Assembly (NCBI GenBank): GCA_031763025.1
Contig: JASSKH010000009.1
Coordinates: forward strand, 7,721,805 to 7,785,804
DNA from: Macrocystis pyrifera
Taxonomy: Eukaryota; Sar; Phaeophyceae; Laminariales; Laminariaceae
Reading direction: 5' to 3'
Length of the DNA stretch: 64,000 nt
Shown here: piece by piece, positions 1-64,000 of the stretch
Layout of the letters: each line of letters begins with the position of its first letter
How positions within the stretch are numbered: position 1 is the stretch's first letter
Made by a program: the position numbers and the translations under genes
The notes under the pieces: model-generated
Told to the model about the DNA's origin: nothing
What the model saw: only the letters and a program-made list of their open reading frames with translations
Databases searched by the model: none

Positions 1-17
1 CTTGACTGTGTCTACAG

Positions 18-169
18 CCGGTGGCCCGCGCGACGGTGACCGCCTTGCCATAGCTCAGAACTAGTTCGCGGTGGGACCGACTTGCCACATCACCAATGGC
101 GACGAGAAAAAGGTCCCGTTGTTCGCTAGGCAGTACCACAAGTCGCTTCCGCACGACAGGTTCGGACAG
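18..169 (+). pseudogene. vBPO: vBPO copy 1, first visible exon (damaged)
   Basis: The 3' half reads TCHITNG and HKSLPHD, matching the N-terminal part of the brown-algal enzyme. The 5' half is ten bases shorter than the copy 2 exon and carries stops, so the frame cannot be followed. The acceptor (CTACAG just before 18) and the donor (GT at 170) are intact. At least one upstream exon must exist outside the window. Confidence 0.75.
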
Positions 170-3100
170 GTAGGCGGTAGTGTATATGAGTAGACTGTAG
201 TGTACTGGATTACGAATATGGTAGTGCTGTAGGACGAACAGTGTTGTGAACATTGTTATGAACCCCTCCTTACTTCTTTAGCTTGGCGACGTCGCTCTAA
301 AACACGCCTCTCACTGCGTAAGCTATACAGCCAGGGTACCGTTCTTGTTTTTTGGGTGGTTACCACGGCTGGCGGTCGAGTCAGATCGTTATTGTGAGGG
401 AAAACCATTACTCCGCACAAGGGAGATGATCGTATCACGTACTGTGTATATAGTGAGGCACCCACGAGGCAGTTACATAGTAAACCCACTGCTGTCTCTG
501 GAAGTGGCCACAACCAGGAAATGAGTCAATTCAATAACACTGTCATCTATATGAACCCCCCCCCGTCTCAAACGCGGTTCTTAGTAGGATGCAGCTCATT
601 CTTCATGCGACTCGCCCAACACCCCACGGCGCTTCATGCTCACTGCACGTAACATCTACCTGGTCGGTGAAAACCCGACGTGCTCCGTCCCTGTATTGTA
701 GGGATGCGAGGGTCTATGATCATGCGACTGCGGCCATGTATGACGACAAGTACACCGCCCTTGAGCCTATGAACGACGTGGCTCGCGAGAGTGATGCTGT
801 AATCATCATTGGACTGTACAGTACTAGGTTCGTCACGTCCCCCCTGTGAAGTCCCTAACGGCGTAAGGATGAGGAACGAGGTTGGAAATCATAGGGGAAC
901 GCTCAGTTTATGCAGAAGGAAAACGGATCCTATATCGATAAAATACCCCGTCACTTCTGCTACCAATCGTCTCGTATACCGTTGAAGTACAGTACGTCAG
1001 TGATACGCTTTCATCTACAGTAGTGCCGTCTCCCTCGAACGGGCAAAGTATCAAATGTGTTGTATGTATGAAATTCAGTGCAGTAAATTCGATGTCGTTC
1101 TCCTTTCGGTAGAATAAGACTACCGGCATACGAATCAATCATGCGAACCCCTTTCAACCGCCTACTTCCAGCACCTCCAGCCCCCTCAAAATGAAAGCAC
1201 CCCTACATACTGCTTTTGTTGTCGGCCGCGAACGGCGGTTCTATGTGCGCTTGTTACAACAGGTGGACCCGGCCGACTACCGGAAGTTGCTTGACTGCGT
1301 GTTTACGAGCGACATCAACGTGTGCGAGGAGGTGCCCTCTGGGGCCGCCGGACCTGGCGGGGCTAAGCTGACCAACCCGGTCGGCGGCACAGCGCACCAC
1401 GTTACTGGTGCCGACAGGTATTTACAAGCGTGCGCACATGGGTCGATTCATTCACGCATGCAACTCAGATAACTATGCTTCTGAACGTATAAGGTAGTGG
1501 ATACAACGTCTGGACGATGCTGACCTGATCGCAAGCGGTGCGTGCAAACGCGCAGTCTGATTGTTACCGCCGTTGTGGTGTGATGGACATGACGGTCAAG
1601 GTTGCCTTTGGATATTCAACAGTAAGAATAAAAATGTACCCCCCCACCGCGTTCTTCAATCAATATCGCGCTAATAGTTTATTCAAGTGCTGCTTTTGGT
1701 CCTACCCGCCTGACTGTCGATGCATATCCTCAGGCGTCCTGACCATCGTTATCGGCATTCTGGTGATGCAACAGCGACAGTGTCTTCATCACCACGCCCG
1801 ACAGCCTCCTCTCCGAAAGGCTGGTGAGCCGTCTTTGCTATTGATCTATAGTGACCGAGCATACTAATCGCGTGCTTTTTGGGAAAAGCGGGCTTCGACC
1901 GTGTCTTAGTGTCTATTTCTGTGTTTGTCGCTGCTTGTGAGTGCGCCTGCCTGCCATGCTGCAGAACTGTCATACGCTGTTGAATACATTCTTGTTGTTC
2001 CTCCTTCCTTGCGTTGATGCGATACCACATGACCGTGTAGGCCGCCCAGCAGACAGAGGTTTACTGGATGGCCCTGACCAGGGACATCCCCTTCTCGCAA
2101 TACGGCAAAGACGGGCTCGTTCGAGTAGCCGCAGGTAAGCTACACGGCATGGACACGTAGCTTTTATCTTGGTGTATTTTCGTAGAGACCGGAAGTGATC
2201 TTCATGTGTACGGAATCGACAATCACTGGACCACTCGCTGTTCTACCATCAGTAAGCTTACATACAAACCCTTCTCGAAACATCCAACGGCGTACACATA
2301 CCGTAGAATCGACACACGCTACGATAGGAATGCTGTATCACGCTTGGCCTAATATTCGTGTCTGACGGGACTCCTCAACTGAGTATTTACCCTGTATCGT
2401 CGGAACACCATTGTAGAGTTTTTCATCTCTATTCCAGTAGTTAGATACATTAAGGCTGTGGGATTGTTCATCTGACCAAACTTGCATTGTTTGTCCAAGT
2501 CAGTGTTTGGGTGAAGGATGTACGTGTATCTCCTGAGGTAAGCAGCCTCCAAACACGTAGGTGCATTCTTACCTTAGCATGTGTCTAACCCTCAGCACTT
2601 TCCACGCTCCTCTCTCCGATGCTTGCTTGGAACTCGATCAGAGAACTTGCAGGCCCTACCTGACTTCACCGGGCTGAGCATCCCCAGGAGCGCGGACGGA
2701 ACGATCGACCCTGTCACCCAACTGTTCCGGACGGAATGGCCGGGTGTAACCACCGGTCCTGTGGTTTCTCAGTTCATGCTGTCGGACTTCCCGATTGATT
2801 CTATCGTGGTGCCGCCTAAGGCGGTCACCCTTTTCCCGGGGATGGACTACATGACGGCCTTCCAGCCGTGGCTCGATGTGCAGGTGGGCATATAATTATG
2901 GTGTGTATGCTGTATTGCTAGGTTTTAGACGGCTCAGAGTGAGACGGCCCCTACCTTTCATTCACGCTGAGTGTGCACTCGAAAGCATATATTCGGCTGG
3001 ACTCGAGCAGCACCCTATACATACGAAGTACATCTGTGGGTTTTGTGTGGTTGGAGCTATATGGAAGGATGGTTGTCAAGCGCCAACGTTCGGGGCACAC

Positions 3101-3349
3101 CTGTACTTAGGCAGAACCCGCTATCACGTTCTCCTGGTATTCTGAAATCTAGCTAGAGGCCCTATTCTGTCTGCAGGTGCATATTAGTTACCCGAGAACA
3201 CAATATTTTTTCGCGCCACTGTTCTGTACTTTTGGTTCTCTTGCTCTCTTTCGATGTATCATCTGAACGTTTCGTCTGCTGGTTTTTCCTACGGCAACTG
3301 ACACTATAGCTAACGCTTGCCCTTTCGGCAATATTGTCTCCGGGTCCAG

Positions 3350-3631
3350 AACGGTGCTTCCACCGTGGAGACTATATTCGTCGACCCGAATGAGCCGCTC
3401 TTCATCCGAAACGGCCGAGACTTGGCCAACCTCTCATTCACCGATCAGCTGTAAACGGAGGCTTTCCGCGCGGCGCTCATCTTGCTGCTCACACAAGGCG
3501 TGCTTGGGGGCTCTGTCGGGCCCTACACGGAATCCGAGCGTCAGCGGGGGTTTACTACCTTCGGCGAGTCGCACATTCTCACCCAGATGGCCTCGGCCAG
3601 CTCTGCCACGCGCCATGCGTGGTATGCTAAG
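3350..3631 (+). pseudogene. vBPO: vBPO copy 1, exon 6 with premature stop
   Basis: The exon corresponds to the NGASTVETIF...HAWYAK block of copy 2. A tyrosine codon (TAC in copy 2) is TAA here at 3452-3454, about 35 codons into the exon. It also holds one extra codon near 3487. The final Lys, which binds vanadate in the family, is kept. Confidence 0.85.
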
Positions 3632-4787
3632 GTGCGATCTACATGTATGCGGGGGAACACCGGGTCTCGTTTCCTTTCCCGTTTGTGTGCAACTGAAATG
3701 AGTGCCCCTGTGGCGACGATGATGACTGGATCTTGGGAGTATTGTATGTAGCGCCCAACCTGACTACGTAAGCTATGTTAGGTACCGTGGCGGTTGCGGC
3801 AGCTACTGTAATGTGTGAGCGCTGTCAAACCTATGAACGGCATTTCCGCCATGTGACTCTCCAATGATTCTTCAAGCCAATACATGTGGTTTGGGTGACA
3901 TATATTATACTGTATATTGAACGCAGGAACCAGTTCATGGTTGTATTAATCGTTTAGGACCTCACCACGGCGGACAACGCATGCTGCTGGGCACGTCGCC
4001 TGCTCCAGGGAGGAAGTAGTGCACGACCACGTCGTACGGTTTAGGATCCATCTGCTGTAATCCCGGCCGCATGCCGCCACGTTTGATAGCTGTAATCACT
4101 ACAGTAGCACGACTTGCCATCTAATACATCTCCGAATAGCATTCACGAAGATGTCGACTTATCTATGTCTCCCCCCGGCCCACCAACTCATCATAAACGA
4201 TACAACAGTGGCAAGTGCACCGCGTGCTGAGGCCCAAGGCGTACAGTGGCCTCCTGCACAACACGCTCGTGGGGGACGTCATCACCCCGTTGCCGGAATC
4301 CATTCTGAAGAACACGGTCAGTATATGACGGTGCATGTCTACCGCTTGTTCAGAACGTTCGGCTGGGGGGATATACGACGTCGTTGTTTGTAAACCTGGA
4401 GCGCTACGATCGCCTGAACTCGAAATATTGAATACCTGCAGAACTCAGCTGCAGATGGTCCGAAACTGATGTGGCCGCCAAGCGGGTATAGAAGGGAAGG
4501 GAGCAGTTATGGTCGTTGACCTACAGCGAAACGAACGTGCAATATGTCATGTCCGTCGGCACGTATTCGCTGTCAAATGTTTCGTTATCTGCAGCTGGCG
4601 AAAGGAGAGAAAATCATAAACGCCCGTGAGCACTATCGCATGCACCATAGTTGCACGCTCCAGGGATGCTCGATGAGCAACTGATGGCGGGATACAGCCT
4701 ATCACCGTTCCGTGGACGATCACGCGTGGTGCCGCGCTGACGTGTTTCCTGAGTTGTTTGGAACGTCTCACCGATGGACGCTCGCAG

Positions 4788-4946
4788 GATCTTCTCTCCC
4801 GGGTGAAGAAGCACAATTCCGGACAAAACCCAGACGGCGAGAAGACCTTCCTGCTCCCCATGGCGGTCGCTGAGGGCTCTCCCACGCACCCTGCGTACCC
4901 TAGCGGGCATGCCATCAACCTCGGTGGCTACATCACCGCGCTTAAG
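4788..4946 (+). pseudogene. vBPO: vBPO copy 1, exon 8 carrying the vanadate pocket
   Basis: Open throughout and nearly identical to the copy 2 exon. It encodes LLPMAVAEGS followed by PTHPAYPSGHAINLGG. The two His residues correspond to His411 and His418 of the Ascophyllum enzyme; the second is the acid-base histidine. Confidence 0.9.
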
Positions 4947-5483
4947 GTAAGAGCTATCATACGCTGCTTGCGGTGGGCGATTCACTCCTTCTACCCACTT
5001 AAAACGATGAAACAAGACACATCAAGTGTGGTCTTATCACCAGTCCTATATGGTGTGAGAGCAGCGTACACGTATAGCATATCATGCAGCACACGTCTCG
5101 TGCATCTTCTGTGCTTGCGTTAGTGTCCGTGTGCTCCATCCATTGTATCTTCTACTCCGGCTGTTTCCGATTTGCTTCGTATAGTCGACGCTGTAACAAT
5201 AGCATCACTTGGTTTCGAAAATATATGCCTTTGAAGCCCAAAGCACGCCATGAACGTACTTGATTTGGGCCATGGCGATACAACAACATTTGGAAATCAA
5301 TCGAGGATTCGTGCTCGAACCACGATACAGCTACTATGCTAGGCTCTTGTAACGAAACCATTTCTACCCCACCACCGCTGGAACGTTGCCTCTATCCTTT
5401 GGCCTGAGGCGTTACCCCACCCATATCATTTGGCGAGTGCGTGCAGTATCTTAATCCAACGTTCCCCAAATCCTTCTCGGCAG

Positions 5484-5656
5484 GCATCCGTCGGATTCGA
5501 GGCGGGAAGAAGTGTTTCCCCAACCCCGTAGTCTCCAACGACGCGGGGACTGAGAGGGTTACCTTCGTGCCGACCGGAACGGAGTTGCTAGACAAGTGCA
5601 TCGACGAGAATGGCAAGCTAACAAAGGGCCTCACCATCGAAGGAGAGCTCAACAAG
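5484..5656 (+). pseudogene. vBPO: vBPO copy 1, exon 9 with frameshift
   Basis: This exon is 173 nt against 174 nt in copy 2. One base is missing within the stretch encoding GFEAGQKCFP, so the downstream CFPNPVVSND and ELNK residues sit in another frame from the acceptor. Confidence 0.8.
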
Positions 5657-7231
5657 GTGAGAAAACAACAAAAATTGGTTTCGAGAGCACAGGTGGGATG
5701 CGCGGAAAGTGGCGAAGAGTTTTCTTTATTGGTTTGACAAAAAGGCGAAAAATGGCCTGTTTCCCTGCCTGATCAGTCCATCAAATGGTTCGTTCTTCTG
5801 AATCGCGTACATTAGGTATGTTGAGACCACTCCTTCCATCTGCGAGTTAATTCCGCCTGTCACTCGAGACAATCTCCTGGTGCAGGTATCCTTGGCGTTT
5901 AGGTTCATGCCGCAATAGCCCAAAAGAACCAATCAGGATTCCTCTCCTCTACAAGACCACTCGATCGTTCTGCTCCATCTATGGCACATTTATGTGCAGA
6001 TATTTCGTTTTACGAACTTGTCGGGAGCAACTCATTCGCCATCCATTTTACGCCCCTGAAACTTGCATTTCTCTAGAGCAATTGAGGCGCACCGACAGAC
6101 TATAGGACCGCCTCTTTCCTTGATCTGATGCCTGCACATGCCCCCGCCCGTATTATATCTTGGGACACACCAGGTCGCCTCCAACGTGATCATCGGTAGG
6201 TCAATACTCGGTGTCCACTGGAGGATGGATGGCGTCTACGGGGCCCTCATGGGAGAGACTAGCGCAGTCCGTCGCTTGCAGCAGGTGCGTTGGAATTGAG
6301 TGTTGTGTCGCGAATCTGAGCAGTACTATCGATCATGCCTCACGCAACACCATAGCGTATGAGGAAAGCTACACAGCATCCAAAAGGTACTCGTTGGTTG
6401 ATTAGTGTCTATGTACAGAGTCTTTGCCTCTTCTTTACAAGCGTGTTCACTCTAGTAAGAGTCGTCTTTGTGCCCTACCACCGTGCCACCCAAGGCTTGC
6501 GGTCTCGTTTCCCAAACATCACCTTCAAATGACGCGTGAACACCCCGTCCGCTCTTTTGACCCAACCTCCCCGTCGCATCGTCTCGCTGACAGGAGCTGC
6601 CCGGACTTCCGGAGGCTCGCGTTGTTGATGGCGCTAGCAGCGACGATATCCCCCCGGCGACGTACAAGTTCCGCCTTTACAGCGACAAGCAGCTCGAGCT
6701 GTTCGGTTCCAACTTGTACAGGCTGGACGGTCAGCTCTGCAAGGGGAAATACACCGGGGACGACTTCTGCGACGTGAGTCGGTGTTGAATTCTGGCTATA
6801 GTATACAGCTGGTACTCCATTTTGGGTTGTTTCAATATCTTGATCTTTACTGTGGTGGAGTTGCACTACATTCGACATATGGCCGTGGTGTTTTGCTTCG
6901 ACTTACCGTTATGGTAAAACAATATTGTTTCTGCGCATCGTATCATGATGTCTTGATCGCACCCCCGCCATCGTTGGTCTAAGCACCGATTTTTCCACTG
7001 TAGTACACGCATTTTCGCCGGTTGGACTGGCTCTGTTATATTCGCTGGACGTATTTTCAGTTGCATGCTCGTTTCCGCTGCGATACCCAATCCTTGGGCC
7101 CTGACTGCAAGTGTGTACGACCGCACTGTTGAACAGTTGTGGCGCTGACGAACAGGATTCCCTGTTCACGGTTTCCCTCCCCTGCCTTGCTTCAACGCGT
7201 CTCTGGACACCGCGCTGCATCGAATTTCCAG

Positions 7232-7282
7232 GTGATAAATGAGGACATGTTCGACACTTTTGAACATATCGTCGAGCTATGA
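7232..7282 (+). pseudogene. vBPO: vBPO copy 1, last exon (shortened tail)
   Basis: Encodes VINEDMFDTFEHIVEL and a TGA. Copies 2 and 3 carry an extra KHRATFSLH-type stretch before the same Glu-Leu-stop ending, so about 30 nt are missing here without a frame change. Confidence 0.8.
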
Positions 7283-8372
7283 TCAACGTTACGGGCCTGA
7301 GGGTTCCCCATAGAGCCAGTTGCGTTCGATAGTACTATACATAGCCCACATGTGCCGTTCAGTTTTGCATGATGGTGGATCAGGGGGAACCCTCGGCGCA
7401 CCGGGAGTAGCAGAATGCGTCCACTGATTTGGGGGCGCGTTGGACACTACGTTACAAGACGCTGTTAAAGCTGCGTCGATATGACCTGTGCATCCCATTG
7501 TGGGGGGAACGTCCGCTTGTGTGTGGTCCATCGGTGTTTGTGCACTGTCCATCGCTGCCTACGGCAGGGTACGATATATCTGTGGACGCGTTTGTGTGTG
7601 CGCGCACGTAAATGTGTTCGGTTCTTTCCTCCTCGTCGTATCACGTCATTGTAGGCTGACGAGGGGGCAATATATTTTAATATATATGTGTTCATGGGCG
7701 CACACTGCGGTGCAGCAAAAGCGTGCGAAAACACCTTCAGCCAGAAGAAGAAGTGCACCAAGTACCGTGTGCAACGAAGCACTTGATACGTATCGATCCG
7801 TAGTGATAACAGGGAGGCCTTTCTACTTTGCCTTGACAATACGAAATGTATTTGGTGTGATTAGTTCCAGTGCGGGCCGATTGGATCGTACTCGAAACTG
7901 ATTCTGCATTCCACGATAGATGTTGTCACAGGAAGCAGGGTCCAGCCACTGTGCATATATTCAACGGAGTTTCGATGTCCTCAACATTCTAGGATATAGG
8001 GCCACACGGTAACAGGTGTTTCCTATGAGTTGAGACTGACAGGGTTGAGTGTGAACGCGAGGAAGGTTGCTGCCGTCAGAGCTCCGTGTGCCATCTATGA
8101 GTGAGAGTTGTCTACGTGAGTGAAAGGTGGCAAGACAAATCACAGTTGCATTGCGCTCCTTGCTCTTACTCGCGTGCCTGTGAAATAATGATGTACTTCG
8201 GTTATTCGTGACAACAGCATGGTGTTGCTGCGTGTAAAGAAGATGGTGCATGATCAGTAAAATGGTTTGCCACTGAATTATCAGTGTTTTCGTAAATGAT
8301 GTTCGTTCCAACAAGTGTTTGATTGTTAGCCAGGGGTAATTGCGCTTTAGTCAAGTGTTTACGACTTACCTT
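7283..8372. other. vBPO copy 1 downstream flank, then no gene seen
   Basis: Up to about 7.83 kb this DNA is alignable with the flank of copy 2 (for example TATCGATCCGTAG in both, here near 7794), marking the 3' edge of the direct duplication. Beyond that I see no gene. Several short open frames here have no recognisable motif. Confidence 0.6.
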
Positions 8373-8545
8373 GAGTGCTGGTAATCGCTAGCCATGATCA
8401 GCACTTCCGTTAAGTTTCTATCGTGTCGAGCAAGTGCTGGTGTTCACTAGCGTCTCTGCTGTAGTCAAGTTTCAGTCAATTCTGTCGAATACTGGTTATC
8501 GCTACGTAGTCATGACCAGTGCATTTGTTAGCACTAACGTTGAGA
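8373..8545. repeat. degenerate tandem repeat, about 57-bp unit, three copies
   Basis: The core AGTGCTGGTNNTCNCTA recurs at about 8374, 8433 and 8489, followed each time by a similar GTCAAGTTT or CATGANCAGTGC stretch. Weaker echoes continue on both sides (8.31-8.61 kb). Confidence 0.6.
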
Positions 8546-9376
8546 GGAGGTGTTAAGTGTAAGCTGGGTAGTCTATACATTCGTAGTCAACGCTCAGTGC
8601 ATGTAGTTACTGTTAGTAGCAGCATTGAGGACGAGAGCTGCCGTGTTAAGGATATAGCCAATGGATAATGCATCGCTGTTCACCCAGTGTAAACGTTGTG
8701 CAGTATTCAGATTGCTGGTGTGGAACACTCCCCGGTACCATCTCAGAATCGAAAATGTGCACGGATACTCGTATGGAGATGTAGATCGGGACATACCATA
8801 TAATCAGAGAGATACAGAGGACCGACGACGATACCGGGCACAGACGACCTTCGATTCGAAGGGCACACCTCATAACAGGGACTGAGAACAGGACCAATAC
8901 GGTGCTATCGTGATGTGGCGGTTTTTCAATGGCGGGTGAGTATGGAGGCGTGCGAGGCAAGGGTGGACAGCGAAGGAAATAAACATCGTAAACGTTCTCC
9001 AGCCTTATCCTCTCCAACCCTAAAACCGCGATACTCCGAGGGTTGGCGACGACAGTGTGCTCGAAACTATGGTCGTAGCCCGTGGCGGTGCCAGGCAAAG
9101 TCGCTTTGTTGGCTCGGCCTGAAACGTTTCGTCGTACTGTAGTTGGATCGGTCCCCGATCCGTAAGTTTGGACGCCACCGACTGTTGGAGCATGCCTACG
9201 GCAAACAGCCTGTCGTGCCACCATGCTTCCAAACAGAAACATGTGCTACGGATAGTATAAATGGGGGATACCAGAACCCAAGTACGCTCATTCACCTTCG
9301 GTCGAAGTTTCAACCTCTGATCACCTGCAACAAACAAGGGTCTAAAGCCACATAATGCAACGAAAGGCGCGAACTA
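8546..9376. other. no recognised gene
   Basis: A 198-codon minus-strand open frame (8646-9242) overlaps open frames on the other strand. It shows no family motif, signal peptide or domain that I recognise and is probably fortuitous. Confidence 0.5.
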
Positions 9377-10150
9377 ATGCCCAGCGGTACGAGCCTGGAG
9401 CGCGGCTGCGGAGGTTTGCCCGCATACACACCGCCATCGCGCCATGTAGCGGAGCCTCAACGCAAAAACCGCAATATCAAGACATTGCGACAAGCGGTTG
9501 CAGCTCATTTAGTGCCCCCCGAGCCACGCGCGGACGCACACAACCTCACGCCCGAAATGCGTGTTTTTCGGGCGGTTACCGCGCCGGTGTACGATTACTT
9601 CGATGCTTGTGCGGAAATCATACCAAACCATTTCTCTCTTGCTTTTTGTAATGAATCCTTGTGCGATAACTCCGATCCGTGCGATGACCCGCATCCTTGC
9701 GGCACATGGCTCTGCAGGAGGCTCATGGGCGTATTAGTTATGGTGCTGCTGATGTGGCCTGGTGATACCTACTTTTCGCGGCAATTGGTTTCATCCGAGC
9801 GGCCGCACCATGTCCTCGTGGCCGTTGCCGTGCCACTAGGGCAGAAGGTACAGCCGCCGGGGTCACAGAGACCGAGTGACACCGTCTTCATAGCCGCAGC
9901 CGTGCCCGTAGCAGCCACAAAGGCGGCCTTGATCGCGGTGACGGCTGGTGCTGTAAGTGGTGGCAGCCGCCGGGGCACCGCTCACAAGCGCTGCCGCAAC
10001 GACGTTGGAGGGGAAGTAAGACAGGATTCGTGGCTCCAAGGCAGCTTCTGCCTGTTCGGTAGATTGTGTAGCGGGCGGGCTTCACAACATACCGTGGGTG
10101 GTCCGGCCGACCGTCGAGTAAGTGCTTTGGTGAAGGCGTGGAGGGAATGA
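9377..10150 (+). CDS. long open frame, unrecognised, doubtful gene
   Basis: A 257-codon frame in a locally GC-rich stretch. The first 90 residues are charged and plausible as protein (LTPEMRVFRAVTAPVYDYF). A short hydrophobic stretch follows (RRLMGVLVMVLLMW), and the rest is Ala/Val-rich and then Arg-rich. I recognise no domain. Overlapping open frames of 70-100 codons on the minus strand suggest that base composition alone may keep the frame open. It could be a decayed exon of an unknown gene. Confidence 0.2.
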   Translation: MPSGTSLERGCGGLPAYTPPSRHVAEPQRKNRNIKTLRQAVAAHLVPPEPRADAHNLTPEMRVFRAVTAPVYDYFDACAEIIPNHFSLAFCNESLCDNSDPCDDPHPCGTWLCRRLMGVLVMVLLMWPGDTYFSRQLVSSERPHHVLVAVAVPLGQKVQPPGSQRPSDTVFIAAAVPVAATKAALIAVTAGAVSGGSRRGTAHKRCRNDVGGEVRQDSWLQGSFCLFGRLCSGRASQHTVGGPADRRVSALVKAWRE

Positions 10151-11952
10151 GCGAAGAAGGGACCAACAGAGTAGCCCTGATACCTGGTGGCTGGAGCATG
10201 CATGGGAAGTGCCTGAAAACGATTATCGAATCGCGAACGCGCGTCTGCTGGTGGTGGTGGATCGGTCCAGCAGGTTCATCTCTGCCTGAGCGTCAAAGTT
10301 CAATCATTCCACGGCTGTGGCTAGAACGCCTCCTACGTTGTCAAGGTTTGCCGTGTCGCTATTGGTCACTAGCATTGCAGGGGGTGAGGTCAGGGCCAAG
10401 GTGGCCACTCACTGGTGTCAGTGGGCAGGAAAATAACTCCGCCATGAGCCCGCCGACCGCCCTCGTGGTCATACGTCGGTTGAGGGGGTGGAAAAGGGGT
10501 TCATGACCTGTTGTAGGAGGTTCGTCGCAATTAGATGGATCGGTGAGGGGAGTGCGTCGTGGCGATGTGCTGCACGATGTGGTGACGCGGTGAGAGGAGT
10601 ATCTTACGCCGGTCGGCGCTTACTCGTCGGGGAACGTGCAAGGGCAATACGTTCCATTCTTCTCGCTACCGTTCAAGGTCAGCACCGTCGATAGTGGTAC
10701 ATAATTACGGATGCCAAATTGACGTCGAAGTTCCCAGGCTTCTATCTGGAGGGGTGTTACAGTGACGGGCGTCGAAGAACAACAGAGGGTCGCTTGGATA
10801 GAAGTACCACACTGTTGTCAGGCCGCGACTGGAACGGCTTTCGCGGGCGCCGACGGTTTGAGCCGAGCGGTTGTAAGAGTGTATACAACTTGCGGGCGCC
10901 GTCATGTCGGACGCAGTGCAATAATGGCGATTGACGGGAGCTTCGCCGTCGCGGAATGATGCTACAGTAGGTTCCGGAACGCCCAAGACAGGATTTGCGG
11001 CTTCCCCGCGGCAGCGAGTACAGGGCGGTATGGAAGACCTAGTGCGGGAAACGACGCACCTGACGGCAGGGGTGCTCGCTTTTGACCAATGATAGTTATG
11101 CATCGAGCAGGATAGATGTTTTTACGCCTGGCCGTCAGTGAGCAGCAGACAACCCATGGCGCAAAAACCATTTCTCGGAAGAGCAATGTTTCCTCCTCGT
11201 TAGGTTTCCAGTTTCGCTCAATACGTAGCTCTAGCACTGTCTTTGGTTCAGACCCTCACCACTTGCCAAAAAACGAGTGTCACTGTCTAGTTTCTCTTCT
11301 TGTCGATACGATCAGAACAACGTCTCTTTTCTAGTGTTGGGCGCTTAGACGTATTGACCGATTGAAGGCGTAAAATACAACTATATTCCATCCAGATTTT
11401 ATGTAGTATTATCCGGTGTACGGCAGCTCAACCTCCTACTGAGTAACGACTCCCCAAGGAATCCGAGTACTTATCACCTGCCGTTAGCTACGTCTCGCAC
11501 GCCTAAACGTGGTTCGCTGGTGTGGTCCCCTCGTTGCTGCGACCCCGTAGATATACTAATAAGTGTCGGTTTATTCAGCGTATTCATTACCTGAAGGTCC
11601 GAATTTTGTGTGATATGTTTGTTATCGTAACCAGCCTCCTCTTTTATGTGAATGGTTGCTGTTTTAGAGAGTTACCGCTGATTGTTCTTTCTCAGCGCCA
11701 CAGCTCACGTAGCTTAGGCCTACCCTGCTGCTCACTGCTGTGGGATGTACTGCCGTAGTTCATTGCTCCGCAGCAGGGTTCACACAGGAAAACTACCGAA
11801 TCAGCGGCTAAGGCGACAGATCGGCGAAGGACAAAGGTAAACGGGTGACACGGTCAAACCACACAGAAGAGAACACAGAAATGCTCGAAAAAAAATAATA
11901 AGAGCGCCTTGGGCCAATATGGGTGCTCCTCCTGCTCCAGCACCTGTTTCCC
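10151..11952. other. no recognised gene
   Basis: GC-rich up to about 11.1 kb, then more neutral in composition. Short overlapping open frames occur on both strands, none with motifs I recognise. Any promoter of the downstream oxidoreductase gene would lie in the last part, but no element can be pointed to. Confidence 0.5.
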
Positions 11953-12280
11953 ATGATGGATCTGGCGAAGAACCCTCCCCTAGCAGGGCTGGGCCGGGCT
12001 CAAGAGGAAAGTGCCTGAGCAGCGGGTGTGATCAAACGTTGGATCCTCGACGAGTCGGCAGCGGTAGCGGCCACGGCGCAGCTGCGCGTAATCGCGGCGC
12101 TTGCGCTACTGTTCGTTTGTCTCCTTTCCAGTCATATCAACAAGAGGAGCAGGGAGGCTCGGGGGCAGGCAGAGGAGAAGCTTCGCATTGGGAGAGGAGA
12201 TAGGGGATGGATCTTAAAACTCAGCAGCACCGGCGATCTGGCACCTCATTAAGATGTCACTGTGATCGGCTCTGGATACG
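11953..12280 (+). pseudogene. GMC/hydrolase gene, exon 1: N-terminal anchor and start of FAD fold
   Basis: One frame from ATGATGGATCTGG runs to a GTGAGC donor. It encodes a hydrophobic segment (VIAALALLFVCLLSSHI) after a basic KRW, then APH-stop-DVTVIGSGYG, the first half of the Rossmann GxGxxG motif. There are two in-frame stops: a TGA before the anchor and a TAA replacing the usual Tyr or Phe before DVTVIG. The donor leaves phase 1, which fits the acceptor at 18300. Confidence 0.7.
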
Positions 12281-13033
12281 GTGAGCGCACTGGTGGTTTG
12301 CATTGTCGGCAGTTTCGGTTCATTCTCATTTGTTCTCACCCATTACTTGCTGAGCGCGCTGCGCTAATTGTGAGATGAAGCCGCTGTTACAGGTCACGGC
12401 CTATTTCCGCGGTACGTGTGCCGCTGATCGTTCCCAACACCGCTCACATGCACGTCCGTTTTTTGTAAACACTGAATTTGGCCTGGTACCCCCGTGTGGA
12501 CTGAGTTAATTATGGTGCGTGATGAACAAGCATTATTATGCAACGTAGTTTCGAAGCTCTGAAAACTCTTCTTGGGGTTTCAGTGGCAGCTTTCAGCCCG
12601 GTAGCTATATGGGTATCAGCACTGGGATCGCTGCGCTGATCTGCGTCATGTAATGAAGTACGTAAATGCCTAAAAACAAATCATGCAGCGGCAATACTAC
12701 GCCCGAACAGGGACGAACGGCATGCGCACACATGCATATTGTACGAATCGGTCCACTTTGTTTTCGTCGAATTCCGCATGCTGACAACGTAGTTTGCGTT
12801 CGAAATACATTTAGCTTTATCTCTACAGCCTTTTCCTTGACCCATCCGCTGGATTGATGCAGCATATGGTGTGGTGTGACTGTAGAATATGAACGAAGAC
12901 ATCGAACTGCCCGGCCTAAACAAAATAGAAAACGCCAATCTCGCAGGAGCCCTTCGCTTTTGCGAGTGACCAGCTTGCATCTACAATCGTATAAATCTCT
13001 GTTCGCTTCACGCGCTTTTTTCTCTCTCTTGTA

Positions 13034-13083
13034 AGCGAGCGTAGCGGGCTGCAAACGCCGCCCGCGGAGCGAAGCGTCTTGTA
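13034..13083. repeat. GC-rich hairpin repeat, copy 1 of 3
   Basis: The two halves GCGAGCGTAGCGGGC and GCCCGCGGAGCGAAGCG form an imperfect palindrome, followed by CTTGTA. Related copies sit at 57521-57562 and 57713-57762. Confidence 0.7.
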
Positions 13084-14306
13084 CCAAAACACAATATGAG
13101 GCCTAAATGCGTCTCGTGGAAGCGTAGGAACTTCGAGTCCTCTGCGCGCTTCGAGGCCCATTCATCGACGCGAGTGGACCTGTAGGTTTGCGTGTTCAGC
13201 TACTGTCCCGCCTTCCTCGATCGCACCCGGTAAGGGCCTGCCCGCTGGCCTGCTGAATTGGCCAGTGCGGGTGGCCTAAGCACAGATCTACGCTAAAATG
13301 TCAGGACGTCGGCATGCTGGCCTGTTTCGAAACATGAACGTTTTTCCCAAGGCGCGAGCACCGCACGAGCAAGAATTCAGAAATCCATAGAACCGGTACT
13401 AAACGAAATATCTCTGTTTATGGGTTATCAGTACATACGACAACCGATAACAACTCATCGGCTTTAGAGAAACGTACGCAAAATATTTACTAGGTACAAA
13501 AGTATTGCATGATGTGTATGGCATGAGAAAGCTGTAATTTAGCCTGCTAGGATCCACCGAAGGGGGGTCGTGAGCCCACGCGGGACATTTTATCGAGGCA
13601 AGCAGCAGCGGGCAGCTGGAAGCGTCGCAAACAATGTAGTAGTATGCTGGTGGCTCAGTTATCGTAGTAGTACTGGTATGAGGAATATCAGTGCTATACC
13701 TTGTAAATAGTGGTATAATGACTACCAGCAGAAGTAGTAGTTGTACAGTATGAATGCAGTCACAGGTTTATTTACTATAGGGGTGAGAAGGGACAGCACC
13801 CGTGCTGTGTCGTGGGTGGACGTCGCACGCACAATTGGATGATAACGAAACTCTCAATGTGGCGGAGACAGTTGTTTCGTGCGCGTCGTTGGTAATTATA
13901 TAGCTGGAAATCCACTGGATATGCCACCTGACATTTTTGTGCATTACTTTTATCGGGGGTCGATACACGATCATCGACTTCGCCTCCTGCCGACCGCTAG
14001 TAAGTACTAAGAACGTTGTCCTTCCGACTACAATATTTCGTTAACATACCTTCAACCACAACAAAATGAAGCGCACCCCTCTGAAGAACCGTTGTTATTT
14101 GCGGCCTCAGCTTAGTCTACCACACCTACACATGTCACCAATTGCGCGAAAACGTGGAGCAGCAGCGGGGATGCCCCCACCACGTCCGAGCCCCCCTTGA
14201 ACGTGTTCGGCCTATACCATGTATCTTTGTAGTATATGTCTGATAGTGATCGAGAACTTTAAGTTGCAGAATATATATATATATATTTGGTACGTACCAA
14301 CGGTAC

Positions 14307-14760
14307 AAGATTGCCGTCGGTAGTATATAGGTGCATGTCCAATAAGCTCCCCTGGGAGGGATTTTTCGTGAGCCGGAAAAGGTGTCGAACGGTCCAACGA
14401 TAAGTCCTTGAAACTATGCTGCGCCGTGAGAGGAGTCAAAAGACGCTCCGCACTGAAGCGGTACTACACTGGATTGGCGTCGGTATTAGATGCATCGTGA
14501 TTTGCGCCCCCGGTGGCGCACGGATTTTTCGTGAGTCGTGAGAGGTGTCAAACGAGCATTCCGTGAAACGGGTCAAAAGGCTCTCCCCACTAAAACAGTA
14601 CTAGATTGACATTGGTAGGAAGTTGATTGGCTGTATGCGTCGCCGGTGGCACACGGATTTGTTTCGTGAGCCGGGAGAATTTTCCAATGACGATTCCGTG
14701 AAAATATGCCTCGTCGTGGGAAGGGTCAGAAGACGCTTCACACGAAATCGTACTCGTAAG
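14307..14760. repeat. tandem repeat array, three diverged units of about 135-163 bp
   Basis: TTTTTCGTGAGYCG recurs at 14362, 14525 and (as TTTCGTGAGCCG) 14661. Each copy is followed by GTGTCRAACG-like and GGGTCAAAAG-like blocks and preceded by a CGTCGGTA or GGTGGCRCACGG block. Spacing is 163 and 135 bp. Confidence 0.7.
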
Positions 14761-15640
14761 TAGTGTTTCCAGTCCACATTTACGAATCAAATAAAGGTAT
14801 CACGTGAGTTCTACGAGCAGCAAGATACAATGGCAAACATCTAACCGGCTCGTTTTCATACGTGTCAGCGGCACTGGCGTCTCAACCAGTACAGCTATGA
14901 GTCGAGCTGCAATTTTCAACTTCGCTTACCAATGTGTATGGAAACAGGAGGTGGATGTCAGCAATTCTGACTTTGAAACGCGATACCTCGCCCAAAGCTC
15001 GAAACCGAGGGAAAGGACCTTCGAAGTATCGACTATAGTTGCCGAGAGGCATCCAGCACATGTGCTGGTTGGCATAGTAGAGGGCCTGGATTAGATACTC
15101 AAACAAGCAAACAAGCGAACGACATACTGGCGTCCGCATCCGCAGACCCTAAATAACGCTTTAGTTAGCAGGTATACATGTATTCGGAACCTCAATTTGG
15201 ACCTATTTTAGTAGGTTTTCAATTGCTCCTTCAACTGATTATGTGACAAATATTAAAGTTCCATAACAAGGTGCCTACACAGCTGTAGCCTTGCATCGAT
15301 ACTTTGCGGACGAAGAGTTGATTGGTTTCCGAGGTCGGTGCGTTGAGGTTCGGGGGGGGTATAGGCGAAAAACATGACATTTTAGGATACCCGCATTACG
15401 TTGTTGTACCCATTAGTCTGCTGCTGAGTACGAGTATGCTAGTTGATTTCGCCAAAGAGGGAAGGGATACCGTAACAAACCATCGCACACATAACATGAA
15501 AATGTCTTACCTGCATTGCGAAGCCCACACACACACGATTCTATAAATCAAGTGGAAATTTCTGCACACTACGAATGACAAAAACTCTTGAATAAATAAT
15601 AAACGCAACGACGACCAACTGTATCCCGGGACGCAGAGAA

Positions 15641-16070
15641 CCAACACTGGATTTATAACTTGAACAAATGACAAGTAGTTGAGAAAACGTCTAAGTGGCT
15701 AACTTCTTCAATTCCTAAAATAATTCAAGTCTGACAGGCTCAAAAACTATGCACTTCTTAACAACGACCGAAAACACGCACCAGGTACTTTTAATAGAAT
15801 CGAACCAGTGTAGCCGAAGGTACGGCAAAAACAATCTTTCGAAGCGAAAAATATAGAATCCGCGGTAAATGTATTGTTTTTGCTGTAACTCCGGCTGTAC
15901 TCGTTCGAATTTTTCAAGTGTAAGTGCGTTCGGTTGCTATTGAAGAGTGCATAGTTTTTGAACTTATCAGATGTAAATTATTTTTCGAATTGCAGAAGTT
16001 AGCCGCTTAGACGTTTTTTTTCTCAACTACTAATAGTCATTTTCTCAAGTTTTAATATCCAGTGCACGGT
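15641..16070. repeat. 430-bp palindrome (foldback element)
   Basis: Arm 15641-15835 is the reverse complement of arm 15873-16070 with scattered mismatches, around a 37-nt loop. Shared blocks include GTAGTTGAGAAAA, AAACGTCTAAG, GGCTAACTTCT, AAAAACTATGCACT and GCAAAAACAAT. It has no coding capacity. It looks like a non-autonomous foldback or MITE-type element; no clear target-site duplication was found. Confidence 0.8.
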
Positions 16071-17569
16071 AGGCACTATCTAATTTTCGCCTTTTGTAAC
16101 CCTTTTCTGCCTTGGATGGGGGCACCCCCCCCCCCCCCGTCGGCCTTCGAAACGGTCTTCGGTGTCGTTGTGGCTTCAAGACGAACCGGAAGTAAAAGCG
16201 ATCAATAGCTTCGACGCAGTATATAACAACAGCAATCCGTGCGTACAGTGCACCATTACTGCACCGCATGCGCCCAGGGCACCAATAACGCCCTTGCCAC
16301 ACTGTCTCTGGCGCGCAGTCCATGGCGGTGGTTTCGCACTCCACACTCCACACTAACTTCGCAGCCTGCTGCCTATACCCTCAGCGTTGGATCGTGTGAA
16401 GCTTCCAGCCATTTCGGTGGAAAATATAGAGATATCCATCCACACAGATTCTTTTCACCGTGCGCTTCGCGGTTTAGCGTACGAATACTCATAGAATAGG
16501 ATGCCTATGCGTACGTTCTAGTCGCGTGAACGGCCGTATAGGCGCGCCCAGGGAGCTGAGATCATGCGCTGTAAGCAACGTTTTGTACTTATGGCTTCCT
16601 GGCGGAAAATGATACTTGGTGCGCCACACGTTGCGGCAACCGCTACAAATGCTAGAGAATCAACATCTTACTATAACCGTGATGCGCGTGCCTTGTTTCT
16701 CGTCCATGGTCGCCAGTAGCTCTTCACGTTCACTGTCTGCTCTATACCGTAATGGCTTTGGCCTGATAGGCCATGCGATTTCAGCTTGTTACACAAGGAT
16801 TTCCATGATCGAAAACATGAAAGAGCCATATAGAAACTGTTTAGGTTTTTACTCGGAACGATTTGGAGTATTTCTACATTTGAAATTTTGAAACCCATGC
16901 AGCAAACGACATACAACACTGATCTAATGTGTAAATTTCCACTCAACGTATAGCAATTGCTTCATGGGGTTCAAGAATTATTACAGCAATCGAACCATTG
17001 CACATTGAACCAAAAAAGAACGCCGAGGCTGGTCGCTTCCTTTTTCATCCGCTGGTGTCGAGATAAACCATTGCGGGGAGATGAATATATCGACGAAAAT
17101 AGCTCAATGCACGCCTAACCTTAACCCATCGGCGAACAAAAAGAACGACATATTGCTTTTTCGTTTGTTCCAACCGCACATTCTGGTATTTTGATATGTA
17201 GTGTCATTCATAACCGTTTGATACACGGCAAGTTTTAAAGAACACGGGGCAGTTGAGGCCAGCTACCTTCCAATCAAATGGCTGAAGTAACGCAAACGAC
17301 GGGAGCCATCTTCCACTAAAATCACGGTACTACCGGGAACCACGGGAACCACGTGAAATCACGCCGCACAAAACCGAGAAGAAAAAAGGCACAGCTCGCA
17401 CACCCACAGTCACGCGACGATTGACCTTCGATCTCGAGATATAATTCACCCACCGTCAACGAGCTTGGTACCGGGCAAGGCCATCGAGTGCAAATTATGG
17501 CCTGGGAGGTATAATTGGAATCCGTGGTCTAGGGGGCGAGAGGTTGGCCGCGGCGTCCTTTGTTCTTCG

Positions 17570-18034
17570 TCAAAACTTTCAAAAAGTTCTGTGTCATGCC
17601 AACGGAGAAGAATCGAGAGTTTTTGTCGTCTGTTTTCTACACACCAGCTGCCGAATATGTTTTTAGTAGACGCCTGGCCCACCCACGCCACATATCACCG
17701 ACCGAGGTGTGAGAACTGTGAAACTAGTGTGAGTCGGAGCCTCTAACCAGCGCGCTTCATTCAGAGGTCGTGACGTAATCGTTGGGTTTGTCGATCGATG
17801 TCAGACCTGAAAAAGGGTCCATTGTTTGCCATCGGAGAGGGGTCTAGATTTTTTGTCGTCGGTCTTGTACAGACTAGTGCTAAAATGTTTTTTTTTATCA
17901 GACGCCTGGTCAGCCCACGCCACATATCACCGACCGAGGTGTGAGCACTGTGACACTAGGCTAGGTCGGAGACCTTAACCAGCGCATTCCGTTGAGATTT
18001 CGTCACGGTGTCATTGGTTTTGTCGATCGATGTC
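17570..18034. repeat. tandem duplication, two units of about 231 bp
   Basis: Both units carry CACGCCACATATCACCGACC, a GAGGTGTGAG block, AACCAGCGC and end with TTTGTCGATCGATGTC (17787-17802 and 18018-18034). Divergence is about 15-20 percent by eye. Confidence 0.75.
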
Positions 18035-18300
18035 TGCCGAGGGTTATCATAAGAGTTGGCTCTAGTCGATGGGAATAACTATACACTGCTCAAGTACCTG
18101 CCAGAACACGGGTATTATATACATTGCGCGGCGCTCAATTAAAGTCCGCGAAAGCTGTCCCGCGACGTATAAAATTAGCCTGCTTGGTAAATGTTGTATT
18201 TTTTGCTTTTGCTTGGGATCAACTCGTATGGCCAGCCTAAATGGGTTATCGTTCTGATATTGTTAATAATTTGTGTATTATCTTCCGTACGCGGACTCAG

Positions 18301-19175
18301 GCGCGGGCTGCGCAGCTCGGCGCTTTGCTCAACCGACCAAGAAACCGGGGGCTGGTGGTTCGCGGCGTTCTTTGAGGGTCGCGGTGTTTGAGCATGGCCG
18401 CGAGCTGCTTTCAGCCTCGTTTCCTGAGACGGCTGATGCCGCGCTGGAACATGTTCACGTGACACTGCACCACTAGAACGGCCCTGGAGGTGTGACCAAT
18501 TCCCGTACGCCCATCGAAGCGGAGTCCTGCCTCGCGCTCATGGACATACGCGCCTTCCACGACGTCGTTGTCATGAAGGGATATGGACCCGGCGGTACGT
18601 CACTTATGAGCGCAAACGTCATCGTGGAGGCCGACCAGAAGATCTACAACTTCGACCGCTGGCCCCAAGTCGTCCTTCAAGACTTCAAGGCGAACGAAAA
18701 ACGCTGGGTGCCCCATGGATCAGTTCAACAGGGCACGGGAGGAGATCGGTGCTGCCACCTATACCGACAACTGGCGGCAGGTCACCAATATGGAAGCTCC
18801 CAAATATGCAACCGCACTTGTGAGAAACGAGGGCCATCACCAAGTTCGACTTGGGAAAATAACGGCATCGCGGTGAGCTTCGCGGTTCGGCATGCACACG
18901 AAGACCAGCTACGTGCAGCCGCCGTGCAGCCTATGCTGTAACTGCTGCTCGGGCTGTAGCACTGGCGCCAAGAACACAGTCAATACCAACTACATTGCCA
19001 ACGCGTTTGCGCATGGAGCAGGCATCTCCACCGACATGATGGTCACGCATGTGGAGAAGGCATCTAAGCGCGCTGAAGGCACCCATCGCTACGTGGTGTA
19101 CTACAAGCCCATCGACACGCTGGCCGAGCCTAACATCTGGAGGGCTGCGGGCAATCGCTTTGTGCTGGCTGACAA
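18301..19175 (+). pseudogene. GMC/hydrolase gene, exon 2: FAD-binding and substrate-domain region
   Basis: The phase fits exon 1 so that GYG joins GAGCAARR. Readable blocks in order are VAVFEHGRELLSASFPE, FHDVVVMKGYGPGGTSLMSANV, FDRWPQV, MDQFNRAREEIGA, the cysteine-rich CSLCCNCCSGCSTGAKNTV, and FVLADK at the donor (AA|GTAAGC). The blocks lie in more than one frame and a TAG at 18474 interrupts the first, so the exon is broken several times. The Cys-rich CxxCxxCCSGC stretch is typical of the long cholesterol-oxidase-like branch. Confidence 0.8.
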
Positions 19176-19601
19176 GTAAGCTGCTATATGCTCTTTTCAT
19201 GAAAATGTTTGACTATCATATTTGACTATCGTGATAAAGGCCACCAGTCGGTACTTCCAATCATATCCGATTTGCGCGTCCACCGGGTAATGGTGCCGCC
19301 ACAGCAGCTGAATGTAATCAAGTTGCAGCTGCGTATTTTGTGTGCATGTGTGCGCGTTGCAGCGTTCTTTCGTGCGTGCGTGCATGCGTGTGTGCGTACG
19401 TGTATGTCGCGTGCGTAGAGTATGGCAAACCACACCGTGCCTGGCAAGCGTCTCATGTAGCGTGACTGCAGGAGCAATGTGTGCAACAATCGCAGGCTTG
19501 ATTGCCACTGAAATATTAACGTAGCATATTTTGTCTGGAACTTACCTACCCGCCCGTTTATGAGTATTGTTCGGTGGTACTGTATGTGTATATGCTGTTA
19601 G

Positions 19602-19735
19602 AGTGGTGCTTGGAGCACGATCGCTTGGGTCCACCAAAATCCTTCTACGGTCATCAGGCAAGCTACCCTTGTCGGAGAGGGCGAACGACAACTACAGCGG
19701 CAACGGTGACTCGCTTGGCGCCGCCACGGGCATCA
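19602..19735 (+). pseudogene. GMC/hydrolase gene, exon 3
   Basis: It opens after a TGTTAG acceptor, in phase with exon 2, giving DKVVLGARSLGSTKILLRS and then LPLSERANDNYSGNGDSLG. This is the family block in which the FAD-fold strand is followed by the GNGD motif. The exact donor is not clear; the frame stays open to 19773. Confidence 0.75.
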
Positions 19736-19894
19736 CATGTACGATTTGCAAACTTTTCGTCAGTGGTCCCTGATGACGCACGTACTTGCGCTGTTCAGCG
19801 TAACCGCTCCAACCTGGGCAAAGTGAATCAGAGCCATCGATAAGGGAATCAATGGGACTGATGATGCTTGCGGTATACCTTAATTTCTCCGCGA

Positions 19895-19948
19895 CGAAGT
19901 GTTGAAGCACTTTGCGGGAGCCGAAGTGTTGAAGCACTTTGCGGGAGC
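19895..19948. repeat. 27-bp perfect tandem duplication
   Basis: The unit CGAAGTGTTGAAGCACTTTG plus CGGGAGC occurs twice in a row without change, in the intron after exon 3. The inner part (GTGTTGAAGCAC) is itself a near palindrome. Confidence 0.9.
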
Positions 19949-20479
19949 GGCCTCATGTTGAGGCTCAGAAGTCGATTGAGACGATCAAAACATTTGAAAT
20001 CCCAATGATACTGACGAGCGTAAGTTTTTTTGGGTGTGACGTAATTGACTTATCAAGTCGTGCATTGAAACACCGTTACTTCGTTGTCGAGTGGTACTCA
20101 GTACGCGCAGTACCGTTGCCACAGTATAAACAATATGTACAATAAAGAGCATGAGTAACACAACCCCCTTATATACTTACACTGTTGCACCAACCGTCCA
20201 AGATCCTGCACCCGGCCGCATTATGTGACCGCTTGGTCTAAAGCCAATCCCTACTCTAATACTGCAATAATGTCACTGCCTCGCTGTTGGAGGCGTTAAT
20301 TATCCAAGCGAAAGCGCATGAAAGGTACTTGAAGTGCTCAAGACAGGTGCATAACGTGAGCGGATTGATGCACATGTCCCTTAATGAACAATTGATGCGC
20401 GTTATCGAGGTACTACTGAGTCATTCCGCTTGACACACCGTTGCTCCACATTCGATCCATCACACTCAACTGTCTCTTC

Positions 20480-21204
20480 CTGAATTGGGATCAAGATAGG
20501 CGACGCAACAACACTGGGTGGCGTATCGAATTCAGCAACTACTTGTGTGTCATGCTGGCGTGCATAGAAACCCAGGTTTCCATCTTTGGCAATAACGCCA
20601 GTGCCAACGCGGCGCAAGACAACAACTTTGCTGAAGGGTTCTGCTTCACCAGCGTCACCAAAGTCGTAGATATCGAGGACCTTGGCAAGGATCTCAGCGA
20701 GAAAAATGACTCCGTGGTGGAAGACTACATCGTACTCGGAGTGTTACGCGACGTGTCTAGCTTCGTCGCCAGCGTACCCGGCGTGTTGCGGGGCGTGTCC
20801 AACATCGCCGCCAGGGGCAGTACCTTCATCAAAGTGGTGGAGCACAGCCCTCAGTACCACTCCATCCGGCATCCAGACCGCTTGTATGAACCGGCGCGGC
20901 GCCGGCTGCCACGCGTGCGACGCGGTCCCAGCGACCACATCTCGACGTTTCCGGTCATGTCTCACGACGACACCAGAACGACCGGCACAATGTCCCCCGA
21001 GCGTGACAACGATGGCGACAAGCACCTGGAGTTGAGTTGGCACAACGCATCACAGAACCCTGCCTAGGCGCACTTTGCGGCGATGCTCTAACGGCTGGGT
21101 GAAGCGCTCGAGGAGGACGTCTTTGTAAGCAACCCAGCAAAGCACGCGCTACAACGGGGTTTATCCGTCCACTCCCTTGGCGGAAACTGCATGGGAAACA
21201 ACAG
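20480..21204 (+). pseudogene. GMC/hydrolase gene, exon 4: middle and GMC C-terminal motif
   Basis: Open from about 20441 to 21067. It holds NNTGWRIEF, DIEDLGKDLSEK, then STFPVMSHDDTRTTGTM, HLELSW and, after TAG and TAA codons in frame, EALEEDVFVSNPAKHAL and GLSVHSLGGNCMGNN before a GTAGGT donor. The last block matches the conserved VHPLGGC motif of GMC-type cholesterol oxidases, whose His acts near the flavin. The start of the exon is approximate. Confidence 0.7.
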
Positions 21205-21538
21205 GTAGGTCCCCAGCGACGGTTTCAAAAGTTGCTTCGCGCTGAAATCTCTCCTCGAAATACCACCCGTAAACTGCCAAAATTCCTGCAACGTGTGTGT
21301 TCAAGTGGTTAGAGTGTAGTAGGTGTTGTTACTCTTCGATTGTGTTTCACTCTATATTGCAGACGGATTGGAACTTGGTATGCGCCGTGTGTGACACTGG
21401 CAGCCGATGCAGCGTTCAAAGCAACGAACACACCGATGGCTCATGGTTACCGTACGCGAGCAAGCATGCTTCAGATTAGACTCAGGCTGCTGCTTCCGTT
21501 GTTGCTGCATTCAAACAACTATCATGTGCTCGAAACAG

Positions 21539-21710
21539 AAATGACGGCGTGGTAAAGTATTCCGGACAAGTTTGTGATGCAGACGCCGTAAACGGCACCG
21601 ATGTGCACGCGGGCCTCTACTGTGTGTGCATGGCTCTATCGTGCCAACCAGTCTTGGTGTCGATCCCCTGCCGACCATCACGGCACTGGCCGAACGTTGC
21701 ATGAGCAGGG
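21539..21710 (+). pseudogene. GMC/hydrolase gene, exon 5: GMC C-terminal block
   Basis: The acceptor CGAAACAG is in phase with exon 4 and gives NDGVVKYSGQVCDAD and GTDVHAGLY. After a small insertion and loss the family ending HGSIVPTSLGVDPLPTITAL is read in another frame. This block (DGSxxPxxLGVNP) closes the FAD-binding domain in the GMC family. Confidence 0.8.
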
Positions 21711-22218
21711 CCGCTAGCGAGCCCGATCTTACGTTAGCAACCCAATCTCACGCTTGACGAAGATCAGGTGTGTTCCATGACACGCAATGCGTGTGCGATC
21801 GGTGTCACGTTACACTATTATTATTGTTTGGTGGCATCAATAATTCGGCAGGAACATGTTGCAAATACTGCAACAAAGCAGGTGCGTACTCCAGAGCGCA
21901 TTGTTTGTGCGTACTACGTCTGACGTGCCCAGTGAAGCATACAAGCAAATCCACCGGCAAAGAAACAAATAGGCTCGGGGAAGAGCCTTTGCTGCATATT
22001 GGGAGCAATTACGATGTGGTAGACAGTGCCACCTGACAAAAACGTATCATGCCAACGTTGCACGTCCGCTATTGACCGATGCAAACGTTGCTGCCGGCGC
22101 CTCTCGTTCATGAAAATGTTAGAAATATGTATCTCGTCGAATGCAGGTGGTGCTGCGGGTGCAACTTCGGCGCAAACCGGCCGGGCGTGTCGAACCTCGC
22201 CTCACAGAAGCGTGCACC

Positions 22219-22470
22219 ATGCTCACCTTCACGGAGAGCATGGTCGGCAGCGTGTAATGTACGGCGAGCAGCGACATCGACATCGATGTCGAGACCGAAT
22301 TGAGCTTTGTACTGGTGCTGACGTTCAAGAGCCTCGCGAACGTAACGGCCGACCCCGCTACTCCGACAACACTCAGCGGCACGGTGTCGTGGGGCCAGCC
22401 CTGCCCCACCGCGAGCAGCGGCGACTTTAGGCTGTTTGAGCTACACGAGTCGGCTGTGGTGGGGAGGTGC
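22219..22470 (+). pseudogene. GMC/hydrolase gene, exon 6: linker beta-domain
   Basis: Reads MLTFTESMVGSV, a TAA, then LSFVLVLTFKSLANVTADP, LSGTVSWG and GDFRLFELHES. This follows the FTExMxG / TGTVxxP / FNLF pattern of the domain between oxidoreductase and hydrolase in the fusion family. The 3' splice site is uncertain (a GTGCAT follows GGGGAG at the end). Confidence 0.65.
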
Positions 22471-23151
22471 ATGGTGTACAGTATCGTCATGGTGACCACA
22501 GCGGACGAAGTGATAATGTGTACCTAGAGAATGTTATCCAATCAGTGCCTATATCAAGTTTACCACAACAGATGAAAGGTGACAGCACAGTAGTACTGCG
22601 CAAGCTCGATCTTGCAAACATCTAGCGTGAACTTAGGTGAATGTTGCCGTCAACCAAGCCTGCTCAACATGTTTCCAACTGCACGAATGCTGTCCTAGAG
22701 CAACATCAATATTTGTCCAAGAGAGTCTATCGTCGGTGGTTAATTGACAGATGCACTCGATATAATTCTCCGGAACGATGTACAGAAGGCAACTATTAAT
22801 AGAAGCCAGGCGACAAACCCTTAGCGCACACCGTAGCGCCCAACCGTTTATTGCGTCTTGCTACGGGTCGGCAGACCCCCCCTGCCCCCGCCTCGTGTTT
22901 TTATGTCAGCGGTGTTGTTGGATGCAGCATGACCTGGTACTGCAGCCTCAGTCGCGTTAACAAGCAGTACGCTATTAGCCAAAATGTATCTGGTCACCCT
23001 TGTTCATCGCCGTTATCGTGTGTCATTTATCGAAGTCATGCTAATCATCCCACCAGTATGCTGACAGCGTCTTCTGCCTCTACTGTTCGACAGCTATCCA
23101 TAGATACATTGTTTTCGGCTACAAGGCGGTGTAGCGGCGCCTCTACAGCAG

Positions 23152-23990
23152 GTTTCTGCCCCTGAACCTCTGGGCCGGCCCCACCACCCTCAACGTTACC
23201 ATCACCAGCCAGGCGAACACCGCGCAGGAGTGGGGAGGCACCCTGGGCATCCGCCTCACCGATCTCTTGGCCCAGATGGGGCGCTGCGTGCGTGGCGCGT
23301 GGGTGAGCTCGCTCGTCGCTCCACCTAGACAGAGCTTGTTGCCTTATTCAGCATCTTCGCAACGCAGGCGTGGCGCATGCACTAGCGGCTATGAGAATGC
23401 ACTACCCACGGACGGCCTCTTCCAGCCCATGCAGGTCCACCCCAGCACCAACGCGAGGTCGCCGACAAGGTCCGACCCCATTGGTCTGTCGCACGGCACA
23501 GGGGTGTCATCCGAGATAGTCTCACTCGTCACTGTCGACGTCAATCTCGTGGAGCGCCTGACCGCGTACGGTCTCGACGTCTTTATTCCCGAGCCGTGCA
23601 TGTCACCTGCCGTGCCTGAGGTCGTCAGCATCCAGAGCGACACCTTCGACGTGGATAGCATCGCGATAAAGGACGTGCCGGCCAAGGTGGCCGATGCGTG
23701 CGCGCACTTTGCGTGATGACACCATGGCGACGTCAACGATCTGCATGTCAACATTCATGGGCACTGCGTGGGCGGCCCGGCCTTGGCCATCGCCCTGCTG
23801 CACGACGATTGCGCCCAAATACGCTCGCAACTGAGAAGGGTGGTCTTCTCACAGTTGTCCATCTACTCGTCGCCCTCGCCGACTAACTTGCTCAAGGCGA
23901 CGTTGTGTCTTGCTGGGGTCCTGTCCATTTGTCTCTGCTCCTCGTGCTGGCGGTCGGGGCCACAGGCGTCGCTCTGTTCACTCGGTTAGC
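23152..23990 (+). pseudogene. GMC/hydrolase gene, exon 7: start of alpha/beta-hydrolase
   Basis: After a CTACAGCAG acceptor the frame reads FLPLNLWAGPTTLNVTI and LGIRLTDLLAQM, then the hydrolase oxyanion region LSHGTGVSSEIVSL, VDVNLVERLTAYGLDVFIPE and FDVDSIAIKDVPAKV. Two adjacent stops (near 23714-23719) follow. The same frame then continues with VNDLHVNIHGHCVGGPALAI, the nucleophile elbow, and SQLSIYSSPSPTNLLKA. The elbow holds Cys where most esterases have Ser; Cys is also usual in this fusion branch. Confidence 0.75.
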
Positions 23991-24169
23991 TACTACTGGT
24001 ATATCTGCTGCGTGGTTGATCGTGCTTGGAGGCGTCGCGATCGACGGCTCCCTCGTGTGGTGGGCGGTCTCGTGGGTGTGCTGGCGGCTGGGTGGCACTG
24101 ATCCGGGGTCGTACCACTCACCACCTTTCGACTGATCCCCGAGCGCGTGGACCTGGGTGCTGACGCGCG

Positions 24170-24640
24170 GCTCTCCACAGAGATGGAGCCAAGTCTGCTG
24201 TCACTGGGATCACTTCACTCTACGGGTTGGGTTATCTACCAGCACAACAATATCGACCACGACACGCCTTATATCTTGCTTTCACCCTTCGAATTAGGTG
24301 ATTTCGCCTCTTAGCCCAGCTGGCCGCGAGCTGCCGCCACGGTTGCGTGGTCCCATGTAGCGACGCCGTCCTTTGGAGATCACGAGATTCGTGTTCAGAC
24401 GCATGTTCTTTTTCTGCTTGTGCACGGGTCGACGAACGGCTGCTGGTCGACCGGTGGCACACACAAGACCGTGGCGACGCCTAGAGAGATCGCCCAGGCC
24501 CCTGGAATCAACGTCATCCCCAGCATATACCAGATCCATTACATAGCTGCGTATGGAGACCTGGATTGCATTTTTGGGAAGGCGGCCGCGGAGGTATTTT
24601 TCCCGTTCTTTTCACTTTTTCTTTCAGTGAGCAAGACGAC
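24170..24640 (+). pseudogene. GMC/hydrolase gene, 3' part: hydrolase cap and C-terminus
   Basis: Two blocks are readable in different frames: ITSLYGLGYLPAQQY (cap region) and VLFLLVHGSTNGCWS, THKTVATPREIA, then IAAYGDLDCIFGKAAAEVF. In relatives the last block is YGHxDCIFGK with the catalytic His; here it is Asp, so the hydrolase site would be dead even without the stops. The end of the gene is approximate. Confidence 0.7.
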
Positions 24641-27185
24641 CATGTCACATGCGCGAGACCAGCATTTCCTGCGGGCGGCTACTGTCGAACTTGATCGATG
24701 TGTCAAGTGGAAGGACGGTGGAGGTCTGACAGATACGAGCTTCATCATGCGTCGCATAGTGTGTCAGGCCGGGAAATATCGCACGCCAAAAAATACAAAC
24801 GCGTTGCCGCGAATTTATATTCAGCTTTCTTCTTCGCTGGGGGAGTAAATATCGTTCACCTTTCCAGATCCGTAGCAGGGAACAAGCAACGTCTTCAATT
24901 GTTATAACGGCGTGAGTTGATGATTTGAGAGCCCGAGGCAGACACAGAGTTAGATTGTACGAGGTCTAGAAGATTCCTACTTCGCAGTAGTATACACTAT
25001 CGGTCTGAGAATGTAGAGACACCAGGCGTACTTCTTCCAGGGAGATTTTGAATGTTTCCGAGAGGTGCTCCGTAATCTGCTTTTCTATAATTTTCTGTTC
25101 TGTATTTTCCTTCATGTCTACATGTTTGCTAATTGTCTGGTCACCGTGCGCTCCTTCGCATGGACCCATCCTGACCTAGCCCATCACACTAGAGACAGTG
25201 CTGGACACGCTAGCGGACTGATCAAGTACGCTCAGGTTGAGGTTATCGCGGGTTGGTTCAATTTCCATGGGAGGGCTAGTGCCAGGGATTGGAGATTTCT
25301 CATGGACGGACGAGATGTAGCATTTGCATTATTGCGAGAGGAAATTCTCGGGATGCACATACTGGACATTTGAAGTGGCAGAGAAGGAGGAAACATTTCT
25401 GGATAGCGAGAGCCGAGGCAGCAACTGCACCCCGGGCGGGAACGGTACAGCAGCAATAGCAGCAATACCAACATCATCAGTGGCGTGAGCAGCTGCAACA
25501 GTAACCACAGCAATAGCGGCAGTGATACCAGCAGCAACAGAAACAGCAGGAGGGAGAGCGGCAGCATTGACAGCGGCAGGGTAAGCTGACTCAGGCCGAG
25601 GCGAACCATGTTATCGAGAAACGTCGGCTGTGGGTATGTCTTAGGAACGCGCTCCAAGCGTCACCGGAGATGCTACCCCAAGAGGGCAACATATAGGCGA
25701 GCGCGGGATGGGGAATCGATACCCCGCGCGTGCCGGCATAGGAACAACTAGGCCAGTAAGAGAGACAGGGAGAGAAAGAGAGAGAGGAAAGCGTCATGGG
25801 CATGCAGAAGCGCATCCCTGCAGAATCGGAGTGTTACACACACGGAAGACTGAAAGCGTGAGCTGGTTGGAAAGAGCATGGAACTCCTTCAGGCACAACG
25901 CCCACCAACTCGGATGCGGCAGGGGCATATTCCCGCGCGCGAGAAAAAACGTACCGGAGCGTACGAATAAGCAGGCTACGTGAAAGTAAGACGCCGCCGC
26001 CCAGACTAGTCGAGGTAGTACATGGGAATGGGGTAGGTCGGGGTAGGTGCTGTTCGGTACACGAAAACGACTACCATCCGTTTTCCTGCGCACATCGCAT
26101 TGGAGGAGGATCCGCCTAATGATGGCTATACTGAAGAGCAAAAATTGAGCGCTCCGGCAAGGTGTGCCAAGTCACGGATGGTGGAGAGAGGCACTGACAA
26201 TAGAGAAACTAGAGCAATGGAGGCTGGAGGAGACGGAGCTTAGGGAAGGACACATTAGCTGCGCCGGTGGACGAGCCCGATGCGATCACTTTTGAGGGCA
26301 AGATACAAGCATATTTTCATTGGCGAAGCGGAATCCAACAAGAAGGTTTTTTATGTGTTTTTTGTCATGGGTTTTGACGACTGCCGCACGTACCATAGCT
26401 GATAGGATGATATACACAATTATTTGTGTTTTTTTAGGCCCCAAGCGTAGTTTTGAGGTCGACAAATATCAGATGAGTATCAACGGTATCTATGAGGTCG
26501 CAGCATGGATACAGGTTATGCCCCCCCAGCGATGATTCCTACCTGTAAACGTATACAGCGCAAATGTTAGAGTAACTTTGAGGTTCCGTGTGTAAGAACC
26601 TAGGAGTTGGTCACAGTCGCGCAAATGTCTGATGTATTGTGATTGGCTGATTGGTGTGATTTATGCAGCTGTATATTGTCCAAGGGCATATGGGGTGGGA
26701 TTCGTGCTTTCCAGAATAGGTCCATAAAAAAATATTTTGATATTTTTCTAGGGTCACGGGGAAGAGGGATGAGGGCCTCCTGGACCTCACAATCGCAGTC
26801 ACAACTACAATTACATGAACAACAACACCATTTCTTCTGTTGCTCCCGCGCCTCGTGGCGAGGTCGAGGGACGCCACATCCGGTGCACAAGTTATCCCCT
26901 TACCGTGCCCCGCAAAAATCGGTATCTCCCAACTGATCCACACACGCACGCACGAAACTGAATTCGAAACGACCATACGCTTTCGTTTTAGTTCCGTGTG
27001 ATGAGTCCAACGTGTTTGCTTGAGTATCTGGTACGAACATACTCGATAAAATAATGTACAGGCCACGCGAAGAACCCCCTCTCCTTGTTTTGAGTAATAT
27101 TGCCGTCATAGTCGGGAGGTTCGGCGTTGGGATTGTGGACACTATGGAGAACGAAGGAAGGAGGCCCTTCGCCCGATGAAAACGT
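24641..27185. other. repeat-poor region without a recognised gene
   Basis: Contains a CAG/CAA-like tract (25437-25570) that reads poly-Leu on the minus strand, and an AG-rich patch near 25757-25795. Minus-strand open frames at 24966-25169 (67 codons) and 26611-27066 (151 codons) show no motif that I recognise. Confidence 0.5.
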
Positions 27186-27455
27186 TCAGTAGTGCATTGA
27201 AACTTGCTTGTCGTTCGTCGTCAGTAGATCTTGCATTTGAAGGATATGCATATTGGTTGTAGGATGTTTCACACACGAAGTGGAACGAAGCGTCGTCATC
27301 GGACACAACTTGGATGGTTTTATCGCACAGGAAAATGTTGAGAAACAGACAGGTAGGTGGTGATATGGAGAATAACTTGCCACCAAACAGTTAGCTATAT
27401 ATTCGAAGAGGTCGTCGGGAGTAGGTATATAGCTGCCTCTTGCTTGGTTGCCCAT
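27186..27455 (-). CDS. small open frame, unrecognised
   Basis: 89 codons from ATG (GNQARGSYIPTPDDLFEY) to TAA, with a Cys/Ser-rich middle. It reads toward the left edge, downstream of another minus-strand frame (27636-27974) that is partly conserved in the opposite arm at 32.45-32.75 kb. The two might belong to one old element. No family is recognised. Confidence 0.2.
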   Translation of the reverse strand: MGNQARGSYIPTPDDLFEYIANCLVASYSPYHHLPVCFSTFSCAIKPSKLCPMTTLRSTSCVKHPTTNMHILQMQDLLTTNDKQVSMHY

Positions 27456-27635
27456 TCTTGTCAGAAGTGTTGGTTACGAAGCTTGAAGCCGTCTGTGATC
27501 GACCCATGAGATGAGAAGCCAGCGGGATCGAGTGAGTCTGTTGCGAGAAAAGATCATGCATGATAGTGAGTATGATATCAATTGATGAGCGAGCTGAAGA
27601 AAAAGGTAATAGAACTCATATTCACACGGGAGTCA

Positions 27636-27974
27636 TCAGCCGTTTCTTGGGGAGTTCTTCTTGAAGGCAAAACACATACTTCCAGCAGGCACACGAATCT
27701 GCTCTGATGATATGTTAAATACGTCGACCGTTCGGTTGGTCACGGTACCTTCGCTAGTGTCATTCACCAGGTCAAGTGAGCCGAAACCGCTGAATACAAC
27801 ACAACGTTCCGTGCACAAGATGAACAAAATGTATTCTGGAAAAATATTGCCACATACCCGGGTACTTGTTGCTACTGAAATATTCATTTTAAGTGGTACT
27901 ACGGTAGATTGAGACAACACAGGCGAAATATATGTGCGTACGAAATGTACACAACTGCTACCAGGTACTTCCAT
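27636..27974 (-). CDS. open frame partly conserved in two inverted copies, unrecognised
   Basis: The frame contains TRVCGNIFPEYILFILCTER and VVFSGFGSLDLVN. The same protein segment with some replacements is read on the plus strand at 32.5-32.72 kb, so it was probably once coding. The stretch beyond SLDLVN is present only here. I do not recognise the family. It may be part of an old mobile or virus-like element and is best treated as a fossil. Confidence 0.3.
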   Translation of the reverse strand: MEVPGSSCVHFVRTYISPVLSQSTVVPLKMNISVATSTRVCGNIFPEYILFILCTERCVVFSGFGSLDLVNDTSEGTVTNRTVDVFNISSEQIRVPAGSMCFAFKKNSPRNG

Positions 27975-28718
27975 ATATCGTGATTGCCGTTTTCTGTAAT
28001 GGAACCATCCTTAATGCATACACTCACCAAGACCAAATAAACCTAAACCGCTGTACGCGACGCCCCGCTCCTGTCGACGCCCGATGCTTCGTAGACGTTA
28101 CTTCAGCTCCTCCTTCCAGTTTTTCGACCTACCTTTTCCTTGCCCTGTGCTGCACATTTGACTCGAGCGAGTTCTTCGCTTTGTACAACAGGCACGCCTA
28201 GTTCGACTTCGGATTCACTATTGTACATAATTTCTTGTTTATGTATCTTTAAATAATACAACATGGTTGACACTATTGTGGAACCGCTAACCTTTGTGGA
28301 GCGTGTAGCCATTCGGTACAACATCGAGGGGAAGACAACTCTTTCCGAAATTCTGGTCGCCATGGGAATCACCTAAAATTATATTATGGGCATGAAGACT
28401 GCAGGTTCGTCGAGGGTGACAACAAAAGACATGCTAGAGAGAAGTTCAGTAAGGCGTGTTTCAAGTCGCACGACAAGACGAACAGGCAGAACATGCTCCA
28501 ACAACGATCTGAACAACGTAGAAAAAACAGGGAAGAAAATCGTAGCCGGTACCTAAGGCCCACGTGGCAAAAACTGCATTAAAGAAGAGCATTAACAGGA
28601 ACTGGCACACATGGGGAAAAAAAACAAACATTTCGACGCGGATTAGACCCCGAAACACTGGTGGAACTACGCGCAAGCGTGCAATCGGATGTACACCCTC
28701 TGGTTGCCACCGAGTGTG
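27762..28718 (+). repeat. left arm of a 1-kb inverted repeat
   Basis: Reverse complement of 31733-32716 at roughly 85-90 percent by eye, for example ACCAGGTCAAGTGAGCC at the outer edge and GTGCAATCGGATGTA near the inner edge. Inside, a short plus-strand frame starts MVDTIVEPLTFVERVAIR and is preserved in both arms. It is followed by a basic, Gln/Arg-rich stretch (RHAREKFSKACFKS). The identity of the element is unknown. Confidence 0.75.
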
Positions 28719-31061
28719 TTGCACCGGTAGACAAGGCTGTGGAGGGAAGCGTCGTAGACGGAATTTGCCAGGCGATGGCAGATACTAAGAAAACAGTGAC
28801 GAGCGACCAGAACGCCAGGAAACTACAAACTTAGATGCAAAGCATGGAGGTCATGTTGGAATACGGGTACATCCGTGACCAACGGATCGGATCTTCGAAC
28901 AGTAGTAGCCCACAGGTCGAACGCTAGAAACAAATTCGAGCGGAACAAACCGGGAGTGAACCAGAGGCGTGCAGAGAGTCGACAAAAAGCACCAAAATCG
29001 TACTGCATTGACGGCCAGGTGACTCCGTGTGTGCTCGTCAGTTGGCGTCGGGTTCGTTCACAATCTATGGGGGAAAAGCATTGCGCGTGTCTCTACAGGT
29101 GGCTGGGACTCCCCCCCTGCATAACGTGGGCCTAAACAACTTCAAGTGGAGATGTTGAACAATGTGGCAGACCCCAAAATATGTCGATGACTTCTCCATT
29201 CGATACGCCTAGTGATGTGCTACAGTACATGGATGAATGTCCCCACAAAAAGAAAATTTTGTTCACATTCTGCAAGAAGAGGGGGGGGGGGGGGGGGGGG
29301 GCATCTGCGTTTCAGACGAAAATGTCTTACCTATCGCAACTGTATCTACGCGAGGGAAAACCGCATTGCCAATGCCTGAGGGGAAAAGTAAGAGAATCAA
29401 AATCCTGGCATGTTTGTCGAGCAAACCAGGTTTGAGTTCTAGTTTTGTTTTTGCCACTCCTTGGACGTCGGTGCCTACTTGGTTTAAACGCCAGAGATAT
29501 ACAAACGTGCATCGAACACAACGTCGCACACACGGGTGTGAGCCTTGTGGAACACATCAACTACATACTGGTTGTCGAGTCGGCGGGGACACAGCAAGCA
29601 GAAGGACCTCAATTGCCCGGATGTGGCGATTCGTACGACCCGTATGTACGACGAGCACATGTGACGCGACCACTGCACACGCGTCGACGATTAGGCCTGG
29701 CAAGTGGAGGCGGAGGGAGTGGAGAACGAGTTGAATCAGAAGCTGATTAGGGTCGAATCATCAATCACCAATTTCCAGCTTTTATATACCAGAGCACCAA
29801 CACTAAACCAGCAGCACGAAAATATCAACACCTCAAACAACAGCGCCGAGAGCGAACGCGAAAACAACGCTAATTTCAACTTCGATTATAAAGGTGTAGA
29901 GAGCGATTTGAGCATTTCCATTGTTTGGTTCGCGTGTGAAGAGACATATATAGGAAGACGTTTTGATGTTTTGTTAGTCATAAGAAACTTCATTTATTTC
30001 TCTGTACCAATATGCACACGGTTCAACAAAACTCGGGGCGTAGCAAGAAACTGGAAGGCTTGTCCACGGTGGATTTCTTACATGGAGAGGGTGTCTTTTC
30101 CCCAACACTAGACAGCTTTTTTTAACGTAGAAAAACATTAAGGTACGTTCGAGTTTGGCTTCTTCCATACCAGGTACTTGTTTTCTTCACTTGTGAAATG
30201 AGATGAAAGTATAGTTCTGTTTTTTTTCAAAATACACTGCAGTTAGTAATTCTATACCATCTAATGATATACACATACATACTTGGTATAAAGTGTTTAC
30301 CTGGTAGTTCGTATAAGGTCAGATATTCGAGGATAGATGATGATATTACTTGTCGGGTGAATCTCTCCTCGCACGAGAATGCCTCAGAAAATGCGTGCCC
30401 TACCACAGCATACATAGAGACGTTTCATGATTCGCAATGGGGAGACCAAAACAACGTGACGGGCAGGTAGTGAGGGGCCAACACTACTGTACAGCTGGAA
30501 AAAAAGACCTCGTGACAAAGCGGCAAACAATCGGAATCCTTGAGCGATTGATCACGACGAGCTGCCGATTCAATTGTACCATGGAACCGAGCGAATCGGC
30601 TGCATTAACAGCTATCAGCCCTCCTGTTAGGGGAAAAACTGATAACAGGAGTACTGTGGCGACATTCATAGTATAATACTATTATGTTAGTATAATAGTA
30701 CTGTTGGTAGGACCATAATTGGCAGAGGTAGTACATTAGTGTATTATTATTAGTAACAGTAGCATTGTAGTGTACATTACCGTAGAATTTTTAGTATATT
30801 GGTGGTACCGTACCCTTCCCGTTGCCCTTACCCTTGCGCACTGTACGTACTCATCCCCTTACGCTTCTTTGGTTGTAACTCAGATCTGGCGTCTCAACAG
30901 CACGGCTCTCAAGTCACCGTCATCTCGTATGTGGTATGGTACTGCGTCGAATGAGGCTGAAAGCGTGTAAATGACCTGGGTTCAGGTATTGGGATCGTAT
31001 ATATAGTACATGGGAGGCGTGCTTAGATGGATAAACAGAGGTTTTCTCAGCGAGGCACGAG
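28719..31061. other. loop between inverted arms; no recognised gene
   Basis: Holds a pure G run (29281-29301), fragmentary open frames that continue the basic stretch of the left arm, and an AT-rich zone at 30.66-30.79 kb with small palindromes (AGTATAATACT...). No motif identifies a family. The plus-strand frame at 29704-30111 is Asn/Glu-rich. Confidence 0.5.
29281..29301 (+). repeat. poly-G run, 21 bases
   Basis: An uninterrupted G homopolymer. Similar long G or C runs occur near 16125, 47211 and 59900. Confidence 0.95.
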
Positions 31062-31594
31062 CTTGGGTCTGTAGCCAAAAGATACCAAGCCGTGGAGGTT
31101 TCAGTGTAATCGCATGTGTGAGTGGAGCAGTGGCCGGGGATCCTGTGTGATGTCCCCTAGCCACCTGGCTCGTGGTCCGATGAGGATCACTCCGTGATAA
31201 TACAAGCTCTAAGAACAAGACTTACTGAGTGCGAGGCCTACCAAGCCGTGGAGGTTTCAGTGTAATCGCATGTGTGAGTGGAGCAGTGGCCGGGGATCCT
31301 GTGTGATGTCCCCTAGCCACCTGGCTCGTGGTCCGATGAGGATCACTCCGTGATAATACAAGCTCTAAGAACAAGACTTACTGAGTGCGAGGCCAGCGAG
31401 ACTGGTGGAGTCCCTCGCTGGAAGCCCTCTTGCTGATATCATCTGGCAGAGGCCATAGGTCTCAGTCTCCGCGTGCACGAAAATTTATGGAGCTGCTTTT
31501 CTTCTATCTCTAAGCAAACAACAATGCCAACGAGTACCGGCTTAATAGGCAAACCTATCCAGGGATACAAAGTGTCCCGACTTTGATCTTAACA
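31062..31594 (+). repeat. short direct repeat A, split by an inserted solo LTR
   Basis: The outer parts (31062-31069 and 31462-31594) match repeat B at 32717-32863: both begin CTTGGGTCTCAG and end GGATACAAAGTGTCCCGAC...GATCTTAACA. Without the insertion the unit is about 140 bp. Bounds TG...CA would suit a very short LTR, but no target-site repeat is seen. Confidence 0.6.
31070..31457 (+). mobile_element. solo LTR of the 40.8-kb Gypsy family, with internal tandem duplication
   Basis: Starts TGTAGCCAAAAG and ends GAGGCCATA, nearly identical to the LTRs of the element at 40795-45553 but in the opposite direction. A 156-bp segment is present twice in a row (31083-31238 and 31239-31394). It is flanked by GGTC on both sides, a 4-bp target duplication. 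It is a young insertion into direct repeat A. No internal region of the element remains. Confidence 0.9.
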
Positions 31595-31732
31595 AGTTCC
31601 CCGAGATCACGGTCATCTCCAGCAAGAGACAAGTGGTTCCCTCGCTATCTGATGTTGCTTCTTCCGCCGTACTTCTTGGCCGCCTGATCAAGTGTGATGT
31701 CAGCACGACGGCCGTGTCGTCTAACCTTGCTC

Positions 31733-32716
31733 ATGCCCGATGGTAACCAGAGGGAGTACATCCGATTGCACGCTTGTGCGTAGTTCCACCATTGGTTCGG
31801 GGTCTAATCCGCGTCTATACGTTTGATCTTTTTTCCCATGCGTGCCAGTTCCTGTTAATGCTCTTCCTTAACGCTGTTTTTGCCACGTGGGCCTTAGGTA
31901 CCGGCTACGATTTTCTTCCCTGGTTTTTCTACGTTATTCAGATCGTTGTTGGAGCATGTTCTGCCTGTTCATCTCGTCGTACGACTTGAAACACACCTCA
32001 CTAAACTTCTCTCTAGCATGTCTTGCTCTGTCACCCTCGACGAACCTGCAGTTTTCATGTCCATAAAATCATTCTAGGTGTTTCCCATGGCGACCAGAAT
32101 GTCGTAAAGAGTTGTCTTCCCCTCGATGTTGAATCGAATGGCTACACGCTCCACAAAGGTTAGCGGTTCCACAATAGTGTCAACCATGTTGTATTACTTA
32201 AAGGCACATAAGTGGTCGTCCCTAAGGACGTAGAAAAACAAGAAATTATGTATAATAGTGATTCTTCAGTCGAACTAGGCGTGCCTGTTGTACAAAACAA
32301 AGAACTCGCTCGAGTCAAATGTGCAGCACAGGGCAAGGAAAAGGTAGGTCGAAAAACTGGAAGGAGGAGCTGAAGTAACGTCTACGAAGCATCGGGTGTC
32401 GACAAGAGGGGGGCGTCGTGTACAGCGGTTTAGGTTTATTTGGTCTTGGTGAGTGTATGCATTAAGGATGGTTGCATTTCAGAAAAAACGGCAATTACGA
32501 TATATAGAAGTACCTGGTAGCGGTTGTGTACATTTCGTACGCACATACATTTCGCCTGTGTTGTATCAATCTACCGTAGTACCACGTAAAATGAACACTT
32601 CAGTAATACCAAGTACCCGGGTATGTGGCAATGTTTTTCCAGAATACATTTTTCTCATCTTGTGCACGGAACGTTGTGTGGTATTCAGCGGTTTCGGCTC
32701 ACTTGACCTGGTTAAT
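31733..32716 (-). repeat. right arm of the 1-kb inverted repeat
   Basis: Mirror of 27762-28718. The outer edge stops exactly where direct repeat B starts. The inner edge lies about 140 bp after the end of repeat A. So this arm, unlike the left one, is bracketed by the two direct repeats, which suggests that it is the internal part of a small repeat-bounded element. Confidence 0.75.
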
Positions 32717-32863
32717 CTTGGGTCTCAGCCTTCACGTGCACGGAAGGAATAAAGTACCTCTTCTTCTATCTCTAACCAAACTACACACGTGAGTGCCAAC
32801 GAGTACCGGCTTAACAGGTGACCCTGTCCAGGGATACAAAGTGTCCCGACCTGGATCTTAACA
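32717..32863 (+). repeat. short direct repeat B (147 bp)
   Basis: Partner of repeat A. Shared blocks are CTTGGGTCTCAG, CTTCTATCTCTAA, GCCAACGAGTACCGGCTTAA, and CCAGGGATACAAAGTGTCCC. Divergence from A is modest. Confidence 0.65.
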
Positions 32864-35159
<2,296 letters not shown>

Positions 35160-35248
35160 CCCTTTTAAGACCGCGGTCCCGCTTCGGGGACAAAACACTT
35201 GGAATTAGACTGCTCTTCTACCTAAACAGGACTGCGGTCCTGAAAGGG
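35160..35248. repeat. 89-bp miniature element with CCCTTT ends at a TTAA
   Basis: The left end CCCTTTTAAGACCGCGGTCC directly follows TTAA. The right end is the inverse, CCCTTTCAGGACCGCAGTCC on the minus strand. A related, more diverged block follows at about 35350-35450. CCCTTT ends at TTAA are usual for piggyBac-type miniature elements, but TTAA is missing on the right side. Confidence 0.5.
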
Positions 35249-35434
35249 TCGATCTCTTCAAAACCGCACTCTCGCTGTGGAAACGAAAAACTTGGAATTA
35301 AAGCCAATTTTAGATACATACATGTATGTGAAGTGCAGTACTAAAATCAACCCCTTCAGTACCACTGCAGTTCCATTTTCGGGAAATCATTCTAATTACA
35401 AGTGGTTTGTCCCCAAGACGAGACTGCAGTACTA

Positions 35435-35541
35435 TTACGGGGGTCCATAGTTAATGGGACCAAAATTTTGTTAGTAAAAATAGGAAAACAATGTAGGTTT
35501 TTATGTATACCATAGGTCCTATTAACTATGGACCCCCGTAA
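35435..35541. mobile_element. TA-flanked MITE, copy 1 (107 bp)
   Basis: Terminal inverted repeats of about 30 bp (TTACGGGGGTCCATAGTTAA and its mirror), flanked by TA on both sides. The internal stretch is AT-rich and non-coding. TA duplication fits a Tc1/mariner-type miniature element. Confidence 0.85.
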
Positions 35542-36494
35542 TAAAAGGTCTCTGTTACCCCCTGCAGTACAGGTTACAGAAAAGAGTAGAGAATACCTGT
35601 ACTACTGGTACGTATTATCAATAATGTTAATAGCATTTTGTTGGAGCATCATGAACTTTTACCCGAGCTGTACTTGTGTACCTGGTATAGTTATATATAA
35701 CTATACACCAGATATAGGAACACCTATTCACATATTGGTATACTTTAGTACATACATTCCTGGTACTACGTATGAGTATACCAGGTATATAGTAATATTT
35801 TCTGTACGTGCCCAGTTTTTACGGAATAATTGCCTTATTTTGGATAATAAGCGCCCCGCCCATTGTGGGAAGTTTCTACGAATGAAAATGCATCGACGGG
35901 TTGGTCTGAACCTGTGGACCAACTCACGTCATAAACGCCACAAAGAACACGAGGCTACACGCAGTGATCAAGACGTACGTATAGACTATTTGGGGGGGTC
36001 ACTGGAATACACATACAGCGAGTCGCCTGACTTTTCGTTTGTGGGATCATTTACGAGTATTAACTTGTATTTATCACGCAAGTATTATATATCTATGCTC
36101 TGTTGTACATCACGCCTCTGCTTTGGTGGTCTGGAGCTCTTGTTCTAACATGTTTTTGGTGATGGACACACTCACGAGACACATCGTCACCTTTTTAATA
36201 GCAAACGTAATGGTAAAATGCGTTTGCCATATTCAACGTGATCTGCAAGCGTCAGCCTCAATCACTCCTAGAATTCCGAGAAAGTGAAAATAACTATTTG
36301 TACATGCGTAAGGGAAACAAAATTAGCCCACCACTGCTGTATATGGTATGCATGCACGCAGTCGTAGTGCTGGTACTATGCACGCAATAGTTAACAGCAG
36401 TTTAATTCCACTATCTATGTACGCGTTATTTAATGTTCACGTATGCCACCTACGTATGTGTGGAGCCCAGCAGTAGTACGAGAGTAGGTACATA
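35542..36494. other. AT-rich region, no recognised gene
   Basis: A plus-strand open frame (35528-36148) starts inside the MITE terminal repeat and has no recognisable domain. A perfect 22-bp palindrome centred on ATATAT lies near 35684-35705. Confidence 0.5.
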
Positions 36495-36598
36495 TTACGG
36501 GGGAACACAGTAAATAGGACCTACGGTACACACAAACTCTTATATGTTTACCTACTTTTACTAACGAAATTTAGTCCTACTTACTATGGTCCCCGTAA
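36495..36598. mobile_element. TA-flanked MITE, copy 2 (104 bp)
   Basis: Same family as the elements at 35435 and 40512: TTACGGGGG start, ACCATAGT-type inner terminal repeat, CCCCGTAA end, TA on both flanks. Diverged from copy 1 mainly in the interior. Confidence 0.8.
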
Positions 36599-37910
36599 TA
36601 ATATTAATAGTAAAAAATGAAAGCAGAAAAAAGTAACATGGCTTCGTTTGTAGATACAACAGCTAAATTTCTGCCGTTTTCAATGGCCCGCGCGGCGGGG
36701 AATTGACCATGTCACTTAAGATTCGGAATACAAAATATATCTTTGCCCACAGAACACCAGCACCTTCCGGGAAAGTACGCCAGTCACTACCGGTAGAGCC
36801 GCGTTTCTTTCTCGAGAAGGCGAGTTCAACCCTCTTCGCTCACATTGCCACAACCAACCACCGCACCCAGCAGCACCACAGCAGCAGCAGGAGCAATCTT
36901 TCTTCTCGCGTGCCCACATCTTCTCACTCCAACAAGCTCCGAGAACAACAGCTATCTACAGGCGGCTGCAATCAAAAGAAGAACGTACACACACTCCTCG
37001 TCATCATGAAGGTGGGACCTGTGCTATTAGAGAAGAGCATTATACGCCGACACGTATAATAATAGCTGATCTACGGGACGGAGGGGTTGCAAGTTGAAGT
37101 GAGTAGAGGGAAAAAAGCCGCAATGAGTGACAAGCTGTTTGTTGCCACATAAGATTGACACATTGACACGTCCTCGATGGCTCATGGAACGTGTCTACAG
37201 CATGTACATTCGCAGTGTCGCGTGTCTCTCCCACGCGGGTGTAATCGCTACCGCAGTGAATATATGCTCTCGAAGAGATGCCCGTGCCGGCGCTGATACT
37301 TGTACTTCGTGCGTATACACAGAGCGAAGTCTTTGGGCTGCTACGTAATATCTGTGATTCCGTTACAACTTATTATTCAATTACATCTACATGCTGTATA
37401 TAGGAGCACGTTGGCAGGAACAGCGCAAGAGGCACACGCAAATCAACATACCAAATACCGCCCTTCTGTGAATCAAACGAGCGGGGGGAGTGATGCCGTG
37501 GAGTACGTGAACTTTTTCGGAGATAAGGAGGAAAATACGGATGCCTCGCTTTGCAGCACCAGGCTGTGGATGGGAAGACAACACCTGCAAAAATGTATAC
37601 ACCCAGTATATATGTTTAGACTACGCGAGAATCTCGTGCGTGTTCTTGGTAGATATAGCTACAACATTAGAATTGAGGTATGCTGTATTTCTTTTCGACC
37701 CCCCCCCCCCCTTCCACAACGACTTTCTTCGCGATGCCGATCAGTCATTTATGTGTTCAATTCAGCGCGCCTGCCCTACCCCGTGTGGTGCGATGCGCCC
37801 TACTTTTTCAACACCTTCTCAGTGTGTATGTATGAATGTTGTGTGTGTTTTCGTATGCTTTCTGTCCGACATTCGCGAACTTTTCCTGGACCTATGCTGA
37901 ACTATGTCAG
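36599..37910. other. no recognised gene
   Basis: Holds a CAGCAGCAGG patch around 36870-36890, a C run near 37700 and short open frames. Nothing supports a gene. Confidence 0.5.
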
Positions 37911-38048
37911 AGTTTCGTCGGGTTGACTGCCCTGCTGGCGGCGTTTCCTCCCTGCCTCGGCACCGGAGACCTCAACGAAGTCCAAGCAACACAGCCTCTG
38001 CTCAGCGGAAGCGTGTGCAGGGTCCGGGACTCCCTCGACTTCCTAGAC
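37911..38048 (+). CDS. exon-like block with a signal-peptide-like start, gene unknown
   Basis: A GC-rich 138-nt stretch in AT-rich surroundings, bounded by ATGTCAG and a GTGAGT donor, and open in phase 0. It encodes SFVGLTALLAAFPPCLGTGD, a hydrophobic run with small residues, followed by LNEVQATQPLLSG and VRDSLDFLD. It has the look of a secretion-signal exon. It might be the 5' exon of vBPO copy 2, separated from it by the LTR element, or belong to another gene; no sequence proof exists for either. Confidence 0.35.
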
Positions 38049-40511
38049 GTGAGTGCATTGCTGTATTCCGATTCACACTGACTGGCGAGCGTGTCGACTG
38101 CAACTACAGATTTATGTACATACCATGAATGGTACTGCTGTACGTAGGTATTTTATAGCACAAATAAATTAAAGAGTGCAGTGAGAGCACACAGCAGGCA
38201 GTTCCTGCTGTTCCAGGTAGCATCATGTTCCCAAGTTCCGCTCGACTTCGACGTAAACTTCGTTTGCGTTGTTCTTGCGTATGACACATACATGACGTCA
38301 AATTATATGATACTGCACTAGTTACGGCAACTTGTTTCCCCGCCGTGAAACCACCATCGCCCAGGAGGAACTTTGTAAAGTAAGCACAAACAAGCGAATC
38401 TGGAGTCTGCCATGAGCGTCGTACTGCTTCGAACAGCAGTGTTATTATGTATATTATGTATCACAGACTTCCCGTTGAGCGTTGTTTTTTTTTCTGTTGC
38501 ACAAAATCTACAACCTACTAACGCCAACCTAACTGCCACTGGTACTGGATGTCCTGCACCTAAAAGACATAACAGGTACATCATAAGTGGTCTGTTCTTA
38601 TCACGCGTACTGATAATACACACTGGTATATATTTTTCGAACACAAGATACACCCGCTCCATGAATTCTGCAGCTTCATAATTCGTCTTCCTCATACACA
38701 AACTACTATATTTCCTCCATGATGAGGCCAAATAAAACCCCGTAGTACCCACGATCATAATGTCACACACAGCTTGCAAGGATGACTTTCGACGAAATGA
38801 TCGATCTCACGGCTGCTATTATTATTAGTATTTTTTTTATAAATTTTGAAATACGTCAGCTGTGAGTTCGACTGATTAAATAGTTGATACTCAACTTTGC
38901 AAGCTGCGTATTACGCCTCGTCTATCTTCCATTTTTACCGAATTTTACAAGTATTGTCGTCTATATTCCATTTTTACCGAATTTTACAGGTATTGTGATA
39001 AACCGAGAGCGCGTATTCTGAACATCGGGCCACGCAGGGGTCATAAGTGCTACTAAACTGGTACCGGTTCGCGAACCGTTCGCAGAAATCCGTCGTAAGG
39101 GGTTCTCGGAATAATATTGGTTGTTGTGGTTCTTGAAGAGGTTGGGTAACAGCCCCCCTATCTAAAAAGGAGAAAAAAACACATCCATCTATAATGTTCT
39201 ACTAAAGTACAAGAGACCTTCTCATTTTCCGCGTTTTATCACAAGGCAATGAGACCGATCCATCCCATACCGCAAACTTTGAGTCTGCGATGGCGGTTCT
39301 TAGGGGGTGGCGTTCTCACAATTTGCCCACTTGGGTGTTTTTCCCCGGTATAGGTTCGCACTACTCCAATCCGTGGTAACGCGCATCCGTGTCTGAGCAG
39401 ACCCCTGTGCCATACGCGGCTGACAGACAGCAGTTAGTCTGTCAATAACCCCACATTCCGACAAAGAAAGATTTCCGGCTTATTGTGGTGTCAACGTTGA
39501 GCATACAGTAGTAGGGCCTTCAAGTTTGTATAATATATATAGTATTTAGAATGGCGCTTCTCGCTGAGCACAAATGCGTACTGGTTTGCTGTGAATTCTA
39601 CAACGTAATATAAACCTGATGAACCTGAAAATGTACATGTCGGGTACGGCTGTATAGGGCACATTGCACATGAGGGTACCTGTACTGCAAGGAATGCTCC
39701 TCCGACAATGTGCACCATTGCATGCGCATATTCGCAATATCGACAAGCTTATCAACACCTACGCACTTGTTGGCTGTGGCGAATCGATGTCGTTCACTTT
39801 CGGTCCTTCTCGATACACTTACTAAAACTATATTAGCTAGCCGCAGCCTGTGTACGAACGCACAGAGCACACCAACCGAGCATACGTTGCTTTGGACGGA
39901 AGACTAACGACCGTGTGGTATTAAGGTAGATTTTGAAACGGTCGTTATATTGCCGTCCACAGCGGGATTTGTTTAGTTGATTATCACTTTTCGAATATAT
40001 GGTAGCTCAACTCGAGGTAGTCTTTCCGTTTGGTGGAGTTCCGAGCATCTTAAGCCGTGGTTACACGTCGTGCTCTACATTACGCCCCGTGATAGTTCCC
40101 TCCATTTTCATCATGCAGGAGTGGGTTCAGCGTTCCCACTAAATTTCTCTGCTGTACTCGTCGATTTTCACCGAAGTTGGATACCAAATTGTGCAATGCA
40201 TTACGGTTCAGTAGTGTAGTGACCACTCTGTGTTAGGTCACGATTTCATCGCACTTTCATCCACCACGGCACGAGAACTCAGGGCAAACAAACGTATGCC
40301 TCGAAGGTGTACCAAGTGCAGGACACCTACTGCTGTGATAGGACACCGGACAGCTGACCCAGGCTTGATTTATTATTTGAGGGAGGGTGCTTTCTGCACT
40401 AATTTTAAGATATCGACGCCCGGAAGATATACTTGACGCTTGAATCAGCCTCCTGATGTCTTACTGTGCTGTTTCTTAGTAAGTGCTCTGTGTGTCACTC
40501 AAGTATAATTA
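38049..40511. other. AT-rich region, no recognised gene
   Basis: Open frames occur on both strands, for example 38318-38779 minus (153 codons) and 39598-39870 minus, without recognisable motifs. A short tandem repeat lies at 38918-38995. Confidence 0.5.
38918..38995. repeat. 39-bp tandem duplication
   Basis: TCGTCTATNTTCCATTTTTA plus CCGAATTTTACARGTATTG occurs twice in a row with two differences. Confidence 0.85.
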
Positions 40512-40613
40512 TTACGGGGGTCTATAATTAATAGGACCTATGGTATACATAAAACCTATATATACCTATTTTTACTAACAATATTAGGTCCTATTTACTA
40601 TGGTCACCCGTTA
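40512..40613. mobile_element. TA-flanked MITE, copy 3 (102 bp)
   Basis: TTACGGGGGTCTATAATTAA at the left, mirrored with changes at the right (ACTATGGTCACCCGTTA), TA on both sides. The interior shares CCTATTTTTACTAACAAT with copy 2. Confidence 0.8.
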
Positions 40614-40625
40614 TAGTTAATTACT

Positions 40626-40695
40626 AAAATTAATTACACCTACCCATGCCCAGGTACAACAAAAATTAATTACACCCACCTATGCCCAGGTACAC
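40626..40695. repeat. 36-bp tandem duplication next to MITE copy 3
   Basis: AAAATTAATTACACCYACCY followed by ATGCCCAGGTACA is present twice in direct order. Confidence 0.85.
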
Positions 40696-40794
40696 AGTCC
40701 TGCGCTACTGTACAGCAGTAGCACAGTACTGCTGTAAGAGTACGGTATAATGATCACGATACAATACATACTCGTAGGCTATTATTGTGGTCCT

Positions 40795-41026
40795 TATGGC
40801 CTCTGCCAGATGATATCAGCAAGAGGGCTTCCAGCGAGGGACTCCACCAGTCTCGCTGGCCTCGCACTCAGTAAGTCTTGTTCTTAGAGCTTGTATTATC
40901 ACGGAGTGATCCTCATCGGACCACGAGCCAGGTGGCTAGGGGACATCACACAGGATCCCCGGCCACTGCTCCACTCACACATGCGATTACACTGAAACCT
41001 CCACGGCTTGGTATCTTTTGGCTACA
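40795..41026 (-). repeat. 3' LTR of the Gypsy element
   Basis: On the minus strand it begins TGTAGCC and ends GGCCATA. No difference from the 5' LTR was seen. Confidence 0.9.
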
Positions 41027-41104
41027 GCACCCCCAAAGCGAGTTCACTCGACACGAACGAGCTTGACAAAACCAAAAAACCAAGACGAAATCGCATGCGG
41101 CACA

Positions 41105-41434
41105 TCACAAATCAATGCTGAACTCTGAAGCAATTTTAATCTTGAGCGCACGGGTCATCCGTAATTTGCGCAATTCCTTCACGACGAATTCAGGCGCAGC
41201 AGAATAAATCGACCGCAAAGACTCCCACGTGCGCTCCTCTGCTTCGAAACCATCCCAATCGACCAAGACAATCACCTCGTTGGCATCATCTTCGGCCACA
41301 TGCACCAAAGCATTCATGCGGCATTCACCCTGCGCAAAGGAATGTTGGAAAACATCCTTCAGATCAGCGGTGACGTTCAACGTCGCATCCGCATAAAATC
41401 GTAAACGAAGGAAACAAAGTCGGCGCCACACCAC
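41105..41434 (-). CDS. retroelement part: chromodomain-like C-terminus
   Basis: Contains VLVDWDGFEAEERTWESL, the aromatic-plus-TWE pattern of chromodomains found at the end of chromovirus integrases, followed by PEFVVKELRKLR. In such elements the module directs insertion to marked chromatin. Part of the fossil at 40795-45553. Confidence 0.6.
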   Translation of the reverse strand: MVWRRLCFLRLRFYADATLNVTADLKDVFQHSFAQGECRMNALVHVAEDDANEVIVLVDWDGFEAEERTWESLRSIYSAAPEFVVKELRKLRMTRALKIKIASEFSIDL

Positions 41435-44177
41435 GGTGACCAGCCGAGCGCATGTGCGCGCACACCATCAAACGAGTTTGAAGAGCAAGATCATCCGGCG
41501 GAATCCACAAGACGTCACGCACCCCAACACGCACACGAAACAAACCATCATCGGCCAAGGTAGCTTGACCGAAGGTTGTCGAAAATTCATGAACACCAAC
41601 GCCGATACGAGCGACAGACCTTTGTTGCGAGGCACGAATCACATCCAATGCGGGAAGCGAATCGTCAGCATTACATGGGCTGTGCACGGCAACCGAACGA
41701 ACAGGCACCGTAGGAACTTTGACCCAACGAGACAACAGATCCCCCCAACAGTTTCGATCGCCAGGGATGTGTTCGATTGCATAGCGGTATTGTCCTAAAA
41801 CACCCTTCCAATTCTCTAGGCGTTGTGCCATGGTCTTTGTGACCGTCGTGACACACTTCTCCGGATTGAAAATGTACTGCAAGTTTCGATGATCAGTAAA
41901 GATATGAACACCACCCCAAAGCAGGTATTCGAGCCTCCGGAACGTATTAACGATCGCAAAACCTTCTTTGTCGACAGTCGCCCAGCGCAACTGCGAACCT
42001 GTGAACGAACCACTCAGAAATCCGAGAGGCTCGTGAGACATGCTTTCCAACGCCAATCCACTGCGAAATTCGTGTTCAGGCACTTGGGTGAGAAAACTAC
42101 CCCAATGGAAATCAGAAGCGTCAGGAAACATCAAAACAACGCACCCGGGACGAGGATGATGAAGCGGCACTGCTTGCGCCACCAAACCCCGTGCGGCATT
42201 CCACGCCCGCACCCGATCCTCCGTCCACGCGGTATCCTTGATGACACGATTGCGCGCCACTCGCTTAGTCCGACGTGTAGCCCCAACAAGGAGCTCCTCC
42301 AAAAAATCACGTAACGGTGCTACCGTTTCCGCTAAACGTGGTAACGATGTACGCAACCAGTTGACAGCCTGCAAGAATTGCATTAGTTCTCCAGCGTTTT
42401 CGGGACGACGCATTTCACTTAAACCTTGCACTCGAGCGGGGTCATGGGACACGACACCATTGGAATACACCTTACCACACCAGACCAGTTCACGAGAGAA
42501 GAAGGTACACTTGTGGGCGGCGACAAACAGTCCAACATTCTCCAGGCGTTCAAGAATGTCATCAAGCAGCTGCAGAAGAGCTTCTTCGGTGTCTGCGAAA
42601 AAGAAAACGTCATCGACCCAAACTTTGCAATCCAAACCACGCAACACTTCAGTCATGACACCTTGGAAATAAGAAGTCGCATTCAAAACACCTTGGGGAA
42701 CACGGGTAGGCGTGAACAAACCGTCGCTTGTCGCCATGGTGAAGACGTCTTGCGCCTCCGGAGCCAAAGGCATCTGCCAGTACCCTTGAAGTAGGTCCAG
42801 CTTGCCGAAGAAACGCGCCCCCAGCAGATCTCCCATGTCTTCATGGTTGGGCATGACGCCCGGGGACTTCTCCACCTGTGCGTTCACCGCCGAGTAGTCG
42901 CTCACCAAACGGAAAGAGTCCTTCTTGGGCACCGCCATCGCCGGACTCGCCCACACCGCCTGGATGTTGTGGTAGACAAAGCCAAAAAACACCAAAGCAG
43001 CAATGCACTTCGAGAGCCAGTCCCTTTTCGTCGGTTCGTACCGACGTGGCGTTGCCTTGACAGGCTTCGCCTGTTGCTTCAGCTGCACTCGCATCGGCTC
43101 CACTTGCGCTGGCGGATCACCACACAGCGCACGGCGAAAAGCACCCACGCGACGAGCCAAAATTTCGCGCAAACGGGTTGCTCCGCCGACGCTTAATCCA
43201 CTCTGCTCTGCCTGCTGCACGCTGTCCTCCAACGCCCGTTCTCGGGCCGTCCGCTCCTCCTCCGGATCCATGAACATGTCTGGCCCCCGGTCGACCAAAT
43301 GTTCCACCGCCTTGTCCTCCGGAGCATCCACCGTAGCCTCGGTCTGAAAAGCACGCACGGAAACCGTCACTCTGCGCGCCGCAAGGTAACTCGGAGTCTC
43401 CACACCGGTCGATACCGGCACTGCGCGAGGGCGAAGCTTCTCCAGAGCTTCACGGTAGACGTCGATGCCAAGAGCTTTCATGGTAGCCATGCCAAACAGA
43501 ACGACGTTATCTGTACCAGGCATGACCGCGAAAGTGATGGGCTCCAATTTCACCGCTCCCCACGGCGTCCGTACACTCACGGCAATCGGCACCGTTTTGT
43601 GCGTGACCATCACTGAAACACCCGTAGCGGTTTTCGCCTGCTGCGGGCCATTTTCGAACGGAATTTGCAGATCGGCGCCGCCGAAATGCGAAGACAGCTG
43701 CTGAAGTAAGCCGACACCGATGGACGTGAGCGCCGACCCCGAATCAAGGATCACACGCGCCATCAGCGAACCAACCGACCCTGGCAAAGAGAGATCAGCG
43801 CGTAAACACTCAGCGCTGCGATCGACAGGCACTTCACCTGCCGTTGAACTCTGGTCGGTACCAAGAGTCACCTGACGCCATGGCTGCCCTCCTACAGCCG
43901 GCGCCGAAGAAATAGAATCGGCGGTCCACCCCGACCAAGACGTCGAATATACAGACGGTTCCGGCGCTACCGCCCCTGCAGCAGCACCAGACACTGACTC
44001 CGCCCGCTCGGTGGATGGCGAAGTTCTCGCTCCAGCAGCACCCACCGATGTTCCAGCTCCTCCAACGTATACAGCTCGGCCGGCAACAGACGAACCAGAT
44101 CCCGACCCAGCGGCTCCTGCCGCTGGCGCACCAGAAGTTGAAGAAGCAACAGCAGAAGTTCCACCGCCCGCTGTCAA
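41364..44177 (-). CDS. retroelement part: protease, reverse transcriptase, RNase H
   Basis: Domains in order on one long frame are: a Ser/Gly/Ala-rich linker; a retropepsin-like ILDSGSALTSIG around residues 135-150; reverse transcriptase with FRLVSDYSAVNAQ, LDLLQGYWQMPL, VPQGVLNATSYFQ and the catalytic VWVDDV; RNase H with FPDASDFHWGSF and IFTDHRNLQYIF; and the zinc-binding start of an integrase (CAHMRSAGHRG). This fits Ty3/Gypsy. Read as a part of a broken element. Confidence 0.85.
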   Translation of the reverse strand: MTAGGGTSAVASSTSGAPAAGAAGSGSGSSVAGRAVYVGGAGTSVGAAGARTSPSTERAESVSGAAAGAVAPEPSVYSTSWSGWTADSISSAPAVGGQPWRQVTLGTDQSSTAGEVPVDRSAECLRADLSLPGSVGSLMARVILDSGSALTSIGVGLLQQLSSHFGGADLQIPFENGPQQAKTATGVSVMVTHKTVPIAVSVRTPWGAVKLEPITFAVMPGTDNVVLFGMATMKALGIDVYREALEKLRPRAVPVSTGVETPSYLAARRVTVSVRAFQTEATVDAPEDKAVEHLVDRGPDMFMDPEEERTARERALEDSVQQAEQSGLSVGGATRLREILARRVGAFRRALCGDPPAQVEPMRVQLKQQAKPVKATPRRYEPTKRDWLSKCIAALVFFGFVYHNIQAVWASPAMAVPKKDSFRLVSDYSAVNAQVEKSPGVMPNHEDMGDLLGARFFGKLDLLQGYWQMPLAPEAQDVFTMATSDGLFTPTRVPQGVLNATSYFQGVMTEVLRGLDCKVWVDDVFFFADTEEALLQLLDDILERLENVGLFVAAHKCTFFSRELVWCGKVYSNGVVSHDPARVQGLSEMRRPENAGELMQFLQAVNWLRTSLPRLAETVAPLRDFLEELLVGATRRTKRVARNRVIKDTAWTEDRVRAWNAARGLVAQAVPLHHPRPGCVVLMFPDASDFHWGSFLTQVPEHEFRSGLALESMSHEPLGFLSGSFTGSQLRWATVDKEGFAIVNTFRRLEYLLWGGVHIFTDHRNLQYIFNPEKCVTTVTKTMAQRLENWKGVLGQYRYAIEHIPGDRNCWGDLLSRWVKVPTVPVRSVAVHSPCNADDSLPALDVIRASQQRSVARIGVGVHEFSTTFGQATLADDGLFRVRVGVRDVLWIPPDDLALQTRLMVCAHMRSAGHRGVAPTLFPSFTILCGCDVERHR

Positions 44178-44219
44178 TTGATTGCCACCACGGCCACCGC
44201 GCCCGCGTCCATGGTTGAA

Positions 44220-45114
44220 TCTGCCCCGGCCGCCATTGCGGCCCCCGCGATACCCTGACGACCCGCGCCCACCACTGCTGGGAGCTGTGCCGCCACCGCG
44301 AGCTTTTGGGCAATCAGAAACATAATGGTTGGGATCACCACACTCGAAACAGACGCGAACAAACGACTTTTTCGCGGACTGCTGCTGTTTCGGTTTCTGC
44401 TGCTGTTGGCGTCGCGGTTCAGCTGCCCCTGCAGCATCTTTCCGACCATACGCCTCGATGAATTTCCACTGTTCTGCAGCAGAAAAAAATTTGGTCCATG
44501 ACCAATGCCGGGTCCTTCTTCCACCCTGCAGCGTACGTTAGCTGACCTTTTACGTACTTTTTGAACTCGGACGGCCATAAGCCATCCACCAACGCCATGC
44601 TCACAAATTCCGCCGGTCCGGGCAACCACGAACGGTCCTGCGCGCGGTACATGGCATGCACCGCGTGATTCTCCGCAAAATACTTTTCCATAGCGGAGTT
44701 TACCATCATCGCGCGGTCTTTGACGGATGTTTCACCGCCCTGCTTTTCATCGCGCCTCATTGAGAGAACGCGACGCAAGTCCGCTGCCGCCCGCGAGGTG
44801 TCAAATCTGTTGCTGGTGGTTGTGTAACCAGCGTGCTGCCTAACAGCGTCCAACAACTCCGAGGCGGTCATCGTAGTCTGATGCTTGTAAAATCCCTCAA
44901 AACACCGATGAATGTAATTGGGGATAAGCTGGCCCATGCTCACTTTGGAGTGCTGAACCACCCCCTGAGCGTTGGCGAGCTGCAGCCGTTCCTCATAATC
45001 GAGGTACGCTGCGTAAAAAAAAACACGAGAGGCCTGCTCGGTCCACACCTCTCCGTATTTCGGTGGAGTCAGAGACTCCCCTACCACCAGCGGCGTGCTT
45101 GCCGTGTGCGCCAT
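44220..45114 (-). CDS. retroelement part: Gag-like region with zinc knuckle
   Basis: A Gag-like alpha-helical frame (FYKHQTTMTASELLDAVRQH; DGLWPSEFKKYVKGQL) is followed by CFECGDPNHYVSDCP, a CX2CX4HX4C knuckle, and Gly/Arg-rich sequence. In the family this packages RNA in the particle. Confidence 0.7.
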
Positions 45115-45321
45115 AATCCACAGCAGTCCACCTGGACTCTACTGTAATAACGGAGAAACTGCCGCCTGACCTGTGCGTCCTCCAGCTCCCGGAGCGTCCT
45201 CCCCTGCTGTGCGCTTCAAGCCGTTTCGATCCGTCCAACGGGCCAACTGCCTTCCCAGCTGTGACCCAATACTCCGCAGCCGAAAACTCCTCCAACAGAA
45301 GTTCCGCGAATATCTAGATAT

Positions 45322-45553
45322 TATGGCCTCTGCCAGATGATATCAGCAAGAGGGCTTCCAGCGAGGGACTCCACCAGTCTCGCTGGCCTCGCACTCAGTA
45401 AGTCTTGTTCTTAGAGCTTGTATTATCACGGAGTGATCCTCATCGGACCACGAGCCAGGTGGCTAGGGGACATCACACAGGATCCCCGGCCACTGCTCCA
45501 CTCACACATGCGATTACACTGAAACCTCCACGGCTTGGTATCTTTTGGCTACA
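45322..45553 (-). repeat. 5' LTR of the Gypsy element
   Basis: Looks identical over its full length to 40795-41026. The base after it starts the TCCT flank that also precedes the other LTR. Confidence 0.9.
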
Positions 45554-46354
45554 TCCTCTACATAGCGGTGTACCTCTTCCTTCTGTTTTTTTGGCGGTAC
45601 TATGGCCTAGGTAAAAAAAACCCTGGTAAAAGCCTGGTATATTTTTCACCAACAGAATAGAACACTAGTTTCGCAGTTTACTGTGTCCTCTTCTTTCCAA
45701 AACAGAGAGCTCGAAACAGAGCGATAGGAAGCAAAAATGGACGAACGGCGTCGACGAGCTGTGCCCACGCCAAATCCTATGCATGATGGTAACCTAGGCG
45801 CATTGGCGTCCTATATATGTATGTATACACAGGTTGACTACGATACTAATTGAGTGCCGTCTTGGCTAAAAGGCTCCGGCGAGTTGATGAGCCGGGAAGA
45901 AGAACTGACTTACAGTATACACTGCACCGAAAGCAACAAACCAATACAGAAGAGGCCTCATAGAAACTACTAGTGGTATACGTACTATTCCTCCATTGGC
46001 CATCTGATGTTATGCAGCGCTTATGCCAATATCATACGTACACAAAATACTAGGTACATTTTTGTATAGAAGTTGCATTCATCCGAAAGAGATTGGCTAC
46101 ACGAGGGGTTCACTGATGTGAAACTTTCGCACAGAGGGTGCTACTACTGAACAACGGGCAGAAGTATGATGTATATCTACCTTTTGGCGAACGACACGAA
46201 GTATAGAAGGTATTGCTATTTCGTTGTGGTCGACCTACAGCAATACACGGGAAAATATTTTTGGCCGGCACGGTTTACTTAGCTGGCTGGCACCTACAGC
46301 AGAAACTAACCTTGCCGATCTGTGTATGCCGCGCCGCCCTCACGACGTCTGCAG
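45554..46354. other. 5' side of vBPO copy 2, no exon proven
   Basis: The first exon(s) of copy 2, with start codon and secretion signal, should lie here or beyond the LTR element. No convincing candidate is seen, and no promoter element stands out. The stretch ends with the CTGCAG acceptor of the first visible exon. Confidence 0.5.
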
Positions 46355-46516
46355 CCGGTGGCGCGCGCGAAGGTAACCTTCGCGAAGCGCGTGGCCATCG
46401 CCAAGGACGAGTTCGCGGTCGGACCGACGTGCCACATCACCAATGGCGACGAGGAAAATGTCCCGCTATTCGCTGGGCAGTACCACAAGTCGCTCCCACA
46501 CGACAAGTTCGGACAG
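46355..46516 (+). CDS. vBPO: vBPO copy 2, first visible exon
   Basis: 54 codons, phase 0 at both ends: FAKRVAIAKDEFAVGPTCHI then HKSLPHDKFGQ. Matches the N-terminal region of the mature Ascophyllum enzyme (VCQINNG, FHKSLPHDDLGQ). Confidence 0.85.
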
Positions 46517-49500
46517 GTATATATTAGTGTACTTGTAGTACGATAATCGGAGCACGAACACGGTTACGGACACTGGTTGAATACAGTAGCAGCAGGTTCG
46601 TCGCTTTCCCTCGTTTGAAGCACCTACAGGGGGCAAGGATGGACAGTTTTTTTTAAAATAATTTACTACTGTATAGTACTAACCAAACACTTGCGTATAG
46701 GGTATCCAGGGAATTCTAATATCTTCCCGTGTATCTTGCGCATTAGTTCAAGTAAGTTACGTTGTTGATACTTCCAAAACCCAACTACTGTGATTCAATT
46801 ATTCCCCCCCCGTATCCTCTGCCACCTCAGTGAAACCACCTCTGCTGTTTGGTTGGACACGTACAAATGCCTGTATGTATGTTCTATTGTTACAACAGGT
46901 GGACCCTGCCGACTACCAGAAGTTGCTTGACTGCGTGTTCACGAGCGACATCAACGTATGCGAGGAGGTACCCTCTGGGGCCGCGGGGACCGGGCGGTGC
47001 TAAGCTGACCAACCCCCTCGGGGGCACCGCGCACCAGGTCACTGGGGCCGACAGGTACATGCAAGAGTGTACGTGTGCATTGATGGTTTGTATCTGTGAC
47101 CAAAATACAGCAGTGACATGTTCAGTCTCAACGTGTTTTTGGTTGGCCACCGAATAGTCTCCTGAACCATGTATGTAACAGGACAATACCTCCTACTGCA
47201 CTGTATTTCACCCCCCCCCCCCCCCCCCCCCCCCCCCTTTTTTCTGAATGTTGTTAATAGTATATGTTCTTTCCCCACGTGCTGGCTACCAAGATACCAC
47301 TACGTCCGGAAATATATTGATTCCTTGGACACTAATACAAAAAAGCCCCCAACGGTGCTTACATTTCGGGCAGAGTGACGCCAGGTTACTGACAGTAAGG
47401 ACGGTTTTATATTAGTTCATGAACGCACAGGCGAACGCACAGAGTGATGAAGGCTGCCTTTTTCAAAAGCACCTTTTGTTGGGGGAATAAAAACAGATGT
47501 TCGTCGCGGAATAGTTGAGGGAGCACTTTCAAGCACGACTGAATTGCGCTGCTTCCTGCAATATTTTTTACCCAACCTCAACCGGTACGTGCAGAATCTA
47601 GACCGTTGCGGCGACAATAAGTCTTTTTGTTGTTGGACAACAGCAAAAATATTGCACCTTTCCCCACCTTCCCAACAATATCATGTTCCTCGTCTAATTC
47701 TGTGCCATTTTTCGTACGACCCGCCTGACTGCTGATGCTTATCCTCGGACGCCCTGGTCATCATATCTGGTGTTCCGGTGATTCTACAGCGACAATGTAT
47801 TTATTACCACACCCGACAGCCTCCTCTCCGAACGGTTGGTAAGCGCTGGTACTGCTGAACGGTAGTGACGGACCATTTCAAACGCATGCTTCACCGGGTT
47901 GTTTTTAGTTCTTGCTTGTCGCTGTTGGTGGGTGTACCTGCTGTCTTTAATAACTCCCAAATACACTGTTGTATCATTTCATTTGCACGAACTACTGTGT
48001 GTCGCGACAAAATAATTATTGTTGTTTCTCTCTCTCCTTCGTTGATGCGTTACCACATGACCGTGCAGGCCGCCCAGCAGACAGAGGTTTACTGGATGGC
48101 CCTGACCAGGGACGTCCCCTTCTCGCAATACGGCAACGACGGGCTCGTCCAAGTCGCCGCAGGTAAGCCACCCTGAATCGATGCTTACATCATGGCTGGG
48201 TGTACATTTCTGGAGGCCAGCAGCGACCGACATGTCTATGGAATCGATGACCACTCGCCTTTCTACCCCATTCGGAATACATGCATAAGAGTCAACAGCG
48301 TGGTCTGCACATACTGCGGCACGTTGAGCCCCACGTATTCATGACTGACTCAACAGAATATGTATTCCGATCTCGTTGGAATCCCACTATTTATAGTGTA
48401 TCACAGCATCATTACTACGGTAGTTAACTACTTGCAGAGTAAATAGGTCATATAACCTTACACTGTTTACCAAGGTCTGGGCTAGGAAGATATATATATA
48501 TATCTCCTGGAGGGACGATATTCACAACCTTTAGCTGCGTGGAATACGCCCAACCCTCCGCCCGGCCCACCCCCCTCCGGTGACTGGTCAAAACTCGAGC
48601 AGAGAACTTACAGGCCAACCCTGACTTCACCGGGCTCAGCATCCCCAGGAGCGAGGACGGAACGATCGACCCTGTCACCCAACTGTTCCGGACGGAATGG
48701 CCGGGTGTAACCACCGGTCCTGTGGTTTCTCAGTTCATGCTGTCGGACTTCCCGATCGACTCTATTGTAGTACCGCCTAAGGCGGTCACTCTTTTCCCGC
48801 GGATGGACTACATGACGGCCTTCCAGCCGTGGCTCGATGTGCAGGTGGGGATTCGATTGTGTTGGGCATCTTTGTTGTTCGCGTTGAGCTTGCTATATTG
48901 CTAGGCATCAGGCGGCTCAATATAGAACGGCGTCTACCCTTCGTTTTTGCCAAGGATGCACCCTGGATTGTTTTTTTCGGTTGGATGTGAACAGCACGAC
49001 ATAGACATTTACTTTCTTGTGTGTTGACGGAAGCATATGGAAGGGTAGTTCTCGAGCGCGATCGTTTTGGGCGCACCTGCATCAAGGGTGAACCCGCCAT
49101 CACTTTATGTCAGTACTCGGAACGTTAATAGTTGCAGTCCCCTTTCAACCTGCATGGACATTTATGGGGCGAAAACAGGTTGTTCTGTATGTTTCGTTTC
49201 ATTATCATTATCTTACTTTTTTCGGTGTAGTGGCCGAACGTTTCGTCGCATGGTTTTCCAGTCGTCGCTATTACCACAGCTAACACTCGACCTTCCTACG
49301 GTTATATCCCCGGTTTCAGAATGGTGCCTCCACCGTGGAGACTATATTTGTCGACCCGAGTGAGCCGCTCTTCATCCGAAACGGCCGAGACTTGGCCAAC
49401 CTCTCCTTCACCGATCAGCTCTACACGGAGGCTTTCCGCGCCGCGCTCATCTTGCTCGCGCAAGGCGTGCTTGGAGGCTCCGTCGGACCCTACAAAGGGG

Positions 49501-52500
49501 CCGTGCGGCAGCAAGGGTTCGCTACCTTCGGCGAGCCGCACATCCTCACCCAAATGGCCTCGGCCAGCTCTTCCACGCGCCACGCGTGGTACGCTAAGGT
49601 GCGCCTCAAATTCACAGGGCGGAACACTCTGCCCGTTTCCGTTTCCCGTTTGGGTGCAAAGGAAACCAAGACTCCTTCCAGCAATACCGACAGTATCTCG
49701 GGGGTATTGCACATGTAGATATAAAATTGAATACTATACCTACGTTTTTCCAAACACAGGTGCGGTTGAAACAACCAGTCCGTGAGCGCCGTCATCACGA
49801 TGGACAGTGTGTTTCGTGGACTTTTCCTCCAATGACGCTTGAAGCGAACACATGCCGGTTTGGGGACATAGATTCCTAACCCTATTATGAAAGAGGTCGC
49901 AAAAAATTCCATGTGTTATTGGCCAGTTGGACGTTACTCCGTCAGGTAACGCCAACACGCCTACGCCAGATCAACGTAGGGTATGACTATCTCGCCTTAG
50001 TTTGTTCGCAATCTGCTATAGGCCCCACCGTATGCCACATCGTTTTCAAACACTACTCCTCGAGGGTATGCGTATTTCGGTCACCCTTCTCCAAACCACT
50101 TTCACGATAAGTTTGGCTCGTCTCTTTCTCCCCCCGACCACCACCCCACCCTAAACGACACAACAGTGGCAAGTGCACCGCGTGCTGAGGCCCGAGGCGT
50201 ACGGTGGCCTGCTGCACAACACGCTGGTGGGGGACGTTATCACGCCGTTGCCGGAATCCATCCTGAAGAACACGGTCAGTACCTAATAGTGCATGTTTAC
50301 TGCTTGCTTAGAACGGTCGGGCGTAAATCTAGACATGTGTGTTGATCGTACCTAGAGCGCTATATACGATGTCCGATAGCCCAAACAATGTGCACTTATA
50401 GAAATCATGTACCGGTATCTACCGTAATATTAGGTCCCAAACTATCCAGGGTATTGAGCGTGTAAACATTGGAAGGAAGTCGTTTGGTCGTTCCGCATGG
50501 TCCCACAGTGACTGAGCGTGTTGCCCTGCACCATATACAAGATATAGTATTTGTTGACATTCATTTCCGGTCGAGTACTTCGTGTCTGCTGCCCGTGAGA
50601 CGAGGGCAAGTTCAACTCCACACCACAAAGTATAACTCGTATGCACTACCGTGTGAATAATCGTTTTACTCTCCTGGCATGCTCGACGATAACGTGGTGG
50701 CGGGGGGTAGGCTATAACCGCCTTATAGCTGATCTAGTGTGATGTTTTCTTTTTCTTGTGTGGAACGACTCACCGATGTACGCTCGCAGGATCTTCTCTC
50801 TCGAGTGTTGACGCACAATGCCGCCCAGAACCCAGACGGTGAGAAAACCTTCCTTCTCCCCATGGCGGTCGCGGAGGGCTCCCCCACGCACCCTGCCTAC
50901 CCTAGCGGGCACGCCATCAACCTCGGCGGTTACATCACCGCGCTCAAGGTAACAACTACATGATGGTGCTTGCTGTGGGCGGTTGACCGCTTTTGAACCC
51001 ACATAAAATTACTGCGAAAATAATGACAAGGCTGGAAATATCAACCTTTCGATATGGTGTGGGGGTGCCGTACCGGTCGCGGCATGACGCGCGCGTATCG
51101 TGGAACTACAGTACTGGTGTCGAAGTTCGGGAACCCAATCCATGGTACCCTACCCGAACTGGGCCCGGCTAGCATTGTGTGGACAACGTTGGAACCTTGG
51201 TATCACTTGGTTTCGGCACTACTTTCCTCTCACGCCCCAAAGCACGCCACAAACCTACTCGACATGAACGATGGTTGGTGAACCTTAGGGACAATCGAGC
51301 GCTCGTACTCGAACCACGGCACAAAAACACGCCTGGGTCTGACAACGCAACCAAATCTACGACCACCGCTGGAGAGTCGACCCTGTTGTTTCGACTGAGG
51401 TGTGACGGCACGAACATCATTTATTGAGAAGTGTATCTCATCCCAGCGTTCCCTTCTCTCTTCTGGATAGGCGTTCGTTGGATTCGAGGCCGGGCAAAAG
51501 TGCTTCCCCAAGCCCGTAGTCTCCAACGACGGGGGGACTGAGAGGGTTCCCTTCGTGCCGACCGGAACGGAGTTCCTGGACGAGTGCATTGACGAGAACG
51601 GCCAGATGACCACGGGCCTCACTATCGAAGGAGAGCTCAACAAGGTGGGGAAACTAAATTAGGTGTTTGCTTTCGGAGCGCACACGTGGGATGCGCTTCA
51701 AGAAGTGGGACAGTGCACGTTATCACTCTGAAGACGGCGAAATGGGCCCTGTTTCCCTGCCCGAACTGTCGCTAAACGTGATCCTTTGCTTAACGCACGA
51801 TGATGTTTCGTGTTAACCCCACTCATTCAATCGGCGAGCTGATCCCGCCTGTCATTTGAGACAACCTCCCGATGCGAGTACCCTAGATACTTCGTTCCCT
51901 GGCATAGTAGCCCAAAGGGGTAATACAGGAAGCCACTCGTCTGGAAGACCTCTCAGTCGCACTTCTCCATTTGTAAGACACACGAAGAGTCTTTGTTTCT
52001 GCAACATGCTTCGTGCTACACATAAGCCATCCATGCTACGAGCTATTGACATGACGTGCAATTCGCGGGAGCAATAGAGACACCCCTACGATGTTCGTCA
52101 TATTTAGGATAGACCGCTGAGCTACTCAGCCGGCGCCAACTGAGTAATATCCCGAACAGACGAAGTTCGGGGTTCAAGTTCCAACAGAATGCTGTACCCA
52201 CAGTCTTCTTCGTTGATCTGATGGCTAACCCCGCCCTACTCTCTGTGTTGGCCTTCTCTCTTCTATGCTCGACAACTCAGGTCGCCTCCAACGTGATCAT
52301 CGGCAGGTCGATCCTCGGTGTCCACTGGAGGATGGATGGCGTCTACGGCGCCCTCATGGGGGAGACTAGCGCCGTCCGCCGCTTGCAGCAGGTGCGTTGT
52401 CGTAGGGTAGGGTGTTGCGACGAGTGAGGACCGTTGTAAACCATGCCTCAATCAAACCGTTTGTGTGTAGGAAGGGATACAAAGCACCCAGAAAGCACTT

Positions 52501-53450
52501 AGGCGGAGTTGAGCTTCTTCCGGGTCTTTTATCGTATACCCTTGTACAAAGCGCTTGCCCTCTGTTTAATAGGCGTTTTCACCCTGCTACGGGTCGTCTG
52601 TGTGCCCTAATACCCGTAGCACCCAAAGCGTGTAGGCACCTAACCCACACACCACTTTCATCATAAGCATGAACACCCCATCTAATTTCTCGACCGAACC
52701 TCTCCGTCGCATCGTCTCACTGACAGGAACTGCCCGGCCTCCCCGAGGCTCGTGTTGTCGATGGCGCTAGCAGCGACGACATCCCCCCGGCGACGTACAA
52801 GTTCCGTCTCTACAGCGGCAAGCAGCTCGAGCTGCTCGGCTCCAACTTGTACAGGCTGGATGGCGACCTCTGCAAGGGTGCATACACGGGGGACGATTTC
52901 TGCGACGTGAGTCGGTATCCAATACTGGCGACAGTATATAGCTAGTGTTGCGCCCTTTGTTGTTCGACATTCTTGTACTGGCCTTGCGCTATGTTCGTGA
53001 CAATGTTCGGACGTTTCGCTTTCTGCTAATGATTATAAGTTAGAGAAGTTTTGTCGATGTGCACCGTGTCGGAAATATCACTCCCACCATGGTTAGTGTA
53101 AGTACAGGCATGCGTCCTATATATTACACGCGTCTTTGCCCGTTAGACTGGTTCTGCCATGGGTTCGCTGGACTTAGGTTTAGTTGCGTCCTCGTTGCCG
53201 CTCCGACATCCAATCCTTGAACCATAGCCGCAAGACGCAGAAACTGTACAGTAGTATCGCTGGTGACCAGGAGCACGCCTGCTTGGGCCAGCAGGAGTTC
53301 CTTGTCACGACTACCCTCTCCTGCTTTGCTTCAACGTGTCTCTTGACACCATCCTGTATCCAATATTAGGTGGTGAACGAGGATGCATTCGAGACCTTTG
53401 AAGAGATCGTGAAGCACCGTGCCACTTTCTCCTTGCACACCGAGCTGTGA
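46355..53450 (+). CDS. vBPO: vanadium-dependent bromoperoxidase, copy 2 (one frame disturbance; 5' exon not found)
   Basis: Twelve exons with GT-AG borders and consistent phases encode about 597 residues (Ascophyllum mature enzyme about 557). Introns are 230-735 nt. All pocket residues are visible: Lys closing exon 6 (HAWYAK) and Arg in HRVLRPE (exon 7), His-Ser-Gly-His in SPTHPAYPSGHA (exon 8), Arg and the vanadate-binding His in GRSILGVHWR (exon 10). The His matching His411 of Ascophyllum points to a bromoperoxidase. The product would use H2O2 to oxidise bromide or iodide in the apoplast or cell wall. The only flaw is one extra base in exon 2 near 46984, in a G-rich run. It may be a true recent lesion or an assembly error. 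The N-terminal exon with start and signal peptide is not identified. An LTR element lies 0.8 kb upstream. Confidence 0.9.
46899..47054 (+). CDS. vBPO: vBPO copy 2, exon 2 (contains the extra base)
   Basis: Encodes VDPADYQKLLDCVFTSD and, after the extra base, AKLTNPLGGTAHQVTGAD. The exon has 156 nt against 155 in copy 1, and only 155 restores the phase needed at the next acceptor. Confidence 0.85.
47211..47237 (+). repeat. poly-C run, 27 bases, inside a vBPO copy 2 intron
   Basis: An uninterrupted C homopolymer, followed by TTTTTT. Confidence 0.95.
47790..47838 (+). CDS. vBPO: vBPO copy 2, exon 3 (49-nt micro-exon)
   Basis: Encodes DNVFITTPDSLLSERL after a TCTACAG acceptor; donor GTAAGC. Needed to join phase 2 of exon 2 to phase 0 of exon 4. 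Corresponds to the PPVPTLPS linker of the Ascophyllum enzyme. Confidence 0.8.
48069..48162 (+). CDS. vBPO: vBPO copy 2, exon 4
   Basis: Encodes AAQQTEVYWMALTRDVPFSQ and YGNDGLVQVAA, matching AEVYWMALARDVPFMQYG of the family. Ends in phase 1 at GTAAGC. Confidence 0.9.
48603..48844 (+). CDS. vBPO: vBPO copy 2, exon 5
   Basis: Encodes NPDFTGLSIPRSEDGTIDP, LFRTEWPGVTTGPVVSQFML and DYMTAFQPWLDVQ. The last block matches NYMVDFDEWLNIQ of Ascophyllum. Confidence 0.9.
49320..49598 (+). CDS. vBPO: vBPO copy 2, exon 6
   Basis: 93 codons: NGASTVETIFVDPSEPLFIR, YTEAFRAALILLAQGVLGG, GFATFGEPHILTQMASASS and HAWYAK. The last Lys is the vanadate-binding lysine (Lys341 in Ascophyllum). Open throughout, unlike copy 1. 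Confidence 0.9.
50167..50274 (+). CDS. vBPO: vBPO copy 2, exon 7
   Basis: 36 codons starting WQVHRVLRPEAYGGLLHNTL. The Arg of LRPE is eight residues after the exon 6 Lys, the spacing of the two vanadate-oxygen ligands in the family. Confidence 0.9.
50790..50948 (+). CDS. vBPO: vBPO copy 2, exon 8 (active site)
   Basis: Encodes LTHNAAQNPDGEKTFLLPMA, EGSPTHPAYPSGHAINLGG and YITALK. This is the most conserved block of the family and holds the acid-base His and the Ser-Gly that hold the vanadate. Confidence 0.95.
51471..51644 (+). CDS. vBPO: vBPO copy 2, exon 9
   Basis: 58 codons: AFVGFEAGQKCFPKPVVSND, FVPTGTEFLDECIDENG and LTIEGELNK, matching GLDRGGDCYPDPVYP and LTFEGEINK of Ascophyllum. Confidence 0.9.
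52281..52391 (+). CDS. vBPO: vBPO copy 2, exon 10 (vanadate His)
   Basis: 37 codons: VASNVIIGRSILGVHWRMDG then LMGETSAVRRLQQ. The His six residues after the Arg is the residue that binds vanadium directly (His486 in Ascophyllum). Confidence 0.95.
52727..52906 (+). CDS. vBPO: vBPO copy 2, exon 11
   Basis: 60 codons: ELPGLPEARVVDGASSDDIP, YKFRLYSGKQLELLGSN and CKGAYTGDDFCD, matching the FEFRLFTG and CPGLVYTG C-terminal strands of the family. Confidence 0.9.
53370..53450 (+). CDS. vBPO: vBPO copy 2, last exon
   Basis: 26 codons and TGA: VVNEDAFETFEEIVKHRATF then SLHTEL. This tail extends beyond the end of the Ascophyllum protein, but it is kept in copies 1 (shortened) and 3. Confidence 0.85.
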   Translation: MVNEDAFETFEEIVKHRATFSLHTEL

Positions 53451-55090
53451 ACACCTTCAAGAACCTGGGGGCTACCAACAGCCCCAGTGACCTCCTTCAG
53501 TGCAATACATGACCTGCGTGTCCCGTTGAGGCTTGCATCGTGCTCGAGCAGAGCAAACCCTCTGGGTTACCGAGCGTAACCAGACATGGCCACTGATTTG
53601 GGGCAATTTGGGGACTATAGAGGATGTACGATTATGCGTTGACATGACTTGTATATCCCCGTGACGGGGGATTCCCGGTTGTTTATTGCCCATCGAAATC
53701 TGTAGCAGGGTTTGATATGTTTGTGATCGCAATTGAGTAGGCGTGCACCTGGTTGTGCTATATTGTTCCCGCTTCGTCGCAGCACGTTATTGCAGGCTGA
53801 CGAGAGAGAGAAATGTGTATGTGTTCATTACCGCCCACTACTGTGAAGTACGAGAGTGTTCCACGTATTTTGCAGGTAGACGTCGCATTTGGTTCCGACG
53901 GCTTATATACCATGTAGATAGAGTGTGCAATGAAAGACTGAGCAGTATCGATCCGTAGCGTAAACAGGAATGCCCTTCTACTTTGGTGGTCTCGTCAGAA
54001 ACGCATGTATCCGATAAAATGGGGTACATCCTAGCCGATCGAGATCACGCTGTTTTTCATTCTGAATTCGAAGATAGATGCCGTCGGAGGTAAGGGCCCT
54101 TTTGCTGCATAGCCGTCGAGGAATTGCCGTCCTTAACGTTCTTGGGTATGGCCTGGTTTTCCTCCGGGTGAATATTGCTGGCGTTGAGTTTGGCAGCGCG
54201 GGGGGAGTTCCGCTGTCCCGAGCTCTGTATCTTTTTCTGTTTGATTGGGAGTTATATTTGTGAGCGAGAGTTGGCAAACAAAGGTCTTGCTGCCACTCAA
54301 GTGCTTGCGTTGAACGAAATGCCTCCTGCCGGTGGTTTGCGAATGCGGCGTAGTGTTGCAGCGTGTAAGAGTGGTACTGTAGCGTCTGCCCCAGACTTGT
54401 TGCGGAGCAAGAACGAATGCCAAGGGCAGGCGGTCTACCGCAAGGCAACCCATTGACGTGCCGGTGCATTGTCGCGTTACGCATGCACGTGTGCAATATA
54501 CTCAATCCAATACATATTATAATACGTCATACAACTCTATGAACTAGTTTCCATTCTCAGAGCTCTTGCTATCTCACCACGACACAATGTGTACCAATGT
54601 GGACGCGTGGAGGTCCACGGCAACACTTTCTTAGGACAGCTACAACCGATGTGCTCTCGACCAATAATACCCTACCTGCGAGAACAGACACCAACTCGGT
54701 CAGGGAACTCTACTGCAGTACCGAGATATTTCAAGGCGTGTTTTCGACCATATTCGCTGTGAACCTGCACAATCGAATCGATTTGACCATCCTGATCGTG
54801 TTTCCCGCTACGTTGGCGACCTCACGTTTTTGACGCAACATGAAGTGCCAACCAGCTGTTCTGTTGTGGCCTTTGTGGAAAACTGTCTGTTTCAACACGG
54901 AATAGGCACACGCTCAACATCACCAATATCGGCTTACCAACACAATGGTTTTGAAACACTCAGACTGAACCATCGCTGGAGGTGTTTGCTATTTCGTAGG
55001 TGCGCAGGTCCTCTTCTGAAGCTAGCTCTACCCCTGGCATGAGCTACGGACAGAAACGTTCTTGAATCTTAGCCTTAGGCAAAATCTTCC

Positions 55091-56038
55091 CTAAGCTCCT
55101 AGAGTTCCACAGGCTGGCTTAATAAATTGATCTGTGAGATTCGAAATATTGGAGCAGGCAAGTCGACCCTTCAGCCAAACGGACATGTAAATACTTGTCA
55201 CGACAAGCCCCATGCAACCACTGGGAAAACCTACAATGGAGTAGAAGCACTTCGGCATCTTCGGAATTGAACGCATCAACAACGGAACCCCCAATCATAA
55301 CAACCACATACCCCAGTGTTCATTGAACTTCAAGGCAGAGAGGTCGTATCACGGGTGTAAGTGGAGCTAATATCACCGGCTCGGGGGCAGTTCGTATAAG
55401 CTACAGGAGTTGTTCTGTATGTATTGTGCAGAGTACCCACATTGACACCAGAAGATGCAGTTCGAATTCTCTCAGGCGTTTCCTCAAAGCCCTTCGTCAA
55501 TATCAAGTTTCTTCTAGTCACACGCGGTCCTCCATCCATCCAGTTCATATAAAGCCAAAGGGAGGTTGTGGAATGGCATGTCATGGCATCACTGGAAGCA
55601 ATATCTCGAAATTATTTTTGCAATACGTAGCGTCTTGAATAAACACAACCACCATCATCCATTCCCTGAACACGATCCGACGAAATGAAATAGTTATATT
55701 TTCCTCAGATACCCAATCAATATCCTGCCCGTGTAGTTGAGGTAAAGTGGTGTAGTTCGTCCATGACGAAAGACTACCACAAATGCCTAACGCAAACAAT
55801 CTTACGAAAACGATATAGCGTACTTGATTCCAAGAACCATTAGTCGCATATCTTAAGTGCTGTAATGGCTGTAACACCGTTGTAGCATCGTTGTAGCAAG
55901 GGCATTTCCAGGTAAATCGATAAACATCGGCATCCCGAAATAGGGTCGAAACAAGTATACCCAACAGTAGCATCTATCATTACCAGTGTGGGCACTAATC
56001 CCAGTCTCCGCCGAGCCTTTAAAAGTGCAAACGAACAA
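55091..56038 (-). other. minus-strand coding-like remnant, unrecognised
   Basis: Successive minus-strand frames (55853-56038, 55581-55973, 55330-55584, 55091-55307) read as plausible protein in different phases, for example DIDWVSEENITISFRRIVF and SGCMGLVVTSIYMSVWLKG. They might be exons or a decayed gene. No domain is recognised. Confidence 0.25.
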
Positions 56039-56415
56039 CGTGCCTAGCCTTTCGTATATTCTGAGATATCTACCCGAAACCCCTCAACAAGTCCAATATA
56101 TTATATCGGAAAGATCCAAGAATATATTCCTCCCATGTTCGTCAATCAACATGTCCGGTAAAGAATGCTTCGTCCAGCCATTGTGTAGGGTCAATATACG
56201 CACCAGGTGTCATGTTATCGCGTTTACAATATCAATCGTGTTTTTCTGTGCGGAGTACGCATGGCAAACGTTTCCTCCCTTCACAGTGCGGGATTGATTG
56301 CAATGCAGTACACATAACGCAAATACCTCATCACTTCAAACCGACCGAAATGCGCACCCGAAGATCCAGAACCAAGTTCCAGAACTTTATCCAAATGCCT
56401 AACTTTCAAGTCCCA

Positions 56416-56447
56416 ACACCAGAAACACCAGAAACACCAGAAACACC
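56416..56447. repeat. 9-bp minisatellite
   Basis: ACACCAGAA repeated about 3.5 times without change, encoding Thr-Pro-Glu repeats in one frame. Confidence 0.9.
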
Positions 56448-57520
56448 GGCGGCCCGGTCACAATTCTCTAATGCTGAATCGTCGTTCAAACGTTGTATTT
56501 AATCAGGAGCAAACCACTACAAAGTGCTCATGATGAAGTCCCTGTGTTGTCAAGTCAACCTCCCATGGGACGCAACTACCTGGGGGATTAAGACTGACTC
56601 GTACGATGCTGGGAAATATCGACAAGTGTTCGCTTCATTTACAACACCAGGGACATTCCGGGAACATACTGCTAAGCTTTCCGTATATAACTACTTACAG
56701 GTATTTCACTCTCTGAGCGTGCTCCGTTAGTACATCCCTGGCCTCTCAGAGCTCCATCTTGGAAATCGCCTCCTTTTATTACTTGCCGGACATTTGCAGC
56801 GGGTCTTTGTTCTCTCCATTTCTCTTGGCACTTTCGGTTGTTTTTTCCTTTTTTCTTCTTTCGCTTCGTGTGCGTGCGTGTACCCGGAGCACTTTACCGT
56901 GGGCGAGCCCGGCGCCGTCGCGGGTGTCAGCGGGTACTGAGGCGTCGTGTGGGCCCCGAGACACGAGGGATGCATGAACGGGCTCTGTCTGGCCTCCATC
57001 GGTGATTTTGAATAGAATATGCACGATTTTTAAGATTTGTTCGGGACTGCAAGATAAGATTCAATCGGTGCTTATTTTTTCGACTGGGCCGAAGGTCAGA
57101 GAGAGAGCTGCGCAGTCTGAGCACAAACATTGTCGAGCTGGCAAACGACGGCCACGGTGAGAACCGGGCTTCACGCGAAGCAGCGATGGGGCTCACTGTG
57201 GCAAATAGTGAGGACAACTTTGCCCTGACCGAATCGGTGGCGAAGTAGTCGCAAGAGGGGCGGGAGGCGTACGAGGCTGAGAGAAAAACTCTGCTGTTGT
57301 TTTTTTTTTATTTTGAGCGGTGCGAGGTGTTCCAATCAGGCAGAAAATTATTACATGAGGGGACGGGGATTTGGCTTTTATTCCAAACATTTCGGTTTCC
57401 TTTTCATTGTTTTTACGGTGTTGCTGTGCCGTGCTGTGTTTTCTCTTTCGACATACAGCAAGCATATCAAAAGAAGAAAATGATTACCCTACCTGGGGTA
57501 TGTACGTACGTACGGCATGT

Positions 57521-57562
57521 GAGCGAGCGTAGAGGGCGGAACCGCCCGCGACGCGAAGCGTA
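57521..57562. repeat. GC-rich hairpin repeat, copy 2 of 3
   Basis: GAGCGAGCGTAGAGGGCGG and CCGCCCGCGACGCGAAGCG form the two halves; the loop is AA. More diverged than the other two copies. Confidence 0.65.
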
Positions 57563-57712
57563 TGTGGCGTCCGAGCTGTTTCTTTCTGAAGCATAGCGGT
57601 GGGACTCTTGGCACTGTCAAGTCGCCAGTTTGCAACTACTTTCATAAAATAATCAACATTCATTTATGGACCTCTGTCCGCTTTGCATACGATGATGTAC
57701 ATTTCCTTCCTA

Positions 57713-57762
57713 CGCGAGTGTAGCGGGCGGCGTAGGCCGCCCGCGGAGCGAAGCGCCTTGTA
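57713..57762. repeat. GC-rich hairpin repeat, copy 3 of 3
   Basis: GCGAGTGTAGCGGGCGGC, loop GTAG, then GCCGCCCGCGGAGCGAAGCG and CCTTGTA. Lies about 190 bp after copy 2. Confidence 0.75.
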
Positions 57763-58663
57763 ATACGTACCAAGTCTCTGTCATTGTAACATCTGCCAGA
57801 GGTCACAACAAAGCCTCTCAGCATGCTAATACAGTAGTCCCTAAATGCAAAACATGCGCACCAGTATTCTGCTCGAGATTTGGACTGCCGGGGGTAACCC
57901 CAGCCAAAGCGTATTTGATGGATCTCTAGCGTTTCTCCTATGGGCTCTCGGGAAATGGGTCGGGCCGGGATGGGTTTAAGGATTGACCCTCATGGTGGCA
58001 GGAGAGGAGGGGTACACGTAGACGCGGAGTAGAGTACACGTGTATTGTAGAGCAGCTCCTGAGAACATTCCACATATCGCCAGGAGAAACATGCCTGTTG
58101 TCTTTGCGTATTCCTAGACCTTACATATATATATAGATTTAGTACACCTCACGCCCTCAACCGTCTGTGCTGGTTGTGCATTTCACCTGGAAAGGGTGCT
58201 CTCGACACCCACAGAAAACTACTGATCGACGTGCACTCTCCATTTTTCATACTAGGTATGCGTGAGCTTCACACTTGCCTGGTATGTCTGGCTCTGCTTG
58301 GGGGAAAAAAAAAAAACGATCCGCCACCGAGGGGGATGTTGTGGAACCGTCACGCCTGTCGCAGGCAATGGTTGGGTCTTTCCCGAGAGAAAGTCTCCTA
58401 AACGTCTACTGGGGGCTGGGAATGGAAGGGGCAAGTGGCGACCCACTGGGTTGACGGAATGGGATGGTATTACACGATTGTTTAGTGGGACGGGACGAGA
58501 TCGGCGAACGGGTCGGGAACAGCTCCCGAATTGAATCGATAATTTCACCGGGAAACGCAATCTAGAATGGTCGGCGTCACGATCGGGAGCACAGATTAGA
58601 GACCACGTCTGCGTAAAGAGAGAAATGTAACCGAGTCATGTTCAATCGAGAAGTGTTTAGGTC

Positions 58664-58935
58664 GACGAGGAGGAGGGGGAGCAGGAGGAGGAGGGGCAGG
58701 AGGAACAGGAGAAGCAGGAGAAGGAGAAGAAGGATGACGAGCAGGCGGAGGAGCAGGAGGAGCAGCAGGAGCAACAAGAGCAGGAGGAGGAAGAGGAGGA
58801 GGAGGGAGGGGGAGGTGGAGGAGGAGGAGGAGGAGGGGGGAGGAGGAGGAGGACGAGGAGGACGAGGAGAAGGAGGGGGAGGAAGGGGAGGATGAGGAGT
58901 GGGAGGAGGGGGGAAGAGAAGGAGGGGGAGGAGGG
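58664..58935. repeat. purine-rich GAG/GGA tract
   Basis: About 270 bp almost purely of A and G on the plus strand. It creates long Arg/Glu/Gly or Pro/Leu/Ser open frames that are not genes. Such a tract can form triplex structures. Confidence 0.9.
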
Positions 58936-59140
58936 GCAACAAGAAGTAGGAATTAAAAGGCGGGAACAAAGAGGGGGGATATGAGACAGGCGAGCAGCCG
59001 CAATACTAGCCACAGCAGCAGCCGCCGCAGCAACAGCATGAAGAGTTGACGAGGAAGACAAGGAGCAGAAGGGAGAACCGGAGGCACGCACCGCCATCGC
59101 CGCCGCCGCCGCCCCCCACGAGATCGAAAATAGAAAGGGA

Positions 59141-59295
59141 ACCCAGCAGCAGCAGCAGCAGCAACAGTAGCAGCAACAGCAGCAGCAACAGCAGCAGCAA
59201 CAGCAGCAGCAACAGCAGCAGAAACAGCATCAGCAACAGCAGCAGCAACAGCAGCAGCAACAGCAGCAGCAACAGCAGCAGCAACAGCAGCAGCT
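59141..59295. repeat. CAG/CAA trinucleotide repeat
   Basis: About 50 triplets of CAG with CAA and few others, laid out as AGCAGCAACAGC units. It reads poly-Ser/Asn on one strand and poly-Leu or Ala-rich on the other. No exon context is seen. Confidence 0.9.
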
Positions 59296-60048
59296 GAGAA
59301 TGCAGAGAAAGCAGGTGTGCAACAGCTAGCACGTGGATCGCGAGAGCTTCCCACCTGATAGTCCTGACTGGACAGCTATTACCCCCATCCACCTCTATGA
59401 GAGACGCCACTGTTTTACTGCTGTTCATTGTAGGTTGATCGAAGATGATATTAGTGACTGCCTGATGATGAGTGGTAGTTTTGATGCCTTTGTGTTTCCC
59501 GTTCTAGCACACGACTAGTTGGGGCCCCCTAGTGTAAGATATAGTTTTAGTTCGAGTATGTTAGTAAGGTGGTAGATGGAGTGATCGGCACCGGATTATG
59601 AGCACAAGTAGCGCCGGGGGCTACGATCACCCTTGCCGCAATTCGTTGACACGGCGCCAAGCGACCGTCTGATTCGGTTGGCGTGTGGAATTGAGCTGTA
59701 GGCTTCGTGGTGGTGAAGGCGGCATTTTGCTGTTCATGACATGCTGTTTAAATGTTGCGGTTGTGATCGTGCTTGCATAATATACGATCGGTATATTTGC
59801 CTACGTTCAACTTGTTAGTATGTATCAAGGACGACGTCGATTGAAGCAGACATCGACAGCAGAAGTGTTTACACTGCAGCTCGAATACCGAATCCCACGC
59901 CCCCCCCCCCCCCCTCCCCATTAGCACATGCCGGGGTGCGTTGTTTAGCATCATGCTGGATTGTATGGTAGAGTATTGGCCACACGTGACGACGCGTTAT
60001 CTGCTGGTTGACGTCTATGCTCGTATGAGACTGGTGTTCGGCTTGGCC

Positions 60049-60405
60049 GAGTCTACTTTTCGTTGTTGTGAGAGTGGATGTGCACGTGTGTGCCTCCTTC
60101 CCTCCCTCTTCAACTCCCTGCCTCCCCTAATAGCGCCAGGGGTACAGTGCAACTATGATATATGAATGTTTACTACCAGGTACTACTAATAGGTACCAGG
60201 TGTGTTATATGCGAGTATTGGAACTATGTACGAGTCTGCTTAGCGTTGTTGTAAGCGTGGGCCTGTGTGTCTCGTTCCCTCCCTCCTCACCTCCGTCCCT
60301 CCCCTATTAGCGCTATGGGTACAGTACAGCTATGACACTGTTTACCACCAAGTACTAGGTATATAGTATGCGTGTTATGGTACCATGCACGCACATCAAC
60401 TAGGG
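60049..60405. repeat. tandem duplication, two units of about 183 bp
   Basis: Both units start GAGTCTNCTT, then CGTTGTTGT, TCCCTCCCTC, CCTCCCCTA, TAGCG and GGGTACAGT, TACCANGTACTA. Divergence is about 20 percent by eye. Confidence 0.7.
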
Positions 60406-61032
60406 GGGATAGATGCTTAGTTCACGAGGCAATACCATATCAAATACACCAGTGCACGAACTGATTTTGTTTCTTGTTGTCGGACGAGTGGTATGTGACG
60501 TGAAGTTTTTGAAGCGTAGGTGTAGTGTGATCGGTATGAAGAAATAATACTGCGTTGATGCTAGGAAATCGTTGAATGGCGTTTATTTTACCTTCGTGCG
60601 CTGGTGATTTATTGGGTGATTGAAATCCCGTTCTCGGAGTCAGCGTTTGTTGGTTAGCAGATCGGTCCCCTCTGACTATGATATGCGTAGGTTCGAGTGC
60701 CAGCGAAATCGCATTTCCTTTTTTGAAAAGTGTCGAAATTATCAGACCTGCAGCGCATGACAAAGGCTTAATCCAACCTGATGCTGAGTGGATATCAACA
60801 GTTTGCCTAAAGCCGAACACGGACATATGTTTCAATTCTAGGGGTGTATTGGCGAGGTTAGCATGACAGTACACCGAGGCCGGGCACGAGTGCTTATTGT
60901 AGCTGGTATCGCATTATATACACTTTCAGAGGATGAGAAAACGCGTCACACTGGGATGGTATATAGCTCTGACAAATGTTAGAACGACCGACATTTTTAT
61001 ACCTGATACACTAGTAGGTTAGTATTAATAGG

Positions 61033-61215
61033 ATGCTTCCAGGAATGATCCTGGTGTCGAACATGAAGGGAAGACTTGTCGATGTATATTATGATCGTAT
61101 CGTTGTTAATCAGCCGGGGAAGTTGCGCCCCATGTGGGAGATTGACTTGAAATCACTGACTATTACCAACGAGTATTTTGCAAAGGATATTGTCATGTTA
61201 TACAAAATCAATTGA
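61033..61215 (+). CDS. small open frame, unrecognised
   Basis: 60 codons from ATG: LPGMILVSNMKGRLVDVYYD then RIVVNQPGKL and TITNEYFAKDIVMLYKIN. It reads like a real protein of mixed strand and helix, but no family is recognised and neighbouring frames (60678-60866 and 61339-61590, plus) are likewise unknown. Confidence 0.25.
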   Translation: MLPGMILVSNMKGRLVDVYYDRIVVNQPGKLRPMWEIDLKSLTITNEYFAKDIVMLYKIN

Positions 61216-61771
61216 ACGAGAATTATGAGGATTGTGAAGTGTCTCCGGAGCGTTTCGTAGGCTGCAGTTGGAATTTCAGCTTCTGGACGATGTGGAAATT
61301 GGTTCCGGAATTCGCTTTTTCTTTTCAATAGTTTCAAAGTGATTTGTTACTGCATTGCTACGTTGCAATCGACCCCTTTGTCTTTGCAGAGAGAATTTCA
61401 TTTGCCAATTGCACTCCTCACAGATAGACACGACGCATGTGCAAAGTCGATAACACGATACGTGTGTTCATCCTTTACAATAGCTGGACAGAGCCTACTT
61501 CACAAGTTCGCCAGGCAAGACATGTTGTTAGCAGAAAAAGGGAGCAATGTAGTTTGGGTTCTTTCTGATATGATATCTTTTCTTTGGTGAGGGGTTTCGG
61601 GTTTTTTTTTCGGGTTGATAATTCGCGTGAGATGGAAAGCCAAGCAGTTTTTACGTTTCGAGAACGTGTGAGGCTTGTTGACCCGTTGTTGGTAATGAAA
61701 AGCGTGTGCCTATTTCGAGTCGAAAAATGCTGTTTTCAAGTAGACAACACCAGGTGGTTGGCAAGATCTGT

Positions 61772-64000
61772 TCATCGAGCCGATTCGTGCTGCGTCACAA
61801 ACGTGGGTTCGACAGAGCGGTAGGAAGCACGCTCAGGATGGTCAAATCCATTCGATTGTGCAGGCTTGCAGCGAAGATGGTCGCAGACACTTTGAAATAC
61901 CCTACTACTGTAATAGAGTACCCTAATCGAGTTGGTGCGTGTTCTCGCAGGTGACGTATTATTAGTCGAAAGAGAATCAACTGTAGCTGTCGCAGAATAT
62001 GTTGCCGTGCACGTACACGCGTCCACATTCTGTCGTGGTCACATAGCGAGAGCTCCGAGAATAGGAGAAATTTCATAGAGTGGTACGATGTATGACAATA
62101 CTTATTTGATTGCTTATATTGCACGCGTGCATGCGTAGCGCGACAAGTACACCGGCACGTCAATTTGTTGCCTTGCGGTAGAGCGCCTGTCCTTGGCATT
62201 CATTAGTGCTCCGCATCATGGTTAGGCTGGGCGCTACGGTACCATTCTTACATGCTACAACACCACGCTGCATTCGCAAACAACCGGCTGGAGGCAGTAC
62301 ATTCAACGCTAACACTTGAGTGGCAGCATGAAATACAAAGAAAACTGACCCTTGCATGTCCACCCTCACTCGCATAGAACACATTCGCTGAAGCGTATAA
62401 GATAGACTGCGAAACCCCCCCACGCGCTGCCAAACTCAACCCCAGCAATATTCACCCGGACGAAAACCAGGCCATACCCAAGAGTGTTAAGGACGGCAAA
62501 CTCTCGATGGCTATGCAGCAGAGAGGCCGTACCTCCGACGGTATCTGTCGTTGAATTCCGAATCAAAAACAGCACGACCTCGATCCGCTAATATGTACCC
62601 CATTTTTTCTAATACATGCATTCCTGAAAGGACAAACAAAGTAGAAGGACATCCCTGTTCACGATACGGATCGATACTGCTCAGTGTTTTATTGTGCACG
62701 CTATCTACATGGATAATTACCCGTCGGAAGCAAAGGCGACTTCTACCTGCGAAATACGTGGACCACTCTTGCTTCACAGTTGTGGGTGGTAATGAACACA
62801 TATATCTCTCCCTCTCTCGTCAGTTTGCAATGACGTGATATGACCAGGCGGAAGGCATATAGCACAACCAGGTGCCCGCCTATTCAATTGCAGTCGCACC
62901 CATATCAAACCCTGCTGTAGATGTCGATGGACAATGCACAACCGGAAATTCCCCGTTCCGGGGATATAGTACAGGTCATATCGCACCACGTTCTTACGAC
63001 CACTATAGTGCCCAACTCGCCCCAAATCAGAGAACGTATCGGGTTACGCACCGTGCGCCCGAGGGTTTTCTCTGCTCGAGCACGATGCAAGCCTCAGCAG
63101 GACACGCAGGTCATGTATTGTACTGAAGGAGGTCACTGGGGCTGTTGGTAGCCCCCAGGTTCTTGAAGGAGTTCACAGCTCGGCGTGCAAGGAGAAAGTG
63201 GCACGGTGCTTCACGATCTCTTCAAAGGTCTCGAACGCATCCTCGTTCACCACCTAGAATTAGATACAGGATGGTGTCCAGAGGCGCGTTGAAGCGGAGC
63301 AGGGGGGGGAAATCGTGACAAGAAAATCGTGCTATTCGAGGTAAGCGTGCTCGGGCTCACCAGTAGAACTACTGGACAGCAGTGTGTACTGCCTCTTGCG
63401 GCCATGGGTTGGCGATTGGGTGTCGTAGCGGCAACGTAGACGCAACTCAACATAAGTCCAGCGAACCCATGGCAGAGCCAGTCTAGCATGCGAAGACGCG
63501 TGTACTATATAGGACGCATGCCTGTACTTTTACTAACCATGGTGGAAGCAATATTTCCGACACGGTGCACATCGACAACACTTCTCAACCATAATCGTGA
63601 GCAGAACGCGAAACGCCCCAACATTGTCACGAACATAGTGCAACTCCACTACAGTGTAGTACAAGATATTGGAACAACACAAAGCGCAACACTAGCTATA
63701 TACTGTCGCCAGTGTTCGATACCCACTCACGTCGCAGAAGTCGTCCCCGGTGTATGCCCCCTTGCAGAGGTCGCCGTCCAACCTGTACAAGTTGGAGCCG
63801 AGCAGCTCGAGCTGCTTTCCGCTGTATAGACGGAACTTGTACGTCGCCGGGGGGATGTCGTCGCTGCTAGCACCGTCGACAACGCGAGCCTCGGGGAGGC
63901 CGGGCAGCTCCTGTCAGCGAGGGGACGCGGCGGAGAGGTTGGGTCGGGATATTAGATGGCGCGTTCGTGCTTCTGATACGCGTGCTGTGTGGGTTACGTG
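61772..64000 (-). repeat. minus arm of the large inverted duplication
   Basis: Mirror of 52640-54850. The alignment ends near 61772, where AACGTGGGTTC on this side faces CCTCACGTTTTTGAC on the other. The loop between the arms is about 6.9 kb. Confidence 0.85.
63173..63910 (-). CDS. vBPO: vanadium-dependent bromoperoxidase, copy 3 (3' part only)
   Basis: Two minus-strand exons. 63731-63910 (60 codons: ELPGLPEARVVDGASSDDIP, YKFRLYSGKQLELLGSN, CKGAYTGDDFCD) ends at a GTGAGT donor. 63173-63253 (26 codons and TGA: VVNEDAFETFEEIVKHRATF, SLHAEL) follows after a 477-nt intron. Both are undamaged and closer to copy 2 than to copy 1. The active-site exons lie to the right of the window, so whether the gene is whole cannot be judged. 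It converges on copy 2, tail to tail. Confidence 0.9.

Follow-up and report, generated by a model that had tools for sequence, protein, structure and literature searches.

The closest described relatives of the locus analyzed here are single-chain bacterial proteins represented by sequences from Azospirillum oryzae (WP_149201188.1), Bernardetia (WP_338815766.1), and Rhizobium (WP_063474201.1). The oxidase part of these proteins recalls the GMC-type cholesterol oxidase of Streptomyces (PDB 1b4v), which shares the GMC fold and can be aligned to the bacterial relatives at its His/Asn active-site motifs but has neither barrel nor hydrolase; in the predicted structure of a bacterial relative, the hydrolase part appears to match over the whole domain the fold of lysosomal and gastric acid lipases (6v7n, 1k8q, and 1hlg), which have no fused oxidase. 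In the 64,000-nucleotide stretch of giant kelp DNA that we analyzed (the window), the same three parts, namely a GMC flavin oxidase, a small β-barrel, and a lipase-like hydrolase with a Cys nucleophile, follow one another in the same order, with the same Cys-rich loop and Cys elbow. Unlike the bacterial fusions, the kelp copy has introns, in-frame stops, and frameshifts, and it has lost the hydrolase His and the GMC Asn, a position at which it also differs from the Streptomyces enzyme in carrying Asp. The locus is a decayed, intron-split single gene for a cholesterol-oxidase-like plus lipase-like enzyme, and is a degenerate relative, rather than a functioning member, of the bacterial GMC–barrel–hydrolase fusion family.

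The bacterial relatives were first found by searching plasmids with the hydrolase exon (window positions 23135–23713), which returned four records whose proteins bear the annotation “GMC oxidoreductase” or “alpha/beta fold hydrolase.” Three of the proteins, of 1120 to 1169 residues, were used as intact fusions. Two strict patterns retrieved 212 bacterial loci with a relative, and the best 80, in order of similarity to a query headed by an Azospirillum protein, were kept. Classified with domain profiles built from largely the same bacterial rows, the ORFs of these 80 loci include 67 oxidase–barrel–hydrolase fusions, 13 oxidase–barrel, four barrel–hydrolase, and seven hydrolase-alone ORFs, five with a barrel but neither oxidase nor hydrolase (both of the two scanned are patatin-like), and 16 with only one or more oxidase matches. 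The first-pass annotation had associated this architecture mainly with actinobacteria, which the survey does not bear out: only five of the best 80 of the 212 loci carry actinobacterial titles, and the other taxa include alpha-, beta-, gamma-, and deltaproteobacteria, Bacteroidota, Acidobacteria, cyanobacteria, Nitrospira, Firmicutes, and Planctomycetota. A literature search by titles and abstract openings found no paper on such a GMC/hydrolase fusion; the type is known and widespread, yet to judge from this search it is unstudied.

We used three bacterial fusions (P0001, P0002, and P0003) as tblastn queries against the whole window and considered rows above 26 bits. From 18300 to 24623 on the + strand, the rows are ordered as in the bacterial fusions, with a best E-value of 3e-10. 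An additional row obtained with P0002 only (12238–12282) is weak alone (27.3 bits, E 0.15), and several inner rows of the locus are no stronger than 27.7–28.5 bits. Two off-locus rows are of comparable strength (29015–29080, 26.2 bits; 32597–32923, 28.1 bits), and the case for homology therefore lies in the strong rows and in the order of all of them. An in-house spliced aligner was given a profile of 67 bacterial rows, comprising the three plasmid proteins and 64 full-length ORFs from the best 80 of the 212 loci (one Azospirillum protein occurs twice among the rows). The kelp region scores 412 bits against this profile, compared with 28.2 to 38.6 bits for 12 controls run through the same aligner: the reverse complement of the region, eight other window stretches or strands (some mutually overlapping, the first overlapping exon 1), and three mononucleotide shuffles. 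The kelp copy is 27 to 33% identical to the 67 rows, and colinearity with the bacterial fusions extends over ≈1100 residues. A Pfam scan of two of the three + strand frames returned only GMC_oxred_N, below its cutoff (E 7e-4; 19.8 bits versus 23); the three bacterial fusions pass both Pfam GMC models (PF00732/PF05199).

The spliced model comprises eight exons and seven introns, all on the + strand. Exon 1 (12019–12280) holds a possible hydrophobic anchor frame and then the start of the GMC Rossmann fold (LAPH-stop-DVTVIGSGYG, the stop being a TAA at 12250); here tblastn and spliced alignment give homology only over 12223–12280, weak alone at the 27.3 bits noted above. The putative anchor stretch (12019–12222, with LRVIAALALLFVCLLSS) is an open frame continuous with exon 1 that begins after a stop at 12016, and no homologue of it was found among the bacterial fusion alignments. 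The 5′ splice site GTGAGC at 12281 opens the inferred intron 1 (12281–18300; 6020 bases, phase 1), delimited by the spliced alignment and bearing repeats in a self-comparison of the window (a self-inverted stretch at 15645–16064 and a direct repeat at 17597–17802/17827–18034). The remaining exons are each placed by both tblastn and spliced alignment. Exon 2 (18301–19175) completes the FAD-binding part and includes the Cys-rich loop (QPPCSLCCNCCSGCSTGAKNT), with a TAG stop at 18474 and a less certain TGA stop at 18874; exon 3 (19602–19738) is a GMC strand/helix (VVLGARSLGSTKILLRSS..NYSGNGD); and exon 4 (20576–21204), poorly conserved in its first half, covers the GMC substrate-binding part to the active-site His motif (LSVHSLGGNCMG), with stops at 21065 (TAG) and 21089 (TAA). 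The GMC C terminus (GSIVPTSLGVDPLPTITALAERCM) falls in exon 5 (21539–21732), with an Asn-to-Asp change at 21662 and a frameshift near 21630. Exon 6 (22147–22544) carries the first part of the β-barrel and a stop at 22255 (TAA), and exon 7 (23135–24033) carries the barrel end and the hydrolase with its Cys elbow GHCVGG (Cys at 23765), interrupted in the tblastn frame by TGA TGA at 23714 and 23717. Exon 8 (24181–24608) encodes the C-terminal part of the hydrolase (VLFLLVHGSTNGCW ... AYGDLDCIFGK), with a His-to-Asp change at 24558; a tblastn row with P0002 extends past the modeled exon to 24623.

Introns other than the first measure 147 to 837 bases; the available excerpt of PMC4421812 gives a mean intron of 1,057 bp for Saccharina japonica. 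The GT–AG borders of all introns are built in, because the aligner permitted no others. Independent support comes from the gaps separating consecutive segments of homology and from donor sites, GTGAGC and GTAAGC among them, and the junction at intron 1 is convincing: the Rossmann GSGYG ends at the GTGAGC donor and resumes as G-AGCAARRFA 6 kb on. On these grounds, the introns reported by the first-pass annotation are supported.

The locus is a pseudogene and yields no working protein. Seven stops, with TAA, TAG, and TGA all represented, lie within tblastn alignments (12250, 18474, 21065, 21089, 22255, 23714, and 23717). The spliced model crosses five of these (12250 to 22255) together with two further stops (18874 and 24299), evades the pair at 23714/23717 via frameshifts, and contains 12 frameshifts altogether, some of which could be short introns; the one near 21630 is the most trusted, since there the conserved LYVCDGS motif shifts frame in a space too small to hold an intron. 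Of the 173 columns with ≥95% identity among the bacteria, kelp aligns at 168 and keeps 110, whereas the lowest bacterial row keeps 94%, the bacterial rows having themselves defined the columns. In the oxidase active site, the His is kept and the Asn, invariant in all 67 bacterial rows, is Asp; in the hydrolase, the Cys is kept, and the catalytic-type His, likewise invariant in 67 of 67 rows, is also Asp. Against the loop consensus CxLCGDCxSGCNxGAKNT, the kelp loop retains all four invariant Cys, with the G, D, and N invariant in the 67 rows replaced. The nucleophile elbow HCxG is present as GHCVGG at 23759–23776. The stops and the two Asp substitutions bear out the decay that had been read from the DNA.

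Several other readings of these data must be weighed. That oxidase and hydrolase are two separate neighboring genes is suggested by the split ORFs that, among the best 80, occur in most of the loci from cyanobacteria and in the two of Nitrospira type, but we consider this very improbable for kelp. Residues 681–917 of P0003, which pass from the barrel into the hydrolase, align in one frame over 23165–23869 (25% identity, E 7e-6; the linker within this alignment matches poorly), so that these two parts, which also share one kelp exon, belong to one gene; no single tblastn row with P0001 or P0002 spans this junction. The link between oxidase and barrel, whose junction falls across an intron, rests on order and spacing, the barrel coming after the oxidase as in the fused proteins. 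The ordered rows, the 412-bit spliced alignment, and the shared exon 7 thus agree with the earlier proposal of one gene combining a GMC FAD fold with a Cys-rich loop, a β domain, and a Cys-elbow hydrolase. It is equally hard to credit that this gene is alive and that its apparent damage stems from errors of assembly or from introns misread as coding sequence. Reads of the PacBio type err mainly by insertion and deletion, and short introns may explain some of the modeled frameshifts. The assembly is PacBio-based according to the available excerpt of PMC10498591. Against this stand in-frame stops of three kinds, the lost active-site residues, and the state of the surrounding sequence: the same window holds an intact 1057-residue retroelement frame between LTRs identical over 233 bases, and a flanking pair of haloperoxidase exons in the window differs, in 84 codons compared, by 2, 2, and 11 changes at first, second, and third positions, respectively (11 of 15 at third positions; the first nine codons, where the second copy carries a stop that lies beyond the homologous part, are omitted). 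The pair looks to be under selection, and together with the intact retroelement frame it indicates that the sequence is good and the decay real. The introns and chromosomal setting make contamination very unlikely. The locus lies in a brown-algal nuclear chromosome, in keeping with the nuclear residence first proposed.

It is somewhat less far-fetched, though still improbable, that the locus is a dead duplicate whose living gene elsewhere in the genome was missed. The genome (537,376,219 bases in 223 contigs) was searched exon by exon with few candidates kept, and the flanks contain duplicated haloperoxidase segments in the window self-comparison. However, the search with P0001 gave four matches, all of them exons of the kelp locus, and the kelp Cys-loop exon as query returned only itself; neither query found a second or working copy, and the self-comparison of the 64-kb window shows no second copy of the exons among the matches listed. 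Because P0001 caught even the decayed copy at E 4.9e-8, an intact one should have scored higher and been found. The living paralogue raised in the first-pass annotation accordingly did not appear with either query, and the kelp pseudogene is probably unitary. We regard it as highly probable that this kelp nuclear chromosome carries a pseudogene, probably unitary, of a single-chain GMC oxidase of the cholesterol-oxidase type joined to a β-barrel and a Cys α/β hydrolase.

As to activity, a structure predicted for the Azospirillum relative (mean pLDDT 87.9) is similar to GMC oxidases in its first ≈564 residues, including cholesterol oxidase at ≈25% identity, and to human lysosomal acid lipase over residues 797–1143; the barrel alone gives only weak structure matches. 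From these resemblances, the ancestral enzyme may have hydrolyzed a lipid ester and then oxidized the alcohol. Sterols are not singled out by the oxidase fold, since fungal alcohol oxidase, fructose dehydrogenase, and choline oxidase reach fold scores as high as that of cholesterol oxidase. The three bacterial fusions score 146 to 158 bits against NCBIfam NF058674 (cholesterol oxidase), versus an equivalog cutoff of 850, and fall short of that family; the ancestor may still have acted like a cholesterol oxidase. Lysosomal acid lipase uses a Ser nucleophile (GxSxG elbow), and PHA synthase a Cys. An acyl-transfer role is a serious rival because the hydrolase of P0002 and P0003 gives weak NCBIfam PHA synthase matches (E 4e-5 to 3e-4): the ancestral hydrolase half would have been a Cys acyltransferase or thioesterase, PHA-synthase-like, rather than a steryl-ester lipase, with the oxidase acting on another lipid or terpenoid alcohol. 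The nucleophile is Cys in all 67 bacterial rows, a metallophosphoesterase adjoins the Azospirillum gene, and half of the 10 neighbor proteins scanned are phosphoesterase-like or PhoD; we give this alternative a little less than an even chance. Under the ester-cleaving reading, the lipase-like half of the living ancestor would split a bulky lipid alcohol from its ester or thioester, the flavin half would then oxidize the freed hydroxyl to a ketone with production of H2O2, and the barrel would be a lipid-binding or spacer module. The gene would have come from bacteria; it bore spliceosomal introns and subsequently decayed in place.

The locus records that the nuclear genome of a kelp once had a fused lipid enzyme of bacterial type and lost it, a loss that could be dated by comparison of other brown algae, and it draws attention to a widespread bacterial fusion (212 loci by two strict patterns). 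Its interest is moderate and lies in what it shows of how brown algae gain and lose genes, and in the attention it directs to the bacterial enzyme. It represents no new system, and the kelp locus itself offers no function to exploit. A fuller history, which we put forward as doubtful, is that brown algae or their stramenopile ancestors gained a bacterial enzyme that cleaved lipid esters (perhaps steryl esters), oxidized the alcohol, and produced H2O2, that introns and perhaps a membrane anchor were added, and that the giant-kelp lineage lost it wholly, leaving one fossil in a haloperoxidase-rich region among H2O2-using enzymes. The nearest PDB entries to the haloperoxidase exons in the window are 5aa6 and 1qi9, which we take to be Ascophyllum enzymes.

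The window carries segmental duplications, which its self-comparison resolves into direct copies in pieces at 2631-7272 and 48592-53410 (72-83% identity) and an inverted copy, 61675-64000 versus 52637-54940 (80% identity). These duplications harbor exons of vanadium-dependent bromoperoxidase (best PDB matches, 5aa6 and 1qi9), one pair of which has 2, 2, and 11 differences at codon positions 1, 2, and 3, respectively, a pattern that resembles the one expected under selection. Two copies with bromoperoxidase exons flank the fossil gene, one on each side. Haloperoxidase clusters with many transposable elements are on record in kelps (PMC11765636).

An LTR retroelement is found on the minus strand at 40794-45553, with a 1057-residue frame between its LTRs that encodes reverse transcriptase, RNase H, and a zinc knuckle. 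The LTRs are identical at 233 of 233 bases, and the insertion is therefore recent; we take the element to be Ty3/gypsy-like. Related LTR pieces lie at 31065-31457, and a (GA)n array runs for 335 bases without interruption at 34084-34418. Inside the inferred intron 1 of the fossil gene, a 420-base stretch (15645-16064) shows a 73% match to its reverse complement and resembles a fold-back element.

Elsewhere in the kelp genome, locus L084 (G000:C192:3514953-3515615) is an ordinary GMC oxidoreductase with an intact, intronless frame of 550 residues. Loci L086 and L088 (G000:C211:17862634-17866556, minus strand) are pieces of another GMC gene, presumably like the long-chain alcohol oxidases, that harbor a Rossmann motif and the Cys-loop-like RGCVDCGSCMHGCVSGSKRS. 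Finally, in bacterial loci from Nitrospira (L054:9431-11032) and Desmonostoc (L064:10135-11721), the barrel domain of the fusion is found on patatin-like phospholipase ORFs, which adjoin the oxidase and hydrolase as split genes.
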